Positions 1-64,000 of a stretch of 64,000 bases of DNA are shown here, one piece after another. The position numbers were made by a program, and so were the translations under genes. The notes under the pieces are model-generated. The model made no database searches, had not been told where the DNA came from, and saw only the letters and a program-made list of their open reading frames with translations. The stretch's first letter is position 1. Each line of letters starts with the position of its first letter. Source of the DNA: Carnobacterium alterfunditum DSM 5972 (GTDB lineage: Bacteria > Bacillota > Bacilli > Lactobacillales > Carnobacteriaceae); assembly GCF_000744115.1 (NCBI RefSeq), contig NZ_JQLG01000004.1:806001-870000 (forward strand), read 5' to 3'.

Positions 1-76
1 GTACTCCGCCATTCTTATGATCTATAGCTCATATTGCTAGATATATTTTGGAAGTTAGTTCTGCAATTAACGTTTC

Positions 77-790
77 TTATTCCAAATCAAAAGCCGGATC
101 GGTTCGAGTCAATAGTTTCATACTGCTCTTTGTTTGAAAATATGTGTCGACCAAATCCTTTAATTCTTCAATAGCCTCATTAACACGCTGATGTTGTTCT
201 GGAGTGACAGACTCAATGACTAGCACAGCATCCTCGGTATTTTCAGTCAACATAGTACGCTGCGCCTCACGCCAATTCAAACTTCTGCAAATAGCACCGT
301 CATCATCTTGATAAATGATTTCTTCAGGTAGTGCAGGTGCATCCTTTTCAGCTCCCAGTGGCAAAAAACTTTCGCCACCTTTAGCTTTGCCAAGTTGCAG
401 ATCTCCAGCGATCATTTGGAGATCTTCACCTCCACAAGGGACACCATATTTTAAAGAAACACTATTATAACTATCAACAAGTGGATTGATTGGATAAAAT
501 TCTCTATCTTGATCAACGCGTTTCAATAAAGCTTCAATCGAAGAGCAGGCCCCCCTTTTTTGTTTTAAATTGGCTAAAAGCTTCGCGCCACTCTTGAATA
601 ACTTTATTTTGACTACATGTATCTTCCTTTAAAATTTTTTTGCCTCTTGTTTTCCAGCGTTCAATAAATTTAAAAAGTGCTCTTCCTCTTCTGGAAGTTT
701 ATGATTGTTGATCCCCTTTATAACCAATACCGCAATTTTAGCTTCCGGAAAAACATCTCAAAATTCGGTTCCAACAATAAAACGTTTCAT
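77..790 (-). pseudogene. B3/B4 tRNA-binding-domain protein, decayed
   Basis: This is a broken gene for a stand-alone B3/B4-domain protein, the domain shared with the phenylalanyl-tRNA synthetase beta chain. The 3' part (77..526) reads well, with NPLVDSYNSVSLKYGVPCGG, DDDGAICRSLNWREA and RTMLTENT. The 5' part survives from an ATG at 788..790 (MKRFIVGTEF, then PEAKIAVLVIKGINNH), but three lesions break it. Codon 11 is TGA (758..760) where the family usually has Trp or an aromatic residue. One base is missing in the A-run at 635..641. One extra base sits in the C6 run at 550..555. The start lies 5 bp after paiA stops, behind GGAG, so the two were an operon. Homopolymer sequencing error could explain the indels but not the TGA. 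Confidence 0.85.
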
Positions 791-795
791 AAGTT

Positions 796-1326
796 TCACT
801 CCTTTATCTTTTTCACCTCTTTAGTCATGATAAAGTCAGTTTGCTCTTTATCGCCCATAAAAAACGTATGATTGCCAGTTTGAACGAATCCCAATCTTTC
901 ATAAAAAGCGATAGCAGCGAAGTTTTGTTCCCAAACTCCTAGCCATATCTTGCTTTTTTGGTACTTACTAGCTAGCTCGGTTGTTTTTTGGATTAATGCT
1001 GTTCCTATCGCTTTCCCTTTAAAATCGGTTTGTATATAAATTTTTTCCACTTCTAAAAATTCGGTACCATTTGTTTCAGTTTGCGCTTCATTGATATTTA
1101 TTTTTAAGTACCCAGCTAATTCATTGTTGTAATAGCTAAAATAAAATGCTGAATCTGTATTCAGCAGCTCTGTTCTTAATTGCTCAGTGTTATAAGCTCT
1201 TTCTAAATAGTTTTGCAAATCTTCTGCTGTATTATGATCTTTGAATGTATCACGAAAAGTCTCAGTACTCATTTTTTGTAGCGCAGATAAATTTTCCAGG
1301 GTACATTTTTTAATTTCAATAGCCAT
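796..1326 (-). CDS. paiA: GNAT N-acetyltransferase, PaiA-like
   Basis: A 176-aa acetyl-CoA-dependent N-acetyltransferase that resembles Bacillus PaiA, which acetylates spermidine and other polyamines. The N-terminal part (KCTLENLSALQKMSTETFRD) and the acetyl-CoA loop region (EVEKIYIQTDFKGKAIGTAL, about residues 91-110) fit the fold. IWLGVWEQN and AIAFYERLGFVQTG near the C-terminus are the typical beta4-beta5 signatures. The ATG follows GAGGAG at good spacing. The decayed B3/B4 gene follows 5 bp downstream. Family membership is clear. The substrate (polyamine) is inferred from similarity only. Confidence 0.82.
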   Translation of the reverse strand: MAIEIKKCTLENLSALQKMSTETFRDTFKDHNTAEDLQNYLERAYNTEQLRTELLNTDSAFYFSYYNNELAGYLKININEAQTETNGTEFLEVEKIYIQTDFKGKAIGTALIQKTTELASKYQKSKIWLGVWEQNFAAIAFYERLGFVQTGNHTFFMGDKEQTDFIMTKEVKKIKE

Positions 1327-1371
1327 GTTTTATTCTCCTCATACTAGTTGATTCTAGTTGATTATTTTTTT

Positions 1372-1416
1372 ACGGCTTTTATTTACTGAATTTCAGTCTA
1401 CAGCAGCCGTTTTTTC
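1372..1416. terminator. Hairpin with T-tract
   Basis: An ACGGCT/AGCCGT outer stem encloses an ACTGAA/TTCAGT inner stem and is followed by TTTTTTC on the plus strand. It looks like an intrinsic terminator but lies upstream of paiA, with no plus-strand gene before it inside the window. It may be left over from a lost gene. Confidence 0.4.
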
Positions 1417-1700
1417 ACTCTTTCTAGTCGGATAGAACTTGCTTTAGCTTACCTTTCCAAAAAAAATTAAAGTCATATTAGAGTAAGTGCTTTCATCAAT
1501 TATAACAGATATACCTTCTTTTTTTTATATCAATTATTTGATCAGCCATAAGGGCTGCCATGCTTTCTGAACTCCCTACAAAGAAGAACCTATAAAGCGA
1601 TAACATTTTCTAAGTTTCACTTAAAGCAGATTATTTCATAAAGCTAGAGTTAAGTGGTAAGGTGCATTTGTACTAAAAAATATTATTGGGGGCCATTTTA
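1417..1700. other. Non-coding gap upstream of NADH oxidase
   Basis: About 280 bp with no convincing gene. It carries the leader of the NADH oxidase, with the ribosome site TTGGGGG at 1687..1692. A short minus-strand open stretch around 1500-1580 is not long or conserved enough to call. Confidence 0.4.
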
Positions 1701-3047
1701 TTGAAAATTATTGTTGTCGGAACATCGCATGCTGGTTATGAAGCTATCCAAACATTATTGAAAGAGCAGCCAGATGCCGAATTGCATTTATATGAACGTG
1801 GTGACACAGCATCATTCTTATCTTGTGGAATTCAAAGTTACTTAGAAGGATTGGCTGATTCTTTAGACAGCTTGCATTATGCAACTGAAGATTCATATAT
1901 CAAACAAAACATAAACGTCCATATGAATAGTGATGTTGTTGGAATCGATCCAAAAGCTAAAACCATTACTGTAAAAACAACTGATGGCGAAACTCAAGAA
2001 AGCTATGATAAATTGATTCTTTCTCCAGGTGCAGTGCCTATTGAAATTCCTATTCCTGGTGCTGACTTAGATAATATTTATTATGTACGTGGCCGTAATT
2101 GGGCTGAAAAAGTGAAAGCACGTATGGACCAATCGAAGAAAGCCGTTGTTGTTGGTGGAGGTTACATTGGAATCGAAGTAGCTGAAGCATTTGCAAAATT
2201 TGGTATTGAGACTACGGTTATTGATTCCTTAGATCGCGTATTAAATACCTATCTTGATAAAGAATTTATTGATTCTTTAAATGAGAACATGCTACAACAT
2301 GAACTTACTGTTCGCACGGGCGAAATGGTCAAAGAAGTCGTTGGAAAAAATGGGACCGTTACTAAAGTGGTTACCGATAAAGGCGAATATGAAGCAGATA
2401 CCGTTATAATGGCTGTTGGAGTCCGTCCGAATACGAAATGGCTTCAAGGAATCGTTGATTTGAATCCAGACGGTACGGTCGTTATTGACGACTATTTAGA
2501 GACTTCTGAAAAAGATATCTTTGCAATGGGAGATGCTACAAAAATTCCATTTGCACCAAATCACGGGTCTAAACTAATTGCTTTAGCCTCCAATGCTCGT
2601 CGTCAAGGCGTGATCGCGGCTAAAAATATTTTAGAGAAAAAAGTAAAAATGCCTGAAGTATCCGGGACGTCTGGTTTAACATTATTTGACTACAAGTTAG
2701 CTTCTACAGGAGTCAAAGATATTGATCAAGATTCCATCGATGCTGAAGTAGATAGCACCTTTGTAGTAGAAAATATCCGTCCGACTTTTATCGATGATGA
2801 AAAAGTCATGATGAAAATCCATTTTGAAAAAGAAAGTCATCGTATCGTCGGTGCTCAATTATTATCAACTTATGACGTTACCGCTTCAATCAATGCACTA
2901 TCTGTAGCTATTTCATCAGGCTGGACACTAGAGCAATTAGCGTTTGCTGATTTCTTCTTCCAACCAGGGTTCAACCGTCCATGGAACTACCTAAATGTCC
3001 TTGCTCAAAAAGCATTAGAAGGTAATTTTGATGGTGAAAAATTATAA
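1701..3047 (+). CDS. NADH oxidase / NADH peroxidase family flavoenzyme
   Basis: A 448-aa FAD- and NADH-dependent cytoplasmic reductase of the Nox/Npr family, which reduces O2 to water or H2O2 to water using a redox-active Cys-sulfenic acid. Visible features are the N-terminal FAD-binding fold (KIIVVGTSHAGYEA), conserved His10 and catalytic Cys42 in SFLSCG. The NAD-binding GGGYIGIE lies near residue 155, and the second FAD motif is IFAMGDAT. The dimerisation domain ends FFFQPGFNRPWNYLN. The start is TTG at 1701 behind TTGGGGG; an upstream in-frame TTG at 1686 would sit on the ribosome site. The middle (YDKLILSPGAVP) looks like peroxidase and the C-terminus (NYLNVLAQKALE) like oxidase, so the product, water via O2 or via H2O2, is uncertain. 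Confidence 0.88.
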   Translation: MKIIVVGTSHAGYEAIQTLLKEQPDAELHLYERGDTASFLSCGIQSYLEGLADSLDSLHYATEDSYIKQNINVHMNSDVVGIDPKAKTITVKTTDGETQESYDKLILSPGAVPIEIPIPGADLDNIYYVRGRNWAEKVKARMDQSKKAVVVGGGYIGIEVAEAFAKFGIETTVIDSLDRVLNTYLDKEFIDSLNENMLQHELTVRTGEMVKEVVGKNGTVTKVVTDKGEYEADTVIMAVGVRPNTKWLQGIVDLNPDGTVVIDDYLETSEKDIFAMGDATKIPFAPNHGSKLIALASNARRQGVIAAKNILEKKVKMPEVSGTSGLTLFDYKLASTGVKDIDQDSIDAEVDSTFVVENIRPTFIDDEKVMMKIHFEKESHRIVGAQLLSTYDVTASINALSVAISSGWTLEQLAFADFFFQPGFNRPWNYLNVLAQKALEGNFDGEKL

Positions 3048-3071
3048 TCTTTTTTCGTTAAAACGCTAAAT

Positions 3072-3143
3072 AAAACACTCCCTGCAAAGGAAACATTAGA
3101 AATAAGAAACATTTCTAAGTTGCCTTCGTAAGGGGTGTTTTTT
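3072..3143. terminator. Terminator after NADH oxidase
   Basis: AAAACACTCC at 3072..3082 pairs with GGGGTGTTTT at 3132..3141 and is followed by T-rich sequence. A perfect inner hairpin, TTAGAAAT/ATTTCTAA (3096..3103/3111..3118), lies between the arms. Confidence 0.65.
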
Positions 3144-3263
3144 CTTGGATCAGAATCAGTTGATTGGATCATTCTTCCCATAAAAAAAACAGCCCGCAAC
3201 ACCAACCTAATGGCATTACCGACTGAACGATTTCTAAGCGATTCGTTTAATTGAAGACTCTAG

Positions 3264-4112
3264 TTATTGGTTGGTAGCCAATTGAGCTAAATGAAATTCC
3301 AAATGCTCTTCAATAAAGCTCGCAATCGTATAATAACTATGATCGTGGCCTTTTTGCATCCGAATCGTCAACGGATAATTTTCTGCATCTGCAACAGCCG
3401 CTAGTTTAGCTGGCTGCAACTGCTTTTCATAAAAAGGATCAGCATCTCCTTGATCGATCAACACTGGGATTTTTTTACTCGTGTCATGTTTCAGAAGTTC
3501 CATAGCATCCCATTCACGCCAATTTTCTTTATCGTTTCCTAGATACTCGCTAAAAGCTTTTATTCCCCATGGAACCTGGCTAGGATTAACAATAGGTGCA
3601 AAAGCAGATATCGATTGGAACCGTTCTGGATTACGCAATCCGATTACCAATGCTCCATGTCCTCCCATCGAATGACCTGAAATAAATTCTGGTCCAGTCA
3701 ATTGGAACCGGCCATGAGCGATAGCTGATAATTCTTTAGTGATATAATCATACATCTTATAATGAGATGCCCAAGGTTGTTCGGTAGCATTGATATAAAA
3801 ACCTGCCCCCTGGCCTAAATCAAAATCTTCTGAGTCTGATGCATCTTCTCCACGAGGGCTAGTATCTGGCATTATCATAGCTACGCCTAAACGTGCAGCA
3901 GCTTTTTGTGCTCCAGCTTTGTGCGTGAAATTATCATCCGTACACGTTAAGCCTGATAACCACCACAATAAAGGTGGATTAGAGAATTTTTCTTTGTTTG
4001 GTAAAAACAAACTGAAAGTCATTGAACAAGCTAGTGTTTGTGACTCATGACGGTATTTATACTGTGTCCCGTCAAAAACAATGTGCTCTTCAAGAAGTTC
4101 TAATGTTGACAT
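3264..4112 (-). CDS. fghA: S-formylglutathione hydrolase
   Basis: A 282-aa alpha/beta-hydrolase of the esterase D family that cleaves S-formylglutathione to formate and glutathione, the second step of thiol-dependent formaldehyde oxidation. The nucleophile elbow SGHSMGGHGAL, the oxyanion region LLWWLSGLTCTDDNF, the acid-containing DQGDADPFY and the catalytic His in GHDHSYYTIASF are all visible. The start is the ATG at 4110..4112 behind GGAGGGGG; a longer frame begins upstream without a ribosome site. It lies 35 bp downstream of adhC on the same strand, so the two form the usual pair. Confidence 0.9.
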   Translation of the reverse strand: MSTLELLEEHIVFDGTQYKYRHESQTLACSMTFSLFLPNKEKFSNPPLLWWLSGLTCTDDNFTHKAGAQKAAARLGVAMIMPDTSPRGEDASDSEDFDLGQGAGFYINATEQPWASHYKMYDYITKELSAIAHGRFQLTGPEFISGHSMGGHGALVIGLRNPERFQSISAFAPIVNPSQVPWGIKAFSEYLGNDKENWREWDAMELLKHDTSKKIPVLIDQGDADPFYEKQLQPAKLAAVADAENYPLTIRMQKGHDHSYYTIASFIEEHLEFHLAQLATNQ

Positions 4113-4147
4113 GATTATCCCCCTCCTATACATTTGATTGAAGCAAT

Positions 4148-5284
<1,137 letters not shown>

Positions 5285-5487
5285 TCATTTATTTGCTTTA
5301 TTTGCTGCTCAACTGATTTATTAAAAAACACTTAATAGATAAATCATAACATGCCTCTTCTATTGCGACAACTTGCTTGTTTTTCATTAACTTATTAAAA
5401 TCAGACTAAAGTCGCTATAAATTTTTATTGAAAATGGTATACTATTTACCGACATTACAATGACAAAGGAAGAGGCGACAAATAAAG

Positions 5488-5892
5488 ATGAGAAATATTC
5501 GATTAAAAATTCAAAAATTCATGGTTGGAAGATACGGAATGGATAAACTTTCAACTGTTTTATTGTATGCAGGATTAGCCTTGATCTTTTTATTTAATCT
5601 ATTGAATATACCCTTCGTTGGATCAATCGGGTGGATAGCGATCGCGATCAGTTATTTCCGAGCATTATCTAAAAATCGTCCAAAACGATTTATAGAAAAC
5701 CAAAAATATTTAACTCTTAACCGTCGGATGAAACAAAAATTTAACCAAATCCGAAATAAATTTTACCAACACAAACAGTATAAATTTTATACTTGTCCTA
5801 ATTGTAAAAGGAAATTACGCGTGCCGCGCAAAAAAGGAACGATAAAAATCACTTGTCCCCATTGTAAGAACCAATTTGTTAAAAAAACCTAA
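5488..5892 (+). CDS. Small membrane protein with C-terminal zinc ribbon
   Basis: A 134-aa protein of unknown function. Two hydrophobic segments near residues 23-57 (VLLYAGLALIFLFNLL and SIGWIAIAISYF) precede a very basic linker. A zinc ribbon of two Cys pairs follows (CPNCKRKLRVPR ... CPHCKNQF). The layout suggests a membrane-anchored protein with a cytosolic nucleic-acid- or protein-binding ribbon. Homologues with this arrangement occur across Lactobacillales, as far as I recall. The ATG follows GGAAGAGGCG. It is a single gene ending in a strong terminator shared with the convergent purine permease. Confidence 0.75.
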   Translation: MRNIRLKIQKFMVGRYGMDKLSTVLLYAGLALIFLFNLLNIPFVGSIGWIAIAISYFRALSKNRPKRFIENQKYLTLNRRMKQKFNQIRNKFYQHKQYKFYTCPNCKRKLRVPRKKGTIKITCPHCKNQFVKKT

Positions 5893-5929
5893 TACCTTTT
5901 TTAACGCTGGTCAGATGATCTCGTGGTAA

Positions 5930-5972
5930 AAAAAAGCAAAACAGCTAGAATTCAGCTGTTTTGCTTTTTTAT
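5930..5972. terminator. Bidirectional terminator
   Basis: A perfect GCAAAACAGCT/AGCTGTTTTGC hairpin flanked by A and T runs. It serves the zinc-ribbon gene on plus and the nucleoside/purine transport operon on minus. Confidence 0.9.
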
Positions 5973-5985
5973 TAGCGCTTTTCAG

Positions 5986-7278
5986 TTAAATGAATTTCAA
6001 TACAAAGTATAGAATAAACACTCCAGTTAAAACATACATCATTTTAGATACAGCTTTATGTTTTCCAGTGCTTACTTTAAGAAAAGTATGGAATGAGAAT
6101 CCCCATCCGATTCCATCCGCAATATTAAAAGTCAAAACCATCATTAAGACCATTAGAATTGCCGGGAAATATTCGGTGAAATCAGTAAAATCGATATCTT
6201 TCAAATTGCCTGCCACTAGCAGTGAACCTACAATCACGAGCAACGCAGAGATAACGGCTAGTGGAATGAGGGCGATAAAAGGAATAAATAAGATGGTGAA
6301 AAGAAAATAAATCCCAACTAAAAATGAAGTCAATCCACTTTTTCCACCTACAGCTATTCCTGTTGCACCTTCTGCACTTGTACAAGTAGAACTGCAACCT
6401 AAAACACTTGCCATAATAACAGATAAACCATTTGCTTCTAATGTTTTCTTCAAAACTGTTGGATCTTCAGAATTCAAAAAACTAATTTGGGTTCCTAGAT
6501 TTTGAAAGACAACTAAAATAAGTAACGAAAAGACTGCGATCCAATAGTTGAAAGAAAGGACACTAGAAAAATCAAACTGAAAAATAAAGGGTTCTAATGA
6601 CCGGGCATCAATCAGAGAATAAGAGAATGAGCTAATATCCGTAACTCCTAAAAAGATAGAAATGACCACTCCGAATACGATCGTTAACAAAAAATTCCCT
6701 CTAACATTTTTAACAAACAAAAACAATCCTACTAATAACGTAGCTAACATCGTCAACGGAATCGGTTGGAAAATATTATTCAAAGCCACGATCGTGTCTG
6801 GCGAAGAGACAATAATTTCACTGTTTTTTAAGCCAAGGAAAATCAAGAAAAACCCGACTCCTGCACTCATTCCCTTAATCATTGTAGCTGGTATAGCACG
6901 CAAAAGCTGACCTGTGATGTTAAAATAGGTCAATAAGAAAAAGATAATGCCAACAATGAAAACGATCGACAAGCTTTCTTGCCAGGTAAAAGCAAAACCA
7001 CCTACTAAGATATAAGCGAAAAATGCGTTGTCGCTCATGCCTGGAGCTAAAATTAACGGTGACTTCGCATATAAGCCCATTAAGATATTACTAAAAGCAG
7101 TTGTTAAAATAGTTGCAATCATAACGGAATTATAATTCATTCCTGTTTGCGATAGTATAAGAGCATTAACTGCCACAATGTAAACGATCGAAACAAAAGA
7201 AGTAACACTAGCTTCTACTTCTGTTTGTAACGTACTCCCTCTTTCTTCTACTTTAAAAAATTGTTGCACCGTTGCCAT
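5986..7278 (-). CDS. NCS2-family purine permease (AzgA/PbuG-like)
   Basis: A 430-aa, roughly 12-helix inner-membrane proton symporter of the NCS2 AzgA/PbuG branch, which imports guanine, hypoxanthine or adenine. The N-terminal FFKVEERGSTLQTEVEAS and FVSIVYIVAVNALIL and the central LGCSSTCTSAEGATGIAVGG are typical. The substrate loop reads LAPGMSDNAFFAY where most PbuG/AzgA proteins have APGMGLNAFF, which may change specificity. Its start overlaps the stop of nupQ by one base, so it is the last gene of the nucleoside importer operon. That context supports salvage of bases released from imported nucleosides. Confidence 0.85.
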   Translation of the reverse strand: MATVQQFFKVEERGSTLQTEVEASVTSFVSIVYIVAVNALILSQTGMNYNSVMIATILTTAFSNILMGLYAKSPLILAPGMSDNAFFAYILVGGFAFTWQESLSIVFIVGIIFFLLTYFNITGQLLRAIPATMIKGMSAGVGFFLIFLGLKNSEIIVSSPDTIVALNNIFQPIPLTMLATLLVGLFLFVKNVRGNFLLTIVFGVVISIFLGVTDISSFSYSLIDARSLEPFIFQFDFSSVLSFNYWIAVFSLLILVVFQNLGTQISFLNSEDPTVLKKTLEANGLSVIMASVLGCSSTCTSAEGATGIAVGGKSGLTSFLVGIYFLFTILFIPFIALIPLAVISALLVIVGSLLVAGNLKDIDFTDFTEYFPAILMVLMMVLTFNIADGIGWGFSFHTFLKVSTGKHKAVSKMMYVLTGVFILYFVLKFI

Positions 7279-8225
7279 TATCTCACACTCGCATCATAAT
7301 GGATCCCTAAAGCTTTTGGTCCACGAGTTTTTCTACCAGTAAAGATAAGAGCCAATAAAGTAACTAGGTAAGGCAACATGTAAAATACTTCTGTTGGGAT
7401 AGAACTAGCGAAATCTAAAATTTGAATTTGATCTTTGATTGATTGAGCAAATCCAAAAAGCAAAGCACCCGCTAAAACACCATATGGATTCCATCGTCCT
7501 AAGATAACAGCTGCGATTGCAATATAGCCTTGTCCTGAGATCGTATTAAATGAGAAATTACCATTTGTAGTTAAGACGATCGTCGCTCCACCTAATGAAG
7601 CAATCGAACCACTCATCATAACAGCCCAAAATTTGATTTTCATCACATTGATCCCAGCTGTATCGATAGAACCAGGGTTTTCTCCGACACCTCTTAGTCG
7701 CAAGCCTAAAGAAGTCTTAAAGAAAATAAATCCGATTAAAAGTACTGCTGCAAAAGCAATATAGGTCGTAGGATATGAACTGAACAGTGCTTTACCGATT
7801 ATTGGGATATCTGATAGAAAAGGAATAGAAATTTTTAAAAACATATTTTTCAAACGAGGTGTTTCTGCCGAGCCATCGAATAGCAGTTTAACTAAGAAAA
7901 AAGTAACGTTAGCTGCTAATAAATTAATAACAACCCCACTGATAACGTGGTTTGCTTTGTATTTTAATGTTGCTAAAGCATGCATTCCTGAGAATATTGT
8001 GGTACATATAAAAGCTGCCAACAAACCAATAAAAGGACTTAAGCCTCCCATGCCAGCTGATTCAGCATAATAAGCACCTATCGCTGAAAAAAATGCTCCA
8101 GAGATCATGAATCCTTCTATTCCTAGATTGATAACACCCGCTCTCTCACTCAACATACCGCCTAGGCCACCAAATAATAAGGCTGCGGCAAAAATCAAAC
8201 TTCCACTTATAATATTGGCTGTCAT
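7278..8225 (-). CDS. nupQ: Nucleoside ABC transporter permease, second subunit
   Basis: A 315-aa integral membrane subunit of a BMP-type nucleoside importer, corresponding to B. subtilis YufQ/NupQ. The conserved GGMLSERAGVINLGIEGFM lies near the N-terminus. GVGENPGSIDTAGINV is in the cytoplasmic coupling region of this permease family (BPD_transp_2). It is translationally close to nupP upstream (1 bp apart) and overlaps the purine permease downstream. It should pair with NupP to form the channel powered by NupO. Confidence 0.88.
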   Translation of the reverse strand: MTANIISGSLIFAAALLFGGLGGMLSERAGVINLGIEGFMISGAFFSAIGAYYAESAGMGGLSPFIGLLAAFICTTIFSGMHALATLKYKANHVISGVVINLLAANVTFFLVKLLFDGSAETPRLKNMFLKISIPFLSDIPIIGKALFSSYPTTYIAFAAVLLIGFIFFKTSLGLRLRGVGENPGSIDTAGINVMKIKFWAVMMSGSIASLGGATIVLTTNGNFSFNTISGQGYIAIAAVILGRWNPYGVLAGALLFGFAQSIKDQIQILDFASSIPTEVFYMLPYLVTLLALIFTGRKTRGPKALGIHYDASVR

Positions 8226-8226
8226 C

Positions 8227-9309
8227 TTACTTTACCTCCCTTTTAAGCGCCTTTTTTTTCGGTAACAACGCTTTAACAATTCCAGGAGCTGCAACGAAGA
8301 AGATTATAAGTGAAATAACGATTCCAATAATTTCACTTGGTACTCCTGCACCAAACTGCATTCCTTGTGATCCATAATCTAATGCTCCAATCAAGATACC
8401 TGCTAAGGTTGTCCCTATTGTTGAATTGCCTCCTAATAAAGCAACCGCCACACCATCAAATCCTACGCCACTTGTAGAAGATACGATCGCGACATATCCG
8501 TAAACGCCTAATGTATCCAAGGCTCCAATTAATCCACCTAATGCGCCAGAAATAAACATTGTCCGTATTAAAATCCCATTTACTTTCATCCCGGAATAAT
8601 TTGCGGCATCAGGATTTAACCCAACTGTTTTAGTTTCATAGCCCCACCGCGTTTTTTCAAAGAAATAATAAAATCCAAAAATGACGAATGGGATAATTAT
8701 GAAACCCCAGTGGATACGTGCACCGCTGAACAAATCATTTAATGAAGGAAAACTGACACTAGCTGATTCTTTAATAAGAGATGAGCGTGCTGTTCCCTCT
8801 TGTGCTGCAAAACTTTTGATTAACATATGACTCAGATACAATGCAATATAGTTCAACATGATTGAACTAATAACCTCATTGATCCCGAACTTAGTCTTAA
8901 GACTAGCGATCAAGACCCCCCATAAACCCCCAGCAATCACACCAACTATTATAGCTACTATTCCATGTATAACAGGAGGTAAATCAATTAATGTACCTAC
9001 TAAGAGAGAGCTGACTGCCCCCATAATAATCTGTCCATCAACCCCAATATTAAAAATACCAGCTTTACTGGCAACCGCAACTGCAAATCCACTTAAAATA
9101 AGTGGAATAATAGCACGGACGGTTTCACCTATATCGTAAGGTGAACCAAAAATCTTTAAAACTAATGATTCATAGGCTGCTATTGGGTCATATCCACCAA
9201 TCAGCATGACGATTGCTCCAATAACTAACGCAATTAAAACTGCAATCAGTGGAATAGTTGCTTGGCTATTCTTAAAGTCTTGTCTAATTTTTTCCATGGT
9301 CTCATTCAT
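8227..9309 (-). CDS. nupP: Nucleoside ABC transporter permease, first subunit
   Basis: A 360-aa membrane subunit of the same importer, corresponding to YufP/NupP. It shows the family pattern SGFAVAVASKAGIFNIGVDG and a coupling segment VGLNPDAANYSGMKV. I chose the ATG at 9307..9309, seven bases after AAAGGA; a GTG one codon upstream is also possible. The start lies inside the end of nupO (8-bp overlap), which suggests translational coupling. Confidence 0.88.
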   Translation of the reverse strand: MNETMEKIRQDFKNSQATIPLIAVLIALVIGAIVMLIGGYDPIAAYESLVLKIFGSPYDIGETVRAIIPLILSGFAVAVASKAGIFNIGVDGQIIMGAVSSLLVGTLIDLPPVIHGIVAIIVGVIAGGLWGVLIASLKTKFGINEVISSIMLNYIALYLSHMLIKSFAAQEGTARSSLIKESASVSFPSLNDLFSGARIHWGFIIIPFVIFGFYYFFEKTRWGYETKTVGLNPDAANYSGMKVNGILIRTMFISGALGGLIGALDTLGVYGYVAIVSSTSGVGFDGVAVALLGGNSTIGTTLAGILIGALDYGSQGMQFGAGVPSEIIGIVISLIIFFVAAPGIVKALLPKKKALKREVK

Positions 9310-10834
9310 CACCCGATCCTTTACCAGCCATCATTAGACCTAATTCTCTATCATTTGTTTCATTTGGTTTTGTTTGTCCGACTATTTGACCATCAAAAAT
9401 AATATCTATTCTATCTGATAAAGTTAGTATTTCTTCTAATTCAAAAGAAATAAGTAAGACCGCAACACCTTTATCCCGTAAGCGAATAACTTGACGATGG
9501 ATAAAATCAATCGCGCCAATATCAAGTCCACGGGTTGGTTGTACAATGATAAGCAGTTCTGGATCACGGCCAATTTCTCTTGATAAAATGACTTTCTGTT
9601 GGTTCCCACCAGACATACCGCGTACAATCGTTCGTTCATTCTCAGCGCGAACATCATAATTTTTCATAGCGGCCCTTGCTTCTTCGTACATCAATGTTTT
9701 ATTTAATTTGATCCCTTGATTATACTTCTCTTTGTAATATTCGATTAAAATTAAATTCTCTGCAATATCGTTATCCAATACTAATCCATGTTTGTGTCTA
9801 TCTGCTGGTACATAACTCACACCAGATTCATAGATTTCACGAGTTGATTTGTCTTTTTGAGAGACACCGTTAATTAATATGTCTCCTTCTTGGAAATCAC
9901 GCATTTTAACAATTGCCTCTGCTAATTCCATCTGACCATTTCCATCAACGCCAGCAATCCCCACAACTTCTCCAGCAGCAACAGATAGATTAATATTGTT
10001 TAATAGTTTCTTTTTACTCGGACTTAACATTGTAAGATTTTTGATTTCTAATACCTTTTGTTTAGGATCGTATGCTTGTTTATTAATCTCACGCGAAATA
10101 TTTTTACCAATCATCATTTCCGCAAGTTCTTCTTTATTTGAGTTTTTTATATCGACAGTAGAAATGTATTTCCCTTTACGAATAACGGTACATTTATTAG
10201 CTACTTTCATGATCTCATTTAATTTATGCGTAATCAAAATAATGGATTTACCCTCTGCTACCAACGTTTGCATTACTTGTAATAACTCACCGATCTCATC
10301 GGGGGTCAAAACAGCTGTAGGCTCATCAAATATCAATAAATTTGCTCCGCGATATAAGCATTTCAAGATTTCAACTTTCTGTTGCATGCCGACTGGTAGA
10401 TCCTCGATTTTACTATTTGGGTCTACTTTCAAACCATATTTTTCAGATATATTTCTAACTTCTTTAACAGCAGCCTTCATATTTAAGCGGATGCCGTTTT
10501 TTGGCTCCATACCAATAATGATATTTTCCGTGACCGTAAAATTTTCAATCAACTTGAAATGTTGGTGAACCATCCCAATACCTAAATGGATCGCATGGTT
10601 TGGATTTTCAATTTTTGTTTCATTTTCGTAGACTGAAATACTGCCTTCTTCAGGTTGGTACATACCGAAAACAACATTCATCAAAGTAGATTTCCCTGCA
10701 CCATTTTCGCCGAGCAAGGCGTGAATTTCTCCACGTCTTACAGTCAACGAAACGTCATCATTAGCAACAAAATTACCGAATCTTTTTGTAATATGTTTTA
10801 ATTCTAATACTTTTTCAACTCGTTTTTGTTCCAT
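9302..10834 (-). CDS. nupO: Nucleoside ABC transporter ATP-binding protein (duplicated ATPase)
   Basis: A 510-aa cytoplasmic ATPase with two fused nucleotide-binding domains, as in YufO/NupO and ribose-type importers. The first half has Walker A GENGAGKSTL, a Q-loop region (GMVHQHF) and LLIFDEPTAVLTP. The second half has a degenerate Walker A (GVDGNGQMEL), the signature MSGGNQQKVILSRE and LLIIVQPTRGLDIG. Asymmetric halves like this are normal for the family. It lies between the lipoprotein gene and the two permeases. Confidence 0.92.
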   Translation of the reverse strand: MEQKRVEKVLELKHITKRFGNFVANDDVSLTVRRGEIHALLGENGAGKSTLMNVVFGMYQPEEGSISVYENETKIENPNHAIHLGIGMVHQHFKLIENFTVTENIIIGMEPKNGIRLNMKAAVKEVRNISEKYGLKVDPNSKIEDLPVGMQQKVEILKCLYRGANLLIFDEPTAVLTPDEIGELLQVMQTLVAEGKSIILITHKLNEIMKVANKCTVIRKGKYISTVDIKNSNKEELAEMMIGKNISREINKQAYDPKQKVLEIKNLTMLSPSKKKLLNNINLSVAAGEVVGIAGVDGNGQMELAEAIVKMRDFQEGDILINGVSQKDKSTREIYESGVSYVPADRHKHGLVLDNDIAENLILIEYYKEKYNQGIKLNKTLMYEEARAAMKNYDVRAENERTIVRGMSGGNQQKVILSREIGRDPELLIIVQPTRGLDIGAIDFIHRQVIRLRDKGVAVLLISFELEEILTLSDRIDIIFDGQIVGQTKPNETNDRELGLMMAGKGSGDE

Positions 10835-10848
10835 TGTATGACTCTCCT

Positions 10849-11874
10849 TTATGGTTTCTCAGGAACTGTAATATCTCCAGAAATAATTTTTGTTTTGTAG
10901 TCTTCAACAAGATCTAATATGTCTTTTGGCACATTTTTATCTGATGTTGTTGCTAAGCCTACGCCATCTTCAGCTAAACCTAAACGAACAACTTCTCCAC
11001 CTGGGAAGTTTCCTTCAGCTGTTTTTTCAGAAATATCATATACTGCTCTGTCTACATTTTTCATCATAGAAGTTAATGTAATATCATCGCCAAATTCTAG
11101 TGATTGGTCTTTATCAACTCCGATCACCCAAACTTTTTCTCCATTATCAAAACGTTCTTGAGCTTCATTAAAAACACCATTTCCAGTACCGCCCGCAGCG
11201 TGGAAGATAGTATCTACACCATCGTTGTACATTGTAGAAGCAGCTGATTTACCCATATCCACACGGTTAAAGACACCGACGTAGTTTACAACTACTGTTG
11301 CTTCTGGGTTAACAGCCTTGACCCCTGCTTCAAAACCTGCATGGAAACGTTGGATAACTGGGATTTCCATTCCACCAACAAAACCAACTTTGTCTGTTTC
11401 AGTCATACTAGCTGCAACAACACCTGCTAGAAAAGCACCTTCGTTTTCTTTAAATGAAACTGAAACAATATTTTCAATCCCTTCAATATCTGAATCGATA
11501 ATACCTAATTTTGCATCTGGATTATTAGCAGCAATCGTTGTCACAGCATCTGCTAACGTTGCTGCGGTAGCCCAAGTCAAATCTGTTTGGCTATTAACAA
11601 ATTGAAGTAAACTTGGCTCAACTTCTGAATCTGCTTTAGGTTCTAAGTATTTCACTTCATACCCTTTATCTTTTTCTAATTGTTGTAACCCTTCCCACGC
11701 GCTTTGGTTAAATGACTTATCATTCACACTTCCTAAATCAGTTACCATGCCTAATTTGAAATCCGTTTTTTCGCTTTCATCCCCAGCTTCACTGGCACTG
11801 TCATTTCCACAAGCTGCCAATACTGTCATTGATAATAAAGCGAACCCAATAGTTTTAATAGTTGATTTTTTCAT
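10849..11874 (-). CDS. nupN: BMP-family nucleoside-binding lipoprotein
   Basis: A 341-aa substrate-binding lipoprotein of the BMP/TmpC (PnrA-like) family that presents nucleosides to the NupOPQ transporter. The N-terminus MKKSTIKTIGFALLSMTV leads to the lipobox LAAC, so Cys would be lipidated after signal peptidase II cleavage. The mature part shows FKLGMVTDLGSVNDKSFNQS and GFVGGMEIPVIQRFHAGFEA, both characteristic. The ATG at 11872..11874 follows AGGAG; a GTG further upstream overlaps the ribosome site. It is the second gene after deoB on the same strand, so import and breakdown may be co-transcribed. Confidence 0.92.
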   Translation of the reverse strand: MKKSTIKTIGFALLSMTVLAACGNDSASEAGDESEKTDFKLGMVTDLGSVNDKSFNQSAWEGLQQLEKDKGYEVKYLEPKADSEVEPSLLQFVNSQTDLTWATAATLADAVTTIAANNPDAKLGIIDSDIEGIENIVSVSFKENEGAFLAGVVAASMTETDKVGFVGGMEIPVIQRFHAGFEAGVKAVNPEATVVVNYVGVFNRVDMGKSAASTMYNDGVDTIFHAAGGTGNGVFNEAQERFDNGEKVWVIGVDKDQSLEFGDDITLTSMMKNVDRAVYDISEKTAEGNFPGGEVVRLGLAEDGVGLATTSDKNVPKDILDLVEDYKTKIISGDITVPEKP

Positions 11875-11907
11875 TTTTATCACTCCTGTAGTTTTTTATT
11901 TTATCTT

Positions 11908-13080
11908 TTAATTTAGTTCTGCTAAAAAGCTTTTGCCATTTCCTAATGCCGGTAAATCAAAGTTTGCAGCAATTGTCGCACCGATATCTGAAAAATAATT
12001 AGCTGTTTTCAACTCTTTTGCATTTTCAAATTGTTTTGAATAAGCAAGCAACGGAACATATTCGCGCGTATGATCTGTTCCTGGAGCGGTTGGATCATTT
12101 CCATGGTCTGCTGTTATCAGCAACAAATCTCCTTCTTCAAGTCTAGCTAGAATTTCTGGTAGACGCCTGTCAAAATCCATCAATGCTTCGCCATAACCTT
12201 TTGTATCTCTGCGATGTCCGTAAAGAGCATCAAAATCGACTAGATTAGTAAAAGACAACCCTTCAAATGGTTTTTCCATTACTTTTAATAATTGATCCAC
12301 TCCATCCATGTTGCTTTTTGTCCGAACTGCTTCAGTAATGCCATGTCCATTAAAAATATCGCTGATTTTACCTACTGCAATAACATCTTTTCCGTTAGCT
12401 TTAAGTTTATCTAATACTGTAGAACCAAATGGGCTTAGCGCGTAATCGTGCCGGTTAGCTGTACGTTTGAATGCACCCGGTTCTCCAAGATAAGGACGTG
12501 CGATGATCCGCCCGATCATATAAGGATCTTCTTTTGTGATCTCACGAACATACGCACATATATCGTATAACTCTTCTAAAGGGATAATTTCTTCGTGTGC
12601 TGCAATTTGAAGAACTGGATCAGCTGATGTATAAATAATCAAAGCTCCCGTTTCCATTTGCTCTTCACCTAATTCATCAAGAATACCTGTTCCAGATGCT
12701 GGTTTATTTCCAATAATTTTTCTTCCTGAATATGCGGTGATTTTTTCAAGCAACTCCTCTGGGAATCCCTCTGGAAAAACTCTGAATGGCGTGTCAATTT
12801 GCAAACCAGCAATTTCCCAATGACCCGTCATTGTATCTTTACCTACACTTTTTTCAGCTAACTTTGTCCAATACGCTTCACTTGCTGCTACCTTATTGAT
12901 CCCTTTCAAATCTGCAATATTTCCTAAACCCATTTTTTCTAGGTTTGGTAAGGCTAACTCCATTGATTCCGCGATGTGTCCTAGTGTATGTGAACCTGTA
13001 TCATTAAATGATGCCGCATCTGGTGCTTCACCAATTCCAACTGAATCTAACACAATCAAATGAATCCGCTCGCTTTTCAT
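11908..13080 (-). CDS. deoB: Phosphopentomutase
   Basis: A 390-aa alkaline-phosphatase-superfamily mutase that interconverts (deoxy)ribose 1-phosphate and 5-phosphate. The N-terminal metal site [19 protein letters not shown], the phosphothreonine region [10 protein letters not shown] and the C-terminal metal motif [22 protein letters not shown] are all present. Length is normal. It stands first in a transcript that continues into the nucleoside importer. It lies 65 bp from the divergent Crp/Fnr-type regulator gene. Confidence 0.95.
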
Positions 13081-13145
13081 ATTTCTTTTCCTCCCTATTT
13101 AGTGGTACAATCTTATTGCTATTAAAATTTTATTGAGGTGAAAAC

Positions 13146-13805
13146 ATGAGTAAAGGTATTAAATTGTTTGATGGTCTTTCAGATGAACAGATCAAAACTA
13201 TCTTAAATTCCATCCCATCTAGAAAATATAAAAAGAATCATATCCTCATTTTTGAAGAGGATCCCATTGATCAAGTCTATATTATTAAAAGCGGTGCTTT
13301 AAAAATTTATAGAGCGTATGAAGATAAAGAAATCATCCTTGACTTTGTTAGAAAACATGAAGTAATCGGAGAAGTTGAACTTTTTTCTAAAAGCCCAGCT
13401 CTATCTTCTGTTGAAGTCACTGAAGATGCTGAAATTCATCATCTGTCTCAGGCTGATTTTATTGCTTTAATCTATAAAAATAAAATAATTCTGGAAAATA
13501 TTTTCCGAATCCACCATCAACGCTTTGAAACATTGAATAAACAAATAAGAAATTTAACTTTCTATAGTGTCCACACTCGCGTTTGTCGTGTTTTACTTGA
13601 TTTTATCGAGAACAATGAAAAACCCAATGATTTAACGATAAAAAATATCAACCAAAGCACGATTGCTAGTATGATTGGTGTAACACGTGAATCCGTTTCT
13701 AAAGCGTTTAAAGATTTACAAGATGAACATATCCTCTCATTACAGCCAAAGACGATAACCGTCCTTGATATGGATAAATTACAAGCATATGCAAATTTTG
13801 ATTAA
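13146..13805 (+). CDS. Crp/Fnr-family transcription regulator
   Basis: A 219-aa DNA-binding regulator. Residues about 5-120 form a cyclic-nucleotide-binding-like beta roll (ILIFEEDPIDQVYIIKSGALKI ends near residue 58). A long dimer helix follows. The C-terminal winged helix has NQSTIASMIGVTRESVSKAF as its recognition part, where the R-E-S-V-S-K core is typical of the family. There is no N-terminal cysteine cluster, so it is not an iron-sulfur Fnr. It is divergent from deoB and upstream of deoD, which makes nucleoside genes likely targets. The effector is unknown. Confidence 0.85.
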   Translation: MSKGIKLFDGLSDEQIKTILNSIPSRKYKKNHILIFEEDPIDQVYIIKSGALKIYRAYEDKEIILDFVRKHEVIGEVELFSKSPALSSVEVTEDAEIHHLSQADFIALIYKNKIILENIFRIHHQRFETLNKQIRNLTFYSVHTRVCRVLLDFIENNEKPNDLTIKNINQSTIASMIGVTRESVSKAFKDLQDEHILSLQPKTITVLDMDKLQAYANFD

Positions 13806-13835
13806 TGCTCTATCGGCTTGTCTTTATAATAGAAC

Positions 13836-13851
13836 AGAAAGCGCTTTCTTT
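13836..13851. promoter_or_regulatory. cre-like CcpA site upstream of deoD
   Basis: AGAAAGCGCTTTCT is a palindrome that matches the catabolite-responsive element consensus well. A second weaker match, ATAACGCTTTCAT, lies near 13903..13916. They lie about 135 and 60 bp before deoD, which suggests carbon catabolite control of nucleoside phosphorolysis. Confidence 0.6.
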
Positions 13852-13974
13852 CGATGACTTATCCAACAGCTTTAGTGTGAACATGATTACCTCTTGTTAG
13901 ATAACGCTTTCATAACGCTTATCGTTTTTATCCTTTATCATAGGTATTAACCACATAAGAGGAGGAATTTATTT

Positions 13975-14679
13975 ATGAGTTTTCACATTAGTGCAAAAGA
14001 AGGTCAAATTGCTGACATCGTTTTATTACCTGGGGATCCGCTTCGTGCAAAATATATTGCTGAAACATTTTTAGAAGATGCTGTTTGCTACAATACTGTT
14101 AGAAATATGCTTGGTTATACAGGAACCTATAAAGGTAAAAAAATTTCCGTACAAGGTACTGGAATGGGAATGCCTTCTGCAGTCTTGTATATCCATGAAT
14201 TAATTAATGATTACGGTGTTAAAACATTGATACGTGTTGGAACGTGTGGAGCTATTCAAAAAGACGTACATATTCGTGACGTTATCATTGCTCAAGCTGC
14301 AGCGACAGACTCCTCCCTTATTTTTAAAGACCTAGCGCCAATTTACTTCCCACCAATCGGTAATTATGGTTTGATCAGTAACGCTTTCAATATCGGAACT
14401 GAGAAAGACATGACCATTCATGTTGGAAACGTCTTTTCTTCTGACACATTCTATAACGATACTGAAGATACAATGAACAGTATGACAAAACTTGATGTAT
14501 TAGGTGTAGATATGGAAACAGCCGGTCTTTATTACCTAGCATCTAAATTCCATGTGCGTGCTCTTAGTATCTTAACTGTTAGTGACCACCTGATTACTGG
14601 AGAACAAACATCAGCTGATGAACGTCAAACAAGCTTCAGCGAAATGATTGAAGTCGCATTAGAAGCCGCTATTAAATAA
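13975..14679 (+). CDS. deoD: Purine-nucleoside phosphorylase, DeoD type
   Basis: A 234-aa hexameric phosphorylase that splits purine (deoxy)nucleosides into base and (deoxy)ribose 1-phosphate, which DeoB then isomerises. The family pattern [19 protein letters not shown], the phosphate-site [18 protein letters not shown] and the substrate region [12 protein letters not shown] are visible. The acid-base Asp lies in [10 protein letters not shown]. The ATG follows AGGAGG. It is a single gene with its own terminator, separate from the deoB-nup transcript. Confidence 0.95.
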
Positions 14680-14695
14680 ATCAATGAACAACAGG

Positions 14696-14750
14696 AAAAA
14701 ACCGTTATAAAGTCTTTTTTCAAAAGACACTTATAACGGTTTTTATTTTT
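14696..14750 (+). terminator. Terminator of deoD
   Basis: A long hairpin AAAAACCGTTATAA/TTATAACGGTTTTT with an inner CTTTT/AAAAG stem is followed by TATTTTTT. Confidence 0.9.
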
Positions 14751-14838
14751 TGGGCAACATCAGGATCAACTAGTCTAACGTATTCTTATAAATAGCTAAC
14801 TTTCACGTAGTCTAGTCTAATTGATTCCGACATAAAGC

Positions 14839-14905
14839 AAAAATTGATGGGCGTGAGTCCGGTTCGATACAGCATCCACGCCAGCCAATCAGCTGCTTAA
14901 TATTA
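14839..14905. repeat. Dispersed hairpin repeat, copy A
   Basis: A segment from AAAAATTG through GGGCGTGAGT, ATCCACGCCAGCCAATCAGC and CTTAATAT. It aligns over about 65 bp with 58629..58697 (roughly 70% by eye). The unit is an imperfect hairpin: the left GGGCGTG faces the right CACGCC. Both copies sit in gene-free intervals. Confidence 0.6.
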
Positions 14906-14956
14906 AAAGACCTATAATTTTAGTGTTGATAGACTTAATCTAATGGCATTACTTAC

Positions 14957-15121
14957 TCAAAATTTATGGAGGAATAGGGTTGCTTGTAGCCTAAAATGAA
15001 GCACTGTGGGCAAATAACGCCCAAGTATATCATGTTTGTAAGCTGCTAAAGCAGCAACAACCATGACAACTTTTTTAGGCTTCAGGCGTTCCCTTGGCTC
15101 TCCACAAGCAAACCCGTCCAT
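14957..15121 (-). other. Structured element overlapping a 54-codon open frame
   Basis: This 540-bp gap (14751..15290) has no ordinary gene, but a dense set of inverted repeats occupies 14977..15115. GGGTTGCTTGT pairs with ACAAGCAAACCC and AGCCTAAA with TTTAGGCT. Inside are hairpins GGGC-N7-GCCC and GCTGC-TAAA-GCAGC. The minus strand also holds a 54-codon frame starting MDGFACGEPRERLKP and ending FLHKF. It could be a structured RNA, a repeat element, or a small protein; I cannot decide. The ribosome site before the ATG is weak. Confidence 0.35.
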
Positions 15122-15290
15122 TCCAGAAGAAATTTTTTTGAAGTATTCTCACCATTTGATGTAAGACCATATTAAAACGTTATCTTTCGGGGGTCAGAAC
15201 ATAGCTGCTAAATCTAGCTATGAAACAAATTCAAAGAACTAAACTTTTAGAATCATTCTTTCTAACACCATTAGTTATCATTATCTATTT

Positions 15291-16451
15291 TTAAATACTT
15301 TTTATTTGAGTTCTACGGTTTAGTATCGACAATACAATCGATCCTAATCCAAAGGACACAGTAATGAAACCGAGGATCCAACCAATAAATGGTATGATCC
15401 CTAAAATAGTTAGAATGATCAATCCTAATAAGAATACCCAAAAAGATTGTACATTGGACCAGCTAAATCTTTTCTGGAACCAAAGACTTATAAAAACGGC
15501 AAGAATGATCGTTGAAACATAAAGGGATAATCCGTATAGCGTTAATAAGATAAAAGCTAAAGGTATTCCTATAATGGTAAGCATCAAAAGCAACGAAACT
15601 ATTGGAACTACTACAACAGCTAACGCTCCAAAACCAAGTGCTTTAAGTTGAGAGATCGTTATTTGTTCGGCTAAGTTAGTCCATAAATCAGGTCTGATCC
15701 ATCTGACAAACAGCCATACGACTAAAGATGCTGCTATGCTAAAGAGAACTTGCATCAAGATTGCGGTAGTGAATATCGCTCTTGAATCTTTATAAGACTC
15801 AAGTTCCATTTTTTTCCAAGTTGTTTCGCCTGCGACTTCAGAATTTCCTGAAAAATCAGCCTTATTTTGACTACTGTAGTCTAAATCTCCGCCAATTTTT
15901 CCGCCAACAGATAGCGATTCGCTTGAGCTAGATAAATCACCATTGATCACACCATTTTGATAGGCTTGAGATGCACCCACAAAAGCATCTTTCTCAATCA
16001 CTGCAGCTTTTTCAATGGAGACATTTTGTCCTGCTAGAAAAGCACTACCATTTGTTTGAGATCCCACTTTTAAGGTAGCTCCAGCTAGATAAATAGTATT
16101 TTCAACAACACCGTTTACGGTGATATTCTGTCCTGCTACAAATACACTCCCATTGACTGTGCCGTTTATAGTAGCGTTTTGACCTGTAACAAATAAATCT
16201 CCATCAATCGTCCCGTTAACCTCTGTGTTAGCAGCTGTTATAAAAGTAGTCGCATTTATATCCCCATCGACACGTACATTTGACCCTGAAAGAAAACTAG
16301 TTTTTTCTAAAGTCTCATCTGACTCTACGATGACGTTGTCACCAGAAATCGTTTCAGCTAGAACGCTCACAAAAGGAATCAACATAAAAGCAACAAGCAG
16401 AATCGATAGAAGCAAGACGTTGCGTTTTTTATTCCCTTTAATCTTAAACAT
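15291..16451 (-). CDS. Secreted bactofilin-like (polymer-forming) membrane protein
   Basis: A 386-aa protein with an N-terminal signal segment (VLLLSILLVAFMLIPFVSVLAE). A region of about 165 residues follows with short repeats of the form G-x-hydrophobic (NGTIDGDLFVTGQNATING, NGSVFVAGQNITVNG, GSAFLAGQNVSIE). This is the right-handed beta-helix pattern of bactofilins. From about residue 225 come four or five membrane helices (TTAILMQVLFSIAASLVVWL to ILGFITVSFGLGSIVLSIL). The repeat part would lie outside the cell, unlike classical cytosolic bactofilins. The start follows GGAAGAGGTGC. It appears to be a single gene. Function is unknown; a scaffold at the cell surface is inference. Confidence 0.75.
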   Translation of the reverse strand: MFKIKGNKKRNVLLLSILLVAFMLIPFVSVLAETISGDNVIVESDETLEKTSFLSGSNVRVDGDINATTFITAANTEVNGTIDGDLFVTGQNATINGTVNGSVFVAGQNITVNGVVENTIYLAGATLKVGSQTNGSAFLAGQNVSIEKAAVIEKDAFVGASQAYQNGVINGDLSSSSESLSVGGKIGGDLDYSSQNKADFSGNSEVAGETTWKKMELESYKDSRAIFTTAILMQVLFSIAASLVVWLFVRWIRPDLWTNLAEQITISQLKALGFGALAVVVVPIVSLLLMLTIIGIPLAFILLTLYGLSLYVSTIILAVFISLWFQKRFSWSNVQSFWVFLLGLIILTILGIIPFIGWILGFITVSFGLGSIVLSILNRRTQIKSI

Positions 16452-16828
16452 AAGAGCACCTCTTCCTTAACTAATTTGAAAGAATCGTTAAGTTAAATCA
16501 TCCTATGCACATTACCTATCCCAAAAGACAACAAACCAATTATCAACTGCTCGCGAGAGTCCTGTTAAATTTTTCCTGCTTTTAGTATCCTTATCATTTG
16601 CCATTTATTTTAGACTAGCTCCTAGTGGGAATAACTACTATAAATAATCCTGACAAAATAGCCTCAACCGCCATGAAGTGTACCACTTAGACCCCTTGTT
16701 TTGTGGCCATTTCAGCTCTTCTCTTACAAATTAATTATACTACATCGATCTTATAAGAGAAAACAAACAGAATCAGCATATGGGGCCCTCTACTAGGGAT
16801 AATTTAGATAATCAAATCATAAGCGTAT
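16452..16828. other. Gene-free interval
   Basis: About 375 bp upstream of the bactofilin-like gene. It must hold that gene's promoter on the minus strand, but I see no box I would commit to, and no conserved small gene. Confidence 0.35.
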
Positions 16829-16868
16829 AAAAAATCACTTCCAATTTATATTTGGAAGTGATTTTTTC
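16829..16868. terminator. Terminator of the ABC operon
   Basis: A perfect AAAAAATCACTTCCAA/TTGGAAGTGATTTTTT hairpin downstream of the minus-strand ABC genes. Confidence 0.9.
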
Positions 16869-16893
16869 GTACCCTATTTTTAAATCCATATCA

Positions 16894-17655
16894 TTAGATC
16901 TGTTTTTTCTTGAAATGGCGTACAGTCCAACAGACAAAGCTCACTGTCGATCCAATAGCCACAAGACAAGGCAGCCATAATTCCTTAGGTTCTGTCATAT
17001 TTGTTAATAAATTAGAAGCTTCGGTTAGCAATGCTATCGGATTCCATTTGATAGTTGTCGGAATGATCGCAGCTAAAGATAATGCCCCAAATGCAAGTAG
17101 AGCTGCAATAACTCCTCCAGATGAGTTAGCAAAAAATGTATTGCCCCACAGTGTGATCGAAAGAAGGAGCAGTCCGACCAACAAAAGACCAAAAGCAGCA
17201 AATACTGTGTGATATACAGTTCCTTGATCCCAATAATAGGCTGTATAGCTATAGGTGATCAGAAAAGATAATGAAATAGCACCGATCCAGTACCCGCTTA
17301 TTATAAAGAACTTAGTAGTGATTACGGTAGTACGCGACAGGCCCTTCGTCAAAAGCATCGTTAAGGTTCCTTTTTCCAATTCTTTAGATACGATTGTACT
17401 AAATAAAAGAATAAAGAATATCATCCCTGTTTGTGGAACATTCTTATGAAACTGCATCCACGAATCCAGCGCACTAGGTTCAGGTAAAGAAACCATTATT
17501 TCAGGAAGAAACTTCTCGAACAGAACGGGAGTTATTTTAGCAGTAAAAGGATTAAGAATACCCAGAAATGAAAAACAAGTGACGATAAGCAAGAGCTTAT
17601 ATGACTTTATACTTTCAATCCACTCTTTTTTTAAAAAACCGCTCCACTGATTCAT
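16894..17655 (-). CDS. ABC-2 type permease, YxlG-like
   Basis: A 253-aa membrane protein with six hydrophobic segments. The start MNQWSGFLKKEWIESIKSYK is the cytoplasmic elbow helix typical of ABC-2 export permeases. The segment KELEKGTLTMLLTKGLSRT is the family coupling region. It overlaps the ATPase stop by 4 bp and is the last gene of a three-gene operon with a PLDc_N small protein and an ATPase. That order matches B. subtilis yxlE-yxlF-yxlG. The substrate is unknown. Confidence 0.82.
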   Translation of the reverse strand: MNQWSGFLKKEWIESIKSYKLLLIVTCFSFLGILNPFTAKITPVLFEKFLPEIMVSLPEPSALDSWMQFHKNVPQTGMIFFILLFSTIVSKELEKGTLTMLLTKGLSRTTVITTKFFIISGYWIGAISLSFLITYSYTAYYWDQGTVYHTVFAAFGLLLVGLLLLSITLWGNTFFANSSGGVIAALLAFGALSLAAIIPTTIKWNPIALLTEASNLLTNMTEPKELWLPCLVAIGSTVSFVCWTVRHFKKKQI

Positions 17656-18548
17656 GATAACACTTCCAGTACAAGTTGTTCTAACTGGCGGCTTTGTGGG
17701 TGAAGAGATTGGAGAATGAGTCCTTGCGCAACAATTTCCCGCATCATCACTAGTTTCTCTTGATCATTTTGCAGTCGAACGAACAATTGGTTGTCCTTCA
17801 CTTCCATAAGAAATGGGAGTTTAATTAAGCGCTCCTGGGCTTCACTTGCAGCTACAGTAAAGGTGTACACAAAGTAATCATCGAATTTCTGTTGTAATGT
17901 CTGCAATTGGTCTTGGAAAATGATCGTTCCCTCATGCAACATAGCAACGGAGTCGCAAATCTGTTCCGCATCTGAAAGAATATGGGTAGAAAAAAAGACA
18001 GTCGTCTCTTGCTTGACTTCTTCTAATATAGAAAGGATCTTTGAGCGTCCTGCAGGATCCAAGGCTGAAGTCGGTTCATCGCAAATAAGTAATTTAGGCC
18101 GGTTAAGCAACGCTTGTGCAATCCCTAAACGCTGTTTCATTCCTCTTGAATACGAACCTATCAACGCACTAGTATCTTCCAAACCAACTAAATCTAACAG
18201 TTCATCAATTCGAGATTGCCATTCTTTTTTGGGAAGACCTGTGATCACTGCACATAACTCCAAGTATCCTCTTGCATTATAAAAAGGATAAAATTCAGGA
18301 ACATCAGGCAAATAGCCGACCTGCTCATTCGATTTGGTTCCTCCAAAAATAACCGGCTCATTTGCAATAGTAATAGTTCCAGCGCTAGTGGGCAGCAAGC
18401 CTACCATACATTTCATGAGCGTCGTTTTTCCAGCACCATTTGCTCCAATGAACCCAAAAACAGAATGCTCCGGAATAGACAAATGGATGTCCCGCAGCAC
18501 TTCTTGGTCGCCAAATTTTTTAGAGACTCCTTTGATCTCAACGATCAT
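17652..18548 (-). CDS. ABC transporter ATP-binding protein, YxlF-like
   Basis: A 298-aa single-domain ATPase. Walker A is GANGAGKTTLM, the signature is YSRGMKQRLGIAQAL, and Walker B is LLICDEPTSALDP followed by the switch STHILSDAEQI. The last 70 residues are an extra domain typical of BcrA/CcmA-like export ATPases. I placed the start at the ATG of MIVEIKGVSKKFG, eight bases after GGAAGAGG; in-frame starts upstream have worse spacing. It overlaps the PLDc_N gene by 11 bp, so translation is probably coupled. Confidence 0.88.
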   Translation of the reverse strand: MIVEIKGVSKKFGDQEVLRDIHLSIPEHSVFGFIGANGAGKTTLMKCMVGLLPTSAGTITIANEPVIFGGTKSNEQVGYLPDVPEFYPFYNARGYLELCAVITGLPKKEWQSRIDELLDLVGLEDTSALIGSYSRGMKQRLGIAQALLNRPKLLICDEPTSALDPAGRSKILSILEEVKQETTVFFSTHILSDAEQICDSVAMLHEGTIIFQDQLQTLQQKFDDYFVYTFTVAASEAQERLIKLPFLMEVKDNQLFVRLQNDQEKLVMMREIVAQGLILQSLHPQSRQLEQLVLEVLS

Positions 18549-18759
18549 GTTCATCGCCTCTTCCAAAAACAAAATAGACTAGTGGGCCAATCCACTGAAT
18601 AAGAAGAACTACCAGCAACCACATCATTCGATTCCCGAATCTATAATGGGGATGACGAACGACATGAACGGCTGAGAAAATAGCAAGACCTATCTGCAAC
18701 AAAATAAGTGGAGCAATAAAGGGTAAGTACTCGATCAGTAAATCTATGTTTGTATTCAT
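18538..18759 (-). CDS. Small PLDc_N membrane protein, YxlE-like
   Basis: A 73-aa protein with two transmembrane helices. The second (MMWLLVVLLIQWIGPLVYFV) and the tail FGRGDE match the phospholipase-D nuclease N-terminal (PLDc_N) domain. In B. subtilis a protein of this kind (YxlE) is encoded with the YxlF-YxlG transporter and takes part in restraining sigma-Y. Here no sigma factor or YxlC/YxlD-like gene lies beside it, so the module is an orphan. It is the first gene of the operon. Confidence 0.78.
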   Translation of the reverse strand: MNTNIDLLIEYLPFIAPLILLQIGLAIFSAVHVVRHPHYRFGNRMMWLLVVLLIQWIGPLVYFVFGRGDEHDR

Positions 18760-19184
18760 TGATATTCCACCATTCCTAAAAATAATTATTTAAGTAACTT
18801 TTATATTCTTTCTTCTACAACTTTTATCGTCATTTGGAGACAGAAGCTTTAGGCAATCAACACTACCGAGCTAACACGAGCTCTGTTCCTTAGCGTTATT
18901 CTCGCTCTCGCAATAAATAAGAACATTCCTAATTGTAACGTTTGGTCATGTTCTCTATACACCCTATTATATAGTTAAAAAACAGTTGATTCAATAAGCT
19001 GTTAAGCGATTCTCAAATAGATTAATAAACTAGGGGACAAAAATACTTGGATAATGAACCATTCCAAAAAAATTCGCTCGTCCGCTGTCTTTTTGCGCTC
19101 TTTTTTGGTAGACTGAATTGCTTAGATTGCTTATAAAGCTCTCTATTTTATATAACTAATAAGTGAATACTAAGGAGAAAAAAT
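18760..19184. other. Gene-free divergent interval
   Basis: 425 bp between the YxlE-like operon and the FAD/NAD(P)-binding protein gene. It must contain two divergent promoters. No sigma-factor gene, small conserved frame or strong operator was seen; a short GAGCT-N5-AGCTC dyad occurs near 18870. Confidence 0.4.
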
Positions 19185-20633
19185 ATGAAAATTGCTATTA
19201 TTGGAATGGGCGTTGCCGGTATTAGTGTACTAAGAGAATGGACAAAAGAAAAAGAAATCGATCCTTCAATAGAATTAACGGTCTTTGGAGACGAAAATAC
19301 TTTTGGAACTGGTACACCTTATCAAAAAGATAACGAAGTTTTACTCATGAACCAACCTTCAGAAACGATTACTATCATTCCAGAAAACAAGAATGATTTT
19401 GAAGAATGGGCACAGAAAAATCAAAATCAAGAAAATAAAACATCAAACCATTATCCCCGTCAATTATTTGGCGCTTATTTAACCGATCGAATGAACGATT
19501 GGCTTTTAGAATCAAAAGCAGAAATCATAAAGGAAAAAGTTGAGATGGTTCAGATGCTGCCAAATAACCAGCTCAGATTGACTTCGTCTTCCAGTGTAAA
19601 AGATTTCGATGCAGTCCATCTTTGTATTGGCGGTCTTGCTTACAAAGATTACTATCAACTGATCAACCACCCGAACTTCATTGTTAATCCTTTTCCCGTC
19701 GAAAAAAAACTATCCATTATTCCTAATGGAGCAACAGTCGGTGTAGTAGGTACTGGTCTGACTGGTATCGATATTTTTCGATACACTTATTACAACCGAC
19801 CTGATTTAAAGGTATCTTTCTTTTCTCCATCCGGAAGATTTAAATCCATCCGAGGCAAATCTAAGGCAATCGACTATCAGTTCTTTACAGCAGAGAATAT
19901 CAAGAGTGCTAAAGAAAAAAACAATGGTTTCATTCCATTAGAAACGTATATCGAATGGTTCAAAAATGAAGTAGCCTATCAACAATTATCATTAAAAAAC
20001 AATTGGAAAAATGATCAGCTAGGTTCTAAAGATATGCTCAAAGAAGAATTACGCGATGCCAAAGAGATTGGTGCGATCCAAAATCTGCTCCACGATATGA
20101 GTCCGTTTCTAGCAGAAATATGGATGGCTCTTTGCGAATCAGATAAACAAGTTTTCTTTGACAAGTACTACGAAAAATGGGATAAACTACGCAGTTCGTT
20201 CCCTGCTGCTACCGGCAAGGAGTTGGTAACTGCTTGGGAAGAAAATAAAATCAGTGTATTTGATAACATAATCGATATTGTTGAAAACGAACAATCATTT
20301 GAATTTATTCTAAAAGACCAAAAGTCACAGCACACAGACTATCTTATCAATGCTGCAGGTACCGAAAAAAACATTTCATTCAAAATGGATCGGATGCCGC
20401 TCGTTAGCCAATTAGTCAATGAACGTCTTCTTCAACCTGAAACATTTGGCGGTGTTCAAATTAGCTTGCCTAGTTTAAGTGCTGTCAGCCAAAAGTATGG
20501 TATCCTTCATACCCTAAAAGTTCATGGTGAATTGATTTCTGGAATCCAATTTGGAAATAATTCAGTGAATATTGTTTCCGAAAGTGCTCGACCTGCCGTC
20601 CGAGACATAGTACAACAGCTCAAAGGTAAATAA
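19185..20633 (+). CDS. FAD/NAD(P)-binding protein (NAD_binding_9, YdhS-like)
   Basis: A 482-aa putative flavoprotein. The first residues KIAIIGMGVAGISVLREW form the dinucleotide fold. GTGTPYQKDNEVLLMNQPS is the hallmark of the NAD_binding_9 group. A second nucleotide-binding fold appears at about residue 185 (VGVVGTGLTGIDIFRY). Proteins of this group are annotated as uncharacterised FAD-dependent enzymes related to N-hydroxylases and YdhS. The substrate is unknown. The ATG follows AAGGAG. It is a lone gene with its own terminator. Confidence 0.75.
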   Translation: MKIAIIGMGVAGISVLREWTKEKEIDPSIELTVFGDENTFGTGTPYQKDNEVLLMNQPSETITIIPENKNDFEEWAQKNQNQENKTSNHYPRQLFGAYLTDRMNDWLLESKAEIIKEKVEMVQMLPNNQLRLTSSSSVKDFDAVHLCIGGLAYKDYYQLINHPNFIVNPFPVEKKLSIIPNGATVGVVGTGLTGIDIFRYTYYNRPDLKVSFFSPSGRFKSIRGKSKAIDYQFFTAENIKSAKEKNNGFIPLETYIEWFKNEVAYQQLSLKNNWKNDQLGSKDMLKEELRDAKEIGAIQNLLHDMSPFLAEIWMALCESDKQVFFDKYYEKWDKLRSSFPAATGKELVTAWEENKISVFDNIIDIVENEQSFEFILKDQKSQHTDYLINAAGTEKNISFKMDRMPLVSQLVNERLLQPETFGGVQISLPSLSAVSQKYGILHTLKVHGELISGIQFGNNSVNIVSESARPAVRDIVQQLKGK

Positions 20634-20772
20634 AGCCAGTCAAATTGATGATCGGTACGTTTGATATAAGGGATGTAAATAGTATGCTATTCATCTCCTC
20701 ATATCCTGGCAGAGCTATTTCTAGTTGTGAACAACTTAAAATGTTGCACTGACTGCTTAAAATGAAAATATT

Positions 20773-20810
20773 AAAAAGACTGAGAAGAATTCCTCAGTCT
20801 TTTTCTTTTT
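20773..20810. terminator. Bidirectional terminator
   Basis: AAAAAGACTGAG/CTCAGTCTTTTT hairpin between the convergent flavoprotein gene and the sugar-acid operon. Confidence 0.9.
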
Positions 20811-20824
20811 TCAATTATATTAAA

Positions 20825-21970
20825 TTACCATTCTGCTATAGTACCATCAAAGTTTTTCCATTGAGGATTTGTCCAAATTAGCCCTTCTTGGGAAATTTCT
20901 TCAATCAAATCCTCATTTAATTCTAAACCAAGACCAGGTTTCGTTGGAAGACCAACAAAACCATCTTTATATTGAAAAATTTCTTTGTTATGAACAAAAT
21001 CTAGCAAATCAAAGCCCTTATTATAATGAATTCCTAAACTTTGCTCTTGGATGAACACATTTGGCGTACAAGCGTCAACCTGTAATGTTGCAGCCAATGC
21101 AATAGGTCCATATGGAGCGTGTGGCGCAACAGCCACATCATAAGCCTCAGCCATTGCTGCTATCTTCTTAGTTTCTAAAATACCACCAACTAAAGCAACA
21201 TCTGGTTGTATAATGTCTATACTTCCTTGTTTAAAAATATTTTTGAATGCCCATCTAGAATACAAGCGCTCTCCAGTTGCTAATGGTGTAGAAACATGTT
21301 GTGCTATTTCAGAGAATGCTTCCTCATTTTCTGGCAAGACAACTTCTTCTAAAAACATGGGTTTTAATGCCTCAAGTTCTTTTGCCAATACTTTAGCCAT
21401 TGGTTTGTGAACTCTACCATGAAAATCTACAGCAATCTCCATTTCATATCCTAATTTTTCACGGATTGAAGCAACTCTGTCTACTACTTTTTGAACCTCT
21501 TTAAACGAATCAATATAATGCAATTCTTGAGTAGCATTCATTTTTACAGCTCTAAATCCTCGATCGTAACGATCCATTGCTTCAGCTACTACGTCTTCAG
21601 GTCTATCACCACCGATCCAAGAATACACTTTAATGCTATCTCGTGCAGCTCCACCTAGTAATTCGTAAACAGGGACATTAAAATATTTCCCTTTAATATC
21701 CCACAAGGCCATCTCAATGCCAGAAATAATTGTTCCGTTTATTGGTCCTCCTCTGAAAAATGAACGGTGTAACTCTTGCCATAATCTTTCGATTTCAAAC
21801 GGATTTCGACCAATAATTCTTTTACCCATCTCATAGGCTCCAGAGACAACTGTTTCCGTTTTTGTACCAGAAATCATTTCTCCCCAACCCTCGATACCTT
21901 CATCGGTGCTTATCTTGATAAAAATCCATCTTGGCTTAATTTTGTAGACTTTAACATCTGCAATTTTCAT
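20825..21970 (-). CDS. dgoD: Galactonate-dehydratase-like enolase-superfamily enzyme
   Basis: A 381-aa acid-sugar dehydratase of the mandelate-racemase branch of the enolase superfamily, about the length of E. coli DgoD. The capping domain is N-terminal (IKPRWIFIKISTDEGIEGWGE). The barrel carries the D-x-H pair in EIAVDFHGRVH, metal ligands in MFLEEVVLPE and ATGERLYSRW, the partner Asp in IQPDVALVGG, the catalytic His in APHAPYGPIALA and Glu in FIQEQSLG. It would make a 2-keto-3-deoxy acid. It is the last gene of an operon with a PTS and a KDPG-type aldolase and no kinase. The true substrate may therefore be a 6-phospho-aldonate; that is inference. Confidence 0.85.
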   Translation of the reverse strand: MKIADVKVYKIKPRWIFIKISTDEGIEGWGEMISGTKTETVVSGAYEMGKRIIGRNPFEIERLWQELHRSFFRGGPINGTIISGIEMALWDIKGKYFNVPVYELLGGAARDSIKVYSWIGGDRPEDVVAEAMDRYDRGFRAVKMNATQELHYIDSFKEVQKVVDRVASIREKLGYEMEIAVDFHGRVHKPMAKVLAKELEALKPMFLEEVVLPENEEAFSEIAQHVSTPLATGERLYSRWAFKNIFKQGSIDIIQPDVALVGGILETKKIAAMAEAYDVAVAPHAPYGPIALAATLQVDACTPNVFIQEQSLGIHYNKGFDLLDFVHNKEIFQYKDGFVGLPTKPGLGLELNEDLIEEISQEGLIWTNPQWKNFDGTIAEW

Positions 21971-21991
21971 TTTTCATCCTCCATCAATTAG

Positions 21992-23386
21992 TTATATAGG
22001 TTTTTCTTCTGTTTCCAACTCTCTTTGTTCTCTAGCTAATTTAGTTTTGGGTTTCATAATTTCAAAGTAATACCAGAAGATTGCAATAATAATAAGCATT
22101 ATTGGCATAGTAATTAGTAACGGACCAATAAAGGCAAAGAATACTAAGAAACTATGTGATAAGCTGGTTGCTGAAAATGATGAGATAAATAAAGCACCAC
22201 CTGCAACCGCTACTTCAATACCTATTGAAGATGCAAGCTCAGTTAGAATAGGTGCAGTAATTGAACCTGCATATAAAATAGCTGTGGTAGTTGCTAGCCC
22301 AATAATAATATTTTTAAAAAAGTTTCCACGTGTAAGTGCAACAACAAAGGCAATTCTAAAAGGAATAATCGCTAGATCAGCGAAAGGTAACATTCTATTT
22401 CCGGGTAATATAAACGCAAGTCCAATAGTTAAGGGAATTAAAATCAAAGCTGTAGTAATAACATCTTGATTACCTACTACAACAGCTGCATCAAGTCCAA
22501 TAAATAATTTTCTGTTTTTGAATTTTCTTTGAGACCAATTTTGTGCTGCTTCTGAGATAGGCATTAAACCTTCGACAAATAAAGAGGTCATTTTAGGAAT
22601 GATAACTAGTACTGCAGACATACTTACTCCTAATTGCAATGAAGCTGTAATATCGTATCCACCTAATAAACCAATAGCTGAACCTAATATCAAACCTAAT
22701 ATCATTTGATCTCCAAAAAAACCAAGATACTTTTGAACATCTTTAAGGGTCACATCAATTTTATTTATGCCAGGAATTTTATCTAATAACCAATTTAAAG
22801 GCCAAGCAAGTAACAATGTAGAAGTTGCCGATACTGTTGGCAGTGAAACTCCAGGAATACCGAAGAATTTTTCAATTAATGGTTGAGACCAATCGGCAAT
22901 CTTAAAGGTTGTCATTGCCATAACCACTGATGCACCTATACCAAGCCAAATATTGCCTGTGACATAGTGAACCATAATACCCACAATTGCCATATGATGA
23001 TAATTCCAAATATCAACATCTAGCGTGTTGGTTGTTTTGGTTAATAACATAATGATGTTTACTGCAAATATTGAAAGAACAATAAAAACAATAATAGGAG
23101 AAGACCATGTGACAGCTGCGATAGAGCCCCAACCTACATCTAAAACATCTAAGTTTATTCCCACATTTTCAACCATTGCTCTAGAAGCAGGTCCTAAGTT
23201 TGAGGACATGTAATCTAGTAACAATCTGATTCCAGCAAAACCAATACCTAATGTTAAACCTGATTTAAATGCTTTTCCTAATTTTAAACCAAAGAATAAT
23301 CCAATAATGGTTATAATAACTGGCAACATAACCGTTGGCCCAGCATTGATAAGCCAATCAAATCCTGACATTATTGCTTTCCACAT
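21992..23386 (-). CDS. PTS galactitol-family EIIC component
   Basis: A 464-aa, multi-helix membrane permease of the PTS galactitol (Gat) family. The N-terminal LINAGPTVMLPVIITIIGLFFGLK and the segments AGIRLLLDYMSSNLGPASRAMV and VGNQDVITTALILIPLTIGL are typical of GatC-like proteins. It would translocate a polyol or sugar acid while the IIB partner phosphorylates it. It lies between IIB (24 bp upstream) and the dehydratase. The dehydratase and aldolase context argues for an aldonic acid rather than galactitol. Confidence 0.88.
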   Translation of the reverse strand: MWKAIMSGFDWLINAGPTVMLPVIITIIGLFFGLKLGKAFKSGLTLGIGFAGIRLLLDYMSSNLGPASRAMVENVGINLDVLDVGWGSIAAVTWSSPIIVFIVLSIFAVNIIMLLTKTTNTLDVDIWNYHHMAIVGIMVHYVTGNIWLGIGASVVMAMTTFKIADWSQPLIEKFFGIPGVSLPTVSATSTLLLAWPLNWLLDKIPGINKIDVTLKDVQKYLGFFGDQMILGLILGSAIGLLGGYDITASLQLGVSMSAVLVIIPKMTSLFVEGLMPISEAAQNWSQRKFKNRKLFIGLDAAVVVGNQDVITTALILIPLTIGLAFILPGNRMLPFADLAIIPFRIAFVVALTRGNFFKNIIIGLATTTAILYAGSITAPILTELASSIGIEVAVAGGALFISSFSATSLSHSFLVFFAFIGPLLITMPIMLIIIAIFWYYFEIMKPKTKLAREQRELETEEKPI

Positions 23387-23410
23387 AATTTTCCCTCCTT
23401 GATCTGCTTT

Positions 23411-23686
23411 TTATTTTAGATAACTCAAAATCTCTTTAAGCGTATCTTCTTTACCAATACCAGTTAATAAAGATAAACCACCTACAATAGGAGCATTAAC
23501 TTTACCGCCAAATTGACCTGTTGTAACAACTAAATCATAATCATCGCCTTTTCCAGGAACCTCCATTAATTTACATTGCTCCGTTTTAATACTTACTCCT
23601 TCTTTTTCAGCATAATCTCTTATTTTAGATGCTACCACCGTTGATGTTGCGATTCCATTGCCACAAGCTACTAATACTCTTTTCAT
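23411..23686 (-). CDS. PTS EIIB component, galactitol type
   Basis: A 91-aa cytoplasmic phosphocarrier. MKRVLVACGNGIATSTVVA carries the active Cys8 in the P-loop-like C-x-x-G-x-x-T-S pattern of the lactose/galactitol IIB fold. It takes phosphate from the IIA partner and passes it to the incoming substrate in IIC. It lies between the IIA and IIC genes with short gaps. The ATG follows AGGAGG. Confidence 0.9.
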   Translation of the reverse strand: MKRVLVACGNGIATSTVVASKIRDYAEKEGVSIKTEQCKLMEVPGKGDDYDLVVTTGQFGGKVNAPIVGGLSLLTGIGKEDTLKEILSYLK

Positions 23687-23708
23687 AATATTTCCTCCTA
23701 ATAGTTTT

Positions 23709-24167
23709 TTAATTTAAGTAGGGTTCTAACACACTTAACACTTTATCCTTATCCGTCATTTCTGTAATTTTTTTGGTTAACTTATCATTTTGGATAATTG
23801 ATACAACTTTCTGTAACATTTCTATTTGACCATGAGGTTCTTTTATAGCTAACATCATAACGATTTGTACATCTAATTCTTTCTCAATATTTTCCATTGA
23901 ACAAAATTTTGCGGCTTTTTTTAATATACCGATAGCAATAGTCGTTTTGTTTACTAGGTCATTATCTGCATGAGGAATAGCGATATTAACTCCTAAAGAA
24001 GGTAAACCAGTTGGATAAATATTTTCCCTATCAATAATAGCTTTTTGATAACCTGGCTTTACATATTTATATTCAAGCAATTTGCCAGACATAAAATTTA
24101 GAACATCTTCTTTTTTTTCAAACTCTAAGTTAGGAAAAATCAAATTTTTATCAAGATTTAACTTCAT
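23709..24167 (-). CDS. PTS EIIA component, fructose/mannitol/galactitol type
   Basis: A 152-aa cytoplasmic IIA phosphocarrier. The active His66 is in GVNIAIPHADND, and DVQIVMMLAIKEPHGQIEML is the usual second conserved block of the EIIA_2 fold. It receives phosphate from HPr. It is the second gene of the sigma-54-dependent operon. A related EIIA-like domain forms the C-terminus of the neighbouring activator, which may sense the state of this system. Confidence 0.9.
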   Translation of the reverse strand: MKLNLDKNLIFPNLEFEKKEDVLNFMSGKLLEYKYVKPGYQKAIIDRENIYPTGLPSLGVNIAIPHADNDLVNKTTIAIGILKKAAKFCSMENIEKELDVQIVMMLAIKEPHGQIEMLQKVVSIIQNDKLTKKITEMTDKDKVLSVLEPYLN

Positions 24168-24193
24168 ACAGGAATTACCCCCTCTCTTATTTT

Positions 24194-24829
24194 TTATTTA
24201 GAATCCATTTTACAGAGTACTTTTTTGTCAAATAAAGTTAATGATTCTTTTAATCCAGTACTATTTTGACTTAATATATCTTCTTTATTAAAAATCCCAG
24301 ATGCTATTCCTACATACGCAGCTTGATTATCAAAGAATTCAAGCGCATTACCAGAAGAGACCCCTCCGACAGCCATTAATGGAAGTTTTCCTAATGGAGC
24401 TTGAATATCCTTGAAAAATTCAACTCCTACTATGCTAGCTGGAAATATTTTTATAATATCTGCACCATTATTTTTAAGTTCCATTACCTCAGTCGCTGTC
24501 ATGGCTGCTGGAATACTTAATATTTTTTTTGCTTTACATACATCTAAAATTTCTTTACTTAATTTGATTGGTGATAATATAAACCGAGCTCCTGCATCTA
24601 TAGCATTATTTGCATCTTCTAGAGACAAAACAGTCCCAGCACCAATATAAAATTTTTCGCCAAATTCTCTTGAAATTTTGTTAATTGTAGTAAAAACATC
24701 TGGTGAATTTAAAGTGATTTCAAGTGCAAACTGTTGATGCTTATCTTTTAAAACTTCCATAACTGTTTTTACCTGTTCATAAGTATAGCCTCGCAAAATA
24801 ATGGTAACCTTTGGAAAGTTATCTTTCAT
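24194..24829 (-). CDS. KDPG/KDPGal-type aldolase
   Basis: A 211-aa class I aldolase of the KHG/KDPG family that cleaves 2-keto-3-deoxy-6-phospho-aldonate to pyruvate and glyceraldehyde-3-phosphate. FYIGAGTVLSLEDANNAIDA, GARFILSP and the Schiff-base Lys in DIIKIFPAS are visible. The usual PG-TPTE loop is altered to IPAAMTATE. I chose the ATG at 24827..24829 behind GGAGGTGGG; the longer frame would start inside the promoter region. It is the first gene of the operon. Whether it prefers the gluconate or galactonate epimer cannot be told from sequence. Confidence 0.88.
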   Translation of the reverse strand: MKDNFPKVTIILRGYTYEQVKTVMEVLKDKHQQFALEITLNSPDVFTTINKISREFGEKFYIGAGTVLSLEDANNAIDAGARFILSPIKLSKEILDVCKAKKILSIPAAMTATEVMELKNNGADIIKIFPASIVGVEFFKDIQAPLGKLPLMAVGGVSSGNALEFFDNQAAYVGIASGIFNKEDILSQNSTGLKESLTLFDKKVLCKMDSK

Positions 24830-24859
24830 TTTCCCACCTCCTCTGTATACCTTTATATA

Positions 24860-24876
24860 TGCAAGTAGCATGCCAA
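24860..24876 (-). promoter_or_regulatory. Sigma-54 (-24/-12) promoter of the sugar-acid operon
   Basis: On the minus strand the sequence is TTGGCATGCTACTTGCA. It matches the RpoN consensus TGGCAC-N5-TTGCA with only one change in the core and exact spacing between GG and GC. It lies 30 bp upstream of the aldolase start, right after the stop of the LevR-type activator gene. Transcription would begin near 24849. Confidence 0.88.
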
Positions 24877-24884
24877 GTTTTGGC

Positions 24885-27773
24885 TTATAATGTTATCTTA
24901 GTTAGAATAGAATGGATTTCTTCATTTGATGTAGACTCCAGAAGGAGCTGAGAAATGTTATCTTTATAAAGAAGCTTATACAAATCTTCAATTTCTTTTC
25001 CATTATGTTCAGTTAATGCAAGAAGAAAAATAAGACTGACATATTGATTATTTTCCCATAATATAGGTGTGGCTAGTTTTGTAATTGAGATGGCTGGTTG
25101 TGTAATATACTTACTTTCTCCATGTGGAATAGCAATCCCACCTTCTAAAAATGTATTTCCCATTGTTTCTCTTTTGTATACGCTTAATATGTATTCACCT
25201 GTTACTTTTTGCTGTTTTATTAATTTTTTCGTCATTCTGTCTAACACATCATTTTTTGTAACAAAATTATTTTCTATATGAATTAATTCTAAATCTATAT
25301 AATTTTTTAGTGTATTTTCTCTATAAATCTTTCCCTTACTATTTAAAATGTGAAGTAATTTATTGCTTTTACTTAACAAATCTTCAGCGGATACAAATGA
25401 TACATTATTATAATTCGGATTAATTGTTCCTACTATTGCAACAATCTCATTCGAGTGACCAATTTTGTCAAGTGCAGTAGAAGTATCTTCTGTAGAGAAA
25501 AAACCCATAGGAACAATCTCAATATCTTCATCAAAATCCATAATTGATGTTTCAATATAATTTTTTAATACTTTAGCTGCGCCTTCTCCTGTTAAACATA
25601 AGGTTACAATCACTTTTTTTCTTTTTATTGGTGACACAAAAGTGCTTCCTGTTAAAAATTTTTTTGAATCAATTTCATCAGCAAGATTATCTAGTGTGTC
25701 CTCCGGCAATAGCGCACGTCTGACGGATTCTATAACCATTAAAGTATCAACTCTACCAACTACTCGCACTAATATACCTGTCCGTGCTGAAATAATATCT
25801 CCAAATAAAATTAATGATCCCATATCGGCTAATATAAGTACTCCTTTTCCTTGATCAGCATTTTTAACGAGTGGAATAGTTTTTTCTAGCATTAAATTCG
25901 GAGAGTCTGTTAAATCCATTTCTAACCCTAATGCATGGTCTACACCTAACAATTTATTTGCTACATCTGCCATACCTTTAGCGACATTCCCGTGCGATAG
26001 TACAACTACTCCTATCTTTGTGGTTTTAATTTGCATATCTTCTTTAAAATTTTTGAGATACATTGCTATAAAACCAACTTCATCTTGAGGTAAATTTATA
26101 TCATATTCTCCATCGATAAATTCTTTTATAAAAGTAGCAGCCTTATATTCTTCTTTATATTCTTGTTTAATATTATTTAAATTTGGATTTATTGTTACTT
26201 TATTAGAAAAAAATCGATTAATAGCTGAATTCAAATGGATGGCTAATGGAAAAATCAATTTACTATCTAAATTGCTTAAATACTTGTCTGCTATTTGAAA
26301 ACTTTTTTTTGTAGCTTCTAGAGCTTCCGTACCGATTATATTTTTTAGTATTTCGTAGCTCATTTCTTTTTTGTAACTAATTTTAGAAAGACGCTGCATT
26401 TCTCCATCAATTCTTTCGCTTAAAATCGATTTGATGTTATCTTCTGTATAATTCTCTAATTTCATTGTCTTATAAGTATTTTCAATAAAGTCATAAATAG
26501 TTTCTGTTTGCATAAGTACTGAAACTGCTCTCATTTCTTTATTTTCGTTTTCTTTACTGTCACTTTCGTTGATGATTAAATCTGTATGGCTGAATAAATA
26601 AACTTCTTCATCAAAATTATTTTTATTAATAATTTCTCCAATAATTTGCTTAGGTAAATCTTGAAAATTTATTATAATTTTACTCTTTTGATTTATTGTT
26701 GCATGAAGAAAACCCTTAGCAGAAGTAGCTTGTATGTCACTTTTCAACTGTCCAATATTGCCTTTACAAGAATAAGATAGTAGTGATTTTATTACATCTC
26801 TTTTTATTTTAAAAGGTTTGTTAACACGTTTGCTTTCATTTTCAAAAAACATTTTTATAAAATTATATTTTTCATTAGTTGTTCTTTCATGGTAACTAGG
26901 CATTTCAATATTAATAGGAATTCTTCTTCTAAAAGTTAGTAATAATGTTTTCGAAGGATCTTCTGTAGTCGCTCCTATTAAAAGTAACTTACTTTTTCTT
27001 GTTAACTCAGTTTCTCCTAGTCTTCTATATAAATTTTGATCTAAAAGATAAAACAAAATCTCTTGTCCTTCAGGTGGTAAACGATGAATTTCATCTAAGA
27101 ATAAAATACCTCCATCACATAATTCTACAAGACCTTTTTTATCTTCTGTTGCTCCTGTAAATGCTCCTTTCACATATCCAAAAAGTTGAGAAAGCAGTAG
27201 TTGGGGATTTTCTGCATAATCTGCACAGTTAAATATTTCAAAACGAACATTTTCTTTAAAATTTTTTGTCGTTTTACTATATTCATACATTTTTTGTGCA
27301 ACAAAACTTTTTCCGGAACCAGATGGACCAACAATAAGGGTGTGCAACCCCATTGGAGGATAAAGAATAGATGCTTTGGCTTGATTGATTTGTGTTTTCA
27401 GGCTATCATTCGATCCAATCAGATCTTCAAATGGATCAACTTCTTCTTTTGGTTTAAGTACTTCAGGAACAAATAGTTTCTCTTGCACATCTTTTCGATA
27501 TTTGTTTACTGAAGACCGCGCGATAATGAAACCGTATGCATTTAGTTTTTCAGTTAATTTTCTTTCAGATATTTTGGGTTGTTTTGTTAAAATATTAACG
27601 ATTTCGTATTCTATTAATTTTTTTCGTCTAGTTCTCGAATCTGGAATACTTGCTTCAATTCTCAATTTTGTTATATTTTCTCTAAAAGTATTTAATAATT
27701 CAGCAAGCTCAATATCAGTGTGAGGGTTTCTAGAATCTTCATTTTCTATTATATTCTTCAAGTTATTTATCAT
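24885..27773 (-). CDS. LevR/DgaR-type sigma-54 activator with PTS regulatory domains
   Basis: A 962-aa transcription activator. A winged-helix DNA-binding domain lies near residues 45-95 (KQPKISERKLTEKLNAYGF). The AAA+ domain follows, with Walker A GPSGSGKS, the sigma-54 contact loop GAFTGA and Walker B GILFLDEIHRL. Next come a PRD-like helical part (about 430-570), an EIIA-mannose domain (VVVLSHGNVAKGMADVANKL) and a GatB-like domain with CLTGEGAA. The end looks like an EIIA-fructose/Gat domain (GGIAIPHGESKY), where LevR has a second PRD. It should activate the adjacent operon when that PTS substrate is present. A TATAAT box stands about 45 bp upstream of its ATG. Confidence 0.88.
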   Translation of the reverse strand: MINNLKNIIENEDSRNPHTDIELAELLNTFRENITKLRIEASIPDSRTRRKKLIEYEIVNILTKQPKISERKLTEKLNAYGFIIARSSVNKYRKDVQEKLFVPEVLKPKEEVDPFEDLIGSNDSLKTQINQAKASILYPPMGLHTLIVGPSGSGKSFVAQKMYEYSKTTKNFKENVRFEIFNCADYAENPQLLLSQLFGYVKGAFTGATEDKKGLVELCDGGILFLDEIHRLPPEGQEILFYLLDQNLYRRLGETELTRKSKLLLIGATTEDPSKTLLLTFRRRIPINIEMPSYHERTTNEKYNFIKMFFENESKRVNKPFKIKRDVIKSLLSYSCKGNIGQLKSDIQATSAKGFLHATINQKSKIIINFQDLPKQIIGEIINKNNFDEEVYLFSHTDLIINESDSKENENKEMRAVSVLMQTETIYDFIENTYKTMKLENYTEDNIKSILSERIDGEMQRLSKISYKKEMSYEILKNIIGTEALEATKKSFQIADKYLSNLDSKLIFPLAIHLNSAINRFFSNKVTINPNLNNIKQEYKEEYKAATFIKEFIDGEYDINLPQDEVGFIAMYLKNFKEDMQIKTTKIGVVVLSHGNVAKGMADVANKLLGVDHALGLEMDLTDSPNLMLEKTIPLVKNADQGKGVLILADMGSLILFGDIISARTGILVRVVGRVDTLMVIESVRRALLPEDTLDNLADEIDSKKFLTGSTFVSPIKRKKVIVTLCLTGEGAAKVLKNYIETSIMDFDEDIEIVPMGFFSTEDTSTALDKIGHSNEIVAIVGTINPNYNNVSFVSAEDLLSKSNKLLHILNSKGKIYRENTLKNYIDLELIHIENNFVTKNDVLDRMTKKLIKQQKVTGEYILSVYKRETMGNTFLEGGIAIPHGESKYITQPAISITKLATPILWENNQYVSLIFLLALTEHNGKEIEDLYKLLYKDNISQLLLESTSNEEIHSILTKITL

Positions 27774-28166
27774 TATTGTAATCTCCCTTTTTTACATAGA
27801 TTACCTTATTATACAATAATGAGGTATAGATATAATTTTTTTTGAATAATAAGCAGTATTATAGTTAACCTCGTAATAAATTTTAGCATTGCTAAAGTGA
27901 TTACAATTAGCTATTTGATCTGTTTAACTTAACAAATCTTAGGTAAATATTATTATTAAAATATTCGCGAAATCATAATCAATTTTTCAAAATCGAAAAA
28001 AACAAATTTCCTTAAAAAGAAGCTCATCTGTTTTATGGACTATTCTATTCTTTACTAAAGCAAACTTTTCAGGGAAATTACTCAGTATCATTATCTTGGC
28101 TTTCTAATAGACTGTTTAAAAATATTTTTACTCTTCTTCATTATCAAAATTCGTTTTATTAGGGTT
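27774..28166. other. Gene-free upstream region of the activator
   Basis: The minus strand carries the activator promoter (TATAAT near 27812). The perfect 15-bp dyad TTTAGCATTGCTAAA near 27882..27897 could be an operator. No small gene is supported. Confidence 0.4.
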
Positions 28167-28327
28167 ATTGATCAAATGAGTAGCGAGCTGAGGTTCTATT
28201 TGACTAATACCACAGGGGTATTGATCAAATGAGCAGCGAGCTAAGGTTCTGTTTGACTCATACCATGCGAGTATTGATCAAACGAGTAGCGAGCTAGGGT
28301 CCCATTTGACTAATATTACTACAGGGA
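28167..28327. repeat. Three tandem 53-bp repeats
   Basis: Units start at 28167, 28220 and 28273. Each begins TATTGATCAAA, continues GAG(T/C)AGCGAGCT and ends TTTGACT(A/C)AT before a short variable part. TCAAA and TTTGA within a unit can pair, so each unit can fold as a hairpin about 30 nt long. Units differ at scattered positions, so the array is old. The units are contiguous with no spacers, so it is not CRISPR. Confidence 0.8.
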
Positions 28328-28438
28328 TTGTTTAAATGTAGGATTTTCCCCGAAATAGTCTACTTATTCATCAAGTTAGAGTTATTTAATGTGAAAAAAA
28401 CATCATCTATTAAATTGTTCATCCGAAATTTATATATT

Positions 28439-28507
28439 TTAAATAGTAGCAAAATGCTCTAAGGTACGCACTCTGGTAGATACCAACTCATATTCATTAC
28501 CATACCA
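28439..28507 (-). pseudogene. Fossil 3' end of a glyceraldehyde-3-phosphate dehydrogenase gene
   Basis: Twenty-two minus-strand codons plus stop read WYGNEYELVSTRVRTLEHFA then TI. The conserved GAPDH C-terminus is of the form WYDNEMSY...QLVRTLEHFA. Just upstream AAAATAGCTTGC gives KIAC after one frameshift, matching the K-x-x-S before WYDNE. The rest of the gene is gone or unrecognisable. It shows that a gap gene or gene end once lay here. Confidence 0.7.
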
Positions 28508-28618
28508 AGCAAGCTATTTTAACTATGTAAAATAAAATGTTACTATAAATTTAGGTTATATAGATTCAGATTTATACTTTTTTTGCTAGCTAGTTATACA
28601 ATTTAAGGAGGAGATAAT

Positions 28619-29080
28619 ATGAAAAGTTACATTCGTTTCGGGTTAATGATTTTAACCTCTACCGTTATAATGTATTTTTTGATGTTCTTCAATATTTTTG
28701 AACTATCTCATTTTACTTTTAGTGAGACTCGTATTTATATGTCTATTATGATGGGATCTGTTATGGCCATTATCATGCTGCTCTTTATGTGGAAAATGTA
28801 CCAAAAGAAAAAATTGAATTACCTCATTTTAGGCATTTCTATCCTTACATTTGGCACCTCACTTTGGTTGGTAAGAAGTCAAGCAACAGTTGACGATACT
28901 TCTTGGATGAAATCGATGATCCCTCATCACTCCAGCGCTATTCTAACCAGTGAAAAAGCTGATATATCTGATCCTCGTGTTCAAGAGCTTAGAGATGCGA
29001 TCATTAAAGCACAAGAAGTAGAAATTGCAGAAATGAAAAAGCTAATTGAAGATATTGAGGTAAATGGTGAAATAGATTAA
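28619..29080 (+). CDS. DUF305 membrane protein
   Basis: A 153-aa protein with three transmembrane helices (about residues 7-28, 39-58 and 68-86). A short exported or cytosolic DUF305 core follows: DDTSWMKSMIPHHSSAILTSEKADISDPRVQELRDAIIKAQEVEIAEMKKLI. The M-x-x-H-H motif could bind metal; DUF305 proteins are often found with copper or other metal genes. Neighbours here give no metal link, although the next operon deals with reactive sulfur. The ATG follows AAGGAGGAG. A strong terminator follows. Confidence 0.82.
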   Translation: MKSYIRFGLMILTSTVIMYFLMFFNIFELSHFTFSETRIYMSIMMGSVMAIIMLLFMWKMYQKKKLNYLILGISILTFGTSLWLVRSQATVDDTSWMKSMIPHHSSAILTSEKADISDPRVQELRDAIIKAQEVEIAEMKKLIEDIEVNGEID

Positions 29081-29155
29081 CTTTCTGATTAATCTATTTT
29101 TGATACTATTATTATTCAAAATAAAACTATATAAATATACTATTCAGCCTATTAG

Positions 29156-29194
29156 AAAGTCTGCGGGAGCAACGTGCTCCTACAGACTTTTTTG
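29156..29194 (+). terminator. Terminator of the DUF305 gene
   Basis: AAGTCTG/CAGACTT outer and GGGAGCA/TGCTCC inner stems followed by TTTTTT. Confidence 0.9.
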
Positions 29195-29585
29195 TATTTA
29201 TACAATCATTCCAAATTTACTCGTCAAAAGCACTATCTTTTTTCTACTTTTGTGACTTTGGTAATAATCGTTATTGCTGTGATTAGCGTTAACTATTTTT
29301 GCTATTCCCACTATTCCGAGCCAATTGTATAATTCTCTTATGTAACGCCGTAGATTCTTATAATCCTATTCATGTCTTTAAGCCCTCATATCTCAATCGA
29401 TTTGGCAGACTATCTGATTTGACCAACCACTCCTTTTTCAAGGATCGTTAGACTAGATAAGAATAGGATAAATAGCACAAAGTCTCCTCTTTAAAACACA
29501 TACCCCTGAAGGTAAAAATGTACTTTTTTAATTTTTCGGCTAATTCACTTGTTGTAACAGCACTTTCATTTCATCTTTAAAACGC
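29195..29585. other. Gene-free interval before the persulfide operon
   Basis: About 390 bp with no gene that I can support. A weak second CstR-like half match, TACCCCTGAAGGTA, occurs near 29501..29514, upstream of the main operator. Confidence 0.35.
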
Positions 29586-29614
29586 TTGACTAGCATACCC
29601 TTGTAGGGTATGTT
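29586..29614 (+). promoter_or_regulatory. CstR operator within the promoter
   Basis: -35 TTGACT (29586..29591) and -10 TATGTT (29609..29614) are spaced 17 bp. Between and over them lies the perfect dyad CATACCC-TTGTA-GGGTATG (29594..29612), the form expected for CsoR/CstR operators. The cstR gene is the second gene of this operon, so autorepression relieved by persulfides is likely. Confidence 0.82.
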
Positions 29615-29655
29615 TGTATTGTGAAAAATAAAGCAATTTCAAAGGAGAATTCCCC

Positions 29656-32106
29656 ATGGTACAAAAAATACTTATTATCGGCGGTGTAGCTGGTGGCGCA
29701 ACTGCGGCTACTAGACTTCGTCGTTTAAACGAAGAAGACAACATTATTTTATTTGAAAAAGGTGAATACATTTCATTTGCCAATTGTGGCCTTCCTTATC
29801 ATATCGGAGGAGAAATTAAAGAACGTGATAATTTACTATTACAGACTGTTGAAGGAATGGAACAGCAATATGCACTAGATATTCGTAATTTTTCTGAAGT
29901 AACAACGATTGATCCAATAAAAAATGAAATCAGCGTTTTGAATCACCAAACAGGCGAAACATATACAGAATCTTTTGACAAACTAATCATTTCAACTGGT
30001 GCAAAAGCAATTACACCACCTATTCCAGGTATGGAAGCTGCTAAAAACATCTTTTCGTTACGAAATATTCCGGATATGGATCTTATCAAAGAATATATTG
30101 CTAAGCACGACATCCAAACTGCAACCATCATTGGTGGTGGCTTCATCGGATTAGAAATGATGGAAAATCTTAAAGTCTTGGACCTTAATGTTCAATTAGT
30201 AGAAATGGCACCTCAAGTTATGCCAAATATAGACTTTGAAATGGCTCAACAATTACACACTCAAATCAACATGCACGGTGTTAATTTGTTACTAAATGAC
30301 GGTTTGAAAGAATTCAAAGATAATGGAAAAAAACTATTATTGACGAGTGGCAAAGTGCTGGAAACAGATCTAACTATTTTATCGATTGGTGTGACTCCTG
30401 AAAACACTCTTGCTAAGGAATGTGGCATCGAACTTGGTTTCAAAAATGCAATCAAAGTAAACGATCAACTTCAAACAAATTACCCAGATATCTTCGCAAT
30501 CGGAGATGTTATCGAAGTCAAAGATTTTGTAGATCAATCTCCTACAAATATCCCTCTTGCATGGCCTGCTAACCGTCAAGGACGTTTAGTTGCAGATATC
30601 ATCAATGGGATTCCTGCAATGTACCCAGGAACACAAGGAGCTTCTGTTGCAAAAATTTTCGAATTAACAGCTGCTTCTACCGGAAACAGTGAACGGATGC
30701 TTAAAAACAAAGGTATTGATTTCCAAGTGATCCATATCCACCCAAATTCACATGCTGGTTATTATCCTGGTGCTAGCCCTATTCATCTAAAATTACTTTT
30801 TGGAAATGATGGTAAAATTTTAGGTGCTCAAGGTGTTGGGACAAAAGGCGTTGAAAAACGGATCGATGTTATTTCAACAGCTATGAAATTTGGCGGAACG
30901 GCTGATCAACTAGCTGGTCTAGAGCTAGCATACGCTCCTCCTTATTCAAGTGCAAAAGATCCTGTTAATATGTTGGGGTATACGGCTGATAATATGATGA
31001 ACCAAAAAGTCAAAACGATCCAATGGCACGAAGTCGATGCTTTATTAGATCAAAATGCTTACTTTCTAGACATTAGAGAAGACTTTGAACTTGCAACAGG
31101 TTCATTGCCAAATAGTACAGTGATTCCATTAAATCAATTACGAAATCGACTAGACGAATTGCCAAAAGATAAAACAATCTACGTTTATTGTCAAGTTGGT
31201 TTACGTGGCTATAATGCTTCAAGAATCTTGATGCATCATGGTTTTGATGTAAAAAATCTTGATGGTGGTTATAAGACGTACAAATTAGCAACTTATGTAA
31301 TGAAAAATAAACCTTTTAAACTAGCACCTAAACAACAAGTTAGTGCTTCAACCATCGATAGTTCTTTAAAAACAATTGAAGTAGATGCTTGTGGATTGCA
31401 ATGTCCCGGACCTATTTTAAAAGTAAAAGAGCATATGGATCAAATGACTGATGGACAGAAAATGGTTGTTCAAGCCAGTGATTTTGGTTTTAGTGCTGAT
31501 ATTGAATCTTGGGCTAAAAGTACAGGAAATACCGTACTGACAAATGAGATCAAAGGCGATAACGTTGTAGCTACCATAGCTAAAGGAAACAGCTTACAAG
31601 CAAATGTTGCTTCTCTTCCTCAAGACGGTTTATTGAGAGAAACAAAAAATGGCGCAACAATGGTTGTCTTTAGTGGCGACATGGATAAAGCTTTAGCATC
31701 AATGATCATTGCTTTAGGCGCAGCAGCAATGGGTAAACAGGTCACGATCTTCTTTACTTTCTGGGGATTAGGCGTTTTGAAAAAACAAAAAGTAAAAAAA
31801 CAAGGTTTAGCAAAATTATTCGACATCATGCTTCCTAATAATGCAGAAAGTTTGCCTATTTCTTCTATGAATATGGGTGGAGCTGGCGCTAAAATGATCA
31901 AGTCAGTCATGAAACAAAAGAATGTAGATCCTTTACCAGTCATGATTGAAAAAGCTAATAAAATTGGCGTTAAATTTATTGCTTGTACCATGAGTATGGA
32001 TATTATGGGAATCGAAAGAGAAGAACTATTTGATTTTGTTGAATTTGGCGGCGTCGCAGCTTACCTGGGTGATAGTGAAGATTCTAACTTGAATTTGTTT
32101 ATCTAA
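29656..32106 (+). CDS. Four-domain CoA-persulfide/disulfide reductase fusion
   Basis: An 816-aa cytoplasmic enzyme. Residues 1-450 are a CoA-disulfide-reductase flavoprotein (IIGGVAGGATAATRLRRL, active Cys in FANCGLPYH, NAD site GGGFIGLEM). About 455-550 is a rhodanese domain with active Cys in VYCQVGLRGYNAS. About 570-640 is a TusA domain (DACGLQCPGPILKVKEHM). The remainder is DsrE/F-like (MVVFSGDMDKALASMIIALG). Together they can pass sulfane sulfur between thiols and reduce CoA or protein persulfides. It is preceded by a CstR operator and followed by cstR. Enterococcal homologues under CstR act as CoA-persulfide reductases; the same role is inferred here. Confidence 0.9.
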   Translation: MVQKILIIGGVAGGATAATRLRRLNEEDNIILFEKGEYISFANCGLPYHIGGEIKERDNLLLQTVEGMEQQYALDIRNFSEVTTIDPIKNEISVLNHQTGETYTESFDKLIISTGAKAITPPIPGMEAAKNIFSLRNIPDMDLIKEYIAKHDIQTATIIGGGFIGLEMMENLKVLDLNVQLVEMAPQVMPNIDFEMAQQLHTQINMHGVNLLLNDGLKEFKDNGKKLLLTSGKVLETDLTILSIGVTPENTLAKECGIELGFKNAIKVNDQLQTNYPDIFAIGDVIEVKDFVDQSPTNIPLAWPANRQGRLVADIINGIPAMYPGTQGASVAKIFELTAASTGNSERMLKNKGIDFQVIHIHPNSHAGYYPGASPIHLKLLFGNDGKILGAQGVGTKGVEKRIDVISTAMKFGGTADQLAGLELAYAPPYSSAKDPVNMLGYTADNMMNQKVKTIQWHEVDALLDQNAYFLDIREDFELATGSLPNSTVIPLNQLRNRLDELPKDKTIYVYCQVGLRGYNASRILMHHGFDVKNLDGGYKTYKLATYVMKNKPFKLAPKQQVSASTIDSSLKTIEVDACGLQCPGPILKVKEHMDQMTDGQKMVVQASDFGFSADIESWAKSTGNTVLTNEIKGDNVVATIAKGNSLQANVASLPQDGLLRETKNGATMVVFSGDMDKALASMIIALGAAAMGKQVTIFFTFWGLGVLKKQKVKKQGLAKLFDIMLPNNAESLPISSMNMGGAGAKMIKSVMKQKNVDPLPVMIEKANKIGVKFIACTMSMDIMGIEREELFDFVEFGGVAAYLGDSEDSNLNLFI

Positions 32107-32169
32107 TACTATTTGCCAATTCTATTTAAAAAGGTATAATGTAAACGACTTTTAGAAAGAAGGTATACG

Positions 32170-32445
32170 ATGAATACTGATACTAAACAAGCTGAGCAAA
32201 AGAAAATCATTCATCGTTTAAGACGAACTGAGGGCCAGATTCGTGGTGTTCAAAAAATGATCGATGAAGATAAAGAATGCATTGATATCATTACCCAATT
32301 AAGTGCTGTTCGCTCTAGCATTGATCGTGTAATGGGAATGATCGTTGCTGACAATTTGAAAGACTGTTTTGAAAATCCCCAAACGGATGCTCTAGACCAA
32401 GCTGGAAAAATTGATCAGGCTATTGCGATGATCATAAAGAAATAA
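32170..32445 (+). CDS. cstR: CstR persulfide-sensing repressor
   Basis: A 91-aa all-helical CsoR-family repressor (RLRRTEGQIRGVQKMIDEDKE). The first sensor Cys is in DKECIDIIT and the second in DNLKDCF. The His that completes the copper site of CsoR is Asn here, the mark of CstR, which forms di- and trisulfides between the two Cys. The helix MGMIVADNL closely resembles staphylococcal CstR. It lies 63 bp after the persulfide enzyme gene and is probably co-transcribed. The expected operator is at 29594..29612. Confidence 0.88.
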   Translation: MNTDTKQAEQKKIIHRLRRTEGQIRGVQKMIDEDKECIDIITQLSAVRSSIDRVMGMIVADNLKDCFENPQTDALDQAGKIDQAIAMIIKK

Positions 32446-32459
32446 CTGAACAGAATATC

Positions 32460-32500
32460 AAAAAAGCTGATTCCATTTTTATTGGAGTCAGCCTTTTTTG
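32460..32500 (+). terminator. Terminator of the persulfide operon
   Basis: AAAAAAGCTGA/TCAGCcTTTTTT hairpin with an inner CCA/TGG stem. Confidence 0.85.
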
Positions 32501-32546
32501 TATATTTCTCGAAATATTTTATATTTAAAGCATTTGATGGAAACCT

Positions 32547-32942
32547 TCATAGTACAGTAGGAATCGGTTCGATCAACAACATTTGGTGATTTATGTCATA
32601 GTAAGTAACTTGGTTTAATACTAAATCACTTGTCCAAAGAGAAACACCAGCTTTTCCAGCTAGTTCACAAAAGGTTTCAAAATCAAACGCTCCAAATCGA
32701 GCTTTTTTCACAGCCTCTTTGATAGCCTCATGATCACTTTGTTCAGCAACTTGTTTGGATTTCCCGTTCAATGGTAAGTCGATTGAACTTTCATCATCGA
32801 AATAACGATGTATTCCTTCAGCAACTAAATAATCATACCGTTTAACGCCTATTTTTTTGAATTCTTGCATCAATTGAGCAAATTCACCAGTATTCTTTTC
32901 TGCATAAACAGCCTTTTCAATCTCTTGTTTATCTAAACTCAT
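32547..32942 (-). CDS. DUF1398 protein
   Basis: A 131-aa soluble protein of the DUF1398 family (often labelled phage envelope protein in databases, without functional support). The conserved parts are FKKIGVKRYDYLVAEGIHRYF and FETFCELAGKAGVSLWTSDL. It lies 15 bp downstream of the frameshifted HxlR gene on the same strand and was probably expressed with it. The role is unknown. Confidence 0.78.
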   Translation of the reverse strand: MSLDKQEIEKAVYAEKNTGEFAQLMQEFKKIGVKRYDYLVAEGIHRYFDDESSIDLPLNGKSKQVAEQSDHEAIKEAVKKARFGAFDFETFCELAGKAGVSLWTSDLVLNQVTYYDINHQMLLIEPIPTVL

Positions 32943-32957
32943 AATTATTCCTCCTTT

Positions 32958-33330
32958 TTATGAATGGCTATTTGGCTGCACTGCATCCACTTTCGGATGA
33001 TCAACTTCAACAGTACTCTTTTCTTGGTAGTTTATGCCCCAATCCTCCATCGCATCCAAAACAGGCTTTAAACTTTCACCTAATTCGGTCAACGTATATT
33101 CAACGCGCGGGGGGACTTCCGCAAAAATTTCGCGGTCAACTAATCCATCTTCCTCCATAGAACGCAAATGTGAGGTTAACACTTTTGGTGAAACAGTCCC
33201 AATTGCTTTTCTTAATTCACCAAATCGTTTAGTCCCATCTAATAGCTTCTCTTAATATCAAAATTTTCCAGCGATCATTTATCAATAAAAGTGTCGTCTC
33301 TACTGGACAACCCACTAATTTATTGCGCAT
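32958..33330 (-). pseudogene. HxlR-family regulator, frameshifted
   Basis: The N-terminus from the ATG at 33328..33330 reads MRNKLVGCPVETTLLLINDR then WKILILRE, the standard HxlR start with its Cys. At about 33244..33249 one extra base changes the frame; the reading should continue LLDGTKRFGELRKAIG and TVSPKVLTSHLRSMEEDG. The rest (to 32958) is intact in the shifted frame, ending VQPNSHS. After removal of one base the product is about 124 aa, normal for the family. It is divergent from a quinone-reductase-like gene, the usual target of such repressors. Real inactivation or a sequencing error is possible. Confidence 0.82.
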
Positions 33331-33350
33331 AGAAACCCCGTCCTTTCACG

Positions 33351-33413
33351 ATAGTTACTTTTTAGTTACTATGTTACTCATAAGTACTTACTTTACATAA
33401 GTTACTTAGAGTC
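33351..33413. promoter_or_regulatory. Operator region with GTTACT repeats
   Basis: The sequence holds four GTTACT copies (two inside TAGTTACT, one in ATGTTACTC and one in AAGTTACTTA) plus AAGTACTTACTT in about 60 bp. It lies between the HxlR gene and the SDR gene. HxlR proteins bind such short inverted repeats, so this is the likely shared operator. Confidence 0.65.
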
Positions 33414-33483
33414 CTATTATAGTATTAGAACTTAAAGGAAACAAGCGTTTTAAAAAAACTAAAAATAGAAAGGTTGATACTAC

Positions 33484-34344
33484 ATGAATTACTTATTGAC
33501 CGGTGCCACAGGAGAACTAGGCACTCATGCCTTACATTACTTGAAAGAACAAGTTGGAACGGATGAAATCGCAGCTCTAGCGCGAACAGAAGAACAAGCC
33601 GCTAAACTACGTGAACAGGGTATTGATGTTCGTGTTGCGGACTTTAGCGACTATGCAAGTTTACTTGAGGCCTTTGATGGGATCGATCGCATGTTGTTTG
33701 TTTCCTCACAACCAGGTGGTGCGGTTTCGCGTGGTGAACAACACAAAAATGTAGTCCAAGCTGCTAAAGAAAAAAACGTTTCATTTATTGCTTATACTAG
33801 TTTCCCTAAGGGCGCGGACTCAGCTAGCCCGTTAGCCCAAGATCATATTTTAACAGAAAAAATGATCTCTGATTCTCATATTCCCCACACTTTTTTACGC
33901 AACAATTGGTATATAGAAAATGAAGCAGATACATTACATGCAGCAGCGGAAGGCCATCCTTTCGCGTACTCTGCTGGAGAAGGCAAAGTTGGTTGGGCAT
34001 TAAAGCGTGAATTTGCCGAAGCGGCTGTAAATGTCTTAACTGGAAAAATAACTGCACCAGAAATACTAGAGTTATCAGGCACCCCCATTACTTATACAGA
34101 ATTAGCAGCGGCCCTTAAAACTGCTAGTGGTAGAGAATTTGAAGTTGTCGCTATGAATGACGCAGATTACAAAGCTTCATTGATCAAAAATGGCGTTCCA
34201 GAGTCGATCGTTGGTTTTATTTTGATGATTCAAAATGATATTCGTAATGGTGAACTAGCTGTCATTTCGGATGATTTTGAAAAAGTATTAGGTAGGCCAT
34301 TAACGCCTATGGTTGAGGCTTTAAAAGAGTTTTTGCAAAACTAA
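33484..34344 (+). CDS. qorB: NmrA-like NAD(P)H:quinone oxidoreductase, QorB/YtfG type
   Basis: A 286-aa atypical short-chain dehydrogenase. The N-terminal nucleotide site MNYLLTGATGELGTHAL, the segment VAALARTEEQ-like region (IAALARTEEQAAKLREQGID) and the central VSFIAYTSFPKGADSASPLA fit QorB/YtfG-like NAD(P)H:quinone oxidoreductases. The gene is divergent from an HxlR regulator, as ytfG is from ytfH in enterobacteria. The repressor gene is frameshifted, so expression may be constitutive. A strong terminator follows. Confidence 0.85.
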   Translation: MNYLLTGATGELGTHALHYLKEQVGTDEIAALARTEEQAAKLREQGIDVRVADFSDYASLLEAFDGIDRMLFVSSQPGGAVSRGEQHKNVVQAAKEKNVSFIAYTSFPKGADSASPLAQDHILTEKMISDSHIPHTFLRNNWYIENEADTLHAAAEGHPFAYSAGEGKVGWALKREFAEAAVNVLTGKITAPEILELSGTPITYTELAAALKTASGREFEVVAMNDADYKASLIKNGVPESIVGFILMIQNDIRNGELAVISDDFEKVLGRPLTPMVEALKEFLQN

Positions 34345-34350
34345 GCTAAC

Positions 34351-34396
34351 AAAAAACAGAAAAAAGAACCTATTACAGGTTCTTTTTTCTGTTTTT
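34351..34396. terminator. Bidirectional terminator
   Basis: A long hairpin AACAGAAAAAAGAACCT/AGGTTCTTTTTTCTGTT between convergent qorB and deoC. Confidence 0.92.
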
Positions 34397-34423
34397 ATAT
34401 TTAATTCGCTTCATAATTGTGTA

Positions 34424-35116
34424 TTACGACTCTTTAACGAGTGCTTTATACTCGTTGATGATTTGGATACCTGCACTCGTTCCTAGTCGCTCTGCTCCAG
34501 CTTCCACCATTGCTTTAGCTGTTGCAAAATCACGTATGCCCCCTGCTGCTTTCACCTTAACGTCTGCTCCAACGGTCTCTTTCATTAATCTTACATCTTC
34601 GATCATAGCCCCACCAGTACCAAAACCAGTCGATGTTTTCACAAAATTCGGTTTGACTCTTTTAGCAATTTCACAGACAGCAATCTTTTCTTCATCTGTC
34701 AGATAACAGTTTTCTAAGATCACTTTACTTAAAATATTGTTTGCTTGACAGACACTTACGATTCCAGTCATTTCCTGTTCAATATATGCTAAGTTCCCAT
34801 TTTTTAGTTCACCAATATTGATCACATAATCGATTTCATCAGCCCCATTTTTGATTGCATCCGTGGCTTCAAAAACTTTCGTAGCAATTGTGGTCTGGCC
34901 GAGTGGAAAACCAATTGCTGCTCCAACATGAACGGAACTTTCTTTTAATAACTCTTTACAGAAAGCAACAGGCGCTGAATTGATGGCTACCATTTTAAAC
35001 CCATATTCATCAGCTTCTTGACACACTTTTTCAAACGCTGCTTTCTTTGCATCTGCTTTTAACAAAGTATGGTCTACCATATTTGCTAGTTCTGCTACAC
35101 TTAATTGGAATGTCAT
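34424..35116 (-). CDS. deoC: Deoxyribose-phosphate aldolase
   Basis: A 230-aa class I aldolase that cleaves deoxyribose 5-phosphate to acetaldehyde and glyceraldehyde-3-phosphate. The Schiff-base Lys lies in PNFVKTSTGFGTGGA and the proton-relay Lys in VKVKAAGGIRDF. DHTLLKADAKK is the typical N-terminus. It completes the route fed by deoD and deoB, which lie about 20 kb away. The ATG follows GGAGGAAG. It is a single gene on its own transcript. Confidence 0.95.
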   Translation of the reverse strand: MTFQLSVAELANMVDHTLLKADAKKAAFEKVCQEADEYGFKMVAINSAPVAFCKELLKESSVHVGAAIGFPLGQTTIATKVFEATDAIKNGADEIDYVINIGELKNGNLAYIEQEMTGIVSVCQANNILSKVILENCYLTDEEKIAVCEIAKRVKPNFVKTSTGFGTGGAMIEDVRLMKETVGADVKVKAAGGIRDFATAKAMVEAGAERLGTSAGIQIINEYKALVKES

Positions 35117-35270
35117 TTTTTCTTCCTCCTCTAATTGAATCCGATTTCATTTTACCACAATTAAGGTCCTTGTATAGCTGACCCTAGAATAAAAGAAGCC
35201 CTTCTTCCTAAATTATGAAACTTCTAATTTTCACTATTTTAGGTGAATAGTCTATCCGCATCATGATACA

Positions 35271-35287
35271 CTGAACATAATGTTCAG
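35271..35287. promoter_or_regulatory. 17-bp palindrome upstream of Gfo/Idh gene
   Basis: CTGAACAT-A-ATGTTCAG is a perfect dyad, 118 bp before the first Gfo/Idh/MocA gene and 155 bp before the divergent deoC start. It looks like an operator of a dimeric regulator. The regulator is not identified. Confidence 0.5.
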
Positions 35288-35404
35288 AATACCTCAATTT
35301 ATTTAGCAGCGAGAAGAACATGAGAACCTTAATGACTGAGTAATGACTTATTTCAATCATTTTCATATATAATCTAATTATCACATACTATAGGAGGTTT
35401 TTTT

Positions 35405-36421
35405 ATGTTAACAATAGCTTATATCGGTAATGGAAAAAGTACGAATCGCTATCACTTACCTTTTTCACAAAAATCAGAAAACATTAACGTGAAGACTATT
35501 TATTCTCGTGATGCAGCTAGTCCTTGGGATAAAGTTCCTGGAATCCATTACACAACGAATTTAGAAGATATCTGGAATGATCCAGAAATTCAATTAGTTG
35601 CGATTTGCCTCCCAAGCTCATTACATTTTGAATTCGCAAAATTAGCCTTAGAAAAAGGAAAAAACACACTAGTTGAAAAACCTTTTACTGAAACAGCTCA
35701 AGAAGCAAGGGAACTATTTGAGTTAGCAAAATCAAAAAATTTACTTGTTCAATGTTACCAAAACAGACGCTATGATTCAGATTTTTTAACCGCTCAAAAA
35801 GTTATTGACAGTGGCCTTATTGGTGAATTACTGGAAGTTGAAATGCATTATGATTATTTTAGACCAGAAGTTCCAGAAAATTCTAAAGAGTTTTCGGCTG
35901 CTTCAAGTTATTTGTATGGGCATGGATGCCATACCATTGATCAAGTTCTTTCCTACTTTGGAGAACCAGATTCTATTCATTATGATGTGAGACAGTTATT
36001 AGGTCCTGATCGAATGAATGATTATTTCGATTTGGATTTTTATTATTCAAAAACGAAAGTTTCGGTTAAATCGAGTTATTTCAGAATCAAATCACGTCCA
36101 AGTTTTGTCTTATATGGTAAAAAAGGGATGTTTACCAAGCAAGAGAAGGACAGACAAGAAGAACACCTAAAACTATTCTATATGCCCACTAACCCGGATT
36201 TTGGCATCGATACGCCTGATCATTATGGTACGTTGACCTATGTAGATGATAATGGTCTCTATCACGAAGAAAAAGTCGTTTCAGAAATTGGGGATTACAG
36301 CCATGTTTATGAAGGCTTACATGAATCAATTGTAAATGGAGCAGATAAGCTAGTGAAAGATGAAGAAACCATTCGCCAACTAGAAATACTCGAAGAAGGT
36401 ATTCAAAAAATAAATAACTAA
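35405..36421 (+). CDS. Gfo/Idh/MocA-family oxidoreductase
   Basis: A 338-aa NAD(P)-dependent dehydrogenase. The N-terminal Rossmann domain starts MLTIAYIGNGKSTNRYHLPF and includes the family signature EKPFTETAQEA (about residue 95), where the Lys is catalytic. The C-terminal mixed sheet has GHGCHTIDQVLSYFGEP with the usual active-site His. The sugar or polyol substrate is not deducible. It is followed 53 bp on by a second member of the family and a convergent RpiR regulator. The start lies behind AGGAGG. Confidence 0.85.
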   Translation: MLTIAYIGNGKSTNRYHLPFSQKSENINVKTIYSRDAASPWDKVPGIHYTTNLEDIWNDPEIQLVAICLPSSLHFEFAKLALEKGKNTLVEKPFTETAQEARELFELAKSKNLLVQCYQNRRYDSDFLTAQKVIDSGLIGELLEVEMHYDYFRPEVPENSKEFSAASSYLYGHGCHTIDQVLSYFGEPDSIHYDVRQLLGPDRMNDYFDLDFYYSKTKVSVKSSYFRIKSRPSFVLYGKKGMFTKQEKDRQEEHLKLFYMPTNPDFGIDTPDHYGTLTYVDDNGLYHEEKVVSEIGDYSHVYEGLHESIVNGADKLVKDEETIRQLEILEEGIQKINN

Positions 36422-36474
36422 TTTATGTTATTGGTTAAAAATACGAATTACTCAATCAAGAAAGAAGGTTTACC

Positions 36475-37452
36475 ATGAAACTTGCGATTATAGGTTCAGG
36501 AATGATAGTGAATGATTTTTTAACGATGATTGGCGATATTCCTAAGATTCAGTTAGAAGCAATTGTGGGTACTGAAAGAAGCAGCGATAAAATGAGGCTT
36601 TTAAAAGACAAACATGGCATTAATCAAGTCTTAACTAACTATGAAGATTGTTTGAAAAGCGATGACGTAGATACCGTTTATATTGCATTACCCAACCATT
36701 TGCATTTCTCTTTCGCTAAAAAAGCCATCCTTAGCAAAAAGAATGTTATTTGTGAAAAACCCTTTACTCTCAAATCGTCTGAAATGAAAGAGTTGCGAGA
36801 ACTAGCTTTTACAAATAAAGTACTTTTATTAGAAGCTATAACCAATCAATATTTAGCCAACTATAAAAAAATAAAAGAATCGCTAAAGGATATTGGAGCT
36901 ATCAAAATAGTCGAATGCAATTATTCACAATATTCTTCACGATATGACGCCTTTAAAAAAGGAGAAGTGTTACCTGCTTTCAATCCTAAAATGGGTGGCG
37001 GAGCTTTAATGGATATCAATATTTATAACATCCATTTTGTAACAGGTCTTTTAGGGAAGCCAAAAAAAGTAGCTTATTTAGCCAATATTGAAAAAGGAAT
37101 CGACACTTCTGGCATACTTAGTCTTGATTATGGGGATAAAAAAGTAGTCTGTATAGGCGCTAAAGATTCTACAGCTCCGATCAGAACCATTATTCAAGGC
37201 GATAAGGGAGCTATCATTATTGAAGGCCCTACAAGTACTATCGATAAAGTTACTGTAATAGATAGTCAAAATAAGAGCAAAACGATTGATTCTAAAGTTC
37301 ATGTGCATCGAATGTATGAGGAATTCACCGAATTTGAAAGGATCATAAGCGAAGCTGACTTTGAAACGATGACGAAACACCTTGATCACAGCGAAATAGT
37401 TATGGGTGTTGTCGATAAAGGATTAGAATCTGCTGGTATAACATTAGGATAA
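36475..37452 (+). CDS. Gfo/Idh/MocA-family oxidoreductase, second copy
   Basis: A 325-aa relative of the preceding protein but clearly diverged. It has KLAIIGSGMIVNDFLTMI, the signature CEKPFTLKSSEM with catalytic Lys, and GGGALMDINIYNIHFVTGLLG in place of the usual D-x-G-x-H-x-x-D. The N in INIYNIH differs from the common Asp/Gly pattern. It is probably co-transcribed with the first copy. The convergent RpiR-type regulator suggests control by a phosphosugar. Confidence 0.85.
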   Translation: MKLAIIGSGMIVNDFLTMIGDIPKIQLEAIVGTERSSDKMRLLKDKHGINQVLTNYEDCLKSDDVDTVYIALPNHLHFSFAKKAILSKKNVICEKPFTLKSSEMKELRELAFTNKVLLLEAITNQYLANYKKIKESLKDIGAIKIVECNYSQYSSRYDAFKKGEVLPAFNPKMGGGALMDINIYNIHFVTGLLGKPKKVAYLANIEKGIDTSGILSLDYGDKKVVCIGAKDSTAPIRTIIQGDKGAIIIEGPTSTIDKVTVIDSQNKSKTIDSKVHVHRMYEEFTEFERIISEADFETMTKHLDHSEIVMGVVDKGLESAGITLG

Positions 37453-37495
37453 TTTTTATTAGAGGAAAATTGTACTATCTCATAGATGACCATCT

Positions 37496-38362
37496 CTATA
37501 TTTCTTCAGATAGAATTCCTTTTTCAATCAGAGCTTGTTTTTTCTTCAAATTTGCTAGATTATTCCTGTATTCTTTTGCATATAAAATAGAATAGATTGT
37601 GTTCAAAATATATTCAAACGCAACTTGCGATGCAAACGTTCCAATCTTTACAAAGTCATATTCTTCTTGAACGACTAGTATTGTTTTAGTAGCTAACTTA
37701 ATCAAATCAGAGTTTGGATTCCCCGTTATCAAAATTGTTGGAATCGTTTCATTAGAAAAATGTTGTAGAATTCGATTATTATGCGGACTAATCCCCCCAT
37801 AAGATAGAAATATAGCACAATCATTTGGGGTGAGATTGGATGCATTCCAAGCTACATCTGCATATTCTTCAGAAATAATGGCGAATTTATTGATCTTCAT
37901 TAATTTACTTTGAAAACTTCTAGCTCGGACTTGTGAATCACCACGAGAAAACAAAAAAATACGTTCCGATTTATAAATCATCTCTGCCACTGATTTTAGC
38001 AATTCTTCATCTAATTGAGCTAACGTTTTTTTCACCGTATCAATAGTTAAATCTGCCATATTCTTAGCGATATCCATAGTCAAATCCTCTTGTTTAAAAG
38101 GGAAGTTTGCATCTACTTCACTAGGCAAATGCAATTGGTTATAAACTACTTCTGAAATAGCGACTTTAAAACTTCTAAACCCATCATATCCTATTTTTTT
38201 ACAGAGTCGGATAATCGTTGAGTGAGAAGTGTATGTTAATTTTGCTAGAACATCAATATTTATCGTTGGGATAGTAGTGATATTTTGGATAATATAGTCG
38301 GCAATTCTCATTTCCGTATTTGTAAAGTTCGTTTGATTTTTCAACATATTCAATACTTGCAC
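37496..38362 (-). CDS. RpiR/MurR-family regulator
   Basis: A regulator of about 288 aa. The N-terminal helix-turn-helix is NIDVLAKLTYTSHSTIIRLCKKIG with the usual F/Y-R-x-F after it (DGFRSFKVAI). The C-terminal SIS phosphosugar-binding domain contains IFLFSRGDSQVRARSFQSKL and FLSYGGISPHNNRIL. I propose GTG at 38360..38362, twelve bases after AAGGAG; TTG at 38374 would touch the ribosome site, and an ATG follows at 38347. It is convergent with the two Gfo/Idh genes, which it may control. Confidence 0.82.
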   Translation of the reverse strand: MQVLNMLKNQTNFTNTEMRIADYIIQNITTIPTINIDVLAKLTYTSHSTIIRLCKKIGYDGFRSFKVAISEVVYNQLHLPSEVDANFPFKQEDLTMDIAKNMADLTIDTVKKTLAQLDEELLKSVAEMIYKSERIFLFSRGDSQVRARSFQSKLMKINKFAIISEEYADVAWNASNLTPNDCAIFLSYGGISPHNNRILQHFSNETIPTILITGNPNSDLIKLATKTILVVQEEYDFVKIGTFASQVAFEYILNTIYSILYAKEYRNNLANLKKKQALIEKGILSEEI

Positions 38363-38468
38363 TACATTTAACAACTCCTTTATAGAATGATTTTATATCA
38401 TTTAGCGATAGTTTACTACATGACCGTGAGTTTAAACAATTATTAGTTTAAATTTAAAACGGCGGATC

Positions 38469-38534
38469 GTCATAAAGAAGAAGCCCCTAACGTTAGAGCT
38501 TTTAAATTTAACGTCATAGGGGTTTCTTTATGAC
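38469..38534. repeat. Long imperfect inverted repeat
   Basis: GTCATAAAGAA...AGCCCCTAACGTT faces AACGTCATAGGGGTTTCTTTATGAC, with arms of about 26 nt. It lies in the divergent interval between the RpiR and NdpA-like genes. It could isolate the two promoters as a terminator or be a small mobile hairpin. Confidence 0.5.
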
Positions 38535-38662
38535 TCTCAATTATATGTTTCCAAATTTTATACTAGGTTGTTCTCTTTCACCCATCCTTCTTGAAAAATC
38601 ACTTTTGTGGATTCCAAATATATGAGATACTACTAAGCGTGACTGAAAACGGAGGGAACAAT

Positions 38663-39664
38663 ATGATCTATATAAAAGAAGCCATTTTACACATTTTTGA
38701 TTTGAACAGTAACGAACCTATCTTCTCTTTTGCCGGGCTAGACCTTACGGAGAAATTTACATTTGACTATCTTCATGCCATGATTGAGAAAGTAGAAGAT
38801 TCAGATAATATGAAAACGGGGATATTAGCAGCAGACAATCCTTTGATCCAAGCATTTTCTACTACCCAAACTGATTTTATTGAGACAACTAAAACGTTGA
38901 CCAAAAAATTCTTTTCGATTACGAAACTCAATCCAGAAATACCACCAGCTGATTTATTATTTGTCTACTTTACCTTGGATGAAGTGCCGCATTTAGGATT
39001 GTTCAAATTAAATTACTCTGACAGTATCACTCACTATGTCTCGTACGAAGAAGAAACGCTGACGAACCAGTTGATCATTAACCGTTCTATCTTGCCGAGC
39101 GCTCGCCAAGCGATCCATGAAGGCATGGTATTAAACTTGAACAACATGGAATACCATGTGATCGAGAAAAAGCATCTGATTGCTGAATTAGCAGAGAAAA
39201 TTTATTATTTCACCGAATTATTTTTAGAAGATAAGCCACAACCAAGTCTTAAAGAGAATATTTCGATCATTAAAAAAGCTGTTCAAAAAACCAGCAAAGC
39301 CTTTGATGATGAAGAATTCCAAGTACTAGCTGATACGAAAGATGCATTGGTTCATAGTATGACGGAAGAAAATGTCATTGATAATCTAGTGATCGCTGAG
39401 ACGCTTTACGGCGATAACCATGCAAAAAAGGAAAAGTTTTTTGAAGAAATCAAAGAATTGGGTTATGTAGATCGTGCTCCTGCTGAAGTAGCCGTAGCTG
39501 GACCAAAATACTCAAAACAGAAATTTCGTTTAGATAACGGGATCGAGATCAGTATCCCGATAGAACTTTACCGAGATCCAGACGTTGTCGAGTTCATCAA
39601 TAATCCAGATGGAACTACTTCTGTTATGATCAAAAATATTGAAAAAATAAAAAACTTGTTTTAA
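38663..39664 (+). CDS. Nucleoid-associated protein, NdpA/YejK family
   Basis: A 333-aa protein of the 37-kDa nucleoid-associated (NA37) family. MIYIKEAILHIFDLNSNEPI at the N-terminus, ADLLFVYFTLDEVPHLGLFKL in the first third, and the C-terminal region IEISIPIELYRDPDVVEFI are characteristic. The ATG at 38663 follows GGAGGG; the longer frame adds 24 residues without a ribosome site. It is probably a DNA-associated cytoplasmic protein. The detailed role in Gram-positives is unknown. Confidence 0.82.
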   Translation: MIYIKEAILHIFDLNSNEPIFSFAGLDLTEKFTFDYLHAMIEKVEDSDNMKTGILAADNPLIQAFSTTQTDFIETTKTLTKKFFSITKLNPEIPPADLLFVYFTLDEVPHLGLFKLNYSDSITHYVSYEEETLTNQLIINRSILPSARQAIHEGMVLNLNNMEYHVIEKKHLIAELAEKIYYFTELFLEDKPQPSLKENISIIKKAVQKTSKAFDDEEFQVLADTKDALVHSMTEENVIDNLVIAETLYGDNHAKKEKFFEEIKELGYVDRAPAEVAVAGPKYSKQKFRLDNGIEISIPIELYRDPDVVEFINNPDGTTSVMIKNIEKIKNLF

Positions 39665-39665
39665 G

Positions 39666-39716
39666 AAATCTTCCTTTGTACGAGCCTTTCAATGCTCAAT
39701 ACAGAGGAAGATTTTT
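39666..39716. terminator. Terminator of the NdpA-like gene
   Basis: AAATCTTCCTTTGTA/TACAGAGGAAGATTT hairpin followed by TT. It may also serve the convergent nth gene. Confidence 0.85.
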
Positions 39717-39741
39717 AACTTATGGTAACGCTTGTTTAAAT

Positions 39742-40398
39742 TTAGACAGCATCCATTGGATCAGTTGGATCTACTTCTTCTATATTCTCGTACAGCTGTG
39801 GATAATCATGACACTTCATATTTCTAGGTGTACATATTTCTTTCCCGAATGAGATCATAGCTTGGTGTGCTCTCCCCCAGTATTTTGCTGGGATAATTTC
39901 TGTTATGCGTTCTTCAATTTGTTTAGGTGTGGCATTTTCGTCTACTATTTTGTGGTGTTTACAGATTCGGGTGACATGTGTGTCTACCGCAAAGGCGTCT
40001 TGGTTAAAGGCGACATTCAATAATATATTAGCTGATTTAGGTCCGATCCCAGTTAACGATTCCAGTTCCTTACGTGTATTTGGAACTTTCCCATCAAATT
40101 TTTTAAGTAATTGACCACTGCTTTTATAAATATATTTTGCTTTATTTCGGTAGAGTCCGACTGTTTTTATGTAGGTTTCAATTTCTTCAGGTGAAGACTC
40201 GATAACCGCTTGAGGATCTGGGTAGCGTTCGAATAACTGATCTTTCACTTTAGCAACTGACTCATCTGTTGCCTGAGCACTTAGTATGACGACCATCAAC
40301 AATTGAAACGGATTTTGATAACGCATCGTTGGTATAGCATCAGGATAAAGTTTCATAATTTCATAGATAACATGTTGAGCGGATTCTTTTTTCAGCAT
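39742..40398 (-). CDS. nth: Endonuclease III (degenerate Fe-S loop)
   Basis: A 218-aa base-excision glycosylase/AP-lyase for oxidised pyrimidines. The helix-hairpin-helix LESLTGIGPKSANILLN carries the catalytic Lys, and AFAVDTHVTRICKHHK carries the catalytic Asp. The C-terminal iron-sulfur loop normally has Cys-x6-Cys-x2-Cys-x5-Cys. Here only the first two Cys remain (ICTPRNMKC) and the next two positions are Tyr and Asn (HDYPQLYEN), so a 4Fe-4S cluster is unlikely. The enzyme may still work without it. The ATG follows AAGGAAGG. Confidence 0.9.
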   Translation of the reverse strand: MLKKESAQHVIYEIMKLYPDAIPTMRYQNPFQLLMVVILSAQATDESVAKVKDQLFERYPDPQAVIESSPEEIETYIKTVGLYRNKAKYIYKSSGQLLKKFDGKVPNTRKELESLTGIGPKSANILLNVAFNQDAFAVDTHVTRICKHHKIVDENATPKQIEERITEIIPAKYWGRAHQAMISFGKEICTPRNMKCHDYPQLYENIEEVDPTDPMDAV

Positions 40399-40639
40399 AG
40401 TATTTCCTTCCTTTTATTCAGTTTTTTTTAATATAACATATTTTCAGCAGCATTAAAATCAGGGTTACAATATCTTGATTTCTATGAAGCTAGGATCATA
40501 AGGACAGGTTTAGTTAGAATCATGCCATTCTAACTTTTAATATTTAAAATAACGTTTCAACAGTTCTTTAGTACTGTTAGCTGAGGTATAATAGAAAAGA
40601 GAATTGTTCTTAAAAATATGCCTATGGAGGGTCTTCGAT

Positions 40640-41482
40640 ATGAGACAGAATGACGAAGAAACGCTCAACAGTTTATATAATCTGATCCTTGATCCAGCGA
40701 CTCGTGAATGGGAACGGTCATTGTTATCTTCGATCAAGAATGCCTTAGAAAACGGAGCAAATTTTGACGAACAGCTTGCAAAACTTGAGGCTGATTTACG
40801 TCCACTCGCCTTAAGAAATAATTTAACTCCCAATGTAGCCGATTTTTATAACCATATGACCGGTCATGCAGCTGCTGACGTTTCATTTGATTTCACGAAG
40901 CACGCTATAGATGATCTTACCTATCAAGATTCCGCGATATTTGCGGGTGGTTGTTTCTGGTGTATGGTAGAACCTTTTGAAACCCTTGATGGAATCGTTT
41001 CAGTCTTATCTGGCTACACCGGAGGGCATGTGGCTCATCCCACTTATGACCAGGTGAGCGGCAAGTATACCGGCCATGTCGAAGCGGTCGAGATTATTTT
41101 TGATACGCGGATCATACAATACGCCGATCTGGTAAAACTTTACTGGCAGCTGACGGATCCAACAGATGAATTTGGTCAATTTCAAGACCGAGGCAGCCAG
41201 TACCGCCCTGTTATTTTTGTTAAAGATAAGCACCAACAACAGATTGCTGAAAAATCAAAACAGCAATTAGCGGATTCTGGCAAATACAAGCAACCGATTG
41301 TCACATCAATTGAACCAGCCACCGTATTTTGGCCGGCTGAAAATTATCACCAGCAATTCTATAAAAAAAATCTTACGAGATACAAAAGAATCGAACGAGC
41401 GCGTCAACAATTTTTGACCTTCCAACGCTTGCAAAGTAAACTCCGGACCGAACTCAGCCGATTTACTAAGAAACAAGGATAG
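40640..41482 (+). CDS. msrA: Peptide methionine sulfoxide reductase A with N-terminal extension
   Basis: A 280-aa enzyme that repairs methionine-S-sulfoxide. The catalytic core begins at [21 protein letters not shown], with active Cys in GCFWC. It continues with [26 protein letters not shown], and ends near [13 protein letters not shown]. About 95 residues precede the core ([18 protein letters not shown] onward), longer than the minimal enzyme. This extension looks helical and is of unknown role. The ATG at 40640 follows GGAGGG. The next gene starts about 70 bp downstream and may be co-transcribed. Confidence 0.88.
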
Positions 41483-41550
41483 TTAAGTGGTAAGCAGCTG
41501 TTTCTCTTTTTGAACATTCTGCTTATCCTATCAAAAGAAAGGACGCTACT

Positions 41551-42054
41551 ATGAATAAAATAGTCAAGATCAATGATAAGATGCAAAAAGGGGAATATGA
41601 ATTGACCCAAGAACCGGGTGAAAACTTCGATCCTGAATTTAAACCTGAACTGTCCCCCAAGGAACTCTTGGAAATGGGTATTTTCGGCGGAAAATACATG
41701 ACTGATTGTACGGATGAATTTCCGAGTGATTGGTTTGAACATGCTAAATTATCTCCTGAAAAGAAAGATATTTCTTTAAACTATTATCAAGTCGATGCTT
41801 CATTGTCTTTGAAGGCGTGGCAAGAAAAAGGCTGGATCCATTTGGGCGATCCTCGAGGCTGGTTCCAATGGTATTGTCGTTATTACTATGGCCGCCGATT
41901 GCCTGAAGAAGATCAGATCCAAATTAAAAGATGGAAAGCCATAAAAAGACATGCTGGAGCTATCAAAAAAAACTGCGAGAAAAAAGACCAGAGCTGTAGA
42001 AAAAAACAAAGACAAACTCTTCTTCATTGGGCATATGATAGTAGAAAAATCTAA
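41551..42054 (+). CDS. Conserved hypothetical protein
   Basis: A 167-aa protein without a known activity. The family is spread widely through bacteria and is recognised by GGKYMTDCTDEFPSDWF, YYQVDASLSLKAWQEKGWI, DPRGWFQWYCRYYYGRR and a basic C-terminus CRKKQRQTLLHWAYD. The conserved Cys, Trp and Arg residues suggest an enzyme or nucleic-acid binder. The ATG follows AAAGGACG. It lies just after msrA and before a strong terminator, so the pair may form an operon. Confidence 0.75.
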   Translation: MNKIVKINDKMQKGEYELTQEPGENFDPEFKPELSPKELLEMGIFGGKYMTDCTDEFPSDWFEHAKLSPEKKDISLNYYQVDASLSLKAWQEKGWIHLGDPRGWFQWYCRYYYGRRLPEEDQIQIKRWKAIKRHAGAIKKNCEKKDQSCRKKQRQTLLHWAYDSRKI

Positions 42055-42077
42055 CTCTAAAAAATCAGATAATAGAA

Positions 42078-42125
42078 AAAGACCTCAAAAGGCAAACTGT
42101 TAAAAGTCTGCCTTTTGAGGTCTTT
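42078..42125. terminator. Terminator after the conserved hypothetical
   Basis: A perfect 17-bp stem AAAGACCTCAAAAGGCA/TGCCTTTTGAGGTCTTT. Confidence 0.92.
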
Positions 42126-42235
42126 CGTTTAACTTTTTTCTGATCCTAATCTGTATTTCCTAAGCTCTTTCAGCCGTGCAACACTTAATTATAATTTTGC
42201 TGTTGCCCGAATCGTGTTTTTTATTTCTAGAATGA

Positions 42236-42886
42236 TCACAACTTGCTGATAGCTTCTTCAACAGCTGTATTACCAGCCAGAACTTCAAATTCTTGCTTGA
42301 TCGTGTTGTCATTATGGAGTACCGAAACCAACGCCTGAGCCACATCTTGACGTGGAATTTTATTGATTTCCTGTCCCATACCAACTTTTATTTGATTGGT
42401 ACCAGGTTCATCAACTAATATACCAGGATGCACGATTGTCCAATCGAGTTTGGTACGATTCTTCAACCATTCATCAGCATAATTTTTTGCGATCGTATAA
42501 ATTTGCAAATCCTGTTTTTGAGCCATTGCTTCACGGCCTGTACGGAAAGTGCTGACCATGACAAAACGGTTAACACCAGCTTGTTCTGCAGCAGTCATTG
42601 CTTTGATAGCTCCATCTAAGTCGATCAAAACAGTTTTATCTAACCCACTTCCACCGGCTCCAGCACTGAAGATCACCGCGTCGACATCTTTCATGGCTTC
42701 AGCCAATTCAGCTACTGAATTATTGACAAGATCTAAGAGAACTGTTTCGATCCCTCGTTCTTCGAAAAAACTAGCTTGTTCAGCACTTCGGATCATTGCA
42801 CGTTCTTCAATAGAAGGATCCTCTTTAATAAAATCAGCAAAATGACGAGCTACTTTCCCATTGGCACCTATAACTAATACTTTCAT
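42236..42886 (-). CDS. NAD(P)-binding atypical SDR
   Basis: A 216-aa reductase-like protein of the NAD(P)H-binding (YwnB/YhfK-type) group. MKVLVIGANGKVARHFADF gives the G-x-x-G-x-x dinucleotide site. VDAVIFSAGAGGSGLDKTV and VNRFVMVSTFRTGREAM follow as in the family. The ATG at 42884..42886 follows AAAGGAG; the longer frame lacks a site. It is the second gene of a MerR-controlled pair with the aldo/keto reductase 55 bp upstream. The substrate is unknown. Confidence 0.82.
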   Translation of the reverse strand: MKVLVIGANGKVARHFADFIKEDPSIEERAMIRSAEQASFFEERGIETVLLDLVNNSVAELAEAMKDVDAVIFSAGAGGSGLDKTVLIDLDGAIKAMTAAEQAGVNRFVMVSTFRTGREAMAQKQDLQIYTIAKNYADEWLKNRTKLDWTIVHPGILVDEPGTNQIKVGMGQEINKIPRQDVAQALVSVLHNDNTIKQEFEVLAGNTAVEEAISKL

Positions 42887-42941
42887 TTGAAAACTCCTTT
42901 CGATAAATGATACGAATTTAAGCAAGTATACCTAATATCTC

Positions 42942-43814
42942 TTATTTTTTGTTGTGTTGTGATTTAAACACTGGCATAGCTTCATCATCACCATACGTTT
43001 CGATAAGCGGCAACTCATTTAAAGCCTTCATATCTTCCTCAGAGATCGTAAAATCGACTGCAGCGTTCGATTTCATATGATCTTTATTAGTCGATTTAGG
43101 TAAAGCAACAGTGCCTAATTGTAGGACATAGCGAATACTTAATTGTGCAGGCGAAGCCTTATATTTTTCAGCTATTTCCTTAACCACCGGATGATCAAGA
43201 ATAGCACCATGAGCGATCGGTGAGTAAGCTTCGACAACAATATCATGGCTTTGACTGTACTCGATTATATCGGTAGGAACATTTGTAATGTGTGCGAGAA
43301 TTTGGTTCACCATTGGTTTGACTTTCCCATTATTTATTAAGTTTTCCAGATCCTCTTTTTCAAAGTTAGAAACCCCGATTGCGCGTATTTTACCCGCTTC
43401 ATAAGCTTCTTCTAAAGCACGCCATGCTGCTAGATTACCTTCAAAGTAATGGTTGCCATCACGGAAGTTCTCCCATGGCTGTGGACTATGAATGATCATT
43501 AAGTCGATATAATCCATATCCAAGCTTTTAAGCGATCCAGCGATTGCTTTGACAGCTTCATCGTAGTTTTTGATATTGCCTCCAAGCTTTGTAGTGACAA
43601 AAATATCTTCACGGTCAACACCTGACTCTTTGATACCAAGACCTACACCTTTTTCATTGCGGTATGCTTCAGCCGTATCGATATGACGGTAACCTAAATC
43701 AAGAGCATCCTTTACAACTTGAACAACGGCCTTATTGTTGATCATCCATGTTCCTAAACCTAATTTAGGGATCTTAACGCCATTTGATAATGTATAAGTT
43801 TCATTTAATACCAT
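42942..43814 (-). CDS. Aldo/keto reductase
   Basis: A 290-aa NADPH-dependent carbonyl reductase with the TIM-barrel signatures LGLGTWMI and GYRHIDTAEAYRNEKGVGLG, where Asp and Tyr are catalytic. The Lys lies in VTTKLGGNIKNYDEA. IDLMIIHSPQPW has Ser where most members have His-x-Pro (here HSP). NADPH binding is by the C-terminal ALPKSTNKDHMKSNA. It is transcribed from a MerR-type promoter at 44010..44040. Together with the SDR it probably answers an electrophile or redox signal. Confidence 0.9.
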   Translation of the reverse strand: MVLNETYTLSNGVKIPKLGLGTWMINNKAVVQVVKDALDLGYRHIDTAEAYRNEKGVGLGIKESGVDREDIFVTTKLGGNIKNYDEAVKAIAGSLKSLDMDYIDLMIIHSPQPWENFRDGNHYFEGNLAAWRALEEAYEAGKIRAIGVSNFEKEDLENLINNGKVKPMVNQILAHITNVPTDIIEYSQSHDIVVEAYSPIAHGAILDHPVVKEIAEKYKASPAQLSIRYVLQLGTVALPKSTNKDHMKSNAAVDFTISEEDMKALNELPLIETYGDDEAMPVFKSQHNKK

Positions 43815-44009
43815 TTTATTGCCTTCTCTCGTTTAGTTTTATTAATACGTCGTTATATTGTCCTTTTTTGTCTTCAATGGTGCCAAATCTAGGAGCAAGT
43901 GTTGTACTTTTAACTAGCTCCGGTATTTTGTAATAGGTGAAGTGAAGAAGCTGATAAACTAAATCGGAACTTGATCCCTTTTTTAAACCTCCCCTTCTCC
44001 ATATACAAC

Positions 44010-44040
44010 ATCTTAAACCTTAGAGTTAACTCTAGGTCAA
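44010..44040 (-). promoter_or_regulatory. MerR-type promoter with 19-bp spacer and palindrome
   Basis: On the minus strand -35 TTGACC (44035..44040) and -10 TAAGAT (44010..44015) are separated by 19 bp, the overlong spacer of MerR-activated promoters. The spacer holds the perfect palindrome TAGAGTTAACTCTA. The promoter drives the aldo/keto reductase-SDR pair, and the MerR gene is divergent. Confidence 0.85.
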
Positions 44041-44158
44041 GTAATTTGCTTCGTTTTCTTTTAATTTTAGCGAAATACACGCATTTATCTAAACGAGTGC
44101 ACGACTATTTAACCGGTTGATTTTAAATAAAGTGAAGTTGTCACACAAGAGTACTGCT

Positions 44159-44227
44159 TTGACGCATCAAGATAATCGTGCTAAACTTTGGGCCTACTCT
44201 ATTAGAGTTAGCTCAAAGTTTAGTTTT
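44159..44227 (+). promoter_or_regulatory. merR promoter and leader hairpin
   Basis: -35 TTGACG (44159..44164) and -10 TAAACT (44182..44187) are spaced 17 bp. Over the start region lies a long inverted repeat: CTAAACTTTG faces CAAAGTTTAG (44181..44190/44214..44223). Its inner CTCTA-TT-AGAG shares the TAGAG half-site with the other operator. TTTT follows the outer arm. It may be an autoregulatory operator, a leader terminator, or both. Confidence 0.65.
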
Positions 44228-44246
44228 CTAGAAAGGAAGAAAATTG

Positions 44247-44660
44247 ATGGATACCTATTCAATCAGCGAAGTAGCAAAAAAATTAAATCTTACCACGTAT
44301 ACCTTACGTTACTACGATAAAGAGGGGTTAATACCTTTTGTCAAACGCACACCAAGTGGAACTAGACAATTTAGAGACTCCGATGTCGAAGCCTTAAAAA
44401 TAATTGAATGTCTAAAATCTACCAGTATGCCTATAAAAGAGATCAAACATTTTATTGATTGGTGCTCTATGGGAGACTCTACGCTGCAAGAAAGATACGA
44501 TATGTTCTTAGAACGCAAAGCTATAGTAGCAGCACAGATCAAAGACTTGGAGCAAGCTATGGAGCTTCTCGAACATAAGTGCTATTATTACAAAACAGCC
44601 CTTGAGGCCGGTACAGAAGATGTTCACCAGACTAAAAAAATAGAGGTTCCCCATCACTAG
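44247..44660 (+). CDS. MerR-family regulator
   Basis: A 137-aa activator/repressor. The winged helix is SISEVAKKLNLTTYTLRYYD, followed by KEGLIPFVKRTPSGTRQFRD as the second recognition part. A dimerisation coiled coil follows, ending LEHKCYYYKTALEAG. One Cys lies in IECLKS, one in DWCSMG and one in EHKCYY; the family often uses Cys to sense electrophiles, but these positions are not proof. The ATG at 44247 follows AAAGGAAG. It is divergent from the aldo/keto reductase operon, whose promoter has a MerR-type operator. Confidence 0.88.
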   Translation: MDTYSISEVAKKLNLTTYTLRYYDKEGLIPFVKRTPSGTRQFRDSDVEALKIIECLKSTSMPIKEIKHFIDWCSMGDSTLQERYDMFLERKAIVAAQIKDLEQAMELLEHKCYYYKTALEAGTEDVHQTKKIEVPHH

Positions 44661-44791
44661 AAAATCTATTTCAAACCATTCGACTAGAAAAGGTTAATTA
44701 GTTGAGCAATTATTTCTGAATTCCTCTATCTTATTGACCATTGCTCAATCCTAGCAACTATTCTATCAAGCTTGAAAGGATCTGTTCAAAA

Positions 44792-45361
44792 ATGGAGATC
44801 GAAAATGTGCTTAGAATTAAGACTAGACAAGATTTAAGAGATTGGCTTGAGATACATTCAGCAACAGAAAATTTTTGTTGGGTGATCATCAATAGGGCTG
44901 CTGGAACCTATCTTGTTCAGTACTTAGACATTGTTGAGGAAGCATTGTGTTTTGGTTGGATCGATGGCATCAGGAAAAAGATATCTGATACCGAATTAGC
45001 GCAACGAATCTCCCCGAGAAAGAAAAAAAGTAACTGGACAGAATTAAATAAAGAAAGAGCAAGAAGATTAGCTAAATTGGGTTTGATGAAAGACAGCGGC
45101 CTGAAAGTTCTTCCCGATATGCAGCCTGAGTCTTTTTCTATCGATCAAGTTATTGAAAATCGTTTGAAAGAAGATGACCAGTTATACCAAAACTTCATTA
45201 ACTTTCCTGACCTGTATAAAAGGATCAGAGTGGAGGCAATACAAGGTTATAAACATGACCCTGCTATTTTCAATAAACGATTGGACAAGTTCATTAAAAA
45301 TACAAAACAAAATAAAATGTATGGCCAATGGAATGATAATGGGCGCCTACTCGATTATTGA
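44792..45361 (+). CDS. YdeI/OmpD-associated family protein
   Basis: A 189-aa protein with the features of the YdeI/OmpD-associated group: FCWVIINRAAGTYLVQYLDI, EALCFGWIDGIRKKI and the basic AQRISPRKKKSNWTELNKER. The C-terminal part WNDNGRLLDY closes the domain. Family names mention bacteriocin protection but the biochemical role is unknown. I chose the ATG at 44792 behind AAAGGATC; the longer frame would add 17 residues. It stands alone. Confidence 0.78.
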   Translation: MEIENVLRIKTRQDLRDWLEIHSATENFCWVIINRAAGTYLVQYLDIVEEALCFGWIDGIRKKISDTELAQRISPRKKKSNWTELNKERARRLAKLGLMKDSGLKVLPDMQPESFSIDQVIENRLKEDDQLYQNFINFPDLYKRIRVEAIQGYKHDPAIFNKRLDKFIKNTKQNKMYGQWNDNGRLLDY

Positions 45362-45480
45362 TGATATCCACCTAGTTATTAGAATACAACGACAAAATCT
45401 TGTATGTGAAATTTACTTAGAAGCCTCTCTAGTTACTCAATAAATGTGAAAAGAGGACGCACTCTTTTCTATTTGATTAC

Positions 45481-45517
45481 AAAAAAAGCTTTGATATTAT
45501 ATATATCAAGGCTTTTT
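45481..45517. terminator. Bidirectional terminator
   Basis: AAAAAGCTTTGATAT/ATATCAAGGCTTTTT hairpin between the YdeI-like gene and the ABC export operon. Confidence 0.82.
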
Positions 45518-45583
45518 CACACGCAAATTTTTTCTGTTTTATCACCCTGATAAATAGTCATCAGAAGGACAGCAATTTAAATT

Positions 45584-46585
45584 TCATTTCAACCCTTTTC
45601 TTATTTTTGGTGCTAATAAAAGATAGATAATACTGCTTAGAAGTAAAACAATTCCAGCGTACATAAAGATTTGTCCCCAAGTTCCCGTTTGAGACAAGAT
45701 AATATCATTCCCTTTATAGGCCCAATAGAAGGGATTCCAATAAAAGAATTTTTGCCATTTATCTCCTAGCATCTCAATTGCTAGTACACCTGCAATCAAA
45801 GGCAAAAATAAGAGTTTGATACTGCCAGCGGCACTCATAATATCTTTATTTGTAACCCCTTGGATAAACCCTACAATGATACTGAGTAAACTAGTTACCA
45901 ATAAAATAAGTAGTAATTGCACTAGATTTATTTCGCTAAATCCGGTAAGCATAATTAACGCAATTGATCCGAACAGTGTAAAAATAACACCTATAACACT
46001 CTTACCTAAAATAAAGGTTGATCTACTTGTTGGTGTTACATTGATTGCACTTAAGGTGTTTTCTACTTTCTCCTCAACGATATTTAGAGCAATCAACATT
46101 CCAGCAAGTATCGATATAAAGAGTATCGAAATATTCACCAGTATCTTCTTGAGAGGCGGAACCGTTCGTCCAAACTCAATGATTTCGCTAGTTGAATCTT
46201 CTACATTCATATCTAGTTCATAAAAGCTGGTCAATAATTTTGCGTATTCAACGACACCTTCCGGTTCATCTCCTTGTGTCATTAAATAGTAGCCATCATT
46301 TTCAGGAATGATACCGATAATAGCATCTCTCTTTTCAACTCTGTCCTTTATTTCAGCTGTATTTTCGAACAGTTCTATCTTAGCAAATTGCTCTAAATAT
46401 TCTACTTGGACCGTATTTCCTCCTTTTATTAAAGCCAGATCAACAGTCGTATCATTTATCCCTGGTGAAAAAACATTGATCAATACCGCGAATAAGATGG
46501 GAACCACCAGTATATAAAGAGAAATGAAATCTTTTGAATTTACTTTTAAGTCCCGCTTGAAAATGATCCATATTTTATTTAGCAT
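45584..46585 (-). CDS. ABC-2 type export permease, second subunit
   Basis: A 333-aa permease. One N-terminal helix (FISLYILVVPILFAVLINVF) is followed by a large extracellular loop and then about five C-terminal helices, the YhgE/LinrA-like ABC-2 layout. NIVEEKVENTLSAINVTPTS is the conserved cytoplasmic coupling loop. It is the last gene of the TetR-ATPase-permease-permease operon. It probably forms a heterodimer with the 370-aa permease. The substrate may be a drug, lipid or peptide. Confidence 0.85.
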   Translation of the reverse strand: MLNKIWIIFKRDLKVNSKDFISLYILVVPILFAVLINVFSPGINDTTVDLALIKGGNTVQVEYLEQFAKIELFENTAEIKDRVEKRDAIIGIIPENDGYYLMTQGDEPEGVVEYAKLLTSFYELDMNVEDSTSEIIEFGRTVPPLKKILVNISILFISILAGMLIALNIVEEKVENTLSAINVTPTSRSTFILGKSVIGVIFTLFGSIALIMLTGFSEINLVQLLLILLVTSLLSIIVGFIQGVTNKDIMSAAGSIKLLFLPLIAGVLAIEMLGDKWQKFFYWNPFYWAYKGNDIILSQTGTWGQIFMYAGIVLLLSSIIYLLLAPKIRKGLK

Positions 46586-46597
46586 ACTTGATCCTCC

Positions 46598-47710
46598 TTA
46601 CCTTAAAAGTGTTTTTTTGTATCTGCTATTTGAAAGCATGAATAAAATAGATCCAGCAATTAAAAAGCCCCCTGATATGGTTAAAACATATGCCCAATCA
46701 TTATTCCCAAGGAGGACTGACTTGAATCCTTCTAGCATTTGATAAGATGGGATCAATTTTATAAAACTTGGACTCCAACTTGGGATAAGATACGCGATAT
46801 TCGGGATAATCATGAGCATCATAAAGACATAAATAGCTCCAAATGCTTCCATAATATTCCTATAGAAACTAGCTATCAACAATCCAAGTGAGGATGAAAA
46901 GAAAGCTGTACTAATTAATAGGGCTAATAATAATAAATAGTCTGGTTTAAACCTCATGATCGGAAGAAGAACAATAAAGCTTGATACGATACTAGTCACC
47001 ATGATCACGCCTATTTTGCTCAATAAATAGTGCCAGACAGGAGATGGTGTCAGCGCGTAAGCTTTTATGACCCCTTCTTGTTTATCCAAAAAGATATAAG
47101 CCGCTATAATAAACAACCCCATAAGAGCTCCGTTAAATACTAAGACTGACGGCATCATATTTTCTTTATCTGACAGAGACAATGCAGATGTCGTAGAAAG
47201 GGGTCTGACATCCTGGCTGTCCATAGTTGTTTCTAGCGTTTCACTTGATTCGACATGGAGTATTTTCAACAAATTTTTAAATTTATCTGATTCATAGCCT
47301 TGCAAGTAGTATTGATACGTTAACTTTTGTTCGCTATCCATTGTAATCACCGCAGCCACTTTTCTTTCTTTATCTGCCAGATACTCAGCGTCTTCTCGGC
47401 TGTTCAATAGATAAATTTCTTTGTCTTCTGTGGTGTATAAAGAAGCCTGCTTTTCTTTTTTATCAACCTCTATTTTTACAGCTTCAGACTTGCCATCTAA
47501 ATCTTCAGCGGCTATTGCTTTTAAATAGACCTCACTTGCTTGATTTGGCATATCTAAGTAGAGGTATTCTGATGCTTTATTATTAAAATTATCCGGAACT
47601 GCAAATAGGAAGATTACTACTATTAAAACAGCCATAAATAATTCAATGTAAAAGTAAAAACCTCTAGAGGCTATTTTCAACTCCTTTATAAAGCTTGAAA
47701 AGAGTTTCAT
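46598..47710 (-). CDS. ABC-2 type export permease, first subunit
   Basis: A 370-aa permease of the same layout. It has an N-terminal helix (FYIELFMAVLIVVIFLFAV), a loop of about 160 residues, and five C-terminal helices. DKQEGVIKAYALTPSPVWHYL is the coupling loop. Its start lies one base after the ATPase stop, so the pair is translationally coupled. Having two different full-length permeases points to a heterodimeric exporter. Confidence 0.85.
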   Translation of the reverse strand: MKLFSSFIKELKIASRGFYFYIELFMAVLIVVIFLFAVPDNFNNKASEYLYLDMPNQASEVYLKAIAAEDLDGKSEAVKIEVDKKEKQASLYTTEDKEIYLLNSREDAEYLADKERKVAAVITMDSEQKLTYQYYLQGYESDKFKNLLKILHVESSETLETTMDSQDVRPLSTTSALSLSDKENMMPSVLVFNGALMGLFIIAAYIFLDKQEGVIKAYALTPSPVWHYLLSKIGVIMVTSIVSSFIVLLPIMRFKPDYLLLLALLISTAFFSSSLGLLIASFYRNIMEAFGAIYVFMMLMIIPNIAYLIPSWSPSFIKLIPSYQMLEGFKSVLLGNNDWAYVLTISGGFLIAGSILFMLSNSRYKKTLLR

Positions 47711-47711
47711 C

Positions 47712-48566
47712 TTAAATAAGCCCCCTTCCAGTGACCTTGATAAAGATTTCTTCTAGTGTTGCTTCCTTTGTATGCATCGTTTGTATTTCATGGTTTTCAA
47801 TAATTTTCTGAAGCAACTTTTTGTCTTCTGTAAGCACGGTAGACAACGTTTCTTTGATTACCTTTCCTTTTTCTAAATACTCTATATCTACTAACTTAGC
47901 GCCATATTGCAATTTAAGGTTTTTTGGAGAATCGATCAACTTGATTTCTCCGTCAACAATAAACGCTACTCGGTCGCAAAGTTCATCGGCAATAAACATA
48001 TTATGGGTCGTTAAAAATATCGTAACGCCTTCTTCATTTTTTTGCTTGATGATATCTTTAATATCTGCAGCAATTGCTGGATCAAGACCCGTAGTAGGTT
48101 CATCTAAAAACCAAAGATCAGGATTATTTATCATAGAGCGTGCAAATGTAAGTCTGTGTTTCATTCCCTTTGAAAATTCTCCCGCCTTAACATTTTCTTT
48201 TCCTTCTAACCCCACAAGCTTCAAAAGCGTCATTGGATCGATTGTGGGAACATCGAATAACTTCCCATAAAATGCCAGATTTTCTTTAGCGGTTAATTTG
48301 CTATAGACATTTGACTGTTCAAAACTCATACCTATTTTGTTAAAGCAATCTTTTGAAGGATCCTTTATATCGTAACCCGCAACAGACACCTCGCCCTTTT
48401 GCAACTCTAAAAGACCCGTCAGGATATTTTGCGTCGTTGATTTACCTGCACCTGAGGGCCCTAAAAAGCCAAACACCTCACCTTTTGCAACTTCAAAACT
48501 AACATCTTTCACTTGATACTTGCCGTCATTATTGTATGAATGATATAAATTTTTAACACTGATCAT
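47712..48566 (-). CDS. ABC exporter ATP-binding protein
   Basis: A 284-aa ATPase with Walker A GPSGAGKSTTQ, signature FSKGMKHRLTFARSM, Walker B LWFLDEPTTGLDP and switch LTTHNMF. The last 70 residues carry the DrrA/CcmA-type extension. The ATG of MISVKNLYHSY (48564..48566) follows GAGAGGA; an earlier in-frame start has poor spacing. It lies 25 bp after the TetR gene, and both permeases follow. Confidence 0.9.
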   Translation of the reverse strand: MISVKNLYHSYNNDGKYQVKDVSFEVAKGEVFGFLGPSGAGKSTTQNILTGLLELQKGEVSVAGYDIKDPSKDCFNKIGMSFEQSNVYSKLTAKENLAFYGKLFDVPTIDPMTLLKLVGLEGKENVKAGEFSKGMKHRLTFARSMINNPDLWFLDEPTTGLDPAIAADIKDIIKQKNEEGVTIFLTTHNMFIADELCDRVAFIVDGEIKLIDSPKNLKLQYGAKLVDIEYLEKGKVIKETLSTVLTEDKKLLQKIIENHEIQTMHTKEATLEEIFIKVTGRGLI

Positions 48567-48591
48567 AGAAAACAGTCCTCTCATTAAAAGA

Positions 48592-49212
48592 TTAGTTTGA
48601 TTTGTAGAAGCTCGACTTAAGGATAGTTATATAACTTAAAAATTCTTTTTCAATGAACCGATAATCAAATTCCCTCTGGCCTTTTTGTATTTCTAGTCTA
48701 ACTTCATCGCTATATTTTTCTAAGGTCCATCTGATGATATCGATTGCTTTTTTCACATCTACATCTTCTTTAAAAAGAGCATAATCAACATTTTTGGTAT
48801 AGATTTCACTATAAAGTTCTAACGGAAAATCAGGGTTTATACGCATGATTTCATCAGCTGTTTTCTCTTTAAATACGATCAGGGAAAAGTCGGTTAGATA
48901 GGGATATTTTTGAAATACTTTAAGTTTGATCAATGCTATTTCTTTTAATCGTAAGATGATATCTTTTTGCTCCCAATCTAATCCCTCAATGATACTTTCC
49001 ATAATGACTTTGATCACAAAATATTCTAAGTAGTTATATAATTTTTCTTTATTGCCAAAATAATGAAACAATAGCCCCTTAGATATAGCTGCATCTTCGA
49101 CGATCGTATTCGTTGAAGCTTTTTGGAATGTATTTACACTAAATTCTTTCATCGCACTGTTAATGATTCGTTCCTTTTTTTCAGGGTCTACATTTATTAA
49201 TAATTCTTCCAT
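48592..49212 (-). CDS. TetR-family repressor
   Basis: A 206-aa regulator. KKERIINSAMKEFSVNTFQKASTNTIVEDAAISKGLLFHYFGNKEKLYNYLEYFV is the TetR DNA-binding domain pattern in pieces; the recognition helix is SKGLLFHYFGNK. The C-terminal ligand domain is not diagnostic. It is the first gene of the ABC operon and has two operator dyads over its own promoter, so it very likely represses itself and the exporter until a substrate binds. Confidence 0.88.
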   Translation of the reverse strand: MEELLINVDPEKKERIINSAMKEFSVNTFQKASTNTIVEDAAISKGLLFHYFGNKEKLYNYLEYFVIKVIMESIIEGLDWEQKDIILRLKEIALIKLKVFQKYPYLTDFSLIVFKEKTADEIMRINPDFPLELYSEIYTKNVDYALFKEDVDVKKAIDIIRWTLEKYSDEVRLEIQKGQREFDYRFIEKEFLSYITILKSSFYKSN

Positions 49213-49241
49213 TTCTTTATCCCTTCTTTGATAATCATTTT

Positions 49242-49294
49242 TTGACTACTTCGGTCAATTCGATTATAACTTATTTTGACTAAATTGGTCAAAA
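49242..49294 (-). promoter_or_regulatory. TetR operon promoter with two operators
   Basis: On minus, -35 TTGACC (49287..49292) and -10 TATAAT (49263..49268) have an 18-bp spacer. One dyad, TTGAC-N7-GTCAA, overlaps the -35 (49276..49292) and a second of the same form lies just after the -10 (49242..49258). Confidence 0.85.
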
Positions 49295-49506
49295 TATTTC
49301 ACTAACTAGAGCACATAAAGTTAAAAAATTTGTAGTTTAAAGGCAACTACCCACCTCTTTTTTTATGAACTGGATCTGCATCATATTCTTCAATCAAGAT
49401 AAGTTTTTTTGTGGCCTCAGGACTTCTTCAACTAAAAAGTAAGCGTTTCATGTTACACTGTGACTAGATTTTGATTATAAATATACTTTGAGAAAGGAAG
49501 ACAGCA

Positions 49507-50988
49507 ATGACAATGAAAGATGTACAATTAAATTCACACTATCAACTTTTGATTAATGGAGAATGGACTTCTGGTACCGGAGATAAAAAAATAACTGCCT
49601 ATAATCCAGCTAATGGAGAAAAATTGGCAGATATTGTAAATGCTACTAATGAAGATGTTGATGCTGCAGTTGCAGCAGCTCAGGAAGCATTTAAAACCTG
49701 GTCTCACACTTCTGTTAAAGAACGTTCTGCATTACTCCTTGAGATTGCCGATCGGATCGAAGCAGAAGCTGATCGCTTTGCTATGATCGAAACACTAGAC
49801 AACGGGAAACCAATCCGGGAAACGGCTGGGGCAGACATTCCTTTAGCCATTGATCATTTCCGTTATTTTGCTGGCGTTATCCGTAGTGAAGAAGACACTG
49901 TCAAAATGATCAACGATAATACGATGTCAATCATTATACGCGAGCCACTTGGGGTCATCGGACAAATTGTTCCATGGAACTTCCCATTCCTAATGGCGGC
50001 TTGGAAGCTTGCTCCAGTAATCGCAGCGGGTGATACATCGGTCATTAAACCTTCCTCTACTACTTCTCTAAGTGTGTTAGAACTAGGAAAAATCTTTAAA
50101 GATGTTTTACCACCAGGAGTGATAAACATCATTACTGGAAGTGGTTCTGATACAGGAGAATATTTGCAACACCATAAAGGCTTAGACAAACTGGCCTTTA
50201 CCGGTTCAACTGAGGTAGGACGTCAAATCGGAATTTCAGCAGCAGAAAATCTGATCCCTGCTACTTTGGAATTAGGTGGTAAATCAGCTAATATCTTCTT
50301 TGATGACATGGATATGGATCAAGCGCTTGAAGGTGTGCAGTTAGGCATTTTGTTCAATCAAGGACAAGTCTGCTCTGCCGGTTCTCGTATTTTTGTGCAA
50401 GAGTCTGTCTATGATGAATTCATGGAACGCTTGAAAGAGGAGTTTGCTAAAGTTAAAGTCGGCATGCCTTGGGAAGAACATACGATGATGGGTGCTCAAG
50501 TCAACGAAAATCAAATCAAAACCATTGAAAAGTATGTCACAATTGGAAAAGAAGAAGGCGCTAAAGTGATCACCGGAGGAAGCCGTTATGATGAGGGTGA
50601 CTTGTCACAAGGAGCATTCTACAAACCTACACTACTTGAAGTAACAAATGACATGCGCGTAGCACAAGAAGAAATCTTCGGCCCAGTTGGGGCAGTTATT
50701 AAATTTAAAGACGCCGATGATGTCATCGCGATGGCTAACAATAACGAATATGGGTTAGCAGGCGGTGTTTGGACAACTAACTTGAATACTGCATTCAAAG
50801 TAGCTCGCGGCATTCGTACCGGTCGCGTATGGGTAAATACTTATGCCAGTTTTGAGGCTGGGGCACCATTTGGCGGTTACAAGAATTCAGGTATCGGTCG
50901 CGAGACGCATAAAATGATTCTCAACGCTTATACCCAAACCAAAAATATTTATCTAAATTTAAACGAAGGCCGTCAAGGAATGTACTAA
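49507..50988 (+). CDS. Aldehyde dehydrogenase
   Basis: A 493-aa NAD(P)-dependent aldehyde dehydrogenase, oxidising an aldehyde to the acid. QIVPWNFPFLMAAWKLAPVI, the nucleotide-binding FTGSTEVGRQIG, the general-base Glu in TLELGGKSANI and the catalytic Cys in FNQGQVCSAGSR are all present. Overall it looks like the acetaldehyde/broad-range class (AldB/ExaC-like). The start ATG follows GAAAGGAAG. It is a single gene with its own terminator. The natural substrate is unknown. Confidence 0.92.
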   Translation: MTMKDVQLNSHYQLLINGEWTSGTGDKKITAYNPANGEKLADIVNATNEDVDAAVAAAQEAFKTWSHTSVKERSALLLEIADRIEAEADRFAMIETLDNGKPIRETAGADIPLAIDHFRYFAGVIRSEEDTVKMINDNTMSIIIREPLGVIGQIVPWNFPFLMAAWKLAPVIAAGDTSVIKPSSTTSLSVLELGKIFKDVLPPGVINIITGSGSDTGEYLQHHKGLDKLAFTGSTEVGRQIGISAAENLIPATLELGGKSANIFFDDMDMDQALEGVQLGILFNQGQVCSAGSRIFVQESVYDEFMERLKEEFAKVKVGMPWEEHTMMGAQVNENQIKTIEKYVTIGKEEGAKVITGGSRYDEGDLSQGAFYKPTLLEVTNDMRVAQEEIFGPVGAVIKFKDADDVIAMANNNEYGLAGGVWTTNLNTAFKVARGIRTGRVWVNTYASFEAGAPFGGYKNSGIGRETHKMILNAYTQTKNIYLNLNEGRQGMY

Positions 50989-50999
50989 TAGACAACTGA

Positions 51000-51045
51000 A
51001 AAACACTTGAAGATTCCGATAGTCTGGGTCTTCAAGTGTTTTATT
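51000..51045 (+). terminator. Terminator of the aldehyde dehydrogenase gene
   Basis: A perfect AAAACACTTGAAGA/TCTTCAAGTGTTTT stem followed by ATT. Confidence 0.9.
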
Positions 51046-51138
51046 GTATTTAAACAGTAACGATTCGATTAGTTGCGGACGGTCTTTCGTAATGCTACAG
51101 TTGCAGTAACTTACACACAACGAGGGAGGAATTTTTGT

Positions 51139-52050
51139 ATGAAAGCAATCGCAATTGAAGCATTTGGTTCAGCCGAGCAATTAAAGGAGGTAGAAATGGC
51201 TAAACCTTCGATCAAGGAGCATCAAGTACTGATTGAAGTCCATGCCTTTTCTATCAATGCCATAGATTGGAAAAGACGCAGTGGGAAAATGGGCGGCAAG
51301 TTGCCTCTTGTTCTTGGCGGAGATGTCGCAGGAATTATCAGCGAAGTCGGCGCAAAGGTGACCGATTTAAAACCTGGTGATCGTGTTTTTGCAAACGCGG
51401 CTAGGACCTATGCTGAATTCACTAAAGCACGAGCTGAAGTTACAGCAAAAATCCCCGACAATCTTTCATTTGAAGAGGCTGCTTCTATTCCTTTGACCGG
51501 CCAAACCGCCTGGGAAGCTTTAGTGGAGCAAGGACAATTACAAGCTGGAGAAAAAGTTTTGATCCATGCAGGCGCAGGCGGAGTGGGATCATTAGCGATT
51601 CAGATTTCCAAACACTTCAATGCCTATGTAGCAGCAACTGCGAGTGAAAAAAACCAAGAATTTTTAACTTCTTTAGGTGTAGACCGTTTTATTGATTATA
51701 GAAATGAAGATTTTGAACACGTACTAACTGATTTTGACTTAGTCCTCGACCCAATTGGCGGAAAAACACAAGAAAAAAGTTTTTCTGTGCTCAAAAAGGG
51801 CGGCCGCTTGATTTCTTTAGTTCAAGAACCTGACCAAGAAAAAGCTGCTTCTCTGGGCATCACTGGGACTTATTTTAGTATGGCTCCTACTGGTGAACGT
51901 TTGCAAAAATTAGCCCAATTACTAGCTTATGAAGCCATTAAACCGATAGTCACTCAAACATATACCTTCACACAAGAAGACCTTCGAAAGGCACATGAGC
52001 AGATTGAGACCGGCCATACTAGAGGGAAAATCGTGATCAAAGTAAACTAA
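51139..52050 (+). CDS. Zinc-independent quinone-oxidoreductase-like MDR protein
   Basis: A 303-aa NADP-dependent medium-chain reductase. SINAIDWKRRSGKMGGKLPLVLGGDVAG replaces the zinc-ligand region of alcohol dehydrogenases, so no catalytic zinc is expected. LIHAGAGGVGSLAIQISKHF is the nucleotide-binding motif. It probably reduces quinones or enones. The start is the ATG at 51139 behind GAGGGAGGA; the longer frame adds 22 residues without a site. Its natural terminator has been split by an IS3-type element 65 bp downstream. Confidence 0.85.
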   Translation: MKAIAIEAFGSAEQLKEVEMAKPSIKEHQVLIEVHAFSINAIDWKRRSGKMGGKLPLVLGGDVAGIISEVGAKVTDLKPGDRVFANAARTYAEFTKARAEVTAKIPDNLSFEEAASIPLTGQTAWEALVEQGQLQAGEKVLIHAGAGGVGSLAIQISKHFNAYVAATASEKNQEFLTSLGVDRFIDYRNEDFEHVLTDFDLVLDPIGGKTQEKSFSVLKKGGRLISLVQEPDQEKAASLGITGTYFSMAPTGERLQKLAQLLAYEAIKPIVTQTYTFTQEDLRKAHEQIETGHTRGKIVIKVN

Positions 52051-52115
52051 CTAATTTTTATAGCCCATTTTAAAAAAAGAACCATCCTTTTTTGTCATTA
52101 TTATATGACAGAATG

Positions 52116-53598
52116 AAATGGACCCTGTGTCAAGGACATTTTAAAAAAGAGACCTCATGAAACACTCAATAAAAGCTGCTCCCTGTAATGAACAGGGGGC
52201 AGTTTTTTCAGATTCCATTGTCCACGTTCATTGTTGTAATAGTCCATATAATCAGTCACAATTGCTCGAAGTTCTTCCAAATTCCCACAATCTTTATACT
52301 CTATTTCATCTTTCAAATGTCCAAAGAACGACTCTTGTGGAGCGTTATCCCAACAGTTCCCTCTTCTGGACATGGATTGCCCTAACTGATTATCAGCCAA
52401 TTTCTTATGGAATTTAGGGCTGGTGTAATGGACTCCCTGATCTGAATGGATAAAGGCATCTTTATGTAGCGTTGTGCTATGGGCACTCATTAATAAATCA
52501 ACCGTTGTTAATGAAAGATCAAGTTTTAAACTGTCAGACACATAGTGAGCTAGAATTTCTTTCGTTGTTCCATCTTTTACAGTTGATAAATAACCTATAA
52601 ACCCGCCGGTTCCAGGTAAATAAGTGATATCTGTTAATAAAACTTTATGGGCTATTCCTTGATCAAACTGACGTTTCAACTTGTTCTCAACAGTGCTGTG
52701 TTCTTTGGTGGCTTTTGCCATTCTTTTATAGGGGTTTGCTTTACGAATAGGACAGAAGATATTAAATTTCCTCATCAGGCGCTGTACTTTTTTACGATTG
52801 ACGGTAATGCCCAGAACGTTTAGGAAGTACATTACGATACTTCGAGAACCTTTCTCGTAACCACGGTAGTTATAAGCTTCTTCAATTTGAGTTCTCCAGA
52901 CTTGATCTTCCTCATCACGTGCATTTCTACTGTCTAAACTTTTAACATAATTGTAGTAACCTGAACGAGAAACACCCAACGCTTTACAGGCATCTATGAG
53001 GGTTCCTGTATAGGAACCCTTGGTTTTCATTTCATGGATCCTTGAAAAGATTCTGCTAATCTTTTCGCTGTTTTCTGGCCTCCTTTCGCTCCATTCTGAT
53101 TTTTTTAACAAGTCATTTTCTTGTCCTAATAATAGGATTTTGGCCTGTAACTTTTCAATTTGTTGTTCAAGTGTTAATGGTGTTTTTCGAGGTCTGCCTG
53201 AACAATCTTGTCGTGTATCTTTCAATGCCAAAACACCATTATCACGGTATCTTTTTCGCCATTTACCAGCGAATGATCTTATCCTACTTTTACCAATCAT
53301 TTCCGGATCAAATCCAGCTTCAATAAATAGTTGCTTAGCCGTTTTTGAACCCAATGATTCTGAAACAAAGTAGCGTTTAAACTCATCGGAATAAGTAATA
53401 CTTTTCTCCGATACATTTTTAACGTATGGGTTTGCTTTTAAAATTTGAATTTGTTCTGGTGTAAATGTTAATTTTGACATTTATCCGCTCCTTTCTGCAC
53501 GAAGTGCAAGTATTAACCTATTCTTCTTTATATCAGTATACAAAAATAGACCCTATAGAGAGCACCTTTTTTTGGTGTCCATTCTATAGGGTCCATTT
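52116..53598 (-). mobile_element. IS3-family insertion sequence
   Basis: About 1.48 kb bounded by imperfect inverted repeats. The left end AAATGGACCCT-N7-GGACA and the reverse complement of the right end AAATGGACCCT-N7-GGACA agree at both blocks. The right subterminal part also forms a hairpin (ATAGACCCTATAGA/CTATAGGGTCCAT). One full-length transposase lies inside. No clear target duplication is seen. The element sits inside the loop of an older intrinsic terminator (arms at 52072..52087 and 53606..53619). Confidence 0.82.
52155..53480 (-). CDS. IS3-family transposase, single fused frame
   Basis: A 441-aa transposase. Residues about 20-120 form an OrfA-like helix-turn-helix with a leucine-rich coiled part (LTLEQQIEKLQAKILLL). 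The rest is an OrfB-like rve/DDE integrase core: LLTDITYLPGTGG (first Asp), AFIHSDQGVHYTSPKFH (second Asp) and APQESFFGHLKDE (Glu). In most IS3 elements OrfA and OrfB are joined by a programmed frameshift; here they are one continuous frame. No stop or frameshift breaks it, so it is probably active. The ATG follows GGAGCGG. Confidence 0.9.
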   Translation of the reverse strand: MSKLTFTPEQIQILKANPYVKNVSEKSITYSDEFKRYFVSESLGSKTAKQLFIEAGFDPEMIGKSRIRSFAGKWRKRYRDNGVLALKDTRQDCSGRPRKTPLTLEQQIEKLQAKILLLGQENDLLKKSEWSERRPENSEKISRIFSRIHEMKTKGSYTGTLIDACKALGVSRSGYYNYVKSLDSRNARDEEDQVWRTQIEEAYNYRGYEKGSRSIVMYFLNVLGITVNRKKVQRLMRKFNIFCPIRKANPYKRMAKATKEHSTVENKLKRQFDQGIAHKVLLTDITYLPGTGGFIGYLSTVKDGTTKEILAHYVSDSLKLDLSLTTVDLLMSAHSTTLHKDAFIHSDQGVHYTSPKFHKKLADNQLGQSMSRRGNCWDNAPQESFFGHLKDEIEYKDCGNLEELRAIVTDYMDYYNNERGQWNLKKLPPVHYREQLLLSVS

Positions 53599-53626
53599 TA
53601 GAAAGGGATGGTCTTTTTTAATTTCA

Positions 53627-54175
53627 TTATTTTTCTTCTTCTAATAATTCTTCTTCAGAATCATAACCTAAATCATCTAATGTTTCAGCCAACTTATCAG
53701 CCGGAATAGTTTGATCTTCAGTTGGTTCTGCCGGTGTACCATGGACATTTCCGTGCTCTGATTCTGGTTCATAGGAATAATCAGCTTCATGTTCCGTATC
53801 AGCTTTGTCCATGTAGTCTTCTTTCAAGTCTTGGGCTTTTTCTACGCCCTTTTCTTTCAGGTCGTGACCTTTTTCCATACCAGTATCTTTTGCTTCAGTG
53901 AACTTATCTTTTATGTCTGTCCGTAATTCTTTCCCAGACTTCGGTGCAAACAATAATCCAGCTAACGCACCTGCTATAGGTAAAACAATTAATTTCGCTA
54001 GTCTCATTCGTTTCATTTTTTCTGGCATTGCATTAGTGACTACCTTTGCGAGCTTCTCATCAGTCTTCTTCTTCGATTTAGCCAACTCATGTGTCCCTGG
54101 AAAATAATCTTTAGCCACATCGAACGCGTCATGTGCCTGTTCTTTACTCATATTGATTAATTTTGATGCTTTCAT
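53627..54175 (-). CDS. YtxH-like general stress protein
   Basis: A 182-aa protein with one hydrophobic helix and YtxH signature (AKLIVLPIAGALAGLLFAPK followed by SGKELRTDI). A long charged, helical tail follows (KEKGVEKAQDLKEDYMDKAD) and an acidic end rich in Glu. YtxH proteins are membrane-associated stress proteins of unclear function. The start ATG follows AAAGGAG; the longer frame has no site. Its downstream terminator arm remains but is separated from its partner by the IS3 element. Confidence 0.82.
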   Translation of the reverse strand: MKASKLINMSKEQAHDAFDVAKDYFPGTHELAKSKKKTDEKLAKVVTNAMPEKMKRMRLAKLIVLPIAGALAGLLFAPKSGKELRTDIKDKFTEAKDTGMEKGHDLKEKGVEKAQDLKEDYMDKADTEHEADYSYEPESEHGNVHGTPAEPTEDQTIPADKLAETLDDLGYDSEEELLEEEK

Positions 54176-54397
54176 CTTATTCGTGCTCCTTTCAATCTTT
54201 ATTTCCCTATCTTTCATCTACTTATCGTATAAGTATTTCTATAAACATCATATAACACAAAAGGCATTGTCCAAAACAAAAGGCATTAAAAATAGAAGAA
54301 AACGATGCATTCGATTGATTATGCAAAGTCATCTATTGATAACTTTCTGTGTTAAATTTATTTTATAGAACTGAACCTGTTTTTAAAAAAATAAATC

Positions 54398-54451
54398 AAA
54401 AAAATTTCTAGTCAGAACAGAAATGAATCTGTCTTTTTTAGAAATTTTTTT
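54398..54451 (-). terminator. Terminator of phr
   Basis: AAAAAATTTCTA/TAGAAATTTTTT outer stem with an inner ACAGA/TCTGT hairpin, 40 bp after the photolyase stop. Confidence 0.8.
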
Positions 54452-54490
54452 ATTTTCTTTTCACATGATAAAAAAAGCATTCAACGCTGC

Positions 54491-55915
54491 TTATTTAGCT
54501 TTTGATCGATAGACTTCTTTACTTAGTTCATATAATTCAATTGCCATTTTCCGTCTATCTTTATGCGAAACAATAGGCGCTGGGTAATCTTTACCAATGA
54601 TCACACCAAAACTGTCCTGTTCAGCAACTGATAGCTTTGAAGGGTCATGTATTTTTTTATTGTTGATTTCACGTAGTTCAGGAACGTATTGTTTTATATA
54701 CAAACCATCTTTATCAAAGCGTTCTGACTGTGTAGTAGGATTAAAAACCCTAAAATAAGGAGCGCTATCAGCGCCAGTCGAGGACGCCCACTGCCAACCG
54801 CCAATGTTATTAGCACTGTCATAATCAATAAGATGCTCTTGAAAATGACGTTCCCCCCATCTCCAATCGATCAATAAGTCTTTCGTTAGAAAAGAAGCTG
54901 TTATCATACGTAAGCGATTATGGATCCAACCGGTTTCTTTCAATTGCCTCATAGTCGCATCAACAATCGGGAAACCCGTTTCACCTTCTTTCCAGCGATC
55001 AAAAGCCTCTTCATTATTGTCCCATGAAATATAATCAAACTCAGGGTTGATCGCTTCATTTTTTTGATTAGGATAAGAAGTATAAATCATATTATAAAAG
55101 TCTCTCCACGCGAGTTCTTTTATAAATGTTTCTTTGCCTTGAAAACCTTCAGCCTGGCTAACACGATCGTAAACGGTTCGAATTGAAATTTCACCTGTTC
55201 TTAAATAGTGAGACAAATGGCTTGTTGCATCTTGAGATGGATAATCTCTTGCTTCATCATATTTCTGTAAGTTATTTTCTACGAATGTATCTAAACATTC
55301 TTTCGCAGCAACACTCCCAGTTTGAATAGTTGTCATACGAGGGTGTTTTTCTATAAACGATTCGAACCTTAACTTGTCTTCTTTGAATAAAGAACTAGTA
55401 ACTATTTTCTTTTCATCAAACTCGACCTTGATCATACTTGGTTTAGAATACTCTTTCCATTTATTAAAGTAAGGTGTAAAAACCTTGTAAGAAGTCTGGG
55501 TATTTGTTTTTACTTCATGAGCCGAATGGAGATAATGATCATGAAAAGCATGGGTCCTAATACCAAGGTCATATAAAATACTATCCGCCAGTATATCTCG
55601 TTTCAATCCATAACCATTTTCGTCCCTATTTACATATATATCCGTCCACTCTGGAAATTTTTTCTTTAGTTTCGTGAAACAATCTGTTAGATTCCCAAAT
55701 GACAAATGAAGTGTCGCGCCACGATCGTCTAGTGTTTTTCTAAATGTTTCTACACTTTTAAAAAAAGCAGCCTCATTTTTAGAGGTCTCATTTAACAATT
55801 GTTCTGAGTTAACATGAAATAATAAAATCAATGAATCAGCTTCCTCTAATGCATGTTTAAGTGCAGTATTATCTTCCACTCTCAAATCTCTTCTAAACCA
55901 CATGACTGCTACCAA
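54491..55915 (-). CDS. phr: Deoxyribodipyrimidine photolyase
   Basis: A 474-aa flavoprotein that repairs cyclobutane pyrimidine dimers with light. The N-terminal antenna domain starts VAVMWFRRDLRVEDNTAL. The FAD domain has TSHLSHYLRTGEIS, FIKELAWRDFYNMI, TGFPIVDATMRQLKETGWIHNR and the dimer-binding QEHLIDYDSANNIGGWQW followed by PYFRVFNP. Length and motifs are those of a class I CPD photolyase. It is a lone gene with no stress-operon partner nearby. Confidence 0.95.
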   Translation of the reverse strand: MVAVMWFRRDLRVEDNTALKHALEEADSLILLFHVNSEQLLNETSKNEAAFFKSVETFRKTLDDRGATLHLSFGNLTDCFTKLKKKFPEWTDIYVNRDENGYGLKRDILADSILYDLGIRTHAFHDHYLHSAHEVKTNTQTSYKVFTPYFNKWKEYSKPSMIKVEFDEKKIVTSSLFKEDKLRFESFIEKHPRMTTIQTGSVAAKECLDTFVENNLQKYDEARDYPSQDATSHLSHYLRTGEISIRTVYDRVSQAEGFQGKETFIKELAWRDFYNMIYTSYPNQKNEAINPEFDYISWDNNEEAFDRWKEGETGFPIVDATMRQLKETGWIHNRLRMITASFLTKDLLIDWRWGERHFQEHLIDYDSANNIGGWQWASSTGADSAPYFRVFNPTTQSERFDKDGLYIKQYVPELREINNKKIHDPSKLSVAEQDSFGVIIGKDYPAPIVSHKDRRKMAIELYELSKEVYRSKAK

Positions 55916-56241
55916 TTTATCTCCCCCAAATGATTAAAATCAATTGTTCTAAAATCTGTACGTTCTCATAGTAAGTTTACTTAATAACTAACTTAAATCC
56001 ATTACTTCTGAAAAATGATAGTCAAATCTATCATACTCACTTAATAAAATCAAAAGCTAAGAAACGGGCTTTAAAAGTTATTCTAGATGATAAACGAAAA
56101 AAACATCAGATAAACGTCCTATCTTAAATAAAAAAGTTATCCTCCTTAAAGGGCTTTTTTTGATGAAATAAATACTTGGAACAGATAAACTACTTGAAAT
56201 TAAAATTCCTAAAAGTTGTTTCCCATCAAAAAAACTCCTTT
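55916..56241. other. Gene-free interval upstream of phr
   Basis: About 325 bp that must contain the photolyase promoter on minus. A weak terminator-like AAAAAAG...CTTTTTT hairpin lies near 56130..56160. No gene was recognised. Confidence 0.4.
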
Positions 56242-56282
56242 AGCTATGGATCATCAACCTTGTCTAGATCCATAGCTTTTTT
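56242..56282. terminator. Intrinsic terminator
   Basis: A perfect GCTATGGATC/GATCCATAGC stem followed by TTTTTT on plus. There is no plus-strand gene before it, so it may be a relic or work on minus. Confidence 0.75.
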
Positions 56283-56314
56283 AGCAAAGATCGTTATCAA
56301 AATATATTCGATGC

Positions 56315-56352
56315 AAAAAGGAGGGTTGCATTATGTCACCCCTCCTTTTTTA
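56315..56352 (-). terminator. Terminator of the GIY-YIG/DUF2075 gene
   Basis: AAAAAGGAGGG/CCCTCCTTTTT hairpin directly after the stop codon on minus. Confidence 0.88.
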
Positions 56353-56359
56353 TTGAATA

Positions 56360-58012
56360 TTATACTATTAACTCATTAAGTCTTTTATTTAACTTGTCAT
56401 CACTAGCATACATATATAATCCATGGACACCACGTTTCATCAATACATTAATCGAATTTAAAATGATTTCTTCTTTCACTTTTTCAAATTCATGAAGTTC
56501 TAAATCAGCTCTTTTTCTAAAAGCTTCTGTGTCCTTATATTTTGATGTGTCAATTTTTAATCTGCCTGTTTTTTCATCATAAGAAATTGATGGGCCTAGT
56601 ATCACTCCTACATAGTTCAAATCAAATCCTTGAATTGTATAAATTGATCCAACTTCATTGATCGTATCTTTGTGTTCAGCCCACGTATCTTTGTAGCCTG
56701 TTCTATTCCATGGTAACCTAAAAGTACCTTCTTCTATAAAGTAATCTTCCCCATCTTTTTTATGGATATAGTCAAATGTAGAGACTATCCTTGAGAGTCC
56801 TACTTCTTTACTTTTTTGCTGAATAGCTTGATACATCTCTTCTGCATCACTAAAGAACTTCAATTCAAAGGAAGAATCACTGGTATTTTTGATTTCAGGG
56901 ATAGGAAGAATCTTCTTATTGACAAAAGCATCCATCCAATCAATTATTTCATCATCCGCTTGTATCCTAAACTGCGTTGTAAGTTCAAATGTATCACTTT
57001 GATAATTATTTTTTATTTGTTTTATTTTTTCTTCATTCCAATAACTTTTTATCTTTAAAACCTGTTTACTATCATAAACGACAACTGTAACTTTGCTTCT
57101 TTTAATTATCTCATCTAATTGATTTTCATAACTAAAGTTATTATAATTATCCTCTTTTGATAACAATAGATGTGCTTCATCCACAAAAACAATATCTGCT
57201 TCTTCAATACTTCCTTTATCAATTTTATTGATAAAGGAAGTTGGCTTTAAAAAGTTTTTCTTTTTTAAATTTGGTAAGCTTTCAGATATCTTTTCATATG
57301 TTTTTTTCATTTCTGAATGATTGATCAATAAATAATTTTTAGATTTATAAAATGTTGAGTCTTTTTCGGTTGCAAGGTCCTGTAATGTATTAAAGGTTGA
57401 ACTCAATACAACACTTTTACCTGTACCAGCATCTCCTTCAACAAAATAAACAAACTTTGTGTTATCATTGATATGTTTTTCGCAAATATTGATGATCCGT
57501 TCTTTTAATTCTAATTGCTCTTCTGAAAGTTCTTTATAAGGAGATAGTTTAAATACATCTTTATTTTTTAATGTTTCAATATCATCGTTGACCAACTGTT
57601 CTTCTTTTAATACCGACCATAACTCTTGAAAGATTTCATTATTGTAATAGCTCTTTTGGTAGTAATCATGCACACGATTACTGGCTGTTTGGCTTTTATT
57701 CTGTAAACTAAATTTGCCATCCGCAATAAAATAATTAATTAAATTTGTTTCTATATTATATGTAGCCGATTGATTAAACTTTTTATGCCCAACAATTAAG
57801 ATTTCTTCTAACTGTTTTCTAGATGAATTTTTGTAATGTTCCTGCATTCTTCTTTTTGCATGAACGGTTTGACCAATATAAGCAATCTGTTTATTTGAAT
57901 TTTTTTTATATAATATGTATACGATTGGGAAATTTTTAAAATCGCCTAGCTGAATTTTTTCAATTCCTTCTTCGTTAAAAGAAAATATTTCACTTTCAAG
58001 TATATCTCCCAT
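56360..58012 (-). CDS. GIY-YIG nuclease fused to DUF2075 (Schlafen-type) helicase-like domain
   Basis: A 550-aa two-part protein. Residues about 29-105 are a GIY-YIG nuclease: VYILYKK and AYIGQT are the GIY and YIG halves, Arg follows in AKRRMQEH, and Glu lies in YNIETNLINYF. Residues about 185-545 are DUF2075, a P-loop domain of superfamily 1 helicase type. It has Walker A EGDAGTGKSVV, Walker B DIVFVDEAHLLL, a QFRIQADDEI motif and YTIQGFDLNYVG near the C-terminus. It probably cuts or remodels nucleic acid with ATP. It is divergent from a MazG-like pyrophosphohydrolase across 117 bp. A role in defence or repair is inference. Confidence 0.85.
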   Translation of the reverse strand: MGDILESEIFSFNEEGIEKIQLGDFKNFPIVYILYKKNSNKQIAYIGQTVHAKRRMQEHYKNSSRKQLEEILIVGHKKFNQSATYNIETNLINYFIADGKFSLQNKSQTASNRVHDYYQKSYYNNEIFQELWSVLKEEQLVNDDIETLKNKDVFKLSPYKELSEEQLELKERIINICEKHINDNTKFVYFVEGDAGTGKSVVLSSTFNTLQDLATEKDSTFYKSKNYLLINHSEMKKTYEKISESLPNLKKKNFLKPTSFINKIDKGSIEEADIVFVDEAHLLLSKEDNYNNFSYENQLDEIIKRSKVTVVVYDSKQVLKIKSYWNEEKIKQIKNNYQSDTFELTTQFRIQADDEIIDWMDAFVNKKILPIPEIKNTSDSSFELKFFSDAEEMYQAIQQKSKEVGLSRIVSTFDYIHKKDGEDYFIEEGTFRLPWNRTGYKDTWAEHKDTINEVGSIYTIQGFDLNYVGVILGPSISYDEKTGRLKIDTSKYKDTEAFRKRADLELHEFEKVKEEIILNSINVLMKRGVHGLYMYASDDKLNKRLNELIV

Positions 58013-58129
58013 TGTCTCACCTATTATTCTTTCTTTTTAAGTACGTTAGTAATAGTATTATATTATCACACAATTTTTAACTGCGTAGTATAAATAAAGA
58101 ACAATAAGTTATTTAAAAAGGAGTTCATT

Positions 58130-58462
58130 ATGGATAAAGATATTATTGATAGTGTAAAGAATTTTAGAGAAAATAGAAATTGGAGTCAATTCCATAATCC
58201 AAAGGATCTCGCTATTTCCATTTCTCTTGAAGCATCAGAACTACTTGAAAACTTCCAATGGAGCGGAAAAGACCTTCATGCCGAAAAGAAAAGACAACAA
58301 ATTAAAGAAGAGTTGGCAGATGTACTTATCTATTCTATTATGATGGCAGATACGATGGATTTTGAATTATCAGAAATCATTTCAGAAAAATTAAAAATTA
58401 ATAACCAAAAGTATCCAGTAGAGAAAGCCTTTGGAAAAAAAGATAAGTATACTGAATTATAA
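58130..58462 (+). CDS. MazG-like nucleotide pyrophosphohydrolase
   Basis: A 110-aa all-helical NTP pyrophosphatase of the MazG/RS21-C6 (dCTPase-like) group. The Mg-binding pattern is in SLEASELLENFQWS (E-x-x-E) and EELADVLIYSIMMAD (E-x-x-D). KYPVEKAFGK near the end is typical for the short members. It removes non-canonical or modified nucleotides in known relatives. It is divergent from the GIY-YIG/DUF2075 gene, and the two may share a control region. The ATG follows AAAGGAG. Confidence 0.88.
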   Translation: MDKDIIDSVKNFRENRNWSQFHNPKDLAISISLEASELLENFQWSGKDLHAEKKRQQIKEELADVLIYSIMMADTMDFELSEIISEKLKINNQKYPVEKAFGKKDKYTEL

Positions 58463-58628
58463 AAAGTAAGAAACGCTTTATGCTTGTATGATTCAAGATA
58501 TTATTTGACTAAAGCCATTGTCCAAATCACTAGTATTTCCCAAGGTTCATAATATTAATAATCAAATAAATTGAGTCAAAAAAATAAAAAAGGTTATATT
58601 TCTCACTAGAATACTAAGTACTTAAATA

Positions 58629-58697
58629 AAAAATTGGCTAGTGTGAGTACGTTTAAATACCGTATCCATACTAGCCAATCAGCAGTTTAATATAAGA
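58629..58697. repeat. Dispersed hairpin repeat, copy B
   Basis: TTGGCTAGTGTG faces CATACTAGCCAA in an almost perfect 12-bp stem, followed by TCAGCAGTTTAATAT. This is the second copy of the element at 14839..14905. It occupies the 412-bp gene-free interval between the MazG-like gene and the tautomerase gene. Confidence 0.65.
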
Positions 58698-58874
58698 ATC
58701 TAATTTCTGAAGGTACCGAAATTTTCAGTTTCAGTCTATCTGTATTTTAATAGCAAATGATTTATTTAGGTGTAGTTAGAGAATAACTCTTCTAGCCAAG
58801 AATTTTTTCAATCGTAGAGTACATTTCTACTGATATCTGTCAATCCATCGATTTGATTGCAAAATCAGATATTA

Positions 58875-59264
58875 TTACAGTTCTCCAGTGATAAACTGAG
58901 CTTTTCCGTATCCAAATGACCAATCTTCATCATTATTTTCTACAATAGAAATAAGAACATCCTTAGGATCGATTTCATTTCTTTCTTTAAGTTTATCAGT
59001 TACAAGTTGATAAAATCTCAACTTGCTTTCTTTTGTTCTCTTACGGCTGACAACAGTAATAGCTATCGCGTTTTTTGTTCTTGTAAATCCTAAACCAGTA
59101 TCCCCTAGGATCATTTCATTTTCTTTATGTTGATTGACAATTTGATATCGATCCCCAGCTGGAACCTCAAAAGCTTCAACAACAGCTTCATGTAAATTGT
59201 CTAATAATGATTTTAATTCAGCTGCTTCTTTAAAATCAAATAAATCGATTTTTATTAATGGCAT
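58875..59264 (-). CDS. Tautomerase-family protein
   Basis: A 129-aa protein of the 4-oxalocrotonate tautomerase superfamily. After Met removal the N-terminal Pro of MPLIKIDLFD would be the catalytic base. The domain continues as two beta-alpha-beta halves (AIAITVVSRKRTKESKLRFY and DVLISIVENNDEDWSFGYG). The start is the ATG at 59262..59264 behind AAAGGAG; the longer frame would hide the Pro. It stands alone. The substrate is unknown. Confidence 0.85.
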   Translation of the reverse strand: MPLIKIDLFDFKEAAELKSLLDNLHEAVVEAFEVPAGDRYQIVNQHKENEMILGDTGLGFTRTKNAIAITVVSRKRTKESKLRFYQLVTDKLKERNEIDPKDVLISIVENNDEDWSFGYGKAQFITGEL

Positions 59265-59575
59265 ATTTTTATCTCCTTTATTAATATTCGTTATGTTTAT
59301 ACACTTTAGTGCCACATTACTCTAAAAAACAAACAAGTACAAGTAACTTAATGGTTATTTGCTCGTCATGTTCTAGGCTAGTTATGTTTAATAGACTTAC
59401 AATAGTCGCCTATTCACATATTTATAAAAAAAACGATAATTATTTTTAAAACATTTGATAACTATTATTTATTCTCTGTATATGACTTATTATTTGAAGT
59501 ACGCTAAACAGATATTTCCGTTCAAATTGATTTTTTTATTCATTAAATTCATTATTAGATTAAACTATTATCATA
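59265..59575. other. Gene-free interval
   Basis: About 310 bp of very AT-rich sequence upstream of the tautomerase gene. No gene, operator or repeat was recognised. Confidence 0.35.
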
Positions 59576-59728
59576 CTAATTTTTGTTTTTTTCATTTTTT
59601 AAAATAAGATTTATAAATATTTTATACACTTCTTCTTCAGTTTTAAGCGTATAGATCACCTCAGTACTTGCTGCTACTACTTGTATTGTTAAAATTTTTT
59701 CTATAATAATTTTTCCATCCGTATACAT
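59576..59728 (-). CDS. Possible 50-aa small protein
   Basis: A short frame starting MYTDGKIIIEKILTIQVVAA and ending KNEKNKN. The sequence is regular (hydrophobic strand, then acidic TEEEVYKIF, basic end) and the codon use fits the genome. The ribosome site (AAAGAAG) is weak. It does not resemble any family I know. It could be a real small gene or a remnant of one disturbed by the IS1380 element next to it. Confidence 0.35.
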   Translation of the reverse strand: MYTDGKIIIEKILTIQVVAASTEVIYTLKTEEEVYKIFINLILKNEKNKN

Positions 59729-59758
59729 TTTATTGCTTCTTTATCTATATTAATTAAA

Positions 59759-59839
59759 TAAAATCATTACCAAAAACAAGTGTTTTTGGTAATGATTTTA
59801 CAGAAGATACTACAGTCAAAACCCTTAAGTTTTGACTGT
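59759..59839. repeat. Two strong adjacent hairpins
   Basis: The first is a perfect 20-bp-arm palindrome: TAAAATCATTACCAAAAACA faces its exact complement, 59759..59800, with a 2-nt gap. The second is ACAGTCAAAAC/GTTTTGACTGT (59812..59822/59829..59839). They lie between the possible 50-aa gene and the IS1380 element and may be a terminator pair. Confidence 0.75.
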
Positions 59840-59994
59840 GATGTCCTGATTTAAGTACCTTATGAGGTAAGGGGAAATGCTGATTGTTCGATAGTTATAT
59901 ATAGTCAATTCATATATTTTTATAGATTGTTCCGTTAAACCTTCCGTGGGTATATATAGTTAAAATATACCATTGTTATACTTATATATATTAG

Positions 59995-61663
59995 CCTGAA
60001 TAATTCATACTTTTTCTAAAACGCTCTGGAAAAACTGTTCTAACGCTAGTTTGAGTTAATTTTCTCAGCACCCTTTGGGTGTGCAAAAAGAACCCCAATC
60101 TGCTATGGTTAAAGCGACTAAACCTAACCAAAGAAAGGGGTTCTCTCTATGGCAACTTTACATGAAAATCGTTTGCTTTTCAATTCAAACATTACGGTAT
60201 CTCACTCTGGGGGTAATTTATCCTCAGATTCCGGATTGATATTAGTTAAGGAATTCATGCACACCATTAATTTCTCTAACATTTTGAAACAAACCCTCAC
60301 TATTAACGATGATCGACTTTACTATAACCATGCTAATCATTCAATTATTGAACAAATCCTTTTTCAATTGATTGCTGGATATCAAACGGATTCTTCGGCT
60401 GACGTTTTATCAAAAGATCCCATTTTCCAGAGTCTATTAGCTAAAGAGCAACTCGCTTCACAACCGTCTATTTCTCGTTTATGGGATCGGTTAAGTCAAG
60501 AAAACATTTCCCAATTACAAGAAGTCAATCAAATCCTGATTGATAAAGTTCGTACTGCTCGTAATACAACTGAAATGATTTTTGATCTAGACTCAACACA
60601 TTCGGATACCTTTGGCAATCAGGAGAAGTCGAATTATAATGCCCATTACCAAACGAATGGCTATCATCCACTTGTTGCCTTTGAAGGTCTGACTGGCGAC
60701 TTTTTGAAAGCAGAACTTCGTTCTGGTAATGTGTACACATCCAATGGTGTTGCAGATTTTGTCCGACCACTTTTTGACCATTACCAAGAAACCGTACCTG
60801 TAAGTTCCATTCTAGTGCGTGCAGATAGTGGTTTTGCAACTCCTGAATTATATGAACTGTGTGAAAAACGTCAAAATTTTTATATTGTTCGATTGAAATC
60901 GAATCGCAACTTAGGAAAAATCGCTGAGCAATTTGTATCTATAAATGATCAGCAGGATTGGGATAAAAAAGAAGTTCACTACGCTTCTACACTCTATCAA
61001 GCGAAGAGCTGGACACATCCACGAAGAATTTGTATTAAATCTACGCGCGAAGCAACCGAATTGATTGCTCGACATGAATTTATCATAACCAATTTATCAG
61101 AGAACCTTTCTGCAGAAGCGGTCTTTCAAACCTATTCTAAAAGAGGCACCATGGAAAATTATATTAAAGAGGCCAAAAATGGATTTTATTTCGATAAAAC
61201 CAACAGTCCTCGTTTTTTAGAAAATCATGCACGTATGATGGTGAGTGTACTAGCTTACAACATCGTCAATTTTATGCGTACTCTTTGTTTTACGAAAGAA
61301 ACCAAAGGTTTTCAAGTTTCAACTATTCGTTTGCTCTTATTTAAAGTAGCGGGTAAACTTGTTCATTCTGGACGAAAAACCTTTTTAAAACTCAGTTCCT
61401 ATCACGTTTACCATGAACTTTTCCATAAAATTTTGCGGAATATTCAGCATTTCAAATGGCAGTAACACTCACACCTAATGGAATAGTTTAAAAAAAAAGG
61501 CTAATTTCAAGGGGTTAGTATGCCTAAAAATCTTAATTTTCTGACAAAAAAATGAGTGACTTGGAAATTTGAAGTAAAATAAGTAAACCTAACAAACTAA
61601 TGACCTGAAAGAAGTGAAAAATGCACCAATTATTATTTTTTTTAAAAGTATGAATCATTCAGG
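59995..61663 (+). mobile_element. IS1380-family insertion sequence
   Basis: A 1669-bp element with terminal inverted repeats CCTGAATAATTCATACTTTT (left) and CCTGAATGATTCATACTTTT (right, reversed), differing at one of 20 bases. ATTAG at 59990..59994 is repeated at 61664..61668 and is the likely 5-bp target duplication. It holds one intact transposase. The right end is 220 bp from the start of the DEAD-box helicase gene. Confidence 0.9.
60149..61465 (+). CDS. IS1380-family transposase
   Basis: A 438-aa DDE transposase. DLDSTHSDTFGNQEKSNYN has the first catalytic Asp. VRADSGFATPELYELCEKR has the second. The Glu lies in RGTMENYIKEAKNGFYFDKT. RFLENHARMMVSVLAYNIVN is the usual end of the domain. 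No internal stop, so the element is probably able to move. The ATG follows GAAAGGGG. Confidence 0.92.
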   Translation: MATLHENRLLFNSNITVSHSGGNLSSDSGLILVKEFMHTINFSNILKQTLTINDDRLYYNHANHSIIEQILFQLIAGYQTDSSADVLSKDPIFQSLLAKEQLASQPSISRLWDRLSQENISQLQEVNQILIDKVRTARNTTEMIFDLDSTHSDTFGNQEKSNYNAHYQTNGYHPLVAFEGLTGDFLKAELRSGNVYTSNGVADFVRPLFDHYQETVPVSSILVRADSGFATPELYELCEKRQNFYIVRLKSNRNLGKIAEQFVSINDQQDWDKKEVHYASTLYQAKSWTHPRRICIKSTREATELIARHEFIITNLSENLSAEAVFQTYSKRGTMENYIKEAKNGFYFDKTNSPRFLENHARMMVSVLAYNIVNFMRTLCFTKETKGFQVSTIRLLLFKVAGKLVHSGRKTFLKLSSYHVYHELFHKILRNIQHFKWQ

Positions 61664-61723
61664 ATTAGATATCTCATATTCTTTCTCGAAAATGGAATAA
61701 TATGACTCTAACTTCCATTTCTG

Positions 61724-61732
61724 ATATAATAG
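61724..61732 (+). promoter_or_regulatory. Extended -10 of the helicase gene
   Basis: TGATATAAT is a good extended -10 box about 150 bp before the helicase start. The remaining leader is long, as in many cold-induced helicase genes. The promoter lies outside the IS. Confidence 0.5.
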
Positions 61733-61883
61733 ACCAGTCATGCTATTTCTCAGAGAAACTATATACTTGTTCGGATCAGGTCGATTTTTGAAAGATAGTC
61801 AGACTCTTGTATGCTAAACCAACCTAATCCGAAACACATTTACAAAAATCAAATGCATGTATAACATGCCGAGGGAGAACAAC

Positions 61884-63170
61884 TTGTTATTTAATGAATT
61901 AGAATTAAACCAACACCTATTGCACGCACTGAAAGAAGCAGGCTATACGAAAGCAACGCCTATCCAAGAGGATGCCATTCCGCATCTGATGAACAACAAA
62001 GACTTGTTGGGTTGTGCCCAGACTGGTACTGGTAAGACAGCTGCCTTTGCCTTACCCATTCTTCAAAATATTATGGAAGAAAAAACAGTTGGAAAAGGTG
62101 CCATCAAAGCCTTAATCCTTGCTCCTACCCGTGAACTTGCCATACAAATCGGTGAAAGTTTCCAAATATACGCTAAATACCTTCCATTGAATATCCAAGT
62201 AATTTTTGGTGGCGTTTCCCAGAATCCTCAGACAGCCACGCTGAAACGCGGAACGGATATCCTAGTCGCGACGCCAGGCAGACTATTGGACCTTATCAGA
62301 CAAGGATTTGTCAAGCTGAACCAGGTTGATTTCTTCGTCTTGGATGAAGCCGATATGATGTTGGATATGGGGATGCTACGTGATGTACGCCATATTATCC
62401 GCGAATTGCCTAAGAAACGTCAGAGCATGTTCTTTTCAGCAACGATGCCGAAAGAAATCGAAAAACTTGCAGGAACCATTTTATCAAACCCGGTAAAAGT
62501 GGTGGTCAATCCGGTTTCATCAACTGTTGAAGTCATCCAACAGAGCGTTTATCACGTAGCCAAGACCGACAAAACTAACCTACTTATCTATCTTTTGAAG
62601 AATAAGCAGGTTGAGCGCTCTCTAGTCTTCTCCAGAACCAAGCATGGCGCCAACAAAATCGTCAAAAAACTTTTGCAAGCGGGTTTCTCCGCCGAAGCGA
62701 TTCACGGCAACAAGTCCCAGAATGCGCGTCAGCAAGCTTTAGAAAACTTCAAGACCATGAAAACTAGCGTTCTCGTAGCGACAGATATCGCAGCCCGTGG
62801 TATCGATGTGCCTGAGCTTTCGCAAGTTATCCAATTTGACTTGCCTGAAGTTCCAGAAACCTACGTTCACCGTATCGGCCGTACAGGACGCGCAGGGCTA
62901 AGCGGAAAAGCTATCTCTTTCTGTGATGAAACAGAATCAGACTTGTTGCGCGACATTGAAAAACTTAGTAAGAGGAAAGTTCCAGTCATAAAAGACCATC
63001 CTTATCTGTTGAAAGAAGGCACTCAAGCACCAACACAGCAGGCGAGAAAAACAGTTTCCACGCGTAATAATGGAACACAATCAAAAAAGAAACAAGGTCG
63101 AAGAGGCGGTCAAAAAGCTGCACAAAGGCCTCGTGTACAAACGCAAAAAACACGTAAAGTAACTGGTTGA
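61884..63170 (+). CDS. DEAD-box RNA helicase (RhlE/CshA-like)
   Basis: A 428-aa ATP-dependent RNA helicase. The Q motif (ATPIQEDAIP), motif I (AQTGTGKT), Ia (PTRELA), Ib (TPGRLLD), motif II (VLDEADMML), motif III (SATMP) and motif VI (HRIGRTGRAG) are all present. A short basic, Gln/Lys/Arg-rich tail follows for RNA binding. I place the start at the TTG at 61884, five bases after GAGGGAG; the longer frame would overlap that site. It is likely to act in RNA decay or ribosome assembly, especially in the cold. Confidence 0.92.
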   Translation: MLFNELELNQHLLHALKEAGYTKATPIQEDAIPHLMNNKDLLGCAQTGTGKTAAFALPILQNIMEEKTVGKGAIKALILAPTRELAIQIGESFQIYAKYLPLNIQVIFGGVSQNPQTATLKRGTDILVATPGRLLDLIRQGFVKLNQVDFFVLDEADMMLDMGMLRDVRHIIRELPKKRQSMFFSATMPKEIEKLAGTILSNPVKVVVNPVSSTVEVIQQSVYHVAKTDKTNLLIYLLKNKQVERSLVFSRTKHGANKIVKKLLQAGFSAEAIHGNKSQNARQQALENFKTMKTSVLVATDIAARGIDVPELSQVIQFDLPEVPETYVHRIGRTGRAGLSGKAISFCDETESDLLRDIEKLSKRKVPVIKDHPYLLKEGTQAPTQQARKTVSTRNNGTQSKKKQGRRGGQKAAQRPRVQTQKTRKVTG

Positions 63171-63251
63171 AAAAGCCACCCACTTGTACATCGGTAATGA
63201 CTTAGTTGAAGTAGAGGAAATCATCAATTTACAATCAAAGAACATACAAAT

Positions 63252-63302
63252 AAAATACACTCCCACTACTGAACCATTTGTTCAGTAGTGGGAGTGTATT
63301 TA
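63252..63302. terminator. Bidirectional terminator
   Basis: A perfect long stem AAATACACTCCCACTACTGA/TCAGTAGTGGGAGTGTATTT between convergent helicase and transketolase genes. Confidence 0.92.
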
Positions 63303-63392
63303 TTTGGAAAGTTTTTTTCTCCAGCTTCTTAATTTGTCTATGGAATCATATTTTTGGCGATCAAATTTTAACTGAATCAGTTGTCGATCGGT

Positions 63393-64000
63393 TTATTCAT
63401 CATTCGCATCCCCTAATGGTAATTCACTGTTTAAAGAATTGAAAGCTTTAACTATTTTCTCAATAGTGAACCCATAATTTTCAATAATTGTTTCACCAGG
63501 AGCACTTGCTCCAAAGGTGTCGATTCCGTATGCCAGACCGTCTAAACCAACATAACGTTCCCAGCCGAATGTAGCACCCATCTCGATTGACATTCTGGTA
63601 CGCACTTCAGAAGGAAGAACGCTTTCTTTATAAACGTCTTCTTGTTTTTCGAATAAATCAAAGCTTGGCATTGAAACAACGGAAACATCTTTTCCCTGTT
63701 TTTTAAGTTCTTCTTGAGCCTTTAAAGCCAAATGAACTTCTGAACCAGTCGCAATCAAAATCCCTTCAGGTTTTTTGCCTTCTTGAGAAGACAATATATA
63801 AGCTCCCTTTTGAACAGAAGATTGTGCCAATTTCTCTGTATTCTGCAATATTGGCAAGTTTTGACGTGTTAATACTAAAACAGTTGGATGATCATTAGAA
63901 GTCAATGCTAATTTCCAAGCAGCTACTACTTCATTTCCATCAGCTGGACGGATAACCGATAAGTTCGGCATGCCTCTCAAACTAGACAACTGTTCAACCG
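63393..64000 (-). CDS. tkt: Transketolase, C-terminal part (cut by window end)
   Basis: The last about 200 residues of transketolase; the gene continues beyond 64000 on minus. PNLSVIRPADGNEVVAAWKL, TVLVLTRQNLPIL, the C-terminal-domain GILIATGSEVHLALKAQEEL, SMPSFDLFEKQ, MGATFGWERYVGLDG and SAPGETIIENYGFT are all characteristic. The enzyme moves two-carbon units in the pentose phosphate pathway with thiamine diphosphate. The pyrophosphate site lies outside the window. Confidence 0.94.
   Translation of the reverse strand, partial: VEQLSSLRGMPNLSVIRPADGNEVVAAWKLALTSNDHPTVLVLTRQNLPILQNTEKLAQSSVQKGAYILSSQEGKKPEGILIATGSEVHLALKAQEELKKQGKDVSVVSMPSFDLFEKQEDVYKESVLPSEVRTRMSIEMGATFGWERYVGLDGLAYGIDTFGASAPGETIIENYGFTIEKIVKAFNSLNSELPLGDANDE

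Follow-up and report, generated by a model that had tools for sequence, protein, structure and literature searches.

An operon on the minus strand of the window (the whole 64 000-nucleotide stretch of Carnobacterium alterfunditum DNA analysed here) probably serves the catabolism of D-galactonate, or of a very similar aldonate with the galacto configuration, that enters through a PTS. In the pathway that we propose, an enzyme IIABC of the Gat family would import D-galactonate and phosphorylate its terminal CH2OH, giving D-galactonate 6-phosphate; an enolase-superfamily dehydratase would convert this compound directly into KDPGal, and an aldolase would cleave KDPGal to pyruvate and glyceraldehyde 3-phosphate. 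The phosphate would be supplied at import, with PEP as payment, and a KDGal kinase would not be needed because the PTS would already have added the phosphate. We infer the substrate, its phosphorylation and the action of the dehydratase on the 6-phosphate from what the DNA itself displays: the gene content, the promoter site, a residue signature, the co-occurrence of genes and a genome in which no KDG/KDGal kinase is recognisable.

Gene content and control of the operon

All five genes that the original prediction had assigned to the operon are present on the minus strand where it had placed them, and their order, behind a regulator gene, is aldolase-IIA-IIB-IIC-dehydratase. This order is conserved in type I clusters (as defined below by their IIC) of several families and on plasmids; its recurrence there and in many named genomes ruled out a misassembled or one-off operon. 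Numerous bacteria from the gut and from food carry the gene set, and Enterococcus plasmids are among its carriers.

The regulator (24885..27773, minus strand), upstream of the aldolase gene, is a LevR-like sigma-54-dependent activator with sigma-54 activation, PRD, EIIA-man and EIIA_2 domains according to Pfam; with the NCBIfam DagR model NF047795 it scores 459.3 bits, below the cut-off of 1400. It is presumed to be a sensor of PTS activity. A sigma-54 promoter, TTGGCAT-GCTAC-TTGCA (-24/-12; 24860..24876, minus strand), with one mismatch to the 16-base consensus, lies 8 bases past the stop codon of the regulator and immediately ahead of the aldolase. An equivalent site was found in 11/11 clusters with a LevR-type regulator versus 0/20 with another type of regulator, in a table that covers clusters other than L035, L088 and L090. 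The rpoN gene is present in the genome. By analogy with DgaR and LevR, the activator would turn the operon on through this promoter while the PTS is busy with its substrate.

The aldolase gene (24194..24829, minus strand; PF01081 over the Pfam cut-off) was listed as an ORF extending to 24871, but its start is probably the ATG at 24829, because the longer frame overlaps the promoter; a ribosome-binding site, AGAGGAGG, lies ahead of this ATG at 24837-24844. The protein is related to the KDPGal aldolase 2v81 and to KDPG aldolases. It falls under the cut-off of every NCBIfam model listed for it, e.g. 122.5 bits versus 207 for the KDPGal aldolase model NF006600. At the position of E. coli DgoA V154, where Val is the galacto-type determinant according to PMC4915726, all 33 PTS-associated aldolases that were read have Val, and the window's aldolase is predicted from its sequence to be of the KDPGal type. 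A 6-phosphogluconate (Entner-Doudoroff) route fed by the operon was rejected, the genome having no IlvD/EDD dehydratase and the aldolase being of the Val type. A second KDPG-type aldolase of the genome sits in another PTS cluster; around it, no sugar kinase was seen by eye among ORFs of at least 130 amino acids over 17 kb.

The PTS and the sugar acid it would deliver

Enzymes IIA (23709..24167; PTS_EIIA_2) and IIB (23411..23686), both on the minus strand, score over their Pfam cut-offs and carry what we take to be their functional residues, His in ‘IPHAD’ and Cys in ‘VACGNGIATS’, respectively. The IIC (21992..23386, minus strand) belongs to the Gat permease family (EIIC-GAT, PF03611, 279.5 bits versus a cut-off of 24.2) and to the type I lineage of our IIC tree. 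The original prediction spoke of a galactitol-family PTS: the Gat family is borne out by Pfam, but the galactitol-specific NCBIfam cut-offs are missed by all three components (56.1 bits versus 139 for IIA, 52.5 versus 95 for IIB and 401 versus 542.2 for IIC). These scores bear on the possibility that a galactitol PTS merely happens to neighbour galactonate genes with which it has nothing to do, the view taken in published notes on Enterococcus. The IIA, IIB and IIC protein families are indeed those of the galactitol PTS (GatABC), with family names to match, and a passage of an E. faecalis paper assigns the PTS to galactitol metabolism (PMC6042284). But the operon contains no gene for a galactitol-phosphate dehydrogenase or a tagatose aldolase, and a chance neighbour would hardly keep its place in the type I order across families and plasmids; together with the missed cut-offs, this makes such a juxtaposition very improbable in our view.

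According to the IIC tree, three lineages (types I, II and III) pair with the dehydratases that have an SGT loop (see next section); the tree was built without L123, L124, L126, L127, L129, L132 and L134-L139, i.e. 12 of the 20 stretches that flank later dehydratase matches. A PTE-family gene is present in 7/7 type II clusters versus 0/33 of type I. Its link to phospho-furanose lactonases is a score of 137 against an NCBIfam cut-off of 630, and a literature search for PTE-family lactonases acting on phosphorylated lactones returned nothing usable. Both type III loci that were scanned (L035 and L121) have 2-hydroxyacid dehydrogenases, and in L035 a galactarate/altronate-dehydratase-like gene, which our main reading does not account for, immediately precedes the dehydratase. 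Locus L023 has a gene for PTS enzyme I after that of the dehydratase.

Such companions raise the question whether the logic of the pathway holds with another galacto-configured compound (e.g. D-talonate, a 2-keto-galactonate or a galactonolactone) as the imported acid, the PTE-family genes and dehydrogenases suggesting entry compounds one step earlier and L035 adding its extra dehydratase-like gene. However, type I clusters, to which the window's operon belongs, lack a PTE-family gene, and no dehydrogenase is encoded in the operon; its PTS would therefore be expected to bring in the very compound on which the dehydratase acts. The catalytic residues of DgoD are also intact, and we consider a different acid unlikely here.

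Kinases and the dehydratase family

The genome is rated 99.98% complete. It gave no match to DgoK (PF05035) and five to PfkB, of which four are over the cut-off: a ribokinase-like, a 1-phosphofructokinase-like, a borderline hexose kinase-like and an HTH-PfkB-like protein. With models of KDG/KDGal kinases these four all score far below cut-off, and the fifth, weak match resembles by eye a pyridoxal-kinase-type protein. The claim that there is no 2-keto-3-deoxy-galactonate kinase, made initially for the operon, is thus upheld genome-wide: a search elsewhere in the genome recognised no KDG/KDGal kinase, a hidden one was rejected on the same PF05035 and PfkB results, and the classical DgoD-DgoK-DgoA pathway is without its KDGal kinase here.

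At 52/52 loci whose dehydratase has the SGT loop (residues 34-36), a Gat-type IIC is encoded on the same strand no more than 6 kb away. An aldolase is counted at 49/52, the exceptions being L088, where it spans the start of a circular record, L090, which is cut by the end of its record, and, for no evident reason, L134. DgoK accompanies none of the 52; PfkB is present at two, L010 and L132, and there resembles above all the genome's 1-phosphofructokinase. Around the 50 dehydratases with an EG[RK] loop there is no IIC, and 44 have a DgoK- or PfkB-family kinase, PfkB being assigned by family only. One genome (G314) has both arrangements: at L120 an SGT-type dehydratase sits beside a PTS and an aldolase, and at L123 an EGR-type copy is accompanied by DgoK and an aldolase. 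Over these loci, which are not independent (they share ancestry, and some neighbourhoods were sampled twice), PTS and kinase appear to be mutually exclusive around the dehydratase family, in step with the residue signature. Neither group includes L070 (loop EGC, with PfkB near) or L124 (a 39% relative on a short contig), and flanks were fetched for 20 of the 28 later dehydratase matches.

The window's dehydratase (20825..21970, minus strand) was originally described as an enolase-superfamily galactonate-dehydratase-like enzyme, in agreement with its score of 602.6 bits (cut-off 311) with the NCBIfam galactonate dehydratase model NF010624. Residues D182, E208, E234, H184 and H284, presumably the metal ligands and the acid/base residues, are invariant in 84 aligned proteins. 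At residues 35, 36, 259 and 287 (window numbering), 34/34 PTS-associated proteins have G, T, A and Y, and 50/50 kinase-associated DgoD proteins have E, G, S and L; three 67-68% relatives, outside the long branch described below, have Ile rather than Ala at 259. The Glu35 that is invariant in the kinase group is therefore replaced in the PTS group by the Gly of a Ser/Thr-rich S-G-T-K-T loop, and Glu35-Gly36 of E. coli DgoD corresponds to Gly-Thr in the window's enzyme. Two loci, L030 and L033, were kept out of the residue table and of the 52-locus table by an ORF filter; they were read directly and included in the trees.

In the dehydratase tree, built without L120-L122 and the other stretches fetched for the 20 of 28 later matches, the 36 PTS-associated proteins lie on one side of a branch of length 0.67 (SH-aLRT 100): by sequence, these dehydratases form a clade of their own. 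Many of the residues that set this group apart may just mirror that one long branch. In a structural model of the dehydratase, which superposes on structure 3rra with a TM of 0.93, the loop 34-38 is modelled just ahead of helix 38-52; its position and what is known of the family suggest that residues 34-38 might extend to the substrate's C6 end. We propose that the protein is a 6-phosphogalactonate dehydratase.

As it scores as a plain DgoD, the sequence would also be compatible with activity on free galactonate. The PTS might then phosphorylate galactonate only for a phosphatase to strip the phosphate, leaving the dehydratase to act on the free acid and a promiscuous enzyme to cleave or phosphorylate free KDGal. 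The DgoD score and the full set of catalytic residues would suit this scheme, and candidate phosphatases exist in relatives: a histidine-phosphatase gene lies in some of their clusters (e.g. L011, L014, L022, L024, L027 and L090) and is found with some Enterococcus and Streptococcus copies, and a HAD hydrolase gene follows the cluster in L013. But the window's operon has no phosphatase gene and the genome no recognised kinase for KDG or KDGal, spending PEP to discard the phosphate would be wasteful, and the linkage of the loop signature to the PTS would be left unexplained. We find this detour quite unlikely and retain direct action on the 6-phosphate as the preferred reading.

Relation to known pathways

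The E. coli dgo operon (DgoT, DgoD, DgoK and DgoA; the DeLey-Doudoroff pathway) has in common with the window's operon the dehydratase and aldolase families and the last intermediate, KDPGal. In E. coli K-12, however, free galactonate is taken up by a symporter and KDGal is phosphorylated by DgoK, and in the window's operon a PTS stands in place of both. The dga operon of Salmonella, for D-glucosaminate, has a KDPG-type aldolase and no kinase. Passages of two papers describe its LevR-like sigma-54 activator and PTS uptake, like those of the window (PMC4987338), and an enzyme acting on a 6-phosphate (PMC9529869). The parallel drawn between the two operons stands for the regulator and the -24/-12 promoter but not for the PTS: dga uses a mannose-family PTS and an ammonia-lyase, the window a Gat-family PTS and an enolase-superfamily dehydratase, and the window's regulator stays under the DagR cut-off. 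Another kinase-free route is that of Aspergillus terreus, where, according to a passage of PMC11219438, a galactonate dehydratase operates with no kinase and free KDGal is cleaved unphosphorylated; in the window, the phosphate would come from the PTS.

Unexplained sets of Gat PTS, dgoD and eda genes appear in passages on E. faecalis blood isolates and on a clade of E. cecorum in which clinical isolates abound (PMC6042284 and PMC10117131). Judging by gene names only, they are probably the same cluster, but the passages do not link the three components as steps of a single phosphorylated pathway. Passages of PMC8605565 predict galactonate clusters in Tetragenococcus halophilus, giving no account of their genes, and report that the strains examined there formed no acid from dulcitol (galactitol). 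Searches of papers on sigma-54 regulons (PMC6615313, PMC12316311) and on E. faecalis RpoN (PMC8262876), and of PMC13204991, PMC10644037 and PMC3142484, brought up no passage on the operon. As far as the open-access literature searched reaches, no description of a phosphogalactonate-type dehydratase was found, and to that extent the pathway may be called undescribed, as originally suggested.

For the family as a whole, we see about equal weight for and against a wider reading: a clade of the mandelate racemase subgroup would now be a 6-phospho-aldonate dehydratase, forming with the KDPGal aldolase a mobile core module, plasmid-borne in enterococci, Lactococcus and Latilactobacillus, to which swappable PTS cartridges would feed galactonate 6-phosphate. 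One cartridge would serve galactonate, another galactonolactone with the PTE-family enzyme, and another a keto-acid with the 2-hydroxyacid dehydrogenases. We know of no earlier member of the subgroup that uses a phosphorylated sugar acid; if the proposal is true, such a compound would widen the substrate range of a much-studied enzyme superfamily, and proteins called ‘galactonate dehydratase’ would comprise two groups that differ in substrate and are told apart by a short loop. It would also give a function to a gene set that is probably the one in E. faecalis blood isolates and in the clinical E. cecorum clade and that occurs on Enterococcus plasmids, and would tie this gene set to galactonate, a compound that, according to a passage of PMC6027507, is present in human serum after milk.

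Operon organisation and promoter

The operon reads on the minus strand in the order LevR-like regulator (24885-27773), aldolase (24194-24871 as an ORF), PTS IIA (23709-24167), IIB (23411-23686), IIC (21992-23386) and dehydratase, a DgoD homologue (20825-21970), as assigned with Pfam and NCBIfam. A sigma-54-type promoter site, TTGGCAT-GCTAC-TTGCA (24876-24860, minus strand), starts 8 bases past the regulator stop codon; downstream of it come a strong ribosome-binding site (AGAGGAGG at 24844-24837) and then an ATG at 24829, which is therefore most likely the start of the aldolase, judging from the sequence. For comparison, 34 clusters were taken, three of which were skipped because they had no aldolase call. 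Such a site precedes the aldolase in 11/11 LevR-type clusters, differing from the 16-base consensus at one position at most, and in 0/20 clusters with the other regulator type, where the best match has 3 to 5 mismatches; chance alone would give about 0.01 sites as good as these per stretch scanned. In the window as a whole, sites with at most 2 mismatches occur no more often than chance predicts (26 versus 24 expected), and thus the argument for the promoter rests on position and conservation. The genome has rpoN. By analogy with DgaR, as characterised in an excerpt of PMC4987338, the operon would be induced via phosphorylation of the PRD of the regulator. Upstream of the regulator gene, at 28161-28319, lie three 53-base head-to-tail repeats (100, 89 and 79% to the first copy).

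PTS or kinase in the vicinity of the dehydratase

According to an extract of PMC11219438, bacterial D-galactonate breakdown goes from a dehydratase through a KDGal kinase to an aldolase, and in a fungal route free KDGal is cleaved. Unlike the classical bacterial route, the window genome offers no recognisable kinase. The original prediction had noted that the operon is devoid of a 2-keto-3-deoxy-galactonate kinase, and this holds genome-wide: PF05035 (DGOK), which picks out E. coli and Caulobacter from 14 controls, has 0 matches in the whole genome, rated 99.98% complete, and a search for other candidates recognised no KDG/KDGal kinase. There are five PfkB matches, four of them over the cut-off; these four resemble ribokinase, 1-phosphofructokinase, a borderline hexose kinase and an HTH-PfkB sugar kinase, and score at most 52 bits with the KDG/KDGal kinase models, the cut-offs of which are at least 400. 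The fifth looks, by eye, like a pyridoxal-kinase-type protein. An IlvD/EDD-type dehydratase is absent from the genome.

Loci of relatives were sorted by the loop that follows GWGE, and neighbours were counted within 6 kb on the same strand. The 52 loci with SGT, which are not independent since some of L125-L139 repeat neighbourhoods from L006-L036, have a Gat-type IIC in 52 cases, an aldolase in 49, DgoK in none and PfkB in two (L010 and L132, with alike neighbourhoods and a PfkB closest to 1-phosphofructokinase). ‘Gat-type’ takes in distant proteins here, because the type II and III IICs aligned directly (L030, L035, L121) are only ∼33-35% identical to that of the window. For the 50 loci with EG[RK] the counts are 0/50 for IIC, 43/50 for aldolase and 44/50 for a DgoK- or PfkB-family kinase; no kinase was counted for L056, L058, L063, L066, L076 and L085, of which L056 and L085 have one on the opposite strand. 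G314, one of the genomes with a 67-68% match of loop SGTRT and a PTS, also holds a 57% copy (L123) whose loop is EGR and whose neighbours are DgoK and an aldolase, so that within this one genome each loop type is found in its own setting. In the loci examined, PTS and kinase are mutually exclusive around the dehydratase.

Gene content and order, the promoter site, the absence of any recognisable kinase, the residue signature and the co-occurrence are established. We propose that the PTS would carry in and phosphorylate galactonate, that the dehydratase would act on the 6-phosphate, and that the aldolase would cleave KDPGal. One of the two chief rivals is that the phosphate is removed before an ordinary DgoD step, but this would leave KDGal without a kinase and the residue signature without explanation. 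In the open-access literature our search found no ‘phosphogalactonate dehydratase’, which does not imply its absence in print; excerpts of two Enterococcus papers (PMC6042284, PMC10117131) contain apparently the same gene set.

Residue signatures of dehydratase and aldolase

With 602.6 bits against an NCBIfam cut-off of 311, the dehydratase is clearly homologous to DgoD. Its AlphaFold model (mean pLDDT 87.8) best matches the Ralstonia enolase-superfamily protein 3rra (TM 0.93, 48% identity), the sister entry of which, 3rr1, bears the name putative D-galactonate dehydratase. All 84 aligned dehydratases share the same metal ligands and acid/base residues, and several columns, invariant inside either group, differ between the PTS-associated and kinase groups, for example 35 (G/E), 36 (T/G), 72 (F/Y), 80 (T/S), 259 (A/S) and 287 (Y/L); column 260 is L or M in the former versus H in the latter. 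Residues 34-38, which presumably correspond to a loop of the capping domain responsible for specificity in the mandelate racemase subgroup, read S-G-T-K-T in 34/34 PTS-associated dehydratases, and a helix begins at residue 38 of the model. Position 37 is often basic in either group. The loss of an acidic residue before this helix and the gain of hydroxyl residues would suit a phosphate. In related dehydratases, specificity is determined mainly by the N-terminal domain, according to part of PMC9795676.

An extract of PMC4915726 places the stereochemical difference between KDPGal and KDPG aldolases at V154/T161 and in strand 1. Val occupies that position in 33/33 PTS-associated aldolases read; those of the kinase group are mixed (24 Thr, 19 Val and 2 Met, n = 45, best aldolase per locus), and Val is therefore consistent with the PTS group, not exclusive to it. 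The window aldolase stays below the NCBIfam cut-offs for the KDPGal aldolase and KDPG models. It has Val, and the other KDPG-type aldolase of the genome, beside an apparent mannose-family PTS, has Thr, a pattern that would fit a galacto substrate at this operon; the second chief rival is that this substrate is another galacto-configured acid. This Thr-type aldolase belongs to a second PTS-aldonate-like cluster of the genome (L144, C4:94000-111000, at 8662-16288, minus strand), with, as named by eye, a mannose-family PTS, a Thr-type KDPG aldolase, a 2-hydroxyacid dehydrogenase and 6-phosphogluconate-dehydrogenase-like and glycerol-dehydrogenase-like proteins.

Distribution of the cluster and apparent exchange of the PTS

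Among the best 80 of 565 confirmed loci, from a scan of one genome per species, 31 (L006-L036) are 96 to 74% identical and 49 about 60% or below; hosts of the former are Carnobacteriaceae, Aerococcaceae, Enterococcus, Streptococcus, Clostridium, Selenomonadaceae, Fusibacter, Oscillospiraceae and Coprothermobacter. Across the order, 27 of 395 genomes searched have a match with E ≤ 1e-60, and flanking sequence was retrieved for 20 of the 28 matches. Three matches of one genus, at 67-68%, partly fill the identity gap; they keep Y287 and the loop, as SGTRT, have Ile at 259, and carry a third-type Gat PTS in a different gene order. In an unrooted tree made by a quick method without L120-L122, the 36 PTS-associated dehydratases form one side of a single branch (SH-aLRT 100, length 0.67). 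The gene is also present at 80-90% in 19 plasmid records (the 18 listed are from E. faecium, E. faecalis, E. durans and Lactococcus) and at 77% on one Latilactobacillus curvatus plasmid. PTS genes, aldolase and dehydratase occur together in three of four plasmid loci read, the fourth being cut by the end of the record; on the circular plasmid of L088, the genes span the record start and no separate IIA is annotated.

Some loci deserve separate mention. E. malodoratus and Enterococcus sp. PF1-24 have two such clusters each (L020 and L027; L022 and L026), which in E. malodoratus differ in PTS type. L134 has dehydratase and IIC (the first 60 residues of the latter unmatched), tblastn found no regulator, aldolase, IIA or IIB there, and the locus is possibly rearranged. 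A 163-aa protein without NCBIfam match (L087:10173-10664) has relatives after the dehydratase in most Enterococcus clusters, 2/3 named Streptococcus loci and Facklamia. A PTS enzyme I gene lies directly downstream of the dehydratase in L023 (9184-10899), and in L032 a 571-aa ORF occupies the equivalent position. In the window genome, a second Gat-family IIC (479 bits) is encoded at C4:871708-872841, ∼1.7 kb past the window end.

The Gat PTS phosphorylates the galactitol end that becomes C6 of D-tagatose 6-phosphate, and the C4-C6 end of D-galactonate is configured in the same way. This would make a Gat-family IIC a natural galactonate carrier, with the phosphate going on C6. A quick-method tree of 46 IIC rows, which carries a long-branch warning, splits seven IICs (type II), all from loci with a PTE-family gene, from 33 of type I, the loci of which have none. 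In L088 this gene is PF02126 (176.8 bits), and its 137 bits with the NCBIfam model for phospho-furanose lactonase fall short of the 630 required. Type III IICs have a 2-hydroxyacid dehydrogenase alongside in both loci scanned (L121, L035), with an additional AP_endonuc_2 TIM-barrel protein in L121 and, in Coprothermobacter (L035:6773-7966), a gene resembling those of galactarate/altronate dehydratases (PF20629, PF04295) immediately ahead of the dehydratase. The dehydratases of L020 and L088 group with Enterococcus sequences having a type I PTS, yet their IIC is of type II, which suggests that the PTS was swapped while the dehydratase was retained. Most simply, several PTSs, each accompanied by its adapter enzyme, would supply one phosphorylated aldonate.
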